A stretch of 64,000 nucleotides of DNA, taken from NCBI RefSeq assembly GCF_019320115.1, contig NC_089597.1, positions 121,940,951-122,004,950 on the forward strand. The letters are read 5' to 3'. The DNA comes from Miscanthus floridulus. Lineage: Eukaryota; Streptophyta; Magnoliopsida; Poales; Poaceae. The position numbers and the translations under genes were made by a program. How positions within the stretch are numbered: the stretch's first letter is position 1; each line of letters starts with the position of its first letter. The notes beneath the pieces were generated by a model. It was not told the DNA's origin, did not search any database, and worked only from the letters and a program-made list of their open reading frames with translations. This document shows positions 1-64,000 of this stretch, in pieces.

Positions 1-44
1 CTTAACCTTGTTCTCATGTGAGTAATAAAACAAATTTGCTACAG

Positions 45-1100
45 ATGGCACGCACAAAGCAGACTGCTCGCAAGTCCACCAGAGGCAGAGCTCCTCGCCA
101 TCATCTTGCTCCACGTACCCGTTAGCGCCACACGTTTCTTGGAGAGTTTGGGATGCCTACACTCTTATGGAGAGTGCTCAACTATGTAGGCTATCCTGAT
201 GGAATGGAGCCTCGCTACTTCTGGACAAATGAGTAGTTGGGGGAAGGTCTCTTGGTTACTGTGGAGGTCATTGTACGTCCCTAAGGTGACAGTTCTGAGT
301 GGACTAGTTGGCGTTATGAGTCAACTGGTAGGACTACTGAAGAAGCAGCTGACAGGGCAGCCTTTGGTATACTGAGGGATATCATGGATTGTTTTCCTCC
401 GGAGTTGGTAGCTGCTTTAGTTGGAGTCTTTTCGAGAGGCAACCCCTCCACTGACTCATGGTAGCAAGCAAGAGGAAGATCTCTGGAGATTGGTGCAGCA
501 GAAGGACAGAATAGTGATAACCCTACCATGAGCGCCATGTTCGCAGTGATGAAGGCTTTCAATGGAGTAGAAGGTAGCCTGAGACGTGTGTCTGGTGCTC
601 TTGGTCATGCCTGAGATGACCGACGTCAACTTCAGAGGGATCACGACACCGAGATTGAGAGGCTCAGTGCAGAGATGGCTCAGTTGACTCATCAGAGGGA
701 TCAGGTGACCTAGAGGACTGGAGCCTATGAGGGAGACATGCATGCACTGAGAGAGCAGGTCGAGCATTTGACCACTACCAACAGGAATGCTGAGTGCATG
801 TTGATCCATGTGCTCCACTAGAGGAATGAAGCCTGGTCCACAGAAGATGTTCTGAGAGCTCAATAGGTTGAGCTAGAGCAGCAGCTGGCCAATGCAGAAG
901 AGTACAACGACAACCTACATGAGGAGGTTCATCAGCTAAATAACCAGCTCCACCCTTACATTTCGCCTGGAGCCATAGAGATGGATCTAGATGAGGACGA
1001 GGATCCCGAAGAGCTTGAGGCACCAGCTAATAATGACAACGATGATGTAGATAGTGACGATGTCGACATCTCCAACCTAGACAGCGACCACGATGAGTAG
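45..1100 (+). pseudogene. Extra ORF upstream of gag with histone H3-like N-terminal tail (decayed)
   Basis: One frame runs from ATG 45 to TAG 1098-1100 (351 codons) and is broken only by stops at 123, 234, 282, 462, 612, 711, 819 and 864; no frameshift is needed. The N-terminus reads MARTKQTARKSTRGRAPR. Residues 2-12 are identical to the start of histone H3 (K4, R8, K9, S10 and T11 all present), and the next residues keep the H3 spacing GxAPRxxLA. The rest is not a histone fold. Residues about 35-125 (GMPTLLWRVLNYVGYP to AAFGILRDI) could be a dsRBD-like alpha-beta-alpha unit, which is only my inference. Residues about 200-305 are a charged, coiled-coil-like stretch, and the C-terminus is very acidic (DLDEDEDPEE and later DNDDVDSDD). 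The ATG directly follows CTACAG, a good splice acceptor, so translation may depend on splicing. Every stop is one transition from a sense codon. Function is unknown. Confidence 0.8.
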
Positions 1101-1470
1101 GCTAGTAGTTATTGCACTAGCTACTAGGGTTTCGTTTACGACGACCTTTTGCATGGTCGACATGTCTGGCATGTACTCATGAGTAGAAAGACTAAGACCT
1201 TGATGTAATGTTGGAAAACTTGGATGTGTTTGTGGTGATATCTGAACGTCAAAAGTCCAGTGTATGTATGCTGCCAATTTGGTTGTATTGGACGCGACGT
1301 GTGCATTTCAGTAATCTAATTAGTAATGTTGTGTTGATTGGAATGACTTATTGTGCCCCTATTTTATTGTATGAAGTTATTCTCTCCAGTGAAGTCAGAA
1401 TGGCATAATTTTTTATTCGCCTGCAATTTCTACAACATCGTCTAATAATTACTATTGCTGAAATATGCAG
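1101..1470 (+). other. Spacer between the H3-tail ORF and gag
   Basis: No coding frame continues here. The stretch ends in AATATGCAG directly before the gag ATG at 1471, again resembling a 3' splice site. Both ORFs of the element thus begin immediately after an acceptor-like CAG. Confidence 0.5.
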
Positions 1471-4400
1471 ATGCTGAACACTCATCGTAACATGTATGAC
1501 ATGACTGAGGAAGGTGGCAGTGCCACTGGGAATGAGAACCGTGATCCACCACCACCACCTCCTCCTCCACCGTACACCGCGGAATAGTTCTTCGCACAGT
1601 TCCTTGGAAGTCAGTGCAACATGGAGGGCATGCAGCAGAACATGGAAGCTGCATTGTGCCATATTGCCAACAACACCCGCCGTGGGTTAAACCCAGGTGG
1701 ACATGAAGCAAATCAGCATAGTAGTTTCAAGGACTTTATGGACACTAGACCACCAATTTTCAAGGAAGCGGTAGAGCCCTTGGATGCAGAAGAGTGGATA
1801 AACACCATGGAAGATAAGTTTTGCGTTCTAAGGATGATAGAAGTATTGAAGACAGAGTATGCAACTCATCAGCTGCAAGGCCCTGCAAGAATGTGGTGGA
1901 AGCACCACCACACCACTTTTCCTCCCAATGCCCACATTACTTGGAGGGAATTCACTAAGGCCTTTCGTGGAGTTTACATTCCCCCTGGTTTGACCGAAAT
2001 GAAGTTTGGAGAATTTCTAGCACTGAACCAAGGCACCAAGACGGTGACCCAGTATCTACATGCATTCAATATTCTAAGTCGCTATGCCTCTGACATGGTG
2101 AATACCGATGCCAAAAAGATCGCTAGTTTCAAGAGAGGTCTGAATCCCAAAATGATGAAGCACGTGGGTACCAACACGAGAACTGGCATCAATGATTTTG
2201 TTAGTGACTGCTTAAAGCAAGAAGAGAACAACAATGTATATGCTACATCTAAGACTCGCAAGAAGGCTTTTGAGTCAGGTTCGTCCCAGCCAAGGGCTCC
2301 GATGGCAAATCATTCGGCGTATCGTCTGCCTGCCCCTAGTGCAAGGTTTAGGCCACCCCAACGGAGGAATCAGAATGCCCAGCAACCTCAAAGGAATCAG
2401 AAGCCATTCAAGATGGCAGTGCCATAAGCCAAGACCGGACAAGGCAGTTCATCTGGAGCTGCTACTCAAGTGAGAGGACCGTATTTCAACTACAATCAAA
2501 CTAGGCACTTTGCGAAGTTTTGCCCATATCCCAAGAGGCAGCAGAATCAGTACCAAGCTCATGTGCACCACACCACCATTGATGACATCTCGAAAGGAGA
2601 GCTTGTGACAGCCGATATGTTTTCTATCAACAATCATCCTACAGTTGTTTTGTTTGATTCTGGATCATCGCATTCATTCATAAGTCAAGCATTTGCAAGA
2701 AAGTATGAGCAAAAGATAGTTGAATTGGAATGTGCTTATCGGATCAGTTCAGCTGGGGCTGATCTATTAACTAATCAGATAATTCGGGGGATAACCCTAT
2801 GTATAGCAAACAGGCAGTATATGCTTAACTTGATAGTTATGCCAGGACTAGTTCTGGATGTGATTATAGGAATGAACTGGATGACTAAGATGGGAGTAGT
2901 AATTGATGTGGGAGGAAGAAGCATTTCTCTCAAAGAACCTGTTGGAGAAGGTACATTTCAAGTAACCTTACCTCAGAGAATAGATCTGACCAGTACAACT
3001 TGTGTAGTCCAAACTACTCTTCTAGCTAAGATTCCAGTAGTATGCGAGTTTCCGGATGTGTTTCCAGATGAGTTACCCGGTCTTCCACCGGACAGAGATG
3101 TTGAGTTTGCCATTGAGTTAATCCCTGGAACACCACCGATCTCAAGAAGGCCTTATCGAATGCCTCCAAATGAATTAGTCGAGTTGAAGAAACAACTCCA
3201 AGATTTGTTGACTAAGGGTTTGATTCACCCAAGTTCATCGGAATGGGGATGTCCTGCACTGTTTGTGAAGAAGAAGGATAACTCCTTATGGATGTGCGTG
3301 GACTACCGACCACTGAATGCGGTGACAATTAAAAACAAGTATCCTCTACCTCGGATTGATATCTTGTTTGATCAATTGTCCAAAGCCAAGGTGTTCTCCA
3401 AAATAGATTTGAGATCAGGGTACCATCAGATTAAGATTAGACCACAAGATATACCCAAAACCGCATTCTCCACCAGATATGGTTTGTACGAGTATCTTGT
3501 CATGTCCTTTGGTTTGACAAATGCTCCTGCATACTTTATGTATCTAATGAATTTGGTCTTTATGCCAGAGTTGGATAAGTTCATGATTGTGTTCATTGAT
3601 GACATTCTAGTGTACTCAGAGAACGAACAGGATCATGAAGAGCATCTAAGAATTGTCTTGACTAGACTCAGAGATCACCAGCTGTATGCTAAGTTTAGTA
3701 AATGTGAGTTCTGGATGAAGATAGTTCCTTTTCTCGGTCATGTGCTATCTGAGAATGGAATCTCAGTGGATCTTAGTAAGGTACAAGAGGTTATGGACTG
3801 GAAGGCACCAAGCACAGTTCATGAGGTTCGGAGTTTTCTTGGATTAGCCTATTACTATCGTCGTTTTATACCGGACTTCATGAAGATTGCCAAGCCAATG
3901 ACAAGTTTGCTACAAAAGGGTCATAAGTTCGTTTGGATAGAGGAGTGTGAGGCAGCTTTCTACACCTTGCGGAATTTGCTAACCACTGCTCCTGTTCTAG
4001 CGCAACCGGATATAGAGAAGCCGTTTGATGTGTTTTGCGATGCATCAAAGAATGGTTTAGAATGTGTTCTGATGCAAGATGGAAGGGTCATTGCTTATGC
4101 CTCACGTCAGTTGAGGAAGCATGAGGTTAACTATCCTACACACGATTTAGAGCTTACGGCTGTTGTGCATGCTCTAAAAATTTGGAGACACTACTTGCTT
4201 GGGAATGTGTGCAATATCTTTACAGATCATAAGAGTCTCAAGTACATATTTACTCATTCTGAGTTGAATATGTGACAAAGAAGATGGTTAGAGCTAATAA
4301 AGGATTATAACCTGAATGTGCACTATCATCCGAGAAAGGCAAATGTAGTGGCAGATGCCTTAAGTAGGAAGTCACATTCTCTTGTTGTGCAACCATTGTT

Positions 4401-5928
4401 TGAAGATGGGTTCAATTTGTTACATCCTGCAGTGTTGCATAATATCTAGGTTAGTTGTACCTTGGAAAGCAAGATCATTGAGGGTCAGAAAACAGATAAG
4501 GGAATACTCCATATCAAGGAGACAATAAAGAAAGAACCGTCCAAGCACTTTAGAGTGGATGAACAAGGAGTGTTATGGTTTAAGGACCGTTTGGTTGTAC
4601 CTAAAGATCGAGAGCTCAAGCACAAATTGATGGATGAAGCTCATCACTCTAAGCAATCTATCCATCCTGGAAGTAACAAAATGTACCAAGAATTGAGACC
4701 TCGTTATTGGTGGACAAAGATGAAGACGGAGATTGCAGCGTATGTTGCTTGTTGCGACATGTGTTGTAGAGTGAAAGCTCTTCATATGAGACCCGCAGGA
4801 ATGTTGCAACCTTTGTCAGTACCAGATTGGAAATGGGATGATATAAGTATGGATTTCATCACCGGTTTCCCCACCACACAAAAGGGGAATGATTCGATTT
4901 GGGTAATTGTAGATCGCCTTACCAAATCAGCTCACTTTTTACCAGTCAAAACAACATTTCAACCACCTTAGTATGCTGAGAAGTACATTGCAGAGATTGT
5001 CCAATTATATGGTATACCAAAGACTATCGTGTCTGACCGTGGGTCATAGTTTACCGCTCATTTTTTGGAGCATCTTCATAAGGGTTTGGGTACTAGCTTG
5101 ATTCATAGTACAGCTTACCACCCACAAATAGATGGGCAGACAGAGCGAGTTAATGCTATTCTAGAAGATATGCTTAGAGCATGTGTGTTATCATCTAAAG
5201 GTTCATGGGAATCATGGTTACCTTTGGCAGAGTTCGCTTACAACAACAGTTACCAAGAGAGTATCAAGATGGCTCCATTTGAAGCATTGTATGGTAGAAA
5301 ATGTAGGACACCATTGAATTGGGTTGAGCCTGGAGAAAGAAGGTTTTACGGGATCGATTTTGTTGACGAGGCTGAGAAAAAGGTCCATATTATCCAACAA
5401 AACATGAAAGTGGCACAGTCACGCCAAAAGAGTTATGTCGATAAGAGAAGGAGACCGCTTGAGTTTGAGGTAGGTGACTACGTTTATCTGAAGGTTACTC
5501 CAATGAAGAAAGTACAACGGTTTGGAGTAAAGAGAAAACTTGCTCCTGGATTTGTAGGACCATACAAGATCATAGAGAAGAAGGGTCCCGTGGCTTATAA
5601 GTTACAATTACCAGAAGCGATGGTTTCGATCTTCCCAGTCTTCCATGTATCATAGTTGAAGAAGTGCTTGCGTGTTCCAGAAGAGAGAATAGAACCTCAG
5701 AGCATTCAGCTCAAGTCAGACTTGGAATACCGTGAGCAACCGGTTTGGGTTTTGGACACTAAGGATCGAGTCACTCGGAACAAAGTGGTGAGAACGTATA
5801 AGATATAGTGAAGTCATCACGATGATGGTGATGCGACGTGGGAAACAGGAGAATATCTGCAAAACGCTTATAAGGATTTTTATAACAAATGGTTTGTAAC
5901 TCAAAATCTCGGGACGAGATTCTTATAA
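1471..5928 (+). pseudogene. gypsy gag-pol polyprotein with chromodomain (nine stops, no frameshift)
   Basis: A single frame of 1,486 codons from ATG 1471 to TAA 5926 is interrupted by stops at 1585, 2425, 4273, 4447, 4969, 5047, 5653, 5806 and 5809. In order: a polyproline N-terminus; the Retrotrans_gag core (about 1890-2110); a degenerate zinc knuckle (2473-2533) whose first two cysteines are now tyrosine and whose glycine is arginine; protease DSG (about 2656); RT with FIDD (3592-3603); RNase H (about 4024-4375, one conserved glycine now glutamate); integrase with an HHCC region (about 4640-4780) and the D, D, E residues in MDFITGFP, VSDRGS and DGQTERVN; and a C-terminal chromodomain (about 5725-5890). 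Each stop can be reached by C-to-T or G-to-A from CAG, CAA, CGA or TGG. It cannot now make a full polyprotein. Confidence 0.92.
5725..5890 (+). other. Chromodomain at the integrase C-terminus
   Basis: After the integrase GPY-type region the frame reads EYREQPVWVLDTKDRV, then VVRTYKIQW, an acidic HDDGDATWE strand and a final helix EYLQNAYKDFYNKW. This is the three-strand plus helix pattern of the chromodomain that defines chromoviruses and guides integration through histone marks. The double stop TAG-TGA at 5806-5811 cuts it between the IQ and W of the core strand. The aromatic positions Y (first strand) and W (WETGEY) are still recognisable. Confidence 0.75.
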
Positions 5929-5939
5929 GTGGGGAGGGA
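5929..5939 (+). promoter_or_regulatory. Polypurine tract of the gypsy element
   Basis: GTGGGGAGGGA lies one base after the pol stop and directly before the LTR start. This is the expected plus-strand DNA priming site. Confidence 0.75.
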
Positions 5940-8900
5940 TATAACACCTCGGTGTTAAGCATGCATTAAAATTCCATCCCATGAGCATAATCATCATCAC
6001 CTCATGCATAAGCATCATTCATGCATTTCATTTTGAAAGAAATGAAGTATCATTTCATGTGGTGCTTAAATTGATTGAAATTCATTATGTTTAAAATAAT
6101 GTAAAATGCCATGCTCATGTTTGGATGCCATGATTACTTGTTTTGATCACTAAATTAACTTAGAAATATTTAGGATGCAATTTGGAGCAAAGTTTATATT
6201 CAAAGTTTTGCCAAATTATGCTTTTAAAATAATTCTAAAAAATTAGGGTTTTGGGATTTAATATACTTTAAATCTATAGTTTAAAATCTATTTGGAATTT
6301 GACTTTGGTCATAAAAGCAAAGCTATAGAGAATAAATTTTTGAGCAACTTTTATTTTTGGGCCAAAGTTTGAAACTGCTTTGAAATTGCTCAAAATTTGC
6401 ATTGAATGAAATAGGAATAGAAAATAATTTGAAACATGTTTTTTCTTCCTTAGTGGGCCTCACGCCTCGCTTCCCGACCTAGTCTGCAAGCCGGCCCGGC
6501 CTACCTCCACGCCGCGCTCCTGCTCCCACGCGCCGCGCCCGACCGGCGCCAGAGCGCGCACGCCGCGTGGCAGCCATGTGCCGGCGAGTTCGCCGCGCGG
6601 CACCGCCGGCCTGGCATGCGCCCCTCCTGTCGTGCCTACACACGCCGCGCCGCGTCTGCCACCCCCTCCTCTATCTCATTTGCTTCCTCTCTTCCGCCAG
6701 CGCAAGCAGCAGCAGCGCACGCACCCGCCACCGCCCGCACAAGCACCATCGCCGGCGTTGGCCGTTCCGGTCACTCCCGTTCTCTAGGGCTAGCTCCGTC
6801 TTGCCCTGAGCACCGCCTCCACCTCGCGCACCTCGTGCTCGTGTCGCTTTGCCATGGTAAGCTCCCCTTTCTCAGGAATCGCTCGCCGGAGCACGGCCGA
6901 GCTCACCGGAGAGCTCTGCTCCCATGGACTCCCCCTCTCTGCTCCACCTCTCTCCTTCCTTTCGCGCGCGTGAGCACCGCCTTGCCCTCGCAAATCTCGT
7001 GTGTGCCTCCCCGTGGCCTGCCGTGGCCGAAGTCGGCGTACCGCCGACGAGCCGCGCCACCGCTTCGCCATGCGCATCGTCGAGCTCACTTCCAAGCTCC
7101 TCTAGTGCCTTCTCTTGGTGCACCGCGTTCGCCTCGTCGCGGGTGAGCTGCTGGTGGTGACCGCACTGCCGGCTAGCTCACCGTCGACGAGAGCCGGCCA
7201 GTCAGCTCCGCCCCTATTTCGGTCTGACCGATAGGTGGGGGCCGTTGACCCGTGGGGGCCCACTCGTCAGCGCCCCAACTCGGGTCTGGGTGCACAGCAC
7301 CGGGTGCACCCAGCGTTTTCATCGGCTGGTTTTTAAAAGGATTTAGGAAATGATTTTCCAGAAAATGTTAAATGTTTCCAAAAAGTCATAACTTGCTCAA
7401 AATAGCTCCAAATTTGTTGAAACAAATTTTGCTAGGTTTCTTATGACTAGATCTATCTGTTAAAAATATTGCATGTCAAATTTGTGATACTTTTCTGTGT
7501 AGCTTTATTTAAATTGAATAAATGCTGATTTCTTGGAAAATGTATAGTAAATAGAATATAGGTCAGAAAAATATGGTGCTAATTTTGTTGATCTATTTAG
7601 GTTATGTACTTTTTGTTAAAAATATATAACATACATGTTATGTGGAAAGATTTGGCTAGGTAGGTTATGTGTATTAATTGCTGACTTCTTGTAAAATTGC
7701 TAGGGCTAAAAATATGAATAATACATGTAGGTGAAACTTTTTGTACAGTGATTGTATGCTATGAAGATCATGGGAAAAATACGAAATCTGTTGTTTGACA
7801 CTTTTCGTAGTACAAAGTATTTTCATGCTCAATTATCCACTATAGCTTGTCATTTTTGTGTAGGCTGTTATACTCATCTAAATGCCATGAAAATTTTATG
7901 GTAGCCTACTTAGAGTAGTACTATGCTACTGTAATTTTCTCAGATTTTTATGAGCACCAAAGATATATGTTGCTATTGTAGCCCTAATTTAAAATGAAAT
8001 AAACAAATCTTCTTTAATGCATGATTAGTTAATAATGTTTGCTTTGGTGTATCTTTGAAGCATCTTAGATTGCCGTGGTGACTTGGCATGTTATTACAGT
8101 GGTTGTAGTAGTAGTATAGTGGTACATGTTCTTGGATAATGTTGGCTACCTTATAGCAGGACTTTACTTCTACTATGCCCAATAAAGTTAAACATGTTTA
8201 TCTACATTTCATGTATCATGATCATTACATGTCATCTCTTCGATGCACCTATGCATTAGCACTCATATATCTGCATCATACAGGATCGTAGGAGGAGTTG
8301 CTAGCAGTAATTTAGGAAGAGCAGACCGAGACAGATCCACAAGAAGTCCAGACACAGGAGGTGCTAGAGGAAGAGGAGCCAGGAGAGGACTTGCCCGAGT
8401 GTGTGGATCATCAACCTAGTTCGTTCGAACGAGGCAAGCCCCGGAGCATTCTAAGTCTCCTACTTTATAAAAGCAATTCTTTCTATATATATGAGTTTAT
8501 ATATTGTTGCATTAAGTAGTAGGAGTTGATTGAAACCGTTGATGCATTTATTACTATCCTTGCCTACCTTAGTACCTTGTTACCCTGTTAGGTCTGGATC
8601 GAATAACTGCTTAGCCTTGCTTAGACCGGTAGCGATCGGTGATAATCCGATCACCTACATTATAGGTGGTTACTGGAAGAATTTAGCTATGGAAAGAATG
8701 ATATCCTGGAATTAACCATGTGTGATGAATAATTGGAGACCGGACGGAAAAAGTTGGAGGCAACCAGACAGGGTTCTAGGGTGCTGTTAGTTTCCGTCTG
8801 TGCCAATTAAGGACCGATCGTTGCTCATCCCTCTTGTCATATTGAACGCATGCCTCACATTTAGCTGACCGAATAAAGTACCTTTCGATCGCGAAGCTAG

Positions 8901-9940
8901 TGACACTATTCGAGCCGGGATAAACCCGGATTGGCAGACTGGTGCTGAAGGGGGTATGACGGGGACGCGAAGAGTGAGCCCAAGGTGCGTCCTGGTAGTC
9001 GGGCGGTCCGTGGGTAGTGTGGTCCCGGTTGTTATCCCGCGGCTACTTGAAAATTGTCATTGGTGATCTAAGCGACCCTGACGGGGGAAGCGTGGTTTGT
9101 GTGAGGAATAAATCACCAGCTGGTTAGGAATCGATTCGAATCGCCATCGCTCCTAGATAGTGAGCACTTGACTCGAGCTATGGCATCGTAGTAATTATTA
9201 TGGAACAATGATGGTTATCTGGATGATATGGGATATGCTAAATCTAAATTGGTAACTGGATGTTATTGATTAATCAAGTGATTGCTATAGTATAGGTGCT
9301 TACCTAGATTGATAGGTCATAATAAAGATGATGTAAAGTACTTAAAATAGTTTCTTCATGATAGCTTATGCTTTTCGCAAACAAGTCAGCCAGCCCATTA
9401 AAGAAAGCCTTACATAAACCTGGGTGTCGCTTTATTTTGGTTTGAGACGGGTAAGTCTAGCTGAGTACCTTCTCGTACTCAGGGCATTGTTCCCATTGTT
9501 GTTGCAGATGGTCAAATGTATTACGGCTATTGCATTAACTGCATGTACCCGGCGATGGGTGACAACTAGGACTAAGGGCAATGGTCACTCCGTATCTCTC
9601 CTCTGATACTTTTGTTGGAAATGACTACCTACTTGCACTGTATTGGAACTAAAAGTATGTGTGTAACTTAAAAACTATTTGCTTCTGCTATTTCAGATTG
9701 AATCTGGTTTGTAATAACTTTATATTCTAAACTCTAATGTATCCTACTGTCATTGTGAACTTTATGTAACATGTGACGGTACTTGCTAAACTTGTACGAT
9801 CTTGGTTTGTATGTCGATTGGTTTGAAATCCTTCGTGGTTTCACGGACTACCGGGTTATATGGGCTTAAGTTTGCTAAATTATCTGCTTCGACGGAAGAT
9901 TTCCTTACTTAATCTCGTATAATTGGTCGGTTCTGTTACA
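5940..9940 (+). repeat. 3' LTR of the gypsy element (about 4.0 kb)
   Basis: The LTR begins TATAACACCTCGG after the polypurine tract and ends GGTTCTGTTACA at 9940. The expected terminal TG has become TA, again a G-to-A change. Internally it has an AT-rich first part, a GC-rich block (about 6450-7320) with chance ORFs on both strands, then a long AT-rich part. The start is clearly related to the minus-strand LTR fragment ending at 54768. The length is typical for grass Tekay elements. The right target duplication would be GCACT (9941-9945), but the left one is out of view. Confidence 0.75.
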
Positions 9941-9975
9941 GCACTACCGCGCCAAGATCGGTGGCGCGGTAGTGC
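9941..9975. repeat. Perfect hairpin adjoining the LTR end
   Basis: A 14-bp perfect inverted repeat (GCACTACCGCGCCA and its complement) encloses a 7-base loop. CACTACC followed by GC-rich repeats resembles a CACTA-transposon terminus, so the gypsy element may have inserted into or beside an old CACTA end. The other end is not identified. Confidence 0.5.
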
Positions 9976-10317
9976 CCTGCCACGTCAACGGCCGCGAGTC
10001 CGGCCGTCGTAGCATATTGCCGCGCCACCATGCATGACGCGGCACAGGCATTTAGCTGTGCTAGGATAATAGACGTGGCTAAAAGTATTAGTTTAAAAAA
10101 AACAGACAATGTTAAATTTAAAATTGGTTATCAAAAAGTTTAAAATTAAAAAAATCGCAGCAACTCCCTGTATGCATCGCTGTCCCATGTCACGGTCAGC
10201 CGGGGCGCGGAGTTGAGTGGCGGAACGGATGGGCTCGCAGCGGCTGCAAGTTGCAGGCTCGCCGCGAAATTGATTCTGTTGCACTTGTACAAGGTCTTGA
10301 AAATATTTTATATTATA
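9976..10317. other. No gene seen; GC-rich then AT-rich spacer
   Basis: The first 60 bases continue the GC-rich sequence after the hairpin and may belong to the same transposon end. The rest is AT-rich with no coding frame I can support. Confidence 0.4.
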
Positions 10318-10574
10318 CTCCCTCCTTCCAGGAAAGATTGTAATTATAGGATCTGTGTCGATCAAAGTAACTCAAGTTTGACCGAGTTTATAGTAAATAA
10401 TATTAGCATTTATGTCTCGAAACAAAATTTATTCAGAAAATATATTTTATAACTAATCTAACAATACTTATTTTGTATCTAAATGATAATAACTTTTTAT
10501 ATAAATTTAGTCAAAATTCTAACTGTTCGACCCCTCGATAAACGAGAATTGCAATCTTCTCTGAATGGAGGGAG
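10318..10574. mobile_element. Stowaway-type MITE
   Basis: The element starts CTCCCTCCTTCCAGG and ends GAATGGAGGGAG, the classic Stowaway (Tc1/Mariner) termini. TA dinucleotides flank it at 10316-10317 and 10575-10576. At 257 bp it has the usual MITE size and no coding capacity. Confidence 0.85.
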
Positions 10575-10576
10575 TA

Positions 10577-11150
10577 TATAGCTGTGGATTGTACTGTCTG
10601 GTGCTCAACGTTTGCAGGTGAACAACGATTGCATCAGCTTTTTAGGATGCAAGATAACAAGTACGGGCTACTGTAGCCATTAGCCAATGCCACAAACAGT
10701 CACAGCCGCAGCGCAAAAATTGCTGCGAGCATGCTAGCGACGGATAAGTCCATTTTTGACCATTGAAAGTTAGAAATCTCTTTACCATTGAACTGTTTAT
10801 ATTTTAGCCATTCGATTGTTTTCGATGTTGGTTTTACTTACGCACCAAAAGTGGCAGTGCGGCCCATTCATTAGACATTAGGACTCTATCTCCTCTGTCG
10901 TCACCACGCCATCTCTCGGCTTCTCTCACTCCACAGGTATCATAGCCGTCGTCTCCTCCCTCCTCGTTCCTCGCGCGAAGTGGACGAGGAGAGGGAGGCA
11001 GAGGAGGCACCGCGCAACACATGAGGAGGGAGGAGGCGACGGTGGCGGCGCCAAAAGAGAAGGCGTGGAGAGGAGAAGAGGGAGGTCTGATGAGTGGGTT
11101 CAACTTTTAGTTGCATCTGTATTACTAAAGCCGCCATTGAAACTACTTTG
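10577..11150. other. No gene seen
   Basis: Mixed-composition DNA with a GC-rich patch near 10930-11090. Short frames here have no recognisable domain, and their codon use follows base composition. Confidence 0.4.
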
Positions 11151-11215
11151 TAGTTCAATCGCCAAATAAGAAAGATTTTTTTAAGATGTAGTTCAATCGC
11201 CAAATAGGAAAGATT
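11151..11215. repeat. Short tandem duplication at a SINE insertion site
   Basis: The sequence GTAGTTCAATCGCCAAATA followed by GAAAGATTT occurs twice, about 38 bases apart, differing by single bases. The second copy supplies the left target duplication of the SINE that follows. Confidence 0.7.
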
Positions 11216-11530
11216 TCTTTTTTAGAATTACACAGTACAATGTTGACGCCCATAACACGTATGCACATTCATCCCTATGAATACACATACGTAAACACTG
11301 CCCCTATGAGCACCTCCGAAGGACGGAGCCGACAGATTTTGAGATTAACGAAGTCACCATAGGCACCTCGCTGTCGACGGAGACGTTGCCTACCATTGAA
11401 AGTATAGCGTCGTTAAATCCTAGAATAAATGCAGGAAAATGCAAGCACCCGTGCCAAAGTCGAGGACTTGAATCCGTGTGAACAGGTTCTACCACAAGAA
11501 ACCCAACCAACTGATCTATGATCAGGCGCC
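11216..11530 (-). mobile_element. tRNA-derived SINE (minus orientation)
   Basis: On the minus strand the element has a box A-like GATCAGTTGGTTGGG (11502-11516) and a box B-like GGATTCAAGTCC (11464-11475), the internal RNA polymerase III promoter of tRNA-derived SINEs. It ends in an A-rich tail (the T-run near 11216). It is flanked by CAAATAGGAAAGATT (11201-11215) and CAAATATGAAAGATT (11531-11545), a 15-bp target duplication with one mismatch. The body resembles the Au-type SINE family of grasses from memory. Confidence 0.75.
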
Positions 11531-11545
11531 CAAATATGAAAGATT

Positions 11546-11754
11546 CTAATAATAGTCTTGTGGTCAAAGATTTTCTGGTTTACAAATTCAGGCGCTAGCA
11601 TACGAATGCTGCTCGCATAGGGAGCGAGCGAACGTCTAGCGCATCGGGCTCGTGAGCAAGTGCACCAGAAGTGGCGCTCGCGCCACTCCGGACGTCGCCC
11701 ACGCCGCCCCGAACGTCGTCACTATCGCCAGCCGCTTTCCACACATATTCCATG
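11546..11754. other. No gene seen
   Basis: Spacer between the SINE and the motif array. It contains a GC-rich stretch with small inverted repeats around GCATAGGGAGCGAGCG but no convincing frame. Confidence 0.4.
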
Positions 11755-12180
11755 TGCAACACCCGATTTACTTTTGAAATATCCAGATGCAACAGCTGCA
11801 ACATAAAAAAAGACAGATGAAACACTTGAAACAAGCGTCTGAAACACTTGTGAAAACACTTGAAAAACATTTGAAAACCATATGAAACACTTGCAAACAT
11901 ACGTATGAAACACCTGAAAATACTTGAAACATATGCTTGCAACATGCATGTATATGCAGCATCCATATCCACTTTTTGCAACATCTAGATAAACCGATTG
12001 CAACATTCGTCTGGAACAGATGAAACATTTGGAATATACACTTAAAATATACGTGTATAGCAATTACAACATGTGCAGCATCTCGATCTACTTTTGCAAC
12101 ATCGATATACAACGCTTGCAACATATCTCTCAAACTTCTAAAACATTTTGAATTGTATATTGCAACATGCACGTATCCCG
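11755..12180. repeat. Degenerate GCAACAT / TGAAACACTTG motif array
   Basis: Variants of GCAACAT and (T)GAAACACTTGCAA recur roughly every 15-30 bases for over 400 bases in one orientation. Such clustered short motifs are typical of the subterminal regions of plant DNA transposons, where transposase binds. The family cannot be named because no terminal inverted repeat is paired. The array runs directly into duplication copy 1. Confidence 0.6.
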
Positions 12181-12200
12181 GTGCGGCCTCCTCCGTCATC

Positions 12201-13837
12201 TTCAACGGGGCGCCGGCACGCCGCAGGCGTAGTAGGAGGCGAGGCCAGAGGGCTTCCGCGCCATGGCCCGGCGCTTCTCCTTGCGTTGGCGGTGCCTGTC
12301 AGCGTCACCGGGGGCGAGGCGGCAGTGCGGAATAGGAACAGGAGCAGCAGGTTGGGTGGCGGAGCAGGAGCAGCACACGAAACAGGAGGAGCGGCAGGTG
12401 TGGCACGCGGAATAGGAGCGGGAGGAGCGGGGCGGGTTGCGAAGCAAGGCGAGCAGCAGGGTCAACGGACAAAATGGATGCAGAAGGTTTATTAGGCTGG
12501 GATGTAGGCCTATGAAGGAGCGTCTGAACGGGACAGACGTCCTGCGTACAACATTTCCGTTACAAGTTTGAAGGATAAAATCAAACTCAGGTGGATAGAT
12601 CCATGCCAAAACATAGAGTTATCCCTTTCTCACACTGGACGGATATATTTCTATATACATCTTCAGCCATCCTCTGTCGGACGAAGATGCATCAGACGGT
12701 GTATGCCATACCGTGAATGGTTTTTGCAAAATCATACTATTTCAGTGGTACGGTGTGATCATCCTCATCTCTAAGGCCCCGTTCGTTTGACCGGGGATGA
12801 GTATCTCTACTCAATTTACAGAAGCTTTCACTGGCGTCCTAACGCCCCGACCGAACGAGCCAACGAAACGCAGCGCCGGTCGGATCGGGGTCCTTGTCCT
12901 CTGCCTTTGGTGGCGTGGTGGTCGCTTTCTGCTCTCATCAGTTTCGGCCCAGCTGCTAGCCTAGCCTACTAGCCTAGTGGTGGTAGAGCAGCACGCAGTG
13001 CGGCCGCGACGCGGCGGAGGTCCGAGGGGGAGGGGGCAACGCTTCGCGGATGCCAAGAGCTTGGCTCTGTTGCCTGTGGCCTGCGCTCGGCGCCGGGCGG
13101 GAGGGACCAGCGTGTGCGTGCGGCTGCAAGGCATCGCGTCTGGTTGGCCGCTGGTGTCCGCGCCCCGTCCCGCCATGGTTGTCTGGCAGCTGGTGCTCGT
13201 GCGGTCGTGCCAGTGTGCCATTGCCTTCTGGGGGAAAGCGACCCGTCCCGAGCAGCGGGTGGCCAGGTCCACGCACAGTCGGACAGTCCCGCGGCTCCAC
13301 AGGCAGGAAATCAGGCTCAGGAGGCACACACGACCGTGTCGCCTCCTCCATGATAGATTGGCTTGGATGCCACTGGATATACCAAGATTCCCTACCATAG
13401 GATAGGAGGGATGTATAGTACTGTGCAGTGCTACTCACTCCACCCGACCTGATGCAAAGTCAGCACTTGCCACTTGGTGTATGGATGATGATGGTTCACA
13501 GGATCAGGTGTGCTCGCCTGTCACGTGATCCTGCACGCTGTCCAGCGTCCACACACGACACGCTCGCAATATTTGCCACGACGTACGCTCGCTCCAGCAA
13601 TCACTTCCAGGCCAGCGGCTGCGGCTACCAGACCTGCCTCCTGATACAGGCGATGGACGGCCTCCCGGCCGCTTGCAGGGCTAGATTTGGAGGGTCTCCC
13701 GGCCGGTACACGACGGCGATGGACGGGGCCTGGTGAGTGGTGTGGTTTGGCAGCGGCGGCGGCGACCCCGCCCTGCCTCAGCCGCCGCCCGTAGTGTAGT
13801 GACAGTGTAGAGCGTGACTGAGGAGGAGTGACCTCGA
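12201..13837. repeat. Large direct duplication, copy 1
   Basis: From TTCAACGGGGCGCCGG to GAGTGACCTCGA this stretch matches 14750-16685 nearly base for base in the same orientation. Copy 1 lacks the two insertions found in copy 2 and so preserves their empty sites. It has about 34 extra bases near 13665-13700 between CTCCCGGCCG repeats, which copy 2 appears to have lost. The GC-rich parts are open on both strands but give no known protein. It is probably transposon DNA of an unidentified class. Confidence 0.85.
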
Positions 13838-14064
13838 TTTTAATGACTTCATGAAGTTTCATCAAATATTTATATTTCTAGTGAAGTTGTTTATGTTACT
13901 AGTGTGTGATATGTCTGTTAATATTACTTTGAATATATACATGTGCTTTCATAATGTGTTCGTATTGCATAACAAGTAATTCAAATTTTGCAATGCTACG
14001 TAATGTTAATTTGAATTTTATTAATTTGAATACTCTAACGCTTTGTTTATCAATTTGTAATAGG

Positions 14065-14754
14065 ATGGACCCTCCCACGCAGCACCCGTTGTACCCCATT
14101 CTTGAGTTGGAATACGACGACCAGCACCGAGCACACATCGTGAGTGACAACGACGTAGAGGTGGCCTTACCTACTTTGAGGCCCCACACGCACACCAGGG
14201 CGCACCAGTGGGACGAGCGTTATGCGCCGTACATTCAGCGTGCTGGCTTCCTCGAGCTTATCCGTGTTGTCAACTACAGTCTTCCGCCCCTTGACCCAGC
14301 ACTACTTACTGCAGCTGTAGACAGGTGCGAGTGCATTCTTTGTACGTAAACTTTCTTATAACAAATTTGAGACAACTAACAATCGTTCTATTCTTATAAC
14401 AGGTGGAGGCCTAAGACCCACATGTTCCACCTACCTTGTGGCGAGATGACCTTGACCATGCAGGACGTGAAGGCTATTTTAGGCCTTCGGTTGGGGGGCT
14501 TCCAGTGACAGGGATAGTTGACAACGATCACTGGAGGGAGCTGGTGGCTCAGTTTACTGGCTTTCTTTCACCGGATGACGTGTCTTCCAAGAAAAATAAG
14601 TAAGTAATTCAAGCCTATTTAATACTTGCATTGCTTTCCTGTAGCCATTGTGTCTCATTTTCTTTGGTCAATTTCAGAAAAAGTTCCGGTGTTTCAATGT
14701 CTTGGATCACAGAGCGCTTTGATTACTTGGACTCACAGGCTGAAGAGGCTTCAT
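14065..14754 (+). pseudogene. PMD (plant mobile domain) gene fragment, MAIN-like
   Basis: Three exons with proper splice sites can be joined: 14065-14324, 14403-14599 and 14678-14754. The product begins MDPPTQHPLYPILELEYDD and contains YAPYIQRAGFLELIR, then WRPKTHMFHLPCGEMTLTM and DVKAILGLRLGG, followed by PVTG. This is the start of the plant mobile domain found in MAIN-like proteins and in many transposons. A G-run at 14493-14498 has lost one base relative to the expected GLPVTG, so the frame shifts. Exon 3 is cut at the left edge of duplication copy 2, removing the rest of the domain. Because the introns are kept, it was copied as DNA, not as RNA. It is non-functional. Confidence 0.8.
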
Positions 14755-15453
14755 CGGGGCGCCGGCACGCCGCAGGCGTAGTAGGAGGCGAGGCCAGAGG
14801 GCTTCCGCGCCATGGCCCGGCGCTTCTCCTTGCGTTGGCGGCGCCTGTTAGCGTCATCGGGGGCGAGGCGGCAGCGCGGAACAAGAACAGGAGCAGCAAG
14901 TTGGGCGGCGGAGCAGGAGCGGCACACGGAACAGGAGCAGCGGCAGGTGTGGCACGCGGAATAGGAGCGGGGCGGGTTGTCGAGCAAGGCGAGCAGCAGG
15001 GTCAACAGACAAAATGGATGCAGAAGGTTTATTAGGCTGGGACGTAGGCCTATGAGGGAGCGTCCGAACGGGACAGACGTCCTGCGTTACAAGTTTGAAG
15101 GATAAAATCAAACTCAGGCGGATAGATCCATGCCAAAACATAGAGTTATCCCTTTCTCACACTGGACGGATATATTTCTATATACATCTTCAGCCATCCT
15201 CTGTCGGACGAAGATGCATGACGGTGTATACCATATCGTGAATGGTTTTTGCAAAATCATACTATTTTAGTGGTACGGTGTGATCATCCTCATCTCTAAG
15301 GCCCCGTTCGTTTGACCGGGAATGAGTATCTCTACTCAATTTACAGAAGCTTTCACTAGGGTCCTAACGCCCCGATCGAACGAGCCAACGAAATGCAGCG
15401 CCGGTCGGATTGGGGTTCTTGTCCTCTGCCTTTGGTGGCGTGGTGGTCGCTTT

Positions 15454-15574
15454 GGGCCTGTTCGCTTGGACGAATTTGGAGGAATCTGGATGAAGCCGGA
15501 GGAATTTGTGTGTGAGTGAACAGTGATTTCAGTCTCAAACGATGAAATCCGGCTGAATTCTTCAAACAGTGAAA
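15454..15574. mobile_element. Short insertion, probable degraded MITE
   Basis: Comparison with copy 1 (GTCGCTTTCTGCTC) shows about 121 bases inserted after CGCTTT. It starts GGGCCTGTTCGCTTGG, the usual grass Tourist/PIF start, but the right end (AACAGTGAAA) lacks the matching CGAACAGGCCC, so the right terminus looks truncated. Two or three T bases may be duplicated. Confidence 0.6.
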
Positions 15575-16139
15575 TTCTGCTCTCATCAGTTTCGGCCCGG
15601 CTGCTAGCCTAGCCTACTAGCCTAGCGGTGGTAGAGCAGCACGCAGTGCGGCCGCGACGCGGCGGAGGTCCGAGGGGGAGGGGGCAACGCTTCGCGGATG
15701 CCAAGAGCTCGGCTCTGTTGCCTGTGGCCTGTGCTCGGCGCCGGGCGGGAGGGACCAGCGTGTGCGTGCGGCTGCAAGGCATCGCGTCTGGTTGGCCGTT
15801 GGTGTCCGCGCCCCGTCCCGCCATGGTTGTCTGGCTGCTGGTGCTCGTGCCAGTGTGCCATTGCCGTTTGGGGGAAAGCGACCCGTCCCGAGAAGCGGGT
15901 GGCCAGGTCCACGCACAGTCGGACAGTCCCGCGGCTCCACAGGCAGGAAATCAGGCTCAGGAGGCACACACGACCGTGTCGCCTCCTTCATGATAGATTG
16001 GCTTGGATGCCACTGGATATACCAAGATACCCTACCATAGGATAGGAGGGATGTATAGTACTGTGCAGTGCTACTCACTCCACCCGACCTGATGCAACTT
16101 GCCACTTGGTGTATGGATGATGATGGTTCACAGGATCAG

Positions 16140-16381
16140 GGCCATGTTCAGTTGCACCCAAAATACCAAATTTTTTAAGATTTTTCGTCACATCGAATCT
16201 TTTAACGCATGCATGAAACATTAAATATAAATAAAAAATAAAACTAATTACACAGTTTAGACGAAATTCACGAGACGAATCTTTTAAGCCTAATTAGACT
16301 ATGATTGGACACTAATTGACAAATAACAACGAAAACGCTATAGTAGCGTTTTGCCAAAAATTTTGGCATCCAAACGGTGCC
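16140..16381. mobile_element. PIF/Harbinger-like MITE with CAG target duplication
   Basis: The empty site in copy 1 (GATCAGGTGTG) shows that a 242-bp element beginning GGCCATGTTCAGTTG and ending CCAAACGGTGCC was inserted with a CAG duplication (16137-16139 and 16382-16384). The internal sequence (CGTCACATCGAATC, GAGACGAATCTTTTAAGCC) is shared with the element at 20621-20863, in opposite orientation. Confidence 0.85.
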
Positions 16382-16685
16382 CAGGTGTGCTCGCCTGTCA
16401 CGTGATCCTGCACGCTGTCCAGCGTCCACACACGACACGCTCGCAATATTTGCCACGACGTACGCTCGCTCCAGCAATCACTCTGCCGATTCCAGGCCAG
16501 CGGCTGCGGCTACCAGACCTGCCTCCTGATACAGGCGATGGACGGTCTCCCGGCCGGTACACGACGGCGATGGACGGGGCCTGGTGAGTGGTGTGGTTTG
16601 GCGGCGGCGGCGACCCCGCCCTGCCTCAGCCGCCGCCCGTAGTGTAGTGACAGTGTAGAGCGTGACTGAGGAGGAGTGACCTCGA

Positions 16686-17155
16686 CGTGCTCCCGCGATA
16701 TGCCGCCGCATATTCCATTCTGCATCTTCCTATCCTAGCTCCCGGCGTCCCGTCCCGGTCCCGCGGACGAGGGTAAAAAGACCCTGACGTGACGTCGAAA
16801 GGAGACGGCGGCCGGCGACAAGGACGCGGCTGCATACATACGATACGATGCACGCATTTGCGTTCACCTGACGACGTCACGTCACCGAGAACAAAAATGC
16901 CAACTTGCCGGTCTCAGCTGGCCTGGCCCTGGCCCTGGCCCGGCGGCCTCCAGGAGTCCAGGTGATGAACGGACGTTTTGTGACCAAATCTGGCCCCGTT
17001 AGTCGTTACCATTATTCGAGAACAAATTACCAAGGAGAGAACGCACGCACGCACTTCATCACTTCTCACCTTCTTTTCTTCACCAGAACAACAAACCAAA
17101 TGGCAAAAATGTCATTTTGCGTGTTCGGCTGAACTGGTTTGTCCTTTAAGGCCAA
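16686..17155. other. No gene seen
   Basis: Mostly GC-rich spacer. It contains a small tandem CTGGCCCTGGCC run near 16920-16940 and short purine-rich stretches. No coding frame is supported. Confidence 0.4.
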
Positions 17156-17281
17156 GGCCCTGTTCGTTTATAATCTGTCTTTTTCAGCTTGTTTTTTTTT
17201 AACCGAAACAGTATTTTTCTCTCACAATAAATTAGCCGGAACAGTGTTCCGGCTTGTTTTTTCAGCGAAGCGAACGGGGCC
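17156..17281. mobile_element. Tourist-like MITE with CAA target duplication
   Basis: It starts GGCCCTGTTCGTTT and ends GAAGCGAACGGGGCC, with CAA on both sides (17153-17155 and 17282-17284). The 126-bp element is non-coding. An internal GCCGGAACAGTGTTCCGGC palindrome is visible. Confidence 0.8.
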
Positions 17282-17284
17282 CAA

Positions 17285-17876
17285 CTTCAATGGAGATTTC
17301 ATGGGTATTAAATACGCTGACATGACATGTGTTAATGAAGAGAGACGATAAAAGTTTCATGAGAGTAGAGAGAGTTTTATGAAGATAAAACTCTTCTGCA
17401 CTGTTTTTCAAAATATGAGTGTGTTAGAAACTAGGACTTAAATTAGTATTGAGACTGCCTTACTGGATCTGCATCAGCCAATCCTAGACCGAGGTAGGGA
17501 ATCCACCGCTCAGCAAGTAGGACGACGAAGAGCCCCTGCGCGTCGTTTTCTTTCTTTCTGTGACCAATGAGCAAGTGGATCGGTCCATGATGATGGGGCC
17601 AGGACAAAATCCAATAGAAATTTAGCTACTTACTGGCGTCCGCAATGGTGTTAGCTACGTAGCTAGCATACGTGAAGGTGATAGATAAAACTAAAGATTA
17701 TTTTATATATTCTTATTTTTCTACGTACTATTGAACCTACATGTCCCTCTCAAATTATTGGACTACGTGAAATAGATCAGTTATTTGTTCGTAGCCAGTG
17801 ACTACTCTCTCTTCTACTTTTTCTCTATCCACGTCAGAATAGCTAGCCAAATAGCTAGTTGTTGGGGACGCCATAA
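17285..17876. other. No gene seen
   Basis: AT-rich spacer with short repeats such as AGCTAGC/TAGCTA clusters near 17650-17870. No protein or RNA gene is recognised. Confidence 0.4.
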
Positions 17877-18159
17877 GGGGTGTTTTGTTTCCCCTGCTAA
17901 ACTTTAGTCAGCTAAATCTAGTCTCATTTAGTTATTTTTCACCTAAACACTATGACTAAATGGGACTAAATGGCTTTAGCCAACTAGTCACCAGGATGTT
18001 GCTAAATGGGACTAAACCTCACCTTTAGTCCCATTTGGTCACTTTAGAGCCAAATACCTTGACTAAAAGGGACTAAAAAACCTCTTTTAGTCATCCAAAC
18101 CAAATATCATGTGACTAAAGTTTACTCTATGGTTTAGCGAGGAGAAACCAAATAGGGCC
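17877..18159. mobile_element. Tourist-like MITE with TAA target duplication
   Basis: The element begins GGGGTGTTTTGTTTCCCC and ends GGAGAAACCAAATAGGGCC; after complementing, both ends read G(G)(G/C)(C)TRTTTKGTTT. TAA flanks it at 17874-17876 and 18160-18162. Internal TTTAGTC/GACTAAA motifs alternate in both orientations. Confidence 0.85.
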
Positions 18160-18343
18160 TAATATAATGAAAGTAATAAAGAGTGTGCACAAGAAGCTGC
18201 TGACGCATGGATGCACCTTTACACAAAAAAATAGTGTAAAGTCCACAAGAAACTATGTGCCGGAAAGGACTTGCGCCTTTTGTCGGCTTGGCCACTCTTG
18301 GATAATGGATGGCGCTAGTCGTTGTAGAGACGGAGTGAGCAAC

Positions 18344-18415
18344 GAACAGGGTTTGGAAAAACCAAATAAGGTGAACAGGGTTTGGAAAAACCAAATAAGG
18401 CGAACAGGGTTTGGA
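18344..18415. repeat. 29-bp tandem repeat, about 2.4 copies
   Basis: The unit GAACAGGGTTTGGAAAAACC plus AAATAAGGY is repeated with a period of 29 bases. GTTTGGAAAAACCAAA is itself nearly palindromic, so each unit can form a small hairpin. Confidence 0.85.
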
Positions 18416-19637
18416 CGATTGTGTGTCTTAATAGGCCTACATTCTATCGTGGCATAGACTTCTCCAATAAAATTTAGACTTCATTAATTTTTAAATCGAA
18501 TCTCCAAGCTTTTCTAAACCAATTTTATTCTCAATGGGATTTTCAAAGGAGTTCCATTCTCATTTAATGCTGTGACACATTAGCAAATTTACTGAGTTGA
18601 CAGGTTAATTATGAAGAGAGAGGTAGAGAGAGTTTTTATCTACATGAAACGCGCTTGTCACAGTTACCAACACAAAAGCTGATATGACAGTCTTGGTAAC
18701 TATGTGATGAAACTCTCCATAAAGACCGGCCTTGAAAGGGTTGTGCTCATAAATGCCCAAACACATTAAAAGAAATCCATTTTCCACCGGATGAACAATT
18801 TCCACGATCAGATTGCATACATACAAATCGAAGAGGCTTGAGCCAAGAGAAACCACTTTTACATGGGAGGGACCCTATCGGGGTGTTGATAGGATACAAT
18901 TTAAAAAATCCAACTTTACCAATTAAACTTTGTCTTATATCAAACTTGTCTTACTTTAACTAAGGTGGTAGAAATTAGTTTTATTTAATTCCCCAAGAAA
19001 ATGTTCTTGTTGCTGCATCTATTTATTTGACCTTGCATGAAGTTAACATAATTTTTTTCCATAAAACTATCAAAATTAGAGAAATTTGACTTAAGACAAA
19101 GCTACACGGACCTATATATAATTTGAAACAAAGCAAGTGCATGCAATTCACAAATATAACAATAATTTGCGATATTCTCCAAGAGTTTGATTGTTTTTTT
19201 GCTACAGGCTACAACATCCTATAATTAATATTGCCCTTGATGGATTCATAGTTTGCGTATGCATTTCCTTTGGCCTCTTCTTCTTGCACATTTGGGGTTT
19301 GTGAGTCATCCTAGACCTACACAAACGCAAATCTAGTACTCCTAGCCAATAGTATTAGTCAATAGTCATGAACCCACTGACCCCTCTTATCCATTCTTGT
19401 CTGCAATGGTTGCACTAATCACCAATTACTGTCCTTAAAAAAATCACCAATTATTGAATCCACCATGCAGTATTCCACGAGGCACTTTTCGCCTGTCACC
19501 ACCGTGAGCTTTTGCTAATGACGATTCTTCCAAAGGATTATCGCTCATGAATTAAAAAAAAAACTCATGATTCTTTGGTGCCCATGCTTGTCCTCTCGGT
19601 TGCATCAGAGGCTGCGTAGATTCCATCTATCTCTCAT
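18416..19637. other. No gene seen
   Basis: AT-rich sequence of 1.2 kb without recognisable coding content, element ends or RNA genes. Confidence 0.4.
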
Positions 19638-19949
19638 TTGTTTACTATCTTCGAATGCATATGTCAGGCACACTACTACCAGGATTAGTTCAATAATGTC
19701 ATGTCTTTTGAAAAGGGCAATGCATTAGCATTACCTAATCTCTGAAGATGTTCGCATCCACTGGGACTGAGGGACGATGTACGTTTATTATTGTTTACTA
19801 TCTTCGAATGCTTATGTCAGGCACACTACTACCAGGATTAGTTCAATAATGTCATGTCTTTTGAAAAGGGCAATGCATTAGCATTACCTAATCTCTGAAG
19901 ATGTTCGCATCCACTGGGACTGAGGGACGATGTACGTTTATTATTGTCA
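19638..19949. repeat. 153-bp tandem duplication
   Basis: The sequence from TGTTTACTATCTTCGAATGC to CGATGTACGTTTATTAT occurs twice in a row with period 153. Only one difference is obvious (GCATATG versus GCTTATG), so the duplication is recent. Confidence 0.9.
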
Positions 19950-19998
19950 GCGATGTTGTTCATGAAATGAGAGCCTTGGTACTTGGTAGAACGTCTTA

Positions 19999-20216
19999 GG
20001 CCCTATTTAGATCCATCCAACTAAAGTTTAGCTAGCTAAATTCTAAAGCTAAACTTTAGCTAGCTAAAAATTTTCCTAGCTAATCTTTAGCCAGCGTGTT
20101 TGATCCTACAGCTAATAGACTCAACTAAACTTTAGCTGAGTTTAGCTAGATTGAAATAGCTAAGCTCAACTAAAATTTAGTTGGTCTTTTAGGTAGGGCC
20201 GTTTGGATCCAAACAG
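19999..20216. mobile_element. MITE with TTTAGCTAGC-type repeats
   Basis: It starts GGCCCTATTTAGATCCA and ends TGGATCCAAACAGGC, an inverted pair. The interior consists of AACTAAAGTTTAGCTAGC and its complement. The target duplication is not clear. Confidence 0.65.
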
Positions 20217-20620
20217 GCGGTGAAAAAGGTAACAAAATAAATCTAAAAAAGAAACTAAATCATTTCTATTTTTGGCACCGGCTGCAACAAATTTATTTGT
20301 CACACCGCCAGCTTTCAATCATTCAGGGTTAACTTACTTAAAAGTTTGGTTAAAATAAACTTACTTAAAAGTTAAGGCCTAACAGCTCCGACTCTAACTC
20401 CGCGCTCCGATAATCAAAATCAATAAAACGTGGCTCCACCGTCTCCACGTTGATTTAGAAGGGGTGAAAGAAAAACAGCTTTTCTGAACGGTAGCGTTAC
20501 CGTACTCGGATCAGAACTCAGAAGGCTTTAGTTCATGGCAAATCCACCCAACTTTGTTGTTGCCACTCCTGGATTGTCGCACATGATTTGCAATAGAACA
20601 AATATTATCGTTTCAAGATG
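20217..20620. other. No gene seen
   Basis: About 400 bases of spacer upstream of the PHR1-like gene. No element ends or coding frame. Confidence 0.4.
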
Positions 20621-20863
20621 GGCCCAGTTTAGATCCGAAAAATTTGGCAAAATAAGCACGGTAGTGTTTTCGTTGTTATTTGACAATTAGTGTCCAATCA
20701 TAGTCTAATTAGGCTTAAAAGATTCGTCTCGTGGATTTCGTCTAAACTGTGTAATTAGTTTTATTTTTTATTTATATTTAATGCTTCATGCATGCATTTT
20801 CGTATTTGATGTGACGAGAAATCTTAAAAAATTTAGCGTTTTGGGAGGGAACTAAACAGGGCC
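20621..20863. mobile_element. PIF/Harbinger-like MITE in the PHR1-like gene promoter
   Basis: It starts GGCCCAGTTTAGATCC and ends GAACTAAACAGGGCC with ATG on both sides (20618-20620 and 20864-20866). The interior is the complement of the family member at 16140-16381 (AGGCTTAAAAGATTCGTCTC). It ends about 170 bases upstream of the likely TATA box of the MYB-CC gene. Confidence 0.85.
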
Positions 20864-21030
20864 ATGGCAACATAATCATTACAGAAAAACACAGAGCAAT
20901 TAATGTAAAAAAAAAACAGAGCAAGCATGGCTGGTGACAGCATTGACGCATACCGAAAATGGGCTGGCAGAAAATTTACTGCAAATGGTTGGTGGGAACT
21001 GACGTCTCTTGTGCGCCTTCAATCTCAGGG

Positions 21031-21040
21031 TTTATATATA
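21031..21040 (+). promoter_or_regulatory. Probable TATA box of the MYB-CC gene
   Basis: TTTATATATA lies about 285 bases before a good splice donor (CAG/GTGAGC at 21317/21318). Transcription would be expected to start near 21065-21070, giving a first, non-coding exon of about 250 bases. Confidence 0.5.
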
Positions 21041-21065
21041 GTAAAAAAGAAAGAAAAGAAATTCG

Positions 21066-21317
21066 GCTGATGGAGAGAAGAGAACAGATGTGGACAAATC
21101 TTGAGAGATAACCAAATCAGAAAAACGAACCAGAAATGCAGTGAGATAGGATGGCGCACACCAAGAAAGGGGGGCACCGAGCCAATGATTCGCGAGGAGA
21201 GAGATAGGATTTAGGCACTTGGATAGGAGTTGAGACTGGTGGAGTGAGAGACGATTGGCACTTGGCAGCCTCCAGATTCTGAATCTCCTGCAATCCGTCT
21301 CGTCGCTGGAGTTTCAG
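21066..21317 (+). other. Probable 5'UTR exon of the MYB-CC gene
   Basis: The exon ends at GAGTTTCAG/GTGAGC, a near-consensus donor. A 1.1-kb intron would then reach the acceptor TGTGCAG (or GCAG four bases later) at 22462-22466, just before the coding exon. The 5' end is inferred from the TATA position only. Confidence 0.45.
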
Positions 21318-22499
21318 GTGAGCCGAGGTTACAAAGATCCTTCTATCCTATCTGCACGCCGATGCCTCCCCTTTGGCCCTTTGGGTCATTGGTTTCAGTT
21401 AACCCCGATTTCTCGCAAGATTTAGCGATTCCTTCTGTTCTGAACTTCTGGTCACATCAATCTCCAAAGGCAAACAAGCCTCATTCTTGATTTGCCTTTA
21501 ACTTCTCCCATTTTTCTGGTTGGTAGCGCTAGCGCTATGCATATCAAGCATGTGTTGCGGCGAAGTTTATGCCCTTGCATTCCGTACACCGATTGGAATT
21601 AGCAATTGCAGTGAAGTTTGAACCTTCGAAGTTCGAAGATCTTCCTTTGTTTTGCTGAGCCTTTTTGTGCTTGTTTCTGATATTTGACCTGGAGTCCGGT
21701 CTAGTTTCTTAGGGCTGTTCACCAGCTGCATGCCAGGTTTCCTCGACTTGACTTCTGAAGCTGTGAGTGCAGCACCTGAGCAGAGTATGGGCGTGTACAG
21801 CATGCCTCACTGACGGACAGCACAGCATGTACTCACCTCATAAAATGGATTAATTTTCTGGAATGCTCATGGAACCTCGAATCTAGTCTTTTGCAAACCA
21901 CAGTATTTTATTTTCCTTTCTTTCCGTTTTATTTGCGAAAAGAAACAAAACATTTGGTTACTTGGTTAGTAAGTGAGAATTCAACTGCAGCGAAAACATC
22001 AGGAAACTCGTGAATAGTATTTAGAGGTTTCTTCTTTCAGAGAATTGTTTTCTGGATTTTTAGAGTTCTTCCTCCTTTCCTTTTTCTCTCATTGAGCAGC
22101 CGTGTGGAAACTTTACTGTATTTTTCCTGGCCATGTGGCTGTTTGCTCAATTATGCCAAAAATAAATCACCTGTTTGGTTGCCTAGGTGTTTTCATCTAA
22201 ATACTGTACGAATGATCATCTGTTAGTCAAACAGAGGTCAGAACTACTGCTTATCTGAACAATAAGTTACTAAAACATGGAATTAGATCTATATGGGCTA
22301 AGCAAGCTTCTTCTTGTATGTGTATTTATGTGGCATTTGGTATTCACATTCCAAACAATAGGATTTCTTATGTACTTATCTTGTTTTCTATAACAGAGGA
22401 GCTAATGAAATTTGCAGCATTGCAGTGTTCTAATAACTATCGACATCGATTGTCATGTGCAGGCAGGTGATTATCGAGTCCAGAAACCATTTGCAAGCA

Positions 22500-24967
22500 A
22501 TGAACTCTCAGAGTGTTCTTGCGATGGAGCAAATCGCCACTCCCGACAAAACAGGACATGCCTCTGCACCTTCAGTTCATAAGCTGTTCGATGCTAAATT
22601 AGATCACCACAGCTTGATGGATGACACATTGGCATCCACGAGTCAGTCATCAAACATCAAGACTGAGTTGATCCGGTCATCAAGCTTGTCAAGGAGCCTA
22701 TCAGTTAACCTTCAGAAAAGAAGCCCTGAATCTGATCCTGATAGCCCGCAGTCTCATGTCTCACATCCTAAATTTTCAGAACCCATGTTCTCAAATTCTT
22801 CGACATTCTGCACAAGCTTGTTTTCGTCATCTTCGACAAAAACAGAGCCATGCCGTCAAATGGGCACTTTACCTTTCCTGCCTCACCCCCCTAAGTGTGA
22901 GCAGCATGTTTCAGCTGGGCAGTCATCAAGCTCCTCTCTGCTCTTAAGTGGTGATACTGGCAATGGTTTAGATGAAGCTGAACAGTCAGATGATCTGAAA
23001 GACTTCCTCGATCTTTCTGGAGAAGCTTCTGATGGCAGCTTCCGAGAAAACAATGCCTTGGCTTTTGATGAACAGATGGAATTTCAGTTCCTGTCTGAGC
23101 AGCTAGGAATTGCCATCACTGACAATGAGAAGAGTCCTCATTTAGATGTAAGTTAATCCGAGCCCCTTACAGAAACACTGCTCCACTATAATTTGACGGT
23201 AACAGTTTGGGCTTTGCAGCACACCAGATCCTCTGTTCCAGTTTATAGATGTTTTATGGTGATATTCCTCTGACACAGTTGTTTTTAGGACATATATGGC
23301 ACACCACCACAGCTGTCATCACTTCCAGTATCATCTTGCTCCACTCAGAGTATACAGAATCTAGGATCACCAGTTAAGGTCCAGCTTAGCTCATCTCAGT
23401 CATCTTCTAGCTCTGCAACAACTAACAAGTCAAGGTTGAGGTGGACACTTGAGCTTCATGAGCGTTTTTTGGAGGCCGTAAAAAAGCTTGAAGGACCTGA
23501 AAGTAAGTTGGCCATTTTGCTTTATCTCTCACATGTTTTCAGGATTGTCTATATTTGACAGACCATCCTTAATAAATAGTTTGCTTTCATATCTTTACAG
23601 AAGCAACTCCTAAGGGTGTGCTGAAACTAATGAAGGTAGAAGGTCTAACCATTTATCATGTGAAGAGCCATCTGCAGGTACAAGTGTACAATTGTTTCCA
23701 GTGAAAATTAATTCTCCCTTCTATGTTCTCATTATAACTTACATTTTCTCTCCTATACTCTTCATATAGAAGTATCGGCTTGCGAAATATCTTCCTGGGC
23801 CTAAAGAAGGTAAGCTTAAATTACCTATTTACTGTCTCCTTTATAATAGCAGCCTTTTTCTGAAAAGAACGAAAATTCTAAATGCTTACTCTGTGTAGAT
23901 AAGAAGGCTTCTTCGGAGGATAAAAAAGCACAATCAGGAAAGAGCGGCAGTGATTCAAGCAAAAACAAGTGAGTCCTCTGATCACTTAAGTAGGGAAACA
24001 TGCACATAAGCAGCACGACCTTAGAGTTTTACATCCCTTTCCTTAACATGTTTCTTAGGAATTTACAAGTGGCAGAAGCTCTAAGGATGCAAATCGAGGT
24101 TCAGAAACAGCTTCATGAACAATTAGAGGTGGGTATCAGAACATCCAGAGTGCAGGCTATGTTATCACATCTCACAAGTTCTCACATGCTTGATAAATAA
24201 ATTTATCCGAAATCATTCAAGGAATTAGTATGGAGTTTGGTTTCAGTTCTATATGTCCACTTGCGTTCTGTTCATCCTATCCTTTAACTGGCCAACTTAT
24301 ATACAATCAATGAATACCTAAAAGAATTAATTGTATACTATAAATTTTGACCATAAAAATTAGAATTCAATAATCAGAATCGAATATATTGCAGGTACCA
24401 TGTACTTCTGGTTTAGGCACTGGATCCACTAAATTAGCATGCCAATTTTTAGCACTGTCTAGCAACCTTTACCTTTCAAATTCTTGCTAGAAGTTAGCAC
24501 CACCCTTTTGGCCTTTAGCATAGGCTTGTTTAGATCCACTCTTGCTAATTCTTAGTTGCTAACTATTCAGCAAGGTGGATCTAAACAGGGTCTAGTATCC
24601 ACACCCATTATCATGTGGTATCGGAAATAGTCAGGAAACATGTAGTAACAAACACTCAATTATCAAATATTTTCAGCACTGATGATTTGAATTTCACAAC
24701 CAGGTACAAAGGCAGTTGCAGCTACGGATAGAGGAACATGCAAGATACTTGCAGAAAATACTGGAAGAGCAACAGAAGGCCGGCAATGTGTCACTAAAAG
24801 TTCCAACTAAGCCACAAGCGACAGTGTCACCTGAATCGACATCAGATGAGAGAAGCGAATCTGAGGTAGGCACCATTTCTCCGCAGCCATCCAAGAACAA
24901 AAAACCCGTTTGTAGACACAGAATGCAAATCGCCGGCAAGGATCAAGAGGACAAAGGTTCAGGTTGA
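22500..24967 (+). CDS. MYB-CC (PHR1-like) transcription factor, seven coding exons
   Basis: Coding exons: 22500-23147, 23289-23502, 23601-23677, 23770-23809, 23899-23968, 24059-24128 and 24704-24967. All introns are GT-AG and phases agree; the product is 460 residues. I chose ATG 22500 ([11 protein letters not shown]) because the in-frame ATG at 22455 lies before the intron acceptor. The N-terminal 240 residues are Ser-rich and acidic. The GARP/MYB domain runs from [18 protein letters not shown] to [15 protein letters not shown]. The coiled-coil follows ([21 protein letters not shown], then [19 protein letters not shown]). Family members bind the P1BS element in phosphate-starvation genes as dimers and are held by SPX proteins with inositol pyrophosphate. 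The K, H and R of the KHR sensing motif are present in [12 protein letters not shown]. The C-terminus is basic. No break is seen; which PHR/PHL orthologue it is needs a tree. Confidence 0.93.
24525..24597. mobile_element. Short hairpin MITE in the last intron of the MYB-CC gene
   Basis: TTGTTTAGATCCAC and GTGGATCTAAACAGG form an inverted pair around a short AT-rich core that also pairs (TTGCTAA/TTAGTTGC). It lies inside the 575-bp intron between exons 24059-24128 and 24704-24967, away from splice sites. Confidence 0.6.
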
Positions 24968-25247
24968 TCTTGAGAACGAGGCCCCATGTTCATAGCTGTG
25001 CCAGACATTTGCACCTCCCGTTTTACTTCAGGAGCTATTTGCTATTGTTTGTAACCTGAACAACCATAGTATCTCTAGTTATCTGTTGATATCTTGGCAT
25101 GAAATGGACTTCAGATCTTAGCCGTTGTGTTATATAGTTTGACTTTGGAATGAAAAATGGAAGTTAGGGCTTATGTTTGAAATTTTTTCCCCCGACATAG
25201 GACACTTAGGTTTGGGTTGCTATGGATTTTTTCTTCTTCAAATCCAT

Positions 25248-25420
25248 TGGCTTCCTCGGTGTTACCTACGTCAATCGTAGAGTACAATGTACTTCTGGTT
25301 TAGGCACTGTTCGAAGACATTGGCTTCCTCAATCGTAGAGTACCATATACTTCTGGTTTATGGCACTGTTTGAAGTACATGGTTTAGGACACTGTTGGTT
25401 TAGGCATTGTTTGAAGTTAA
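25248..25420. repeat. Imperfect tandem repeats downstream of the MYB-CC gene
   Basis: TTGGCTTCCTC, CAATCGTAGAGTACMATRTACTTCTGG (written in parts) and TTTAGGCACTGTT recur two to four times. This may be the end of the transcript or just beyond it. Confidence 0.6.
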
Positions 25421-27579
25421 AGAATGTATGGCTTCCCTCTTGCCAGATGCCAGGTGAGTAAAGATCTTCATCCTTCCCAGAGGGATCAGTTACGAAATTA
25501 TTGGCTAATTGAATAGATGATCGTTGTTCAGCAAAGCGGAAAAGAATGAGTGCACGGCACAATCCCCGCAGCATTGGCATCATATAAAGCAGTTTTCATC
25601 TTTATAAATGCCATCATAAGCCAATGATTAGAGCTGAACTTAACAAAGAAAAACTTTGCACAAGAGAAGGTAGTACATTGATATTCCAAAGGATAAGTGG
25701 TTCTCTTCATTCCTGTACAGGTAAGGTATATGTACAATCTAAAATTATAAGGTCCTTACTTTACAAGGTCATGCAATATACAGTTAGATACGCTAGTATC
25801 ATAAGCCTGATGTATCCTCAAGCAGGAAGCTCCCATCAAATGCTGATATATATTCTCTTCTAGAAAACCGCCATCATCAGTAGCATTGCATTCTAACTAG
25901 AACTAGGGAATTTACATACGACAGTGTGCAACTGGTACTTATTACAAAGTGCTGACTCTTTTCTCTTAAGATGTCCCTTCTGATTTGCTGTTCCTGTTAG
26001 TAGACAACAAAAAACAGGTTAGTGATTTGTGACCATGTGTACAAGTGAAAGAGTACGGTCAGTTTTCTGCTTCTTCATGATCTATCTGCCTGAAACTAAA
26101 ACAATTTGTAGTTGCAAACATAGTGTAACTTTTGCGGTAAGCACACTATGATTGAAACATTGGGGTAATATCTGAAAACGGAAGCAACACCCTAAAAGTC
26201 TAAATAGCAAAGGTTTTTGAGCACCCAAAATACATTACTGTTACTGTTAGCCATCTTGACAGAACTCATGATACAATTTGCTAGTAAGCGTGGTATATTG
26301 TAAAGTTATAGGATGGATTAAAAAACAAGCTCAGCTCTCTGAGTAATCAAAAAGGTTCTAGTCTTCTAGAAAGCATCAAACCATTCGTGGCCAAGTTGGA
26401 AACACTGCTCAACCACTGCTGTATGATGTAGGTAGTAAATGGAGCCACAGCAAACTTAAACAGCTATTGTAACCTACAACTACAAGCAACGGATACAGTA
26501 CCATCTAACAATGTTCTTTCGTCCTTAGGTTCTATGTACTTGCTGATCACTGAAAGGAAGGAATGACATTAAGGAGCAATGGAAATGTATGATGAACTAA
26601 AGGGTGGCACCTACTTTCTTGCAGTAATATTAGTAGTGGCATTGCAGGCCAAGATAAAATATGAAAACTTCAAGGTTTAAGGAGACAGCAAGATAAATCA
26701 AATTATATGAGTTTATAGATAGTCATGTTTCCAGAATACATGCTCACGATGTACAATATACAAAGTGCAATTACTAGTGGTTTAAATAAGAAAGGATACA
26801 TAAGCTATTTCAACAACAACTCGTTTTTTACTAGATAAACCACATTGAATCCTGCTACAGATATTGGCTTTATTTTTCTTCCATCCCTATCCAAGTATCC
26901 AGTTCCCAACTATGCCTAAGTAATTCAATAGCAAAATACAGTTTCTGAGAATAGGACTGCTAGTATTCGCAATACAAGGTGAAAAAAAAACCTGTCATGA
27001 GGAACAAACATGGACATAGTTAGCTCCAGTATAGCTTTTAAGTACCAGTATATCGATTTGTATGAACTAAAGTTTGAAATGTCTAAGTTTTTCTTTGAAT
27101 TGCAACAAACAGCTTTACTTTAGCACCAATAGTAGGCATGACAAGAAATGTAGGAATTTGAGATAGGCATCCAGAGGGACAAAAATGCAGGTGATGATGC
27201 CTTCAGGTGTTTTAGGCATTGTACCAAACTGCAGATGAAGTTGAATCAAGTTTGAAAAGCTGAAATAGATAGCTTAAGCAACTTTCCCTGCTTCGATTTA
27301 ACTATAATTGCAACCACGCCCACATGAAGAGCTGCAGCATCAACATGATAGTGGGTGGGCATGCGGTATGCAGACACAATCCTAATCTACAACCTACTGC
27401 AATCGAATTGAACAAAAGATTCATTTCAGGTTTGGTTCAGGAATACGATGGTAAGCATTCAATCCTGGATCGAATTGAACAACAGCTGGCCAGTCAGTTT
27501 CCACATAAATCAGCACCTAAACATTCGGATGAGCAAAAGGAGGTCGCAAGTGTTGTTTGGTCGTGCGGAGGTAAAGCTT
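25421..27579. other. No gene seen; may include 3'UTR of the small minus-strand gene
   Basis: AT-rich single-copy-looking sequence of 2.2 kb between two host genes. No coding exon is recognisable on either strand. The stretch nearest 27580 would be transcribed as the 3'UTR of the 84-residue protein gene. Confidence 0.4.
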
Positions 27580-27919
27580 TCACCTTTGGGCGGCCTCGGC
27601 CTGGTTCTGGTAGAACTTGGCGACGCGGCCGCGGTTGGCTGGCTTGGGTTTAGAGGGCTTCTTCGGTCGCAGGCCGGCGATCTCCTGCACCAGCGGCACG
27701 TGCACCAGCACCGTCGTCCACGCCACGTACCAGCCTGGGGAAACGAACGAAGTGGATCAGGGAACCCGCGCACGCAACTAGGTAACCGAGGGAGGGAGGG
27801 ATGGGGAGGGGTGCCGTACCGAGGAGGATGAGAGTGAAGACGAAGGCAATGGCGAGGACGGGGCGGATGAGAAAGACGACGGCGACCTCCGACGCAGCCG
27901 CCAGGCCGCTGCTCGCCAT
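27580..27919 (-). CDS. Small membrane protein of 84 residues, two exons
   Basis: Minus-strand exon 1 is 27919-27820 and exon 2 is 27734-27580, joined by an 85-bp intron (donor GTACGG, acceptor CCCCAG) with matching phase. The product begins MASSGLAAASEVAVVFLIRP and continues VLAIAFVFTLILLGWYVAWT. The first half is thus one long hydrophobic segment (about residues 10-42, possibly one long or two short membrane spans). The second half is basic (GLRPKKPSKPKPANRGR) and ends KFYQNQAEAAQR. I do not recognise a named family, though the composition and clean splicing argue for a real conserved plant gene. Upstream of the ATG is GC-rich, as expected for a grass promoter. Confidence 0.75.
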
Positions 27920-28223
27920 GGCGCCGGCGGCAGCTCAGTTCCGGCCTTGCAACGAGGGGATCCGCGAGCGAGGCTGTTGAGCCTAGGGCAAGCGGGGCCC
28001 TGGAACTCGTTGGCGCAAGTAGCCTGTTGCACTGCCGTTCCGTTTTGACTTCGACTTTGCTGCCAATGCCGGAGGCTGCTGATATATACGGAGTATATGC
28101 TTTGTGTGTGTGTAAAATCATTTTGTATGACCGAACGTGAGTCAATCACCAGAAACCAGGACATTCCCAACACAACTCTGCTCAAACGTTCATCACTAGA
28201 TGCCGGCTGGCTGATAAATATCC

Positions 28224-28342
28224 GGCCTGTTCGTTGGTCGGTTTCTGGGCTGATAAGGTCGACTGGTGCTGGTTTGTTGTAAGAGGAAAAATACTGTTGG
28301 TTGGCTGATAAGCCCTGGCTGAAACCAACCTGCGAACAGGCT
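28224..28342. mobile_element. Short MITE (GGCCTGTTCG ends)
   Basis: It starts GGCCTGTTCGTTGG and ends CCTGCGAACAGGCT. GGCTGATAAG and its complement recur inside. It is related in its ends to the element at 17156-17281. Confidence 0.7.
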
Positions 28343-28597
28343 AATAGATTACGAATTTGCGATCCAAGCCAGCGTTACCAGTGGGACATTGGGACGGTAT
28401 TGGTATACTGGTCTAATTTTCAACTGAATTTGTGGTCGCTGTTTAAATAAAGCACGGTTACATGTACAAGTACCCCTTCTATATTGATGTTTTTTTTGTG
28501 TGGAAGATGCACGGGCAAGATAACGAAGTAAACACAATGTCCTCGTATATATATAAAAATTCAGAATATAACGAGTCAGGTATTCCCGTATGTCAAA

Positions 28598-29762
28598 GGG
28601 AAAATTGGTTCGGTAGCACTGAAAGAACTCCGTTTTCGTAAAATACCATCGAAAGATACCCGTCACTTAAAATACCACTGAAAGGATATCCCGTTAACTA
28701 GATGTAGCATTCCGTCACATTTGGAGATCACACCGTGATTGCTCCGTCCTCCTTTCATCCCATACTGAGCTCAGGACGACGCCGACGAGGCCGCGACGCT
28801 GGAGCTCGCCTCGGGCTTCCTCCCGCCCTCCTCCTCGTCCCGCGCCACGCTGGGCTCCTGCCGCTGCAGGTCCTTGCACACGACCACGCCCGATGGCGCG
28901 TGCGCCGTGTCCACGGCCGCGATGTTGTAGCACAGCCCGGGGTTGTCCCACGACGCGAACCGCCGGCCCATCCGCTGGTAGAACCCGGCCGAGAACTGCA
29001 GCGCCCCCGTCAGGTTGTTGCCGTTGAGGTACAGCGCGCCGATGCTGGGCAGCTGGGCGAGCTGGGGCGGCACGGCGCCTGTCAGGCGGTTGTGGTCCAG
29101 TGCCAGGAACCGGAGCCCCGTCAGCGCCGCCATGGACGCCGGTATGGCTCCCACGAGGCCGACGTTGGACAGGTCCAGAGTGGCCAGGTTCGCCGCCAGC
29201 GTCTCCCACCCGGACTGCGGCAGCGCGCCGCCCAGCTGCGGGTTGTTCGACAGCAGCAGGTCTTGCAGCGATGCCATGCCCTGCACGAACTGGGGCAGCC
29301 CACCGGTCAGGCTGTTGTTCCGGAGGTCCAGCAGTGTGAGGCTCTTCAGCCCCGCGAGCTCCGGCGGGATGCTGCCCTGCAACAGGTTGTTGCTCAGGTC
29401 CATCTTCAGGAGCCCCGTGAGGCCACCTAGCGACGAAGGCAGAGAGCCGGTTAGAGAGTTCTTGCTCAGGTCCACGATCAACAGCTTGTCGTAATTACCG
29501 AGTATCGCCGGTTAGCGCGGGACGGGGAGGAGGGCGGGAGGAAGCCCGAGGCGAGCTCCAGCATCGTGGCCTAGTCGGCGTCGTCCTAAGCTCAGTATGG
29601 GATGAAAGGAGGACGGAGCGATCACGATGTGATCTCCAAATATGACGGAATGCTAGATCTAGTTAACGGGATATCCTTTCAGTGGTATTTTAAGTGACGG
29701 ATATCTTTCGATGGTATTTTACAGAAACGGAGTTCTTTCAGTGCTAGAGAACCAATTTTCCC
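28598..29762. mobile_element. Pack-MULE carrying an LRR gene fragment
   Basis: The left arm (28598-28844) and right arm (29515-29762) are inverted repeats of about 247 bp, both starting GGGAAAATTGGTTC when read inward, with a few mismatches. A perfect 9-bp target duplication TATGTCAAA flanks the element (28589-28597 and 29763-29771). Long terminal inverted repeats plus a 9-bp duplication are the mark of Mutator-like elements. Instead of a transposase the interior carries part of a cellular LRR gene, which defines a Pack-MULE. The arms include gene-like sequence as well. Confidence 0.93.
28771..29481 (-). CDS. Captured LRR protein fragment, PII-2-like
   Basis: An uninterrupted 236-codon frame encodes five or six leucine-rich repeats of the plant type (LDLSKNSLTGSLPSSLGGLT, and LDLRNNSLTGGLP, LALDHNRLTGAVPPQLAQLP). 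A capping motif FASWDNPGLCYN follows, then a polar Glu/Ser-rich tail. The cap and tail resemble PIIN2/PII-2-like LRR proteins. No signal peptide is present: the N-terminus is missing and the ATG at 29481 falls inside a repeat (reading VDLSKN after MI). The last 25 codons lie in the left inverted repeat of the Pack-MULE, so the C-terminus is partly transposon-arm sequence. It may be transcribed, but whether a protein is made is unknown. Confidence 0.75.
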   Translation of the reverse strand: MIVDLSKNSLTGSLPSSLGGLTGLLKMDLSNNLLQGSIPPELAGLKSLTLLDLRNNSLTGGLPQFVQGMASLQDLLLSNNPQLGGALPQSGWETLAANLATLDLSNVGLVGAIPASMAALTGLRFLALDHNRLTGAVPPQLAQLPSIGALYLNGNNLTGALQFSAGFYQRMGRRFASWDNPGLCYNIAAVDTAHAPSGVVVCKDLQRQEPSVARDEEEGGRKPEASSSVAASSASS

Positions 29763-29771
29763 TATGTCAAA

Positions 29772-31023
29772 AGCTAACCGCTAATATGGTAGTGTGATCA
29801 GGATTCACACAAAATTGCCATCGAATTCTGATTGGCATATTGTCTAGCCAGATTTTAATTTCTTCTACACTTTATTTTGTCAGAACTTTCAGAAAACCAT
29901 ATGCCAGTTTAGAAGTTAGCAAATACCTCCCTATTTAAAAGAAGATCGTTTGTCATGATCATATTACATCATCTTAGGCTCCCCGTCCCAGCTTGTCTCA
30001 CATCTCGCGTCCAGGCAGCCATTGGCTAGGTTTCATCTGTGCAAGGCATGACCGTATGGTTTGCATGTGCCCACAACACCAGGAAGCAAGGAGTGATTGT
30101 TTGGTTGCAAGATGTTCGAGCACTAGTATGCCTGGGAGATCCATGAACGGACGTCGGCAAGCATGCGTCGCGTCCCACGGGAGCCAGCCCACAAGGAAAC
30201 AAGATTCATTTTCGTTTCTCTAGAGCTAGACCAGCGGGGGAGATTTGCACGAGCAGGATCTAGCCCAAGTCATGGTGCAAACATCCAAACAATTTGTAAC
30301 TGCATCCCAACAACCTAGGCCAAACACATGTGAGCATCCAATCAGGCCCTTAATGAGTAGGAACAACACAGAAGGATGGCAAACCCAACTATCGCATGTA
30401 TCCGTGCTCTCTCATGATCATGTACATGTTCTCGACATGGTTTCGGTTTGTCTCCACGTTTCCTTTTTGGTAGGTTTCTGTGACACCATTGTCACTAGTA
30501 ACTTCAGCCCCCACAAGTTTTTAAGTTGGTAGTCGGCCAATGAAGAGAATGTTTTATGTCAACCAGCATAGCTTCCAAATGTACTACCAAAGGCATAGGC
30601 AATAGTGACACTAAGTTTTGGGTCAAGCAAATGCCAGCTAGATCCAGTAATAAATATTGTTAATAAATATTGTGTAGCAACCTATATTAAAATCCATGTA
30701 GGGTTTAACACTCACACAAAATAGACTTTGGGTCTTATTAAAACCCACCATGGACCCTATCTGAAAGCTTGAAGCACAATTGTTGCAGCTCCTAGCTGCC
30801 CTCGTTGTCGCTTGCTCAGCCATCAGACTCTTTTCTATCTCTAGGGCTTCAGTTGTACCACTCGCATGTTGTCCCATAGTGAGATGAAGTTCGTGATCTC
30901 CAGATCCACAAACGGGGGCACATAGAAGCTGATGTCTGTGAGGCATTAGCGGAGGTGGAGTTTGAGAAGAGAAGGGAGGTAGCGCTAGAGTGGGCAAGAA
31001 CATGGAGCCAAGAAGCTCCTCAA
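29772..31023. other. No gene seen
   Basis: 1.25 kb without recognisable coding or element structure. Scattered short frames have no domain. Confidence 0.4.
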
Positions 31024-31158
31024 GGGCCTATTCGTTTAATCCCAAATCAATGGGATTCGATAGGATTGTGGGGGATTAAATCATCTACAAGTCAAAATCA
31101 TCCTCAACCCCCTTCAATCCCCTCCAATTTCTTTGATTTGGATCAAACGAACAATACC
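31024..31158. mobile_element. Short MITE (GGGCCTATTCGTTT ends)
   Basis: The left end GGGCCTATTCGTTTAATCCC pairs with the right end TTTGGATCAAACGAACAA. Internal AATCCCC/GGGGATT motifs also pair. Length is about 135 bp. Confidence 0.65.
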
Positions 31159-31300
31159 TAATGGGGAGAATAGGTTGGTGGAGCTCGGTCATATGGATGT
31201 GGTGGATGAGGCTATGGATGTGTCATGTTTTCGATGTTGGCTAGGTAGAGCTATGCTCAAATGTCACGGAGTAGGCGGTGGAGTTGGCCAACACCGTATG

Positions 31301-34300
31301 TGTAACCCCCTGGTGTTACGAGCTTGTTTAGCGCCGCGATTTAGGCCTAAGTAAAAATTTTTGAAACAGGTTTCTCGGATTTTGATTTAAAACACACTTG
31401 ATGTGATAAATGAATCCTGGGTGACTCAGTTTTGTGGACTCGAATCAACACCAAGTTAAATTGCTCAGTGCGTAAAGATATTTAGGAATGCCAGATAATG
31501 GTTCTAGCAATTAAATAGCGAATAGTTTGTTCTATTAGATTAAGCATGAAAAGCAACTTTTATAAATAAAATAAAATACATTAATAAATAGAACGATATA
31601 TATATATATAGCTTTTGAATCTAATTTAAATTCGAGCTTTGTTGAGGCTAATCTCATGTTGGCTAGCCGTGTCGGGACGTGGTCTGCGTGCAGGGTCTTG
31701 TCGTCGCTGTAGCTTGTACTGCGCTGGCCACGCACTGCATTGCTCCGTCCGTCGTCTTGCTGCTGTGGCTGGCCGAGGCCTGCGGCACTGCTGCCGTCCT
31801 GGTCGCTTGAATACGGTGGTGCGTTTCCCGCTCTGAATCAATCATTGGATTTATTCGCGTCGCGCCGCGTTGTCGGGCCCCGTCGCTGGGTCACTGCTCT
31901 CTCTCCCTCGCGTCCTTTCTCGCGTTTTAAAGAAAGTTGGTCAGGCTGTTGCTGCCATGTACTGCTTTGTTTGCATTTTCCCCAGGAGAGCACGTGGTTC
32001 TGTCCTTGCCACGCCGTGTCCTTTCACTTCCCTATGCGCACGTTGGTGCGCCGCTGCCGGCCACGCCATGCCGTCCTGTCTTGCCCCCGTGTCAGTGTGC
32101 TGGCCGCACCTACGACGTTTGCCTCCCTTGCTAGCGTCTTATCCATAATTAAAGGGTGCACGTGGTCCTACTTCTGCCTCAGCCCGTGTGATGACACCGA
32201 TGTGACCATGCCGAGTAGACCGGGCCACTCCATGCTGCTGCTGCTGCCCTACCCTTACTTCTTGAGGATGCCGAGCTGCTGCTCTCGCTCTGCTTTTTCC
32301 TAGCCTCCATCCGTTCTTCCTCTCTTTATTGTGCCGCCGGACCACGGCCGTCACGCCCGCCCGTCGTCTCTCCCCTTTCCCCCTCGTGCATGCGTGTCTT
32401 CCTTTCCCCACACTGGAGTCGCTGCCCCAGCTCCTGCTCGCCAGTCTGGTCTGCGTCGTCCTTCTGTGCCCGCCGCAACCGCAGCGCTGCCCCTCCTTTC
32501 TCCTCTCCGTTGTTTGCCTCGTGCCGATGTCACCGTGCCGTGCCAACCGCTCGACGCGCCGGACCCACTGCTCCACGGCGCTGCCCTCCTAGGCACCTTC
32601 TCCGCACGCGCAGCTCCGTGTTGCCACGCGTGTTTCCACCCCGCTTCTCCCCCGCACTGTCGTGCATCGCATCACCACTGCCTTTTCTGTGCCGCAGCGC
32701 CGCACCCTTCCCTGCTCCTTCGCCGCTGTTCAGTCACCCTGCCTCCCTGTGAGCACGCCTAGGCTTGGGTTGCCGGGCGCAGCTCTGCCTCGCCGTACCG
32801 CCAGACAGAGAATCTCGCAGGGGTCGACTCTTGGTCACGCCCTCCTCTCCGGTCCCGCCTGCTCCTGCGCCTCCCTCCCGACGCCGTCCACATTAGGAGC
32901 CCCCGATGCTGCCGAGTCGCGTTGTCACACATCACTGATGCCGTCGTGGGGCTCCGCCTTCAGCGCCTGGTCCACCGGTGTCGAAGGGCTGCCCTCGCCA
33001 GCCGTCGTGCCACAACCACCCATCGGTGCACTGTGATCGCCCTCGCTGCCCTGCGCATCGCCTTCGTCGGTCGTCGTTCAATTCCTCTGCCCTGCGCTGC
33101 TCTGTTTCAAGGTAGCCAATGGACTTAAGGGTAAATAGTGATAAAGTAAGGGCCTAGGTGCGATAATATTGACTCACAGGAATAGTAGAAACGGAAGCAT
33201 ATTAATAGGTAGAAACGTGGGGTCCGCATGGGTAGGTTTGTGGGCCGCTCGCCCTGCGCCTCCGCGGCCGCGGCCTGCTCCGCATCCTGCCTGGGCCGTT
33301 CGCGTCGTGAATAGGCCACACACGCAGCGTGCTCTATGGGCCGGTCATGTGCCGCTGGGCCACGCTTGACCAGTTGGCCGCGTGTGCCTGTGGGCCGTCC
33401 GTTATCAGCGCGCCTGTGGGCTGGGCTAAAGCGCCGGTCATGGGCCACGGTGTGGCCGCGCGTTCGCTAGGCCAATTTTGATGGCCGTTGGCTCTCTCTT
33501 TCGTTTCTAAAGCATTTGTTAAGTTAGTTTTGAAAATAAACTTGTAAAATTCATAGTAAATCATAGAAAAATCGTAAAAATGCCAAACCAATTTTGTTGA
33601 GTTCCTAAAATCATGATCTACCTAGTAGTGTATTTTATTCACATAGACTAGGTATGTTTTTAGGGTTGCTCTAATTATTTTAAAATGCTTAATATTGTTA
33701 AAGGTGAACTCGTAGGAATTTTCGTGATAAATCGGTGATAGTGTTGATTCTAAAAATTTTACAGTAAATTACTAATATTGTTAGCTACTCACTGTAATTT
33801 CTATAGCACCAGAATAATTAGTTTGCTAGATAGATAATGATGCCCTATCTCCAACAATGATTAAATTGATAGAATAAAATAAAGAAACAACTTGGATTTG
33901 TATAACTAAAACATTTGTTGGGAAGTAACACCTTATTCGACAACATGGATATATAGCCTACGTACGGTCGTCGTTAGAACTAGCTCGTTAACTTAAAAGA
34001 CGTAAATCGTATTTTATAAGTTACTATTGCAGTTGATTAATTACATCTTTGCATTGCATCGCATTGCATATCATAATAGGGACGTCATGATGGAAAGCTA
34101 ACTTCTAATTATATTTTATCCTAGCAAGCCTCGGTGCATAACCCCTATTTTTCTACACTTTAAATTATATTTGCGCATTATGTTTTTAGGAGTTGAATGA
34201 AACCAACTTGCATAAATATCTCTTTATCCTATGAGTCTTACTAGTATGATAGGATCGTGTAGAATGCTATGCTACAGGACTCCGATAGAAGTCGAGTGAT

Positions 34301-35103
34301 TGCCTGTCACTCGTGAGATATAGGAAAATATATTATTGTATTATTATCACTTGAAAAATATAAATGTGGAAATAAAAAAATGGTGACTGGGTAGGGATAT
34401 GGTTACTCAGGGTTTTATTTCCCCCTGTTGTAGGTGACAGGTGGATGCTAGATCTGACTCTTGTGTGTGGATTCCTCCTAGTAGGCTCAGAGATGATTTC
34501 CTTTACGTTGCGATCATAGTTTTTATTTATAACCCTCACTAAATATTTTTATAAATGAAAGTCTTATAATCTGTTGTCATAGTTTAGATACTAATGCTTC
34601 ATCATGTCATGAATATATATTCATTTTCGCTGTAATCCTGATCACATGTGTTATATTCTGCTGTTAAATTAAATTGTTCATAACTCTGATAACATGCTCA
34701 TATTTTTCTATTATAATTAGTAAATGTTGTATTAAAAGTGATGTAAGAAATGGTTAATAATGATGTAAGCTTTATTCTCTCATTGTGATCCTGATGGAAA
34801 AATATGGATTTTCGGGTTCTCCCCTAGGGTGTGCCCGATGGAATTGCGTAATTTGGTGTTCTCCCTTGAGTGCTTAGTGTCTAATGGAAGACGAGCACTC
34901 CTGGGAGGCTTTGGATTAGGCGGTTCTACCACAGTATGCTTGATTGTGCATCATCAATCTGCTTGACCAGAACAAAGGACCAAACTAAGGAGACCGAAGA
35001 CCAAACCCTTGGTTCTTCAATTCTCCATGCTATTTCAGGACCGAAAAGATCGAATGAGCCGTCGCTACAAACCGAACCTCTAACCCCTAGTTAGAATGTC
35101 ACA
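31301..35103 (+). repeat. Probable solo LTR of a Ty3/gypsy element
   Basis: It starts TGTAACCCCCTGGTGTTACG and ends AGAATGTCACA, and has the same layout as the 4-kb LTR at 5940: an AT-rich start, a CT- and GC-rich block (31640-33130) with spurious frames, then a long AT-rich part. No gag or pol is attached on either side. The flanking five bases (GTATG left, AATAT right) do not match, so it may be the product of recombination between elements, or one end may be misplaced. Confidence 0.6.
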
Positions 35104-35212
35104 AATATATAATCTGTAAAAATAACTAAACATATGCTTACCATTTATGGCTTCTTGGTTGGAATCCTAAATGGCCTGTAAGACAGAAAGCACAGTTACT
35201 TAGGCCATGTTT

Positions 35213-35400
35213 GGATTCACTATCTCATAATAGTTATCTGGCTAATGGCTCATTATCTGATTTGGGTCAGCTAGTGGGATAGTTGTTATCTAAAGCACAA
35301 GCTAACAATTAGCTAGTCTATTATCTACCTGTTTGGATCTAAAAGAGATAATTATTAGCAGATAATTACTACGCATAAGGACCCGAATCCAAACAGGACC
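35213..35400. mobile_element. Tourist-like MITE with TTA target duplication
   Basis: It starts GGCCATGTTTGGATTC and ends GAATCCAAACAGGACC; TTA flanks it at 35210-35212 and 35401-35403. The 188-bp element is non-coding, with TTATCT/AGATAA motifs in both orientations. Confidence 0.9.
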
Positions 35401-35403
35401 TTA

Positions 35404-35865
35404 GAAAGTCGATGATATTTCATGGTCAGATAATAATGGAGAATTTCTGGTTGGCTAGTGTCTAAGACGGATAATACCAATAATGAGAGGAAAATGCACA
35501 ATATTAATATGGTTGGTGATATCTTCATGACCATATATAAACTATTAAAATTTATCATTTTATTTCTCTCATCTAATCAGTACTACGAAAATTAAAAATT
35601 CCAATAAGGAGCACCTGTATATTTTTAATTATATATCACATAAAAACAGTCCTCTAATCCAACAAGGAAAAAGAATTAGAAAAACAGAAAATAAACACAA
35701 GGTCAGCGACGTGGTTTGGAGCCTGGGCCAGTGGGCCTAGACAGACACGGAAACACCTCGACCAGAACCCAAAACGCAAAAGCACAGGAGCATCCAGGCC
35801 TGGTCCACGCCCATGCAAATCTATACAGTAGTTCAGTAGAGATGTCACGAGAGGTGTCGCGTAGA
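35404..35865. other. No gene seen
   Basis: AT-rich spacer and a short GC-rich stretch (35700-35800) without supported coding content. Confidence 0.4.
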
Positions 35866-36500
35866 GGTGTTTGGCTAATAAAAAAAAGTAAATTATAGAA
35901 TGCGTTAGTAATTTGTAAGATAAATTTATTAAGCTTAATTAATTCGGTGTTATCATATATTTACTGTAGCATTAAGGTTGGATAATGAGCTGGCTCGGCT
36001 CGTTCTGGCTCGTTAAGATAACGAACTAGCTCGGCTCGGCTTGTTATCCTGACAAGCCAGAAAGCCAGCTTGGCTCGGCTCGTTAAAAGCTCGAGCTGGC
36101 TCGTTAAGCTCGTAAGCCAGGTATAAAAAATACATAAAATATAATATTTGCATTTATCTAAAGTTTGAGAATAATAATAATATAAAAGAAATGCATCTAG
36201 ACCAGTTACCAGTTAATTTATAGGGTCTAGACTAGTTATCAGTCAATTGTAAAATGCAAGACATGAAGTAATACAAAAACTAATACAAGTTTTGATACTT
36301 TTTTTTTTAAAAGCTTGGCTCGTTTAGCTCTCGAGCGGCTCGCGAGCTGGCTCGAGTTGGCTCGTTATAGCTAACGAGCTAAAATCTTGGCTCGGCTCGG
36401 CTCGTTATCATAATGAGCCGAGCCGAGCCAGCCACGAGCCGAGCGAGGCTAACGACCTTCGAGTTTTTCGTCCAGCCTTATGTAGCATTATTTATTTTTT
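35866..36500. mobile_element. MITE remnant split by a hAT insertion
   Basis: The sequence GTAAATTATAGAATGCGTTAG through AATTAATTCGGTGTTATC matches the MITE at 43245-43395 (AAATTATAGAATCCGTTAG). Its continuation is interrupted at TGTAGCAT by the hAT element at 35973-36480. No intact end is seen on the right. Confidence 0.55.
35973..36480. mobile_element. Non-autonomous hAT element with GGCTCG repeats
   Basis: Ends TAAGGTTGGATAATGAGC and (complement of the right end) TAAGGCTGGACGAAAAAC form the inverted repeat. A perfect 8-bp target duplication TGTAGCAT lies at 35965-35972 and 36481-36488, which is diagnostic for hAT. The subterminal 130 bases at each side are packed with GGCTCGGCTCG/AGCTCG motifs in opposite orientation, likely transposase-binding sites. 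No coding capacity. Confidence 0.92.
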
Positions 36501-36554
36501 TTAATTCACATTTATTACTCCATGTGTCCGCACATCCGATCCTACTAAATTTTA

Positions 36555-36732
36555 GGGGGTGTTTAGTTACCCTAAAATCTAAACTTTGGCACTATACAAA
36601 AAGAAGATTTACCGTCACATCAAACTTATGGTATATGTATGGAGTACTAAATGTTGACGAAATCAAAAACTAATTGTACAGTTTGGTGGTACTTGCAACT
36701 AAACGAGGGCTTAGTTGGGAAACTAAACACGC
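36555..36732. mobile_element. MITE with GTGTTTAGTT ends
   Basis: Left GGGGGTGTTTAGTTACC pairs with right GGGAAACTAAACACGCC. The interior (CCGTCACATCAAAC, AACTAATTGTACAGTTTGG) is related to the elements at 16140 and 42781. It ends about ten bases before the GC-rich first exon of the hAT-derived gene. Confidence 0.65.
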
Positions 36733-36739
36733 CGGTTCA

Positions 36740-36858
36740 TCCCGCTGCGCTGCGCTCAGCGCTAGCTATCGCTACAGCCGCCGCCGCCGCCTGACGCGAG
36801 GTGCCCAGGTCTTCGTCGGGCCCTCTTCGCCAGGTCTTGGACTGGTGCTTCGCCCGCG
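36740..36858 (+). other. Probable 5'UTR exon of the hAT-derived gene
   Basis: A GC-rich stretch ends in CGCG/GTGAGCACC, a good donor (36859). The acceptor TTCTTTTCAG at 38973-38982 precedes the coding exon, giving a 2.1-kb leader intron. The 5' end is approximate. Confidence 0.4.
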
Positions 36859-37123
36859 GTGAGCACCGATGGTATGCCCGCACTTCTGTTCCCTTGGTGC
36901 CGTGCGGAACCGAGCACCCAAACCCTAGCTTAAACGGACTCTGATGATCTGTTCTAGCTGTGTAGATGCGTACAACAATGGCCTTTACTCGATCCGCGCC
37001 TGTGATGTGCGATTTTGTTCAGCCATTCGCCCGAGGTCTGGGTAGGTCCTTCTGATCCATCGCGTGAGAGATCCGTCCATGGATCGTATGTCTGTTTGCA
37101 TGGATGATGGACCAGTCAACCAC

Positions 37124-37233
37124 ATACCAGGGGTGGGGTATTGTTGTGGCTCACTGTATGATTGTAAGGAGTGGAAATATACCAGGGGTGGGGTGCTGTT
37201 GTGGCTCCCTGTATGATTGTAAAGAGTGGAAAT
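37124..37233. repeat. 55-bp tandem duplication in the leader intron
   Basis: ATACCAGGGGTGGGGT and the next 39 bases, ending AGTGGAA, are present twice with a few substitutions. Confidence 0.85.
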
Positions 37234-39236
37234 GGTATATTCTCCAACATGGGGATGGCGACTCACAAAAGCTTTGGGATGGGGGAACCTTGGACGCGGG
37301 AACTCTTTCCCGCTTCGCGACAACGTTTGATTAAGTTTTAATTGTTTGCTCCTACCTCCGCGTGGCGGGTATTAAAACTAAGACGTCATGCGCCCGTGCC
37401 CCTCACGCTTCACCACTGTGAACGCATAGGGGGTCCGTGCTGCGCACGGAAGAACGTTGTTTTTGTCCTATGTAGTCATGGTGGATTTTTAAAAGCTGTT
37501 GAGCTAATCAGAACATGGTCACATGGCTAGGTTTCTTAATTGAAAAAAAGGCAGACTAGGAAGTGCTTTCTTTGGATCTATGTATGTTTACAGAGAGCAT
37601 GGGAATGGACATGCTATGCATATGGTTTACTACACTGAATACTGTTCCTGTTTATTGGCTTTGCATCCCTCAAGATCTGAATGTGGTAAATGCAGATAGT
37701 AACCTAATTGCATTGATTTGCAGTAAGCAGACTTAGGAGCTTTTGAGTTGGGATGAATATTTTTTATGCTGCTAGGCCTTATCATAATGACGTGTTTTTA
37801 TTTTTTTTCCTCTTTTGGTTAATTCTGTGTCGTTATTATTGATGCCTTGTATTTAATTTATTTTCTCTTTTTTCTTGGTGGCTCATGTTGGGCTTCAACT
37901 CTAGGCCACCTCAACTTGATAGAGACTAAAGGGCTTTGTTGTTACTATTGCATTTTTGTTTTTGGTGCTGGATGACCAATGGTAGAAGTCAACCTTCATA
38001 CTAAATTTGGCTTCCTGAATTTTAAGGTTCCCAATGACATTTGGTTTGTTTGTGCAACACATCAGATATGGTTTGAAATGTTTTTTTTTAATCACAAGAC
38101 TGCATGTACTGTAGTATTTAGTTTCCTACTTGTAAGCTTTCATTTACATGTCCTTGATTGATCCTGAGCCTTTTCCAAACTTTTCTGCACCAGTCTATAT
38201 CTTAGTACTCAATCCATAATTTTGTCATGGTAGCAAGCAATGTGGTTCCATGCAATGGTATCCTTATAATTAGATATCGTAGCAATCGCATTGTCCTAAC
38301 TAAGTTCATTTGTATTCCTTGATGAATCCATCAAGAATTGGAATCGAATCTAGAAGATAAAAGAGGTCTGTTTATTTAGCTATTTAACATATTTATTTAA
38401 TGTGCATGTGATGCAAGCAGTTTTGCGTTTTTCACCCATCAACTCTGCTGCATCAATCAGCATCTGAAAAAGCATGGCATCTCTATTGTCGTTATTACGC
38501 TTTGCCCTCTAAATATGCGTCATCAATCATTATCGCTGAAATAAAGAAATGCTGCACTAGTAGTTTTTATCCCAAGGGATAAGGAAATGCATTAATATGT
38601 AAGGTTTGTTGCAAATCATTGAACCTTCAAATTTGTAGGATTGATGTATAGACAATTTTATCCATGTTTATAATCCAATTGCACACTTCTCCTCATGGCA
38701 GCATGTTGAAAATGGCCAATTATTGAGCTTGCTTGTCATGGTTACTGTTAATTCATTGTATTGATTATCAAATATCTGTAGCCCAGGCAAAGATAGGCTT
38801 GTTATTTTTTAAATAAACAAAATCCTGCAGCAAATAATTATTGCTTTTTAAAACCATTTATTCTTGACAAGGAAGCACCTTAAGTCCTTAGCTCCTCTAG
38901 TTTATGGAATGTTCCATACATGTCTTTTGGGAATAAAACACTGTTAAACTAAATTTCCTAACAGCCTATGTTTTCTTTTCAGGATTGTGCATCAAGAATA
39001 CTTTTTGTCAAGGAGTTCACTTGAGGAATGCAAGAATTAGGATAGGCCAATTAGAATTGTTTTTTTGTTGGCATATCCTGAGTTTCGTCTGATAAGGATC
39101 CTGTCTCACCACCTGGGTCAATTTTACCAAACATTTTTGCCGCCAGCTGCCTTAACTACATACTACAAAGATCAAGGGGATTTGTCTTTGGTGGACTGCT
39201 TCTACCTTCAGTTCACACTTTTGCAGCCAGCTGCCC

Positions 39237-42221
39237 ATGGCAACCACAAAAGCAAATGCTAATGCTGTTTATTGGAATGCAAGTTCTTCTAGGCAGGGAG
39301 GCCAAACTTCAAGAGCTAGTGGTCCCCAAAATGTCTGCATAACTAATATGCAAGCAGAGCTATCATCATCGTCATCAGGCCATGGAACCAAATCATGCAG
39401 CCTCTCTGTGGACCACTCTTTGTCACATAAGCCTGAATCAGAACGCTCGATGGGAGCAACTGATAACCTGGATTCTCTTGTAGCAAATTCAATAGGCAGG
39501 CTTGTCTTTGAGGCTGGTCTTGAGCCTGATTTTGTTCACTTGCCGTCTTTTAATGGCGTGATTGATTTGCTCACCCGTGGGGTTTGGATTGCAATGCCTT
39601 CTTATGAATATATTCTGCAAGTGCAACTGAGTGAAGTTCAAAAGCGTGAAAAGGCTATGAGGCAACACTGGGAGAGAAGAGGCTGCAGTTTGATATTGGA
39701 TAGCTGGAAAAGCCGGTGTGGGAGAAGCTTCATTAGTGCTTTCGTGCATTGCAGAGAAGGGATGCTTTTTCTCAGGTCCATAGACATCTCCACAATATTT
39801 GATGATGTTGATGAGCTTGCAGCAATGGTTTGTTGTTTGATTGATGATATCGGTGTCCACAACATTGTTCAGGTCATCACCAATAATGTTTCACCACATA
39901 TGCAAGCTACAGAGCATGCTGTGCTAAAGAAACATGACCAGTCATTCATATTCACAGTATGTGCTGATCATTGCATCAATCTTCTGCTTGAGAATATAGC
40001 TGAACTGGATCACGTGAAAGATGTCCTAACGAAGGCAAGAGAAATCACGATGTTTTTGTATGGCCATGCATTACCCATGGAACTGATGAAAAAGTTCTTT
40101 TATTTTGACTCTGAGATCATAAGCAACTCTAACTTGAAATCGGTGGCTAAGTTTCTCACGCTTAAGACCCAAGTATCTCAGAGGGAAAATCTGATGAAGA
40201 TGTTTAGCTCGCCGAACTGGGTTTCCTCAGATCTGGCTTGTACAAGTCTGTCCATGCATATATGTGAGGTAGTACAAACGGATAGTGCATTTTGGAGTGC
40301 TGCTGATAATGTTTTGAAGGTTACAGGCCCACTTATCAGTGTTTTGTATAAATTGGAAAATGATAATTGTCCAGTGAGTGTCCTGTATGATGCCATGGAT
40401 AGTGCAAAAGAAGGTATAAAAAAAAATCTTGGTCATGAGCATGGTAATTACTGGCAGATGATTGATCACATATGGGACAATTATTTGCATTCCCCAATCC
40501 ATGCTGCTGGTTATGTTCTCAATCCAGGACTCTTTTACGCTGACCGGTACCGCCATGATTCTGAAATCAGCAGTGGCATCACGACCTGCATTATCTGAGT
40601 GGCTAGAAGTCATTATCATGCATTGCATGTAGCTGAACAAATGGATCTATATCAAAGAAGATCAGGTCTGTTTGATTCAGATTCAGCAATTCAGGAAGCT
40701 ACTGGAACACCTCAAGGTAAAGGCCAGTCCTGATTCACTGTGTGAACCCCTTTGATCTAAATATTTCAGGACATTTTAATTTGTACCTTTCTCCTGGTTT
40801 CCCACCTTCATAGCCTGTCTGTTATTTGATGTGATGCTCTTTTGTGTTGCTACTAAAGTGCCATTATTTCTGGTTTATCCAAACTTTAATTAAACATGTT
40901 AGATCTGGTTAGGATGCTTGAACTCCATACCAACTTAAATAGAGCAGGAGTACCATTCTCCAGTGTACAAATTGTTATGTACATGTGATATTGCCTAAGG
41001 CAGAAGTCCTGGTTCTTTCGCGCTAATGAATAATGTCATGTTCACACAACAATCTGTACAGCCACAGCTGCGCTCACCTCGCTGCCTGCCACAATTGCTC
41101 CTCTGTTCCTTTTGGCAAGTTAATGCCTTGTCATGATATATGTCCAAAGTTGCTTTCATTAAACATACCATGCATGCGTGTCTACTAATCCCAAGGTAGA
41201 CGCTAATGTTAATTAGTTAACAAAGGTTTGGGTTAAAGAAAGGCCCATGCTAATTTAAGTAAACAATAACTCAGGTTTAAATAATGCCGCGTCCACAGTC
41301 ATTAAAGCATGATGTTCAGACAAGGAGAAACAGCAGAAAAAAACTGTTTTGCTTGTCTGAAATCTCGTGTTTTATGACTGGAAGGCAGTAGACTAGTAGT
41401 TCTGCAATACCCTCCATTCCAAATTATAAGACGTTTTGGCTTTTCTATATTCATAGCTCTTGCTTCGCACCTACATATATGTTATGTCTAGATACATAGT
41501 AAAAGTTATGAATCTAAAAATGGCAAAACGTTTTATAATTTGGGACAGATGAAGTGCATTTGATATATGCTTCTATATGGTATGGTGCGAGGCCTTTGCT
41601 CCCATGATAATTTGTCTCCAGATGAAATACCGTATCTGATTTTTTTTTTGTTTCAAGTTCATGATTTGCATGTTGATACCCACTGTTGATATGCTTCGTA
41701 TTTGTTACCTTGTGTCCCTCCTTAGAAAATGACTAATGCATGTTGCCAACTAAGTTATCTTTCACCTTGCTTAAGTTACCACGTTCAACAGACGTTAGTC
41801 TGTGTGCTCTGTGTATTAAATGGTGTAGAATCAGGAATTTGTTTTGAACTGTTACAAAGAATAAAAAAAAGAATAGAATCCTACCCGTGTGATGATAATT
41901 CTGTTAAAGGAGTTGTCCTTACCTGTGTTTACCTGAAACAAATCGCAGATGTCTGGTGGGAGAGACATGGGAGTGGCACGAAGGAGCTACAATCTTTTGC
42001 TGCTCTGATCCTAGGCCAGACATGCTTCGGCGCTACTAGGTACAACCTCGACAAGAGCTTATCCGAGAGGCTGCACACTGAGAAGCGCTCCTTCGCCGAT
42101 CAAGAGGTTCCGCAACATGGAGTACATCTACTACAACCTTCGCCTCGTGAATGCAGTGCCTCGCCTGGAGGGTCCTCCTGCAGCCCGGCATGGTAAGGTC
42201 ACTGCCCAGCTGAGCGAGTGA
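39237..42221 (+). pseudogene. hAT transposase-derived gene (DUF659 and hAT dimerisation), disrupted
   Basis: Exon 39237-40716 starts MATTKANANAVYWNASSSRQ and contains a DUF659-like region (HWERRGCSLILDSWKSRCGR to VQVITNNVSPHM) and the following CADHCINLLLENI. A TGA at 40596-40598 sits where the family has arginine; the same frame then continues VARSHYHALHVAEQMDLYQR. A phase-matched intron (40717-41948) leads to VWWERHGSGTKELQSFAALI, the C-terminal hAT dimerisation motif, and to NMEYIYYNLRLVNAVPRLEG with a stop at 42219. A two-base loss near 42104-42107 shifts the frame just before this. No BED zinc finger precedes the core. A leader intron and single-gene layout suggest a domesticated transposase gene, now disabled, not a mobile copy. 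No terminal inverted repeats were found around it. Confidence 0.8.
41410..41555. mobile_element. Stowaway-like MITE in the intron of the hAT-derived gene
   Basis: CCCTCCATTCCAAATTATAA and ACGTTTT at the left pair with AAAACGTTTTATAATTTGGG and ACAGATGAAGT at the right. TA precedes the left end. About 145 bp, within the 1.2-kb intron. Confidence 0.75.
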
Positions 42222-42780
42222 GCGACTGGGTGTCGGCATAGCACACCCCCTGCTCGCCCCTGGTGGCGCGAACCGGTTTGTGCCGCGGGACGCTGCTGTC
42301 TGTCTTTACATACCGTGCTGGGCCTTTCCAACAATTTGGAGGCCTGGGAAACCTGTGTTGTTAAACCTTAGTTTTTTTTTGGCGGGATGGTTAAGTTTCA
42401 TGTGAGGTTGGATAATTTAAGTACATGAGGAAATGGTTTTGCTGACTAATGACGGTTTGTGTGTTTGTTTTAAATTAAAAACGGTCATCTCTGGTTTTTG
42501 AACCCCTGACGACTGGTTGGTTGTGCGTATTGACTCGTGGAATTGCATACTCCTACTGTAGTTCAGTGAGCCGCGGTACTGGCAGTTATGGCCGTCGCAG
42601 CAGCCAGCAGCGGCATGGAGCAGTTGTAGCTTGTGTGCTTTTGGGCGGCGTGCCCACGCCTGTTTTCTAGCTCTGCTAGTCTGCTTGGCCTTTGCCCCCT
42701 GCTCGTCCCAGCGTCGTCGCAGACTCGCAGCTCTGGCTTCGATTGCATCCATACCATTACTCCCGTCGGAACGAATTGAA
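42222..42780. other. No gene seen; 3' flank of the hAT-derived gene
   Basis: The first part would be the 3'UTR. The rest is spacer without recognised structure. Confidence 0.4.
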
Positions 42781-43015
42781 GCGCGTGTTTAGTTCCAACC
42801 TCAAATTCTTAAAAAGTGCTACAGTATTTATCTCATTGAATCTTGCGCTACGTACATGAAGCATTAAATATAGACGAAAAAAACTAATTATACAGTTTGG
42901 TTAAAAATTACGAGACGAACATTTTGAACCTAATTAGTCAATAATTAAACACTAATTACCAAATAAAAATGAAAGTACTAAGTTACCCCAAATTTCCAAA
43001 TTCACCAAACACGCG
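42781..43015. mobile_element. MITE with CGCGTGTTTAG ends
   Basis: Left GCGCGTGTTTAGTTCC and right CACCAAACACGCG are inverted. The interior (AACTAATTATACAGTTTGG, ACGAGACGAACATTTTGAACC) belongs to the same MITE group as 16140-16381. Confidence 0.75.
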
Positions 43016-43244
43016 GGAATTGCTGCTGCGCCGGCAGGCCGGCCGGCGACAATGGCAGCCGCATGCTGCGTCGTGCCAGGACCTGCACCCGTGCACAGTA
43101 GTGGGCGAGTTGCTCTAGCTAGTGTCGGAGTGTCCTGCCTAGTGGATGGGAGTGGTTGCATTTGCTGTGCCCCAACAACTTCCACTGATGGGACGTCAAA
43201 AGTGTCATGGCCTTGTGTAGTTGAAAGTTTTAGTGTGCCACGTT

Positions 43245-43395
43245 GGGCCGTTCGGATATTAATAAAACAAATAAATTATAGAATCCGTTAGTAAACAGCG
43301 AGGCAGATTTATTAAACCTAATTAATTTATTATTAGCATATATGTTACTATAGCACTTTATTGTCAAATCATGTACTAATTAGGTTTAAAAGAAG
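43245..43395. mobile_element. MITE fragment
   Basis: Starts GGGCCGTTCGGATATTA and shares AATTATAGAATCCGTTAG and AACCTAATTAATTTATTATTAG with the remnant at 35866. It ends where the foldback element begins, so it lacks a right terminus. Confidence 0.55.
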
Positions 43396-43396
43396 G

Positions 43397-44588
43397 GGCT
43401 ATTACGTTCTTGCTCCTATTTTGAACCCCAATTGTGATTTTACCCTCATTTTCTTTCACTTTGTGATTTTACCCCTGCTTTTCCAAAACGAAGATTCAGT
43501 TTACCCCTACTCCGTGAACAACAGGTAACGGTGTTAGAAAAGTTGAAAGATGACAAGTTTGCCCTTCCGAATATTACGTTTTTGCCCCTATTTCAAACCC
43601 CAATTGTGATTTTATCCTCACTTTCTTACACTGTGTTTTTACCCCTACTTTTCCAAAACGAAGGCTCCGTTTACCCTAATTCTTAACTCAGTTATCTACA
43701 TCCGGATCAAAGCAATTAAAAACTAACAAAAGCCCTGTGAAAAAACAAACTTACCCCTTATCTCTCGGTCGTCTCTCTCAGCGTCGTCCCTCTCAACGCT
43801 AGCAGGCAGCGGGCGCTGGGTGCGGCGGCGGAAGGGTAGCCTCAGGCCGTCGAGCGGGCGCGGCGAGCGGGTGCGTGTGGCCAGACAGAGGAACCGGCAC
43901 GGGCGCGTGCGTCTTAGCCTGACGTGGGCACGCAGCCAGGCACGCGACTCTGCTTGGCACGGGCGCGCGCGGCTTGGCCAGCGTCGCGAGCGCGCGTCTC
44001 CTGAAAGCAGCCGACCATGGAGCCGAAGACCCGCCTCTCTCTCTCAACTCTAGCGGATGGCTGGGTGCGGCGATTGTGGAATGGAGCGCGGACTCACGAT
44101 TCCTTCCACGAGCGCCGCGCCCAGCCATCCGCTAGAGTTGAGAGAGAGGCGGGTCTTTGGCTCCATGGTCGGCTGCTTTCACGAGCCGCGCGCTCGCGAC
44201 GCCAGCCAAGCCATGCATGCCCGCGCCAAGTAGAGCCGCGTGCCTGGCTGTGCGCACCTGCGCCAAGCAGAGCCGCGTGCCTAGTTGTGCGCCCACGTCA
44301 GGCTAAGCTACGCGCGCCCGCGCCGCTTCCTCTACCTGGCCGCACGCGCTCGCTCGCCGCGCCCACCCGATGTTGCCCTTTCGCCACCACTACCGCCGCA
44401 CCCAGCTACCCGCTACCTGCTAGCGTTGAGAGGGACGACCCTGAGAGAGACGATCGAGAGATAAGGGGTAAGTTTGTCTTTTCATAGGGCTTTTGTTAAT
44501 TTTTAATTGTTTTGATCCGGATGTAGATAACTGAGTTAAGAATTAGGGTAAACGGAGCATTCGTTTTGGAAAAGTAGGGGTAAAATCA
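43397..44588. mobile_element. Long foldback element, probably Mutator-like, right end deleted
   Basis: The arms at about 43633-44083 and 44112-44588 are inverted copies of each other: both read TTTTACCCCTACTTTTCCAA, then CCATGGAGCCRAAGACCCGC near the centre. The central ~28 bases also fold. The outer left part (43397-43540) is a direct, diverged repeat of 43567-43700. No transposase is present. The right arm stops at AAAATCA, where the copia LTR fragment starts, so no target duplication can be tested. CpG-rich arms give overlapping but meaningless frames. Confidence 0.75.
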
Positions 44589-45418
44589 CCCGACGACTGC
44601 CATGTGTCCCGATTTCAATGGTCACTTGAGTTGACCAGACACTGGGCTATAATTAACCGGACGCTGAGCCACCAGCGTCTGGTCATTTCTAGTAAGGTTC
44701 TAGAAACGCCTTTTTCCCACCAGACGCGTCAGGTCAAGCTTGATCGGACCCTGCCATCGTCCGGTCAGAGACCATAGCCTCTGAGCACTGTCCGACAATA
44801 GGACCGAACTCACCTCGCCAGCGTCCGATCGCTGAGCAACCCAGCGTCCGGTCGTTTGACCGACACTGGCGTCTACGCTGCCACACTTGATCGGACGCGC
44901 TGGTTCTTCTGAGACCAGCGTCTGGTCACTTAGTGTCTAGCAAGACTAACTCATTTTCATCTCTAACTTCTTCACCCTTGCTCAAATGTGCCAACCATCA
45001 AGTGTATCACCTTGTGCATATGTGTTAGCATATTTTCACAAACATTTTCAAGGGTGTTAGTATTCCACTAGATCATAAATGCATATGCAATGAGTTAGAT
45101 CATCTAGTGGCACTTTGATAACCGCTTTTCGATACAAATTTCACCCTTCTTAATAGTACGGCTATCAAACCTAAATATGATCACACTCTCTAAGTGTCTT
45201 GATCACCAAAATAAAATAACTCCTATAATTTATACCTTTGCCTTGAGCTTTTTGTTTCTCTTTCTTCTTTTCAAGTCCAAGCACTTGATCATCATTATCA
45301 TGCTATGATCTTCATTTGCTTCACCACTTGGAATGTGCTACCTATCTAATGATCAATTGATAAACTAGGTTAGCACTTAGGGTTTCATCAATTCACCAAA
45401 ACCAAACTAGAGCTTTCA
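44589..45418 (-). repeat. 3' LTR of the copia element, truncated
   Basis: Matches 53021-53850 of the 5' LTR with scattered substitutions. About 1,020 bases of the downstream LTR half are missing at the left. Read on the minus strand it starts TGAAAGCTCTAGTTTGG, directly after the polypurine tract AAAAATGGGGAGAT (about 45419-45432). Confidence 0.9.
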
Positions 45419-45432
45419 ATCTCCCCATTTTT

Positions 45433-46630
45433 GGTAATTGATGACAACCCTTATACAAAGATATGAAATAAAATTCAATTAAATCCATGTTGCTTGCCCA
45501 AGCATATTTTCCATATGTAAAAGAATATGGACAAGTTTCATGAACCCTAAATGGTAGCAATTTCTCCCCCTACATATGTGCTAAGAGTTTGGATTGTAGC
45601 TTGCATATATGCTTAGATAGGAAATATATGAGTCAATATCTACCAAATGATGCTAAGGTATAAAAGATGGACCTTTGAAGTATGATACCAATCGAAGTGC
45701 ATCATTATACCATCCTTAGCGTCATGGTTAGCTTGATACCACTTGGAGATACTTGAAAATGAAATCATTAGATATCCTATGCATGCTAGTTTTTCATTTT
45801 ATCATTCAAACCTACAACTAGCATACACCACACAAGCATGGATATTGAAATTTAAAACTTATGACATGCAAGCAAACATATGAAATGCACATTCAAATGC
45901 ACCATACAAGTTTATTGGCTTGCTCCCCCTACTTGTATGCTCAGAATTGCAATTGATCCCTTTCCTTTTATCATATCTCTCCTCTTATATCAAGTTCTCC
46001 CCCTATCACTTGTATCTTTATTTTCTCTTCCCTTTTGTGTTGTCTTTTCACTTATCTTAGTGCACTCTCTCTCTCTCCCCTTTGTCACTTATGTCTTTGT
46101 TTCACTTATATCTTTGTTTCTCTCCCCCTTTATCATCAATGACCACAAAGACTTAAAATATAGATAGTACGACTTGTAGGGTCGAGATTATCAATGTCAA
46201 TCAATGGGGTAAGAATCATTTTTCAAATTTGGTCCAATCTAGATCATTTACCAAAGATATTTAACTCGGTTTGATCCAAGGACAAGCTTCTTCACACCTC
46301 CAAATAAAAGTTATCTTGTACCATGTTGAGTTAAACACTTAAAGTTTATTTTCTAGATTAAACACTAGGTTTACAAAGCCCATAAACATATCATATGCTA
46401 TCACTGGATTAAGTCAAGCATAGAAGCAATAGTGATACCATATAATCATCAAATTCATTTGATTTTTATGAATGAGCCTAATAAAATAGAACCACTTGAA
46501 GGTTCTAAAAAGATTAGAAATGTGACTAGATGCACTAAACATGTCCTTAGCAAGGATGTATGTCATGCCAATCAACTTTTACCTTGAATAGCTCAAAGGA
46601 GAGGCATGTCATATAAGTAGGAGTGCATCA
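45433..46630 (-). other. Non-coding 3' internal region of the copia element
   Basis: AT-rich sequence between the end of pol and the polypurine tract. No env-like frame is evident. Confidence 0.5.
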
Positions 46631-46639
46631 ACACATATT

Positions 46640-49600
46640 TGAGAAATCCAATATGTTCAACTCATTCCTTAGCTTGCAAAACATTTTCTCATCCAATGGC
46701 TTGGTGAATATGTTGGCAAGTTAATCTTCGGTGCCTACACTCTCAATGCAAATATTCCCTTTTTTGTTGGTGATCTCTTATGAAATGTGGCGAATATAAA
46801 TGTGCTTTGTTCTTGCATGTTGAACCGGATTGGTTGTTAGCTTGATTGCACTCTCATTGTCACATAGCAATAGCACTTTCTTGAACTTGATTCCAAAGTC
46901 ACTCAAAGTGGCCTTCATCCAAAGTATTTGTGCACAACAACTACCGGCGGATATGTATTCGGCTTCGGTGGTTGATAATGCAATACTATTTTGCTTCTTT
47001 GATGACCATAAAACAAGTGATCTTCCTAATAATTAACATGTGCCCGAGGTGCTCTTCCTTTCAATCTTGCATCCCACATAATCCGAGTCGGAGTAACCAA
47101 CTAGCTCAAACTTTGCTCCTTTAGGATACCACAAACCAACATTTGGTGTATGCTTTAAGTACCTCAATATTCTCTTTGTAGCCTTCAAATGACTTTCTCT
47201 TGGCGAGCCTTGAAATCTTGCACACATGCATACACTAAACATGATATACGGTCTTAATGCGGTCACATAGAGTAGGCTTCCAATCATAGACCGATACAAC
47301 TTTTAATCCACCATGTTTCCACTTGCATCACTATCCAAGTTGCCATTGGTTCCCATTGGTGTGCTAATGACTTTGTTATCAATCATTCCAAACTTCTTGA
47401 TCATGTCCTTGATGTACTTGCCTTGACTCACAAATGTACCATTCTTCAATTGTTTGATTTGAAGACCAAGAAAGTAACTTAACTCTCCAATCATGGACAT
47501 CTCAAACTCATTAGCCATCATTTTTCTAAACTCATCACAAAAATCTTGATTAGTTGATCCAAATATGATGTCATCAATATATATTTGCAACACAAATAGA
47601 TCTTTTCCAATCTTCTTGATGAAAAGAGTGGTGTCAACCTTGCCCATTGTGAACCCTTTAGAGAGTAGGAAATCCCTCAATCTCTCATACCATGCTCTAG
47701 GTGCTTGCTTCAAACTATACAATGTTTTCTTCAACTTGTACACATGGTTGGGCTTCTTATCATCTTCAAAACTGGGAGGTTGCTCAACATATACTTCTTC
47801 ATTGATGTAGCCATTGAGAAATGCACTCTTAATATTCATCTGATAGAGCTTTATGTTGTGGGCACAAGCATAGGATAGCAAGATTCTAATTGCTTCCAAT
47901 CTAGCAACCGAGGCATATGTTTTTCTAAAGTCAAGACCTTCAACTTATGTATAGCCTTGTGCTACCAATCTTACTTTGTTCCTTACAACTATCCCATCTT
48001 GATCTTGCTTGTTTCTAAAGACCTATTTGGTTCCAATCACATTATATCCCTTTGGTCTTTCTACCAACTTCCATACTTGATTTCTTGTGAAGTTATTCAA
48101 TTCTTCATGCATAGCATTCACCCAATCAATATCCTTCAATGCTTTATCTATCTTCTTTGGTTCAATGGATGATACAAATGAGAAGTGTTCACAAAATAAT
48201 GCTAATCTTGATCTTGTTTGTACACCTTTAGAAATATCACAAATGATAGTGTCCAATTAATGATCCCTTATAATATTTGTAGGTTGAAGTATTGGAACTT
48301 GATTGCTTGCACTTGCTTAATCATTGGATTGAGATGATGTACTAGCCACTTGATCTTGTTCATTGGCATGAGATCCACTTGCACTAACTTGATTTGTATC
48401 ATCTTGCACATTTGAGTTAGAAAGCACTTGCACTTGATCATCTTCATCATCATTCACTTGCTTAGGCCTCAATTCACCAATATCCATGTTCTTCATGGAA
48501 TTTGAAAGTTGAATGCCTCTAACATCTTCCAAGTTCTTATTCTCTACTTGTGAACCCTTGGTTTCATCAAATTCAACATTATGAACTTCCTCAAGAGTAC
48601 CACTATCCAAATTCGAAACTCTATATGCTTTGCTTGTAGTGGAATAACCAAGTAGGAATCCTTTATCATATTTCTTGTCAAACTTGCCCAATCTTGTGCC
48701 TTTCTTCAAGATATAGCATTTGCAACCAAAGATCCAAAAATATGCAATGTTGGGCTTTCTACCATTCAAGAGCTCATATGGTGTCTTCTCTTTCAATCGG
48801 TGACAATAGAGGCGATTGCTACAATAGCAAGCCGTGTTGATAGCTTCGGCCCAAAAAAGATTTACTCACATTGTACTCACTAAGCATAGACCTTGCCATA
48901 TCAATGAGTGTTCTATTCTTCCTCTCAACAAGGCCATTTGATTGAGGTGTGTACTTAGCCAAGAATTGATGTCTAATTTCAAATTCATCATATAACTCAT
49001 CAATTCTAGTGTTCTTAAACTCACTACCATTGTCACTTCTAACTCTCTTGATGGTTGTTTCAAACTTATTATGAATGCCTTTGACAAATGATGTGAATGT
49101 TGCAAATACATCACTTTTGTCCACTAGAAAGAATACCCATATGTATTTAGTGTAGTCACCCACTATCACAAATTCATATTTATTTCCACCGATACTAGTG
49201 TATTGTGTTGGCCCAAACAAATCCATATGCAATAACTCAAATGCTTTACTAGTACTCATCATGCTTTTCTTAGGATGGGTGTTTCCAACTTGTTTGCCGG
49301 CTTGACAAGAGCTACAAAGTTTATCTTTCTCAAACACAACATCTTTCAAGCCTCTAACCAAGTCATGCTTAACCAATCTATTCAATTGTTTCATTCTAAC
49401 ATGATCAAGCCTTCTATGCCATAACCAACCCATACTAGACTTAATGAACAAGCATGTAGATAATCTAGCTTCACTAGTATTGAAATCAACCAAGTATAGG
49501 TTCTCATATCTAAAGCCTTTGAAGATCAAGTTAGAGCCATCTACACTTATGATCTCTATATTATCTACCCCAAATATGCATTTGAATCCAAGATCACACA

Positions 49601-51943
49601 ATTGAGCCACGGATAGCAAATTGAAGTTTAAGCTCTCTACTAGCAACACATTTGATATGCTCATGTCATTGGATATTATAATCTTACCAAGCCCTTTGAC
49701 CTTGCCTTTGTCATTGTCACCAAATGTGATACTATCATAACCATCATTGCCATTGGTGTTGATTGAGTTGAATATTCTTGCATCACCGGTCATGTGTTGA
49801 GTACACCCACTATCAAGAACCCAATGTCTTCCTTTGGTTTTGTAATTGACCTATAAAAGAAGATCAATTCCTTTTAGGTATCCAAACTTGTTTGGGTCCT
49901 TAAAGGTTAGTCACTAAGCTCTTTGGTACCCAAATGACTTTCTTCCTTGAGCCCATTCATGGTTTACCAATGAACTTAGCCTTTACACCATTTGTACCCT
50001 TAGTAAGCATATAGCATGAATCAAGCTTTATGAAGGATACATTAGCATTTGTGCTCTTGTTTTTGCATTCATACTCCTTATGACCCACTTGCTTGCAACT
50101 AGTGCAAAACCGACCATTGTTCTTCATAAAACTAGTCTTGTGAGAAGCAAAAGCTGCTTTGCCTTTCTTGGGGGTATAGCCCAATCCCTCTTTGTAGAGA
50201 GAGGCTCTTTGGCTACCTAAGCACATAAGCAAGCGGTCCTCACCACCATAAGCTTTAGCTAAGGTGTGAGTGAGCTTATTGACCTCCTTCTTAAGGTTCT
50301 CATTCTCAACCACTAGTGAGGTGTCACAAGTGAGACCATCACTACTAGATGATGTAGAAGTGGAGGTGTTACAAGAAGGGTTAGTAGGAGTAACAATGAT
50401 AGGTATAGATAGTGATTCATCAATTATATCATAAGTTAAACCTACATTGCAAGTTTCAACATGCTTCTTTTTATTTTGCTCATCAAGCAAAGATGAATGA
50501 GCCTTTGCAAGCTTTTTGTGAGCTTTGCCAAGCTTCTCATGGGTTTCCTCTAGCCTCTCATGAGATGAATTGAGCTCATCAAAGGCTTGCTTAAGATCCT
50601 TTAGTTCCTTATGCAAGCTTTTGCATTCCCTTCTCTTGATGTCAAAGTGTTCTCTAGCATGTCAAATAATTCATCTTTAGTAGGTTCATCAATATCACTA
50701 TCACTATCATTTTCATTTTCATGTTCATTTTTTCATCATCATGTTCTTTATCACTTTCATCATCACAAGATTGTACCTTAGTGGCCTTAGCCATGAAGCA
50801 TTATAAATATTCAAAGAGAGAAGGCTTCTCATTGATAGCAATGCTTGCAAGAACCTTCTTCTTGGTGGTCTTGTTATTATCACTATCATCATCATCATCA
50901 CTTGAGGAAGCATCACTATCCCAAGTGACTACATATGAACCACCCTTCTTCTTGAATGCCATCTTGTCCTTCTTCTCTTTCTTTTCCTTCTTTTCCTTCT
51001 TCTTGTTCTTTTTGTTGTCATCATCATTGTCGCTATTGTATGGGTATTGAGCAACAAGATGATCTTTGCTTCCACACTTGAAGCACCTTCTTGACTCTTC
51101 TTTGTTCTTGGATGAAGACTTCTTTCTTCTAGCACGATAGCCCTTCTTCACCATAAACTTGCCAAATCTCTTGACAAAGAGAGCCATCTTCTCATTATCA
51201 TCATCATCATCATCCCAAGATTCATCTTCTTCACTTGATGTTTCTTGCTTAGCTTTGCCCTTGGATGATGTGGCTTTGAATGCCATGCTCTTCTTCTTGT
51301 CATCCTTCTTGTCATTTTTCTTCTACTTCTTTTCTTCCTTCTCATCATCATCTCTATAAGTATCATCGGTCATTATATCTTCTAATACTTGGTTTGGTGT
51401 CATGGTGTCCAAACCGCTTCTTACTAAAATGGTGACCAATGTACCAAATCTTGAAGGTAAGCATCTCAAGAACTTATAGGAGAAGTCCTTATCCTTCACC
51501 TCTTCTCCAAGTGCTTTGAGATCATTGACAAGCACTTGAAGCCTATGGAACATCTTCGGCACACTCTCATCCTCCTTCATCTTGAAGCTTGCAAACTTCT
51601 CTTTGAGGATATATGCCTTAGCACCCTTTATGGCTTGAGTGCCCTCAAATGATTCTTCCAACTTCTTCCAAGCTTCATGTGCCATCTCAATATTCTAGAT
51701 TTGCTCAAATGTTCTTTCATCAATTGCATCATGAATAGCACTTAGAGCAATGCCATTGTTTTAGAGAAGCACTTCTTCGGCCGCGGTGGGATTCTCCGGA
51801 TCACCAATCTCAATTTTGGTTTCTACCACCTTCCACACCTTTCTATTGATTGACTTGATGTGTGTGATCATCTTTGACTTCCAATAAGGATAATTTATGC
51901 CATCAAATTGGGGTGGCTTCTTGGTGTTGTTGATTTGAGCCAT
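46640..51943 (-). pseudogene. copia gag-pol (multiple stops and frameshifts)
   Basis: Minus-strand reading starts at 51943 with MAQINNTKKPPQFDGINYPY (DUF4219/UBN2-type gag). It passes a first knuckle near 51085 (CFKCGSKDHLVAQYP, last Cys now Tyr), a Lys-rich and Asp/Ser-rich stretch, a coiled coil (about 50616-50490), and a second knuckle CTSCKQVGHKEYEC near 50110. Protease DSGCTQHMTGD is near 49800. Pre-integrase LWHRRLDHV precedes integrase with LHMDLFGP, RSDNGSEF and GLVERKNRT (49400-48880). RT carries YIDDIIFGS near 47580, and RNase H remnants reach about 46650. The frame changes between 50801 and 50616, 49957 and 49793, and 48819 and 48796, with additional in-frame stops. It cannot make a polyprotein. 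Confidence 0.88.
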
Positions 51944-51986
51944 TTTTACACCAAAGGTTGTTAAGCCTTAAATCATGGTGACCTCG

Positions 51987-51998
51987 GCTCTGATACCA
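51987..51998 (-). promoter_or_regulatory. Primer-binding site (initiator Met tRNA)
   Basis: Minus-strand TGGTATCAGAGC, two bases inside the 5' LTR, is complementary to the 3' end of plant initiator methionine tRNA. Confidence 0.9.
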
Positions 51999-52000
51999 AT

Positions 52001-53850
52001 TGAAAGGTCCTAATGGCTAGAGGGGGTGAATAGCCTAATAAAATTTCTACAACAACACTTAACAAAGTAGTTAGACAATTATGAGGTGAAGCAAGTGCTG
52101 CGCTAGCCTACTCAAAATGCAAGCCACCTACCACAATTCTAGTTTAGATAGTGTCTATTCACATAATAGCTATGACACTACTCTATGTTAGTGTGCTCTC
52201 AAAGGCTAACTAAAGAGCCACACCAACCAAGCAAGCAAGCTCTCATAACTAGATACACTAAAGAGCTTGACAACTAGTTTGCGGTAATATAATGAGAGTG
52301 ATCAAGAAGGTTATACCGACATGTAGATGAAGGAACTAATCAATCACAAGGATGAATAACAATAAAGACCAATCACCTCGGAATCAATGATGAACACAAT
52401 GATTTTTTTATCGAGGTTCACTTGCTTGCCGGCAAGCTAGTCCTCGTTGTGACGATTCACTCACTTGGAGGTTCACACGCTAATTGGCTTCACACGCCAA
52501 ACCCTCAATAGGGTGCCACACAACCAACACAAGATGAGGATCACACAAGCCATGAGCAATCCACTAGAGTACCTTTTGGCTCTCCACCGGGGAAAGGTCA
52601 AGAACCCCTCATAATCACCACGATAGGAGCCGGAGACAATCACCAACCTCCGCTCGACGATCTTCGCTGCTCCAAGCCATCTAGGTGGCGGCAACCACCA
52701 AGAGTAACAAGCGAAATTCACAATGAAACACGAACACCAAGTGCCTCTAGATGCAATTACTCAAGCAATGCACTTGGATTTACTCCCAATCTCACAAAGA
52801 TGATGAATCAATGATGGAGATGAGTGGGAGGGCTTTGGCTAAGCTCATAAGGTTGCTATGTCAATGAAAATGGCCAAAAGTGTGAGTTTCAATCGGCCAT
52901 GGGGCTTAAATAGACGTCCCCACGAAATAGAGTCATTGTACCCCTTCACTGGGCACAACACGGGCTGACCGGACGCTCCGGTCATATTGACCGGACGCTG
53001 GACCACAGCGTCCGGTCGCCCGACGACCGCCATGTGTCCCGATTTCAACGGTCACTTGAGTTGACCGAACACTGTGCTATAATTAACCGGACGCTGAGCC
53101 ACCAGCGTCCGGTTGTTTCTAGTAAGGTTCCAGAAATGCATTTTTCCCACCAGACGCGTCCGGTCAAGCTTGACCGGACCCTGCCATCATCTGGTCAGAG
53201 ACCCTAGCCTCTGAGCACTGTCTGACAATTGGACCAGACTCACCTCGCTAGCGTCTAGTTGCTGAGCGACCCAGCGTTCGGTCGTTTGACCGACACTGGC
53301 ATCTACGCTGCCACACTTGACCAGACGCGCCGGTTCTTCTGAGACCAGTGTCCGGTCACTTAGTGACCAGCAAGATTAACTCCTTTTCATCTCTAACTTC
53401 TTCACCCTTGCTCAAATGTGCCAACCATCAAGTGTATCACCTTGTGCACATGTGTTAGCATATTTTCACAATCATTTTCAAGGGTGTTAGTATTCCACTA
53501 GATCCTAAATGCATATGCAATGAGTTAGAGCATCTAGTGGCACTTTGATAACTGCTTTTCGATATGAGTTTCACCCCTCTTAATAGTACGGCTATCAAAC
53601 CTAAATGTGATCACACTCTCTAAGTGTCTTGATCACCAAAACAAAATAGCTCCTATGGTTTATACCTTTGCGTTGAGCTTTTTATTTTTCTCTTTCTTCT
53701 TTCCAAGTCCAAGCACTTGATCATCATCATCATGCTATGATCTTCATTTGCTTCACCACTTGGAATGTGCTACCTATCTCATGATCACTTGATAAACTAG
53801 GTTAGCACTTAGGGTTTCATCAATTCACCAAAACCAAACTGGAGCTTTCA
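52001..53850 (-). repeat. 5' LTR of the copia element (1,850 bp)
   Basis: On the minus strand it begins TGAAAGCTCCAG and ends GGACCTTTCA, giving TGAAAG/CTTTCA ends. A block at 52965-53360 has many ACCGGAC/GTCCGGT half-sites in both orientations, the palindromic repeat type known from Sirevirus LTRs. Confidence 0.9.
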
Positions 53851-54768
53851 CCGACATCGGCCAGCGGTGGCTAGGCTCTGCCTTGGTCAGCCACGATGGC
53901 GCGACGCGTCTCGGCCATCAGAGCCCGATTCGTAGGTCTGACAACGCGACTTCGATGCCTCTAAGCTCCTAAACCACGGCGATTTAGTGAACGATGCAAA
54001 AACAAAATTTGTAGAGCTATGTACGGGCTACAACATTGCTTCAGTAACCATCTCCTAATTCACAACGGTTATGGAGTTAATTCATCCCAAGGTCAGCCAC
54101 AACAAACTGTTAACTCAGTTAGGACTTAGAAAATTTCCTAAGTGCCAAAATTAGTGTTTTGCTGATTTTTGTGAGCTCAAAATGACCAAGCTAGGCACTG
54201 AATTAGCTCAAGACCCAAAAATAAAAGTTGTTGCTCTACTCAAATGCTACAACTTTGCTTTAGGGTACTCATCCATGCAAAGGCTCTATAATATAGTTCA
54301 ACCTAGGTCAAATATACCACTTGAAAATGATGACTTACACTATAACTATGACTTAGAGACCAAACTAGCCTTAGTCATGAATACCAAAGTTATTCATAGT
54401 GACATTCTAAACATGTTTAAGGTATTCCTAAGGTCACACAAGCATTTTATATATTGAATACATATAATACTTCCTAGGTCAACAAGCGTATCATCACTTA
54501 TGAGCTTAATTAGATAAAGTGATCTACATGAACATTGTTCCATTAGTCATCCTAAATGTAGCTAAGGTGCTTTAGTGACCAACATCAACCACTTGCACTT
54601 ATTCACACATGATCATAAGCATACACATATGGAAACATAAAATAACAAGGCATGTTTCACATGTTTCAATTGTACGTTTCACATGTAAAAGCTTAAATAT
54701 GAAGGCTTGATGATTATGCTCATGCAATGCAAGTGAAATTATGCAAGCCTAACACCTAGGGTGTTACA
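53851..54768 (-). repeat. Gypsy LTR fragment (minus strand) interrupted by the copia element
   Basis: Read on the minus strand it starts TGTAACACCCTAGGTGTTAG and continues with TGCATGAGCATAATCATCA, like the start of the LTR at 5940 (TATAACACCTCGGTGTTAAG, GAGCATAATCATCATCACC). Only the first 918 bases remain. The copia element follows directly. Confidence 0.75.
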
Positions 54769-55021
54769 GCTTGCTCCTTTCCAAATCTGGTCGGTGATAA
54801 AGCAGGGCAAGAGATCTGACTGGCATAAACACTTCAGTTGGTAAGTCACAAGTCTCATAACTGAACTTCAATTTTTGCAAATATATATGAACTTTTATTT
54901 ATGTACGGATGGACAACTTAATTCCTTGTTTGGTCTCTACTATATATTAGGTGGTAAACATCTGTAAAGTGAACCTGCAACATATTTGAGTATCCCTAGT
55001 TGGTTTTCCATTGTGTTAGTC

Positions 55022-55303
55022 ATGGATCCAAACTATCAACGACGATCACAAAATGAAGATGAGTTCATGTTGTTTGTTGTCCCTACAATACAAGAATCAT
55101 CACAGCCATCATCTAGTAAGAATCTCATACATACATCAAAACTATTAGGAGCTGAGCGTGTTCATGAAATCTTAACAGGCCACGAGAGCCTAAGTAAAAG
55201 GTACTTCCGAATGGAAGTTAGTGTTTTCCAAGCTTTGATCAATAAGTTGCGTGAGAAGCAACTACTTGCTGATTCAAGAGCTCATGCTTCGTTTCCTGTA
55301 AAA
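55022..55303 (+). pseudogene. PIF/Harbinger transposase N-terminal fragment
   Basis: From MDPNYQRRSQNEDEFMLFVV the frame reaches LLGAERVHEILTGHESLSKR, then YFRMEVSVFQALINKLREKQ and LLADSRAHASFPV. This matches the DUF8040-type N-terminal region of plant HARBI1-like nucleases (G-H-x-x-R-x-x-x-x-F-R-M pattern). The frame ends at AAATAG, where a MITE remnant starts, so the DDE nuclease is absent. Confidence 0.65.
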
Positions 55304-55437
55304 TAGGGCACATGAATGGAATCCTAAGGAATTCTTCCTTTACTTTCCCTGTGAACCAAAGAGACACATAGGAATCAATCCTTAGGAAACTCAATCCTCC
55401 AAAATTCCTTTGTTCCCCTGCAATCCAAAGGGCCCCT
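55304..55437. mobile_element. MITE remnant that truncates the Harbinger fragment
   Basis: GGAATCCTAAGGAATTCTTCC pairs with the complementary region AATCCTTAGGAAACTC to AATTCCTTTG, and the right end is CAATCCAAAGGGCCCC. The left terminus is degraded. Confidence 0.5.
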
Positions 55438-56128
55438 AAACTTTTGAAAACCAGATATTTAACCCCTCATAGTGGTTTTGTATCCAGTTTTGATTAGGCG
55501 GCAGTCCTAGCTGGCATCAGATGCTATCGTGGTGTGAGGCCGGGCACATGTTCTTTTTCCGGCCGTTGCATTATGCTACTGTTCCTTGCTCTGCCGCCTC
55601 TGCTATGCCATGCCCATCGCCCGTCCCTTGTTCGTTGGCTTCCTTGGCACCAAATTCCACTAGCTGAGCCACCCATACCTTCCCTTGTCTCGGTGGTACG
55701 TGCTGCTCCCTAGGTGGCCGGGCTAGGGAGTTTGCAGTCACGTAAGTTGGCGGCATCGTCCAAGTCCCAACCCGCACCATAGCTGCACCGTGTTCATCGC
55801 CGACCACGCCGCCAACACAAACGCCATGTTGCCACGCCCAAAGCTGTGCTGAATGCTGCCGCCGCATGAGAGCGCTCTGTTGCCGATGCAGCTAGCTGCC
55901 TCGTGCTGGAGCACCGCCTCCTGTGCACACTAGTCAGCAGCACGCGGCTCTCGACGGCGGACACGAACTCTGGTGGCAGCACGGTGGAGTCACCTTGACT
56001 AGGTCCAGACGGATGTTCACACGAATGGGTACCCACTATCGGCCAGAGGGAAGGTCCAGACCCCGCCGGGCGAACTCGAGCAGCTGGCAGCTGCGAGTTT
56101 GTCATCACCGTGATGCTTTCATAGTTCA
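55438..56128. other. No gene seen
   Basis: GC-rich spacer before the CACTA element. The longest frames have no domain and are on both strands, as expected from composition. Confidence 0.4.
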
Positions 56129-56194
56129 TACTAGTAGAGAATAGATCTTTGATCCTCGGCTAAAATGGGCTCTAGTCCTAGAATTTTTTGCGTC

Positions 56195-56450
56195 CGGGAC
56201 TAGAGATATCTTTAGTCCCGGTTGGTGGCTCCAACCGGGACTAAAGGTCCCTGCCCAACGGCTACTGCGCCAGACAGAGGTGGCAGGGACTTTTAGTCCC
56301 GGTTGGAGCCACCAACCGGGACTAAAGGTATACTTTTAATCCCGGTTGGTGGCTCCAACCGGGAGTAAAGGTCTACTCCCGGGCCGTGGCTGCGCCCGGG
56401 GTTGGAAAGTTACCTTTAGTCCCGGTTGGATCCATCAACCGGGACTAAAT
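56195..56450. repeat. CACTA subterminal repeats
   Basis: TTTAGTCCCGGTTGGTGGC and its complement alternate about seven times, forming stems of about 20-30 bases. Such arrays bind the TNPA-type protein. Confidence 0.85.
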
Positions 56451-56979
56451 GTTCTCCCTTTATAAATTGGCCGTCTCCTCCTTCCTCCCCGAGCCCGAGC
56501 TCAGCACATTTTGAAGCTCACTGCAGTAGTGTTCTTGCTTCCTCCCTTCCTGCATTGTTCCTCCATCCAATCTTCGATTCCTCCGTCGATTTCTTCGATT
56601 CCTCCGTCGATTCTTCAGTTGTAAAGGTTACCAATCTCATACTCTCATTTTTTACCATTTTCTTATGCCATTTTATTCACTATATATATTTATGGTTCTT
56701 TATTGTGGTTTTTTTCATTTATAAGCAATTTGAGCTCAAAATCACTTCAAGCTTGCATATTTACATGAGAGAAGGTTAAAGTATATATAAATATAAAGTT
56801 AGAAAATAGTTAAAAAATATTATTTCGGCGAGAAAATATAAAGTTAGAAAATAGTTAGAAAATAGTTAGAAAATATAAAGTTAGAAAATAGTTAGAAAAT
56901 ATCACTTCAAAATCACTTCAAGCTTGCATACTTTTTATGAAATGAAAAACTTAAAAAATAGTTAGAAAATTATAGAAAA

Positions 56980-57210
56980 TCCGTACTAGTTGAACTAGCG
57001 GACCGTGTTCATTTCGGCGAGCATGTTCTCTGCCGAGCGGTAACGGACGTCAAGGAGGAGCTTTGATTCTACGAGGGAGAGCGGCAACGGTCGTGGAAGA
57101 CCGTGTTCCCTTCCTCGTAGAATTGGAGCTCTTCCGTGGCCAAGTACGGTGCCGTCCGGTGGAGAAATGCTCGCCGAGATGATCACGTAAGCAAGATCAA
57201 CTAGTACGGA
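56980..57210. repeat. 231-base near-complete hairpin inside the CACTA leader
   Basis: TCCGTACTAGTTGA (56980-56993) and its exact complement (57197-57210) are the outer ends. The arms go on pairing imperfectly (TTCGGCGAGCAT with ATGCTCGCCGA; ATTCTACGAGG with CCTCGTAGAAT) up to a 5-base centre near 57095. It could be a nested MITE or a small-RNA hairpin. No protein frame is supported. Confidence 0.75.
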
Positions 57211-57453
57211 TGGTTATTTATTCACACATCCCGATATCGTCGTAGTAGTCTGTTATGTGTGTACATTCCCATTCTTCTGTTAATTTACGGAAATATCATA
57301 TGAATTACTTACCTGCCGCAGTAAAAGACGAGAACACAATGACCATTAAAAATATCATTGTTTAGAGATCTAGATAATTTTATAGTTTGTTAATTTTATT
57401 TGTTTATAAAAGGAGAAATTTATAGTGTATTAAAAAATGAGTATAGAGAGTAG

Positions 57454-57989
57454 ATGGCAACTGCTTCCGGGTCCTCGGCCTCTCATGGGTTTCCAAAGCG
57501 ACTTAGGTCGGGCCTTCCTCTCATTCCATGCGGCAAGTGTCGTGATGAGACGAAGATTGTGATGGAGTACCGAGTGAAGAAGGAGGGTCCCAACAAGGAT
57601 CGTATCTTCTACAAGTGTCCGGATCACAATGTGAGTTATTTTATCGTATTTAATGATTATGGTTAGTTTATACCTATTTTCATGATGGTTGTGATTAAAG
57701 TTCTAATTTTTTGTTTTAATTTTAGTGGGATGGCAGTGGACGATGTTCAGGCTTCTACTGGGAGGAAGAGTATGTTGAACTCGTGCAAAAATATCTTGCA
57801 CAACAGGCAGATACGGCGGCTAATGAGGCAGTGATCCAGCCGAAGAAGCCCAAAGATGTTGCACAATCGGGGGATCTGTCTGTTTTAGTTAAGATTGGTC
57901 GCGAAATCCTTGTGCTCCTGAAATGCATTTTAGCTTTAGTTCTTTTAGTGGTAGTTGGGATTGTCTACATTGTAGCGATGCTTTCATAA
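57454..57989 (+). CDS. GRF-type zinc-finger protein with C-terminal membrane segment (CACTA accessory gene)
   Basis: Two exons (57454-57630 and 57726-57989) join in phase at GT-AG sites to give 146 residues: MATASGSSASHGFPKRLRSG, then LIPCGKCRDETKIVMEYRVK and GPNKDRIFYKCPDHNWDGSG followed by RCSGFYWEEEYVEL. This is a GRF-type zinc finger (Cys/His set followed by FY and W), a module expected to bind single-stranded or structured nucleic acid. The C-terminus holds a strongly hydrophobic stretch (VLLKCILALVLLVVVGIVYI) that could anchor the protein in a membrane. No stop or frameshift is seen, in contrast to the transposase beside it. Its role in the transposon is unknown to me. Confidence 0.78.
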
Positions 57990-58077
57990 ATTTGTATCTT
58001 TTGTGGTGGCGCGCATGTTGTATAAATAATTAATTATAATCTAGGTTTTAATATGATATTTATGTTATGTAATGCAG

Positions 58078-61000
58078 ATGAGCCGTCATTGGATGTATAA
58101 TGCTGATCGCCGCTCCCAAGAGTTCATTGATGGCGTGCATTCTTTGTTACGTGCGGCCGAGGCAAACAAACGCGACGGTTTCATGTGCTGCCCATGTGCC
58201 ATATGTAAGAATACGGTGGAATATCCTTGCTCAAGGACTCTTCATTCACACTTGTTCAAGTCGGGTTTCATGCCAAACTATATTTGTTGGACAAAGCATG
58301 GAGAAACCGGTGTTGTAATGGAAGAAGGTGAAGAAGAACAATGGGACGACAATGATATTATTCCTGATGGTGCGTGCTTCAATGATACTGCAATGGGAGA
58401 AGCTGAAGAAGAGGTAGCCGCAGAAGATGAGCCGGCTGATGATCTTTGTCAGGTCATTCGTGATGCACAAAGAGAATGTGAAAGTGAAAAGGAGAAGATC
58501 AAGTTCGAGCGGATGCTAGAAGATCACAAGAAATTGTTGTACCCAACTTGTGATGCAGGGCAGAAAAAGTTGGGAACCACACTAGAATTGCTGCAATAAA
58601 AGGTAAAGAATGGTGTATCTGACAAGGGATTTGGAGAGTTACTAAAAATCCAAAAGAAGATGCTTCCAAAGTACAATGAATTGCCCGCCACTACCTACGA
58701 AGAAAAACAAGTTGTCTGTCCTATGGGGCTAGAAATAGAGAAGATACATGCATGTCCCAATGACTGCATCCTATACCATGGCAAAGAGTACGAGAAATTG
58801 GATGCATGCCCGGTATGCCATGCGTCGCGGTATAAGATCAGGCGAGATGACCCTGGTGATGTTGAGGGCGAACGTCCGCGTAAGAAAATCCCTGCCAAGG
58901 TTATGTGGTAAGCTCCTATAATACCACGCTTGAAACGTCTGTTCAGAAACAAAGAACATGCAAAATTGTTACGATGGCACAAAGAAGACCGTAAGGTAGA
59001 CAATATGTTGAGACACCCTGCTGATGGGTCCCAGTGGAGAGCAATCGACAGAGAATTCCTGAAGTTTGCAAATGACGCAAGAAACTTAAGGTTTGCTTTA
59101 AGTACAAATGGTATCAATCCTTTTGGAGAGCAGAATAGTAGTCATAGCACTTGGCCTGTTACTCTAAGTATCTACAACATTCCTCCTTAGTTATGCATGA
59201 AACGGAAGTTCATTATGATGCCTGTGCTCATCCAAGGCCCGAAGCAACCTGGCAATGACATCGATGTGTACCTGAGACCACTTATTGACGAACTTCTCAT
59301 TTTGTGGAATAAAGAAGGTGTATGTGTGTGGGATGAGTACAAACAGGAACACTTTGATCTGCGAGCATTGTTGTTCGTAACAATCAATGATTGGCCTGCT
59401 CTAAGTAATCTTTCAGGACAGTCAAACATGGGATATAATGCATGCACACACTGCTTCGGTGATATTAGAGGTGTACTCTTGAAAAAATGTCGAAAGGTCG
59501 TGTACCTTGGCCATCGTCGATTTCTTCCTGCAAATCACCTCGTAAGAAAGAAAGGCAAGCATTTTAAAGGGAAGGCAGACCACCTGACCAAGCCTCACAA
59601 CCGAACCGGTGAGGATGTACTCAATATGATCAATGATGTGAAAGTCGTCTTTGGAAAAGGACATGGAAGCCAACCTATTCCGAAAGACGCTAACGATCAC
59701 GCACCCATGTGGAAGAAAAAGTCCATATTTTGGGACCTACCCTATTGGCAAGTCCTGGAGGTCCGTAGCTCGATCGACGTGATGCACCTGACGAAGAATC
59801 TTTGTGTGAACCTGCTAGGCTTTATGGGTGTGTATGGAAAGCCTAAGGACACATTTGAAGCACGATAGGACCTGCGTTGTTTGAGAGAAAGAGACAACCT
59901 GCATCCAGAGAAGATAGATGATAGACGCCATTACTTACGTCCTGCTAGCTACACTCTAAGCAAAGAGGAGAAGGAAATCATGTTTGAATGCTTAAACAAC
60001 ATCAAGGTACCATCTGGATTCTCCTCGAATATAAAGTGTATTATAAATGTGCCAGAGAAGAAATTCTGTAACTTAAAGTCCCATGACTGTCACGTTCTCA
60101 TGACGCAATTACTTCCAGTTACATTAAGAGGAATTCTACCTCCAAATGTACGTCTAGCCACCGTGAAGCTATGTGCATTCCTCAATGCAATTTCTCAGAA
60201 GGCAATTGATCCAACTGATCTAGCTAAACTACAGAATGTTGTGGTTCAATGTCTCGTCAGCTTTGAGTTAGTGTTCCCTCCTTCCTTCTTTGATATTATG
60301 ACACACCTCCTAGTTCACCTAGTCAAGGAGATTTTCACTCTCGGTCCTGTGTTCCTACACAACATGTTTCCCTTAGAGAGATTCATGGGAGTCCTGAAGA
60401 AATATGTTCACAACCATGCTCGCCCAGAAGGAAGCATCACCAAGGGCTATGGAACAGAAGAGGTCATTGAGTTCTGTGTTGACTTTATTCCCGACCTTGA
60501 CTCGATTGGTGTTCCTGAATCGAGACATGAGGGGAGACTAAGCGGAAAGGGAACACTAGGGAGGAAAACATATATTGGTACGGATGATGATTATTTCAAT
60601 AAAGCGCACTACACAGTTCTACAGAACTCCTCTTTGGTAGATCCGTATATTGAGACACATAAGGATCTCTTACGATCCGAGTTTCCAGGGAAGACTGAAG
60701 CTTGGATTACGCATAAGCACATGGAGACTTTCGGTGGTTGGTTGCGAAAAAAATGTCAAGGTGATGAGAGCATCCATGAGCAACTGTATTTATTGGCTAT
60801 GCAACCATCATGGCATATCGTCACATACAAAGGGGACGAGATAAATGGGAATATATTCTACATAGTAGCCCAAGATAAAAGGAGTACCAACCAAAATAGT
60901 GGTGTCCGCATAGATGCCACAGACCCGAATGGGAATAAGCAGACATATTATGGATGCATAGATGAAATATGGGAACTAGAATATGCACCTACTTTGAAGA

Positions 61001-61428
61001 TCCCATTGTTCAAGTGCCAATGGGTCAAGGTGACCGGAGGCGGGGTAACAGTAGACAACGAGTATGGAATGACAATAGTAGACCTTAGTAATATTGGGTA
61101 CAAAGACGAACCATTCGTCCTTGCCAAGGATGTGAATCAGGTGTTCTATGTCAATGATATGTCTACCAAACCAAAAAGAGGGAAAAACGATAATGACTCA
61201 ACCAAAGAGCCAAAGCGCCACATAGTTTTTTCAGGGAAAAGAGTCATCGTGGGAATTGAGGACAAGTCGGACATGTCAGAAGAATATGAAAAGGATGACC
61301 GAATTCCGCCCTTCAAAGTGAACAAAGACCCTAGCATCTTGGTAAATGATGAGGACACTCTATGGTTACGAAGCGATCATAACCAAGGGACATACGTAAA
61401 GAAGAAGTTCACTGTTGTGCCCACTTGA
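58078..61428 (+). pseudogene. TNP2-like CACTA transposase (four stops)
   Basis: One frame continues from ATG 58078 to TGA 61426 with stops at 58597, 58909, 59188 and 59866 and no frameshift. I prefer 58078 over 58072 because AATGCAG before it looks like a splice acceptor. The N-terminus is a transposase-associated domain (HWMYNADRRSQEFIDGVHSL, with CCPCAICKN and the HSHLFKSGFMPNY pattern). Transposase_tnp2 follows (about 58650-59870: CPNDCILYHGKEYEKLDACP, then VLIQGPKQPGNDIDVYLRPL and SSIDVMHLTKNLC). After this come DUF4218 (about 60050-60400: LKSHDCHVLMTQLLPV, LERFMGVLKKYVHNHARPEG) and DUF4216 (about 60900-61090: YYGCIDEIWELEY, LFKCQWVKV). Three stops are transitions from CAA, TGG and CAG; TAA at 58909 replaces a tyrosine codon. 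Inactive as read. Confidence 0.9.
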
Positions 61429-61889
61429 TGATATAGTGATTTAATATAGTGTGTGTTTGAGATATTATGTAATAATTGTGAATTCAGATGTTTATTATGT
61501 CATGTTTCAAATTAAATCAATGTTTGATTTGGTGGGATTTCTCTCTCAAAAAGGTAAATTAGGATACTGAGTGATGAAAAATTAAAATATTAACGTTAAA
61601 ATGATGTGAAAACAAATTTCCTGTCCAAAACCAATAGTTTTAATAATTTTAATTAAACACTACATTTTTGCATTAACGAAATAATAAATATTAGTTACAT
61701 TATGTTTTATAATTCTAACAAAAAATAAAAAAAGTTAGGTTATAGATTTTTCCTATGTGCAATAAACAAAAAGAAAATCCATATTTTTAACAAAATAATT
61801 TTATGCCTTTTATTTAATTTACTATGTATTTAACAAAAACTATTGCATTTCTATTGTATTTAACAAGACTATTGCTTAAAACAGGCGGG
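61429..61889. other. AT-rich downstream region, no gene
   Basis: The 3' flank of the transposase gene, with the long T-rich and A-rich runs common at CACTA gene ends. No CACTA right end is seen. Confidence 0.4.
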
Positions 61890-61894
61890 AAACG

Positions 61895-62140
61895 AAACTG
61901 CAGGCCACCTTTACTCCCGGGTGGGAAGCCCACCCGGGAGTAAAGGTGGGCTGCAGTTTCGTGGCCCGCCAAAAAAACCCTTTACTCCCGGTGCGTGTTA
62001 CCAACCGGGAGTAAAGGTATACCTTTACTCCCGGTTGGTAACACGCACCGGGAGTAAAGGTACCTTTACTCCCGGTTGGTAATACGCACCGGGAGTAAAG
62101 GGTTTTTACTCCTGGTTGGTGGCTGGCACCGGGAGTAATT
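61895..62140. repeat. Second set of CACTA subterminal repeats (CTCCCGG type)
   Basis: CTTTACTCCCGGTTGGTAAC and the complement GCACCGGGAGTAAAGG alternate about eight times. The core is TTTACTCCCGG, differing from the TTTAGTCCCGG core at 56195-56450. Confidence 0.8.
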
Positions 62141-63561
62141 CTCTCTGATATATAACCTCCAGCGCCTGGCGCAGATCGATCCGCTCGTCTTCTTCCTCGT
62201 CGAACACCGCCGCCCTCTTCTTCCTCGCGCCGCGTCCGTTCGCCTTCCGTGACACCGGCGCCGCCCTCTTCTTCCTCGTGCGGCCTCCACCGCGCGCGCC
62301 CGTGCCCCTCCTACGCGCGCGCCCGTGGCCCTCCACCGCGCCCTCCTCCGCGGCCGAGGCCCTCCACCGCGCGTTGCCCCACCGCGCCCGAGGCCCTCCA
62401 CACTGCCGAGCTCGATCGAGGTGATATATTCGTCGATCTCTTTGTATATCCAAGATGCAATTTCAATAGAAGAATTTTTTCTATCTTCATAGATCAATGT
62501 TTGTTAACGAAATTTTATCCAAATATATTCATGTAGGGTCTTTTTTTTGAAGGATTTGTTGTAGGATATATAATGGTCAAATAGGAACTCAATTTTGATA
62601 CCCAGTTTGTAAACTAAGCGTTTTTTAGTTTATCAAAAATATCACATGTGATGATGTTAGCAGTTTTGGTTGGACTTGCATGCATGGCTACTGACAAATG
62701 AAGGAAAACTTCAATGTTTCTTCATTTGTGAATTTTGAATATACAGATATAATATATTAATGTTGCTAAAGTAATATGAGCATTACATATTTTTTTCCGG
62801 GAAGACTATCTTCAAACTTTATATCATAGCATCAGAGATCGCCTGTAGAAGAAGAAAATAAATTCTTATCATTTCGGAAATAGTAATGGTTATATGAGCA
62901 ATAAGACACATATACTTACATTTCATAATGACTTATACTTACATTATTATTATAGAATTTTCTCATATGATGAATGACTACATGGTTCACATGGTACATA
63001 GGATCACAACATCACGCACCGACACCGCCCCGGCCCGCCTCACGTCGTCGTCGTCGTCAGCACGCCGGCCCGCCTCACGTCATCGTCGTCAGCACACCGG
63101 CCACCGCGCCGACACGTATATATACGTCATTTGTATTCATATGCATTTCGTCCATGCATTTCTATGTATACGGCGGAGCACCGCCGCCCTCGTTCACCCA
63201 TGTGTACAGACATATATACGGCGGAGTGGAGCACCGCCACTCTTGTCACACCGCTCTTTCTCGTGGCCTAGTTGATCAACATTCGTATTATCGTTATCGT
63301 TAATGCTAAACAATCACACCAGGGCGAACCGCGCTGTTGATGTCACCGACGTGGTTCGCCCTAGTCACCGACGCAATTTGCCCTTGGCCGTTTATGTATA
63401 GCCCTAATTCGCCCTAGTACCGACGTAGTTCGTCCTAGTGTGGCGAATTGCGTCCGTGATCGAGGGGCAAGATTTAATAATGCATATTGTTCGTAGATTT
63501 TACGCATGTAATAAGCAAAGATTTGACGTACTATATATTGGTTTTGTTTTTTTGAAGCTAG
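62141..63561. other. Probable leader and 5' intron of the TNP1-like gene; no other gene
   Basis: GATATATAACC (about 62148) may be a TATA box, followed by a GC-rich stretch as at 56458-56600. Farther right are CGTCGTCGTCGTCAGCAC repeats (63040-63095) and diverged GCCCTAGTCACCGACG repeats (63330-63440). No protein frame is supported. Confidence 0.45.
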
Positions 63562-64000
63562 ATGGCCGACCCGAGAAATATGGATGAGGAGGAGTTGATG
63601 ATGAATTTGATCAACACTGGCACTCAAGTTGCCGACGATGATGGTGCTAAAAATAACGTGCAAGAGGATGCAGATGACGGGAGTCAGTACTTAGCTCTTG
63701 AACAAAATGAGCAACAACAGATTGGCCAAGTATATATTTTTTATTATTAGCTATATATATTATCATATGTCTTATGTGTGCTCATGACATTAAAAATAAT
63801 GTTTATATTTTGTAGCCCTCTGGATCGACATCAACAACTACAACGAAGAGTAAAAATGTTCGAGGTCCCAAAAAGCCATTGGAGGGCCGCTTCATCATCT
63901 CGGAGTTCAATGTGGATACAGGAGAACCGGGGGGGGCCGAATAAAATGAAATTTGTGCACCACTGTGGTTACCTTGTACGGGACTGGCTCCCGATTAGTA
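63562..64000 (+). CDS. TNP1-like CACTA protein, N-terminal part (cut by window end)
   Basis: Exon 63562-63729 (MADPRNMDEEELMMNLINTG to EQQQIGQ) is joined in phase to an exon from 63816 (PSGSTSTTTTKSKNVRGPKK, then PLEGRFIISEFNVDTGEP). After a run of eight G (63929-63936) the frame continues as PNKMKFVHHCGYLVRDWLPI only if one G is removed; as read it ends at TAA within three codons. This pattern is that of the second CACTA-encoded protein (Transposase_24/TNP1 type). The acidic N-terminus is normal for the group. The remainder is outside the window. Confidence 0.7.

Follow-up and report, generated by a model that had tools for sequence, protein, structure and literature searches.

A histone H3-like N-terminal tail in the ORF0 family of grass gypsy retrotransposons and its possible role as a decoy

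The protein encoded by ORF0, a reading frame in a retrotransposon at the start of the 64-kb window (the whole stretch of DNA analysed here), begins with a copy of the N-terminal tail of histone H3, and 28 of the 130 relatives examined have an H3-like start as well, most of the others beginning downstream of it. We are highly confident of both the identity of ORF0 and the family-wide occurrence of the tail.

ORF0 and its host element

ORF0 opens with an ATG at 45 and reaches its terminal stop at 1098-1100, with 8 premature in-frame stops ahead of it, and its first residues translate as MARTKQTARKSTRGRAPRHHLAPR. After the methionine, residues 1-11 are those of H3 (11/11), further matches follow in register at G13, A15, P16, R17, L20 and A21, and 18 of 24 residues are identical to the H3 N-terminus when Met is counted. 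The best PDB match of the first 26 residues is histone H3 (E 8.5e-7, from the best 60 of 139 matches up to E 10). The initial annotation, which had read ATG and then ARTKQTARKST as H3 1-11, followed by GxAPRxxLA in H3 spacing, was therefore correct on both points. It had also described eight stops and no indel over 1,056 bases. The stops are there, and gaplessness holds for 153-1097, because P0001, an intact relative of 315 aa, aligns to that part of the window without a gap (tblastn, 77% over 315 columns). The window copy of ORF0 is dead. Taken together, the stops in this frame (45-1100, + strand) look like the outcome of C-to-T decay, as would be expected if a silent copy had been methylated. 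No further copies of ORF0 were found within the 64-kb window by tblastn with nine relatives.

The resemblance to H3 ends with the tail. None of the 13 Pfam matches to the window ORF0 is a histone model, and structure models of its relatives show a dsRBD fold plus a single long helix where a histone fold would have followed. We accordingly rejected the idea that ORF0 is a histone-fold protein.

ORF0 is a sense ORF upstream of gag, and the domains after it follow the gypsy order of gag, protease, reverse transcriptase, RNase H and integrase (Pfam). The features of the element are as follows.

42-47, + strand: CAG (42-44) adjoining the ORF0 ATG, a possible 3' splice site
45-1100, + strand: ORF0, 351 codons plus stop, with the in-frame stops given above (translation)
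45-116, + strand: H3-like N-terminal tail, Met plus 23 residues (translation, PDB match, alignment)
153-410, + strand: region matching the predicted dsRBD-fold domain, residues 1-86 of P0002 and P0010 (gapless tblastn, relatives' models, fold comparisons)
522-950, + strand: region matching the long predicted helix or coiled coil, P0002 residues 124-266 (tblastn, relatives' models)
951-1097, + strand: acidic C-terminal tail (translation; charges counted on relatives)
1465-2427, + strand: gag frame, broken early by one in-frame stop (translation, Pfam)
1468-1473, + strand: CAG before the gag-frame ATG at 1471, a possible alternative 3' splice site
1621-2427, + strand: Retrotrans_gag, the open stretch of the gag frame (Pfam)
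2470-4275, + strand: protease, reverse transcriptase, RNase H (Pfam)
4462-4971, + strand: integrase piece, H2C2 zinc binding (Pfam)
5065-5655, + strand: integrase piece, SH3_Tf2-1 C-terminal part (Pfam)
5656-5910, + strand: chromodomain-like region, broken, end approximate (by eye, no Pfam match)
5927-5939, + strand: polypurine tract (by eye)
5940-9940, + strand: 3' LTR, 4.0 kb (terminal motifs TATAAC...GTTACA; end from the motif only)

The host of ORF0 is a decayed Ty3/gypsy element, and the earlier description of a retrotransposon ORF upstream of gag, with intact relatives, is borne out. From its layout, its LTR length and ORF0 itself, we infer that the element belongs to the grass Tekay clade; the LTR length is taken solely from the terminal motifs of the 3' LTR, since the 5' LTR lies outside the window.

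The CAG trinucleotides in front of both start codons suggest that ORF0 and gag may arise from alternatively spliced LTR transcripts. CAGATG occurs 4 times in positions 1-6000, compared to 1.5 expected. Because the pyrimidine content upstream is low (36% and 48%) and gag has a second in-frame ATG at 1465, we offer this as a weak suggestion.

Several unrelated frames lie elsewhere in the window. A leucine-rich-repeat protein frame (LRR_8, Pfam) occupies 28771-29481 on the minus strand, and a DUF659 protein, hAT-transposase-like (Pfam), 39237-40598 on the plus strand. A broken Ty1/copia element spans 47303-51286 on the minus strand, with gag_pre-integrs and an integrase core in 48819-49793 (Pfam), and CACTA-like transposase pieces lie at 58072-61428 on the plus strand, with DUF4218 and DUF4216 in 59881-61428 (Pfam). 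At 22455-23156 on the plus strand, a frame with no Pfam match looks by eye like the N-terminal part of a PHR/MYB-CC regulator.

The tail across the ORF0 family

A first search returned 33 relatives of ORF0 and a second, with a profile, at least 891; in the latter, the 7998 best candidates were scored and the best 120 of the at least 891 were listed. We examined 130 relatives, leaving out P0034 as unrelated. An H3-like tail, taken as at least 6 of 11 matching residues within the first 90, is visible in 28 of the 130, and a tail decayed past 6/11 would go unseen by this measure. Of the 102 others, 100 start downstream of the tail (89 when mapped on tail-bearing members and 11 more when mapped on P0010), P0016 starts inside it, and P0018, the sole relative with a named host (Miscanthus floridulus), is fused behind an integrase piece. 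Because of where their sequences begin, 101 of these 102 are uninformative on the tail, for or against, and no intact tail-less ORF0 was demonstrated among the 102 mapped relatives without a visible tail.

The tail bearers are unevenly distributed, as 19 of the 28 form one closely related group, and independent subfamilies number about six. In P0031 and P0123, from two subfamilies, the tail continues in frame into the MPTL(LW) domain, and both proteins are rearranged further on. Residues 1-40 of ORF0, used alone as the query, led to 9 scored candidates, of which P0031 and one fungal protein unrelated to ORF0 were returned; as short members fall at or outside the length limits, this search is a poor count of tail bearers. 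IMG/VR, scanned with P0002 and P0022 for the relatives' DNA, yielded none, and a pattern search for the tail DNA gave 0 matches. Outside the family, P0034, a 331-aa protein from the fungus Rachicladosporium sp. CCFEE 5018, also starts MARTKQTARKSTRGRKPRQTLA. No Pfam model matches the rest of the protein, which looks unrelated, and P0034 is apparently an independent H3-tailed protein.

Two explanations of the tail were considered and rejected. A chance match to H3 is excluded by the presence of the same tail in other copies and in divergent subfamilies. A chance fusion with a host H3 gene at this one locus, which the initial annotation had raised against its own reading, is excluded in the same way, the tail being a feature of the family.

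We counted matches to H3 residue by residue over the 28 tail-bearing relatives. A1 and L20 are present in 28/28, K4, T6, K9, P16 and A21 in 27/28, and T3, S10 and G12 in 26/28. R2, A7 and R8 are each found in 23/28, R17 in 19/28, T11 in 12/28 and Q5 in only 3/28. The lysines further along are lost: K18 (0/28) is His in 27/28, K23 (0/28) is Arg in 25/28, and K14 (0/28) is Arg in 21/28. For K14 the loss is less clear than for the other two, since in six members an insertion of one residue comes with a lysine next to position 14. Strict mimicry is also broken in some copies, as A7 is replaced by Pro in 5/28 and R2 and R8 each vary in 5/28.

The tail is also better conserved than the protein behind it. 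Among nine hand-chosen representatives (the window ORF0 and eight of the 28 tail bearers; 36 pairs), pooled identity is 0.74 in the tail versus 0.45 in the rest. Conservation is higher in the tail in 33/36 pairs, and the 3/36 with the opposite order all lie inside one close group. The H3 tail thus stands as a family feature that is kept better than what follows it, and in which K4 and K9 are nearly invariant. On the strength of these sequence comparisons, we consider it quite likely that the tail has been kept by selection.

These counts bear on two other readings of the tail. It could be a relic, the start of a captured H3 gene that persists without any mimic role while only the coil and the acidic tail matter. 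Plant retrotransposons are known to transduce host genes (passages of PMC7264820), but a relic would sit poorly with a tail that, in divergent subfamilies, is better preserved than the remainder of the protein and whose lysines are retained or lost according to position, and we regard this reading as improbable. Alternatively, an H3 gene may have supplied a basic stretch for nuclear import or nucleic-acid binding, in which charge counts and likeness to H3 does not. Positive charge is indeed kept by the arginines at 23 and 14, and nuclear localisation has been predicted for the grass 5' ORF proteins analysed in PMC11728184, according to parts of that paper. However, the non-basic residues A1, T3, T6 and S10 are nearly invariant, K18 and K23 are not retained as lysine, and a plain signal would not hold ARTK..ARKS, making a basic signal unlikely.

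Architecture beyond the tail

ORF0 proteins come in two forms. The long form consists of the tail, a predicted dsRBD-fold domain, a coil and an acidic tail, while a short form, found in several divergent subfamilies, has the tail, coil and acidic part without the dsRBD fold. Tail, coil and acid therefore make up the common core. A branch with support 81/79 sets the long form apart in a tree built from the C-terminal 165 residues of 21 proteins, and the dsRBD-fold domain may therefore have been gained or lost just once. Models of two relatives, P0002 and P0010, both predict an alpha-beta-beta-beta-alpha domain and a long helix at residues 124-266, and six members carry a net charge of -19 to -29 over their last 60 residues. 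The three parts first proposed from the window copy, a folded part, a coiled coil and an acidic tail, can thus be recognized in its relatives. Pfam coiled-coil matches fell under the cut-offs and were left out of the evidence.

Foldseek and VIA comparisons of the two models back the dsRBD fold. No Pfam dsRNA-binding model appears, up to E 10, in the full tables for P0001, P0002, P0012, P0016 and P0017, or among the 25 matches listed of 27 for P0010. KKxAK at helix 2, the usual dsRNA-contact motif of dsRBDs, is missing in all 8 displayed of the 9 long members. The ORF0 domain shares 15-20% identity with the dsRBDs of the plant proteins DRB7.2 and DCL4, and the usual dsRNA-contact lysines are absent from it. 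Fold comparison with viral proteins gave no match with E < 0.001; several weak viral matches, with E above 0.001, are DRBM or RNase III proteins.

A possible H3 decoy and its relation to known systems

We tentatively propose that ORF0 may be a multivalent (dimeric) H3 decoy against host silencing, a reading that we hold to be possible rather than probable. Removal of the methionine would leave ORF0 displaying ARTK..ARKS as H3 does, and the coil would pair two or more copies of the protein, making the tail multivalent. Such a tail would be a soluble decoy for enzymes and readers that need an H3 N-terminus with K4 and K9, and silencing of the element's chromatin would be weakened. Candidate targets include the K9 methyltransferase KYP/SUVH4, K9me readers, and SHH1, a joint reader of K4 and K9 that recruits RNA polymerase IV. 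In the long form, the siRNA arm may be the target of the dsRBD-like domain, which would pair with dsRBDs of the DRB/DCL type and not bind RNA.

We favour a decoy because the N-terminal Ala, T3, K4, T6, K9 and S10 are kept while Q5 is free and K18 and K23 are gone. This pattern fits selection by contact with a K4/K9 reader or writer, and a plain nuclear signal would not give it. A wider interpretation, which we consider conceivable if doubtful, is that ORF0 marks a large class of grass retrotransposons with a dedicated and multimeric mimic of the H3 N-terminus, joined in one lineage by a DRB/DCL-like dsRBD. The mimic would keep K4 and K9 while having lost the lysines of positions 18, 23 and, for the most part, 14, and this one protein would hit both arms of RNA-directed silencing, H3K4/K9 reading and siRNA production.

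The conservation data that speak for a decoy would serve equally for a tether, in which the particle or integration complex recruits chromatin readers or chaperones through the H3-like tail, and the tail thereby directs insertion instead of opposing silencing. Passages of PMC11728184 suggest a possible influence of 5' ORF proteins on insertion preference, but ORF0 has no fusion to integrase in the window element, and a tether seems rather unlikely to us. More remote is a self-ligand, in which the element's own integrase chromodomain would bind host-methylated K9 of ORF0. A chromodomain-like region does follow the integrase by eye, and the partner of plant group II chromodomains had not been found according to part of PMC3350952. 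Yet the region has no Pfam match here, and group II domains lack most of the methyl-lysine aromatic cage (parts of PMC6317226 and PMC3350952); we give this reading very little weight.

Returning to the decoy, its carrier belongs to a known kind of protein. In 2011, Steinbauerova et al. reportedly noted that part of the extra ORFs of Poaceae chromoviruses are partially similar to the histone H3 gene. Given this similarity and a report of a DRBM-like fold in 2024, such extra ORFs of grass chromoviruses are a kind already known, and the likeness to H3, of which the initial annotation could not tell whether it had been described, is reportedly not wholly new. The tail as a mimic, its residue-by-residue conservation and the short forms (tail, coil and acid) were not found in an open-access library, searched by titles and the starts of abstracts, with most subscription papers lying outside.

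The window element shares its sense ORF upstream of gag-pol with the grass Tekay (Del) chromoviruses that have a 5' extra ORF, namely Retrosat2, RIRE3, RIRE8, FRetro3, maize Tekay and sorghum Sb7. The ORF0 of Retrosat2 and its kin is described in PMC3485330, parts of which place it upstream of gag-pol in gypsy elements with LTRs of ~3 kb or more and report that it was not found outside grasses. For the 5' ORF proteins of maize Tekay and sorghum Sb7, passages of PMC11728184 give a DRBM-like fold, matching the predicted dsRBD fold of ORF0 relatives, and suggest that 5' ORF proteins modulate RNA silencing. The word "histone" has no occurrence in the main text of either paper.

Two other systems invite comparison. 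Viral histone mimics such as the C-terminus of influenza NS1 share with ORF0 a brief likeness to the H3 tail in a protein that is otherwise unrelated. In contrast to these, the ORF0 mimic lies at the true N-terminus as in H3, includes both K4 and K9, extends over ~20 residues and belongs to a retrotransposon. VANC, the anti-silencing protein of VANDAL transposons, resembles the proposed ORF0 in being a mobile-element protein that counters silencing, and VANDAL anti-silencing proteins are not known to have an H3 tail. These Arabidopsis proteins are mentioned in part of PMC11728184. VANDAL is a DNA transposon, unlike the retrotransposon that carries ORF0.

How grass retrotransposons outlast silencing by H3K9 and siRNAs is an open question. 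Grass genomes consist largely of retrotransposons. If the proposal is true, an H3-tail mimic made by an LTR retrotransposon would be a direct, testable answer to this question and a natural reagent against readers of H3K4 and K9. Mimicry would also explain why a tail of ~23 residues outlasts the rest of a fast-evolving ORF.
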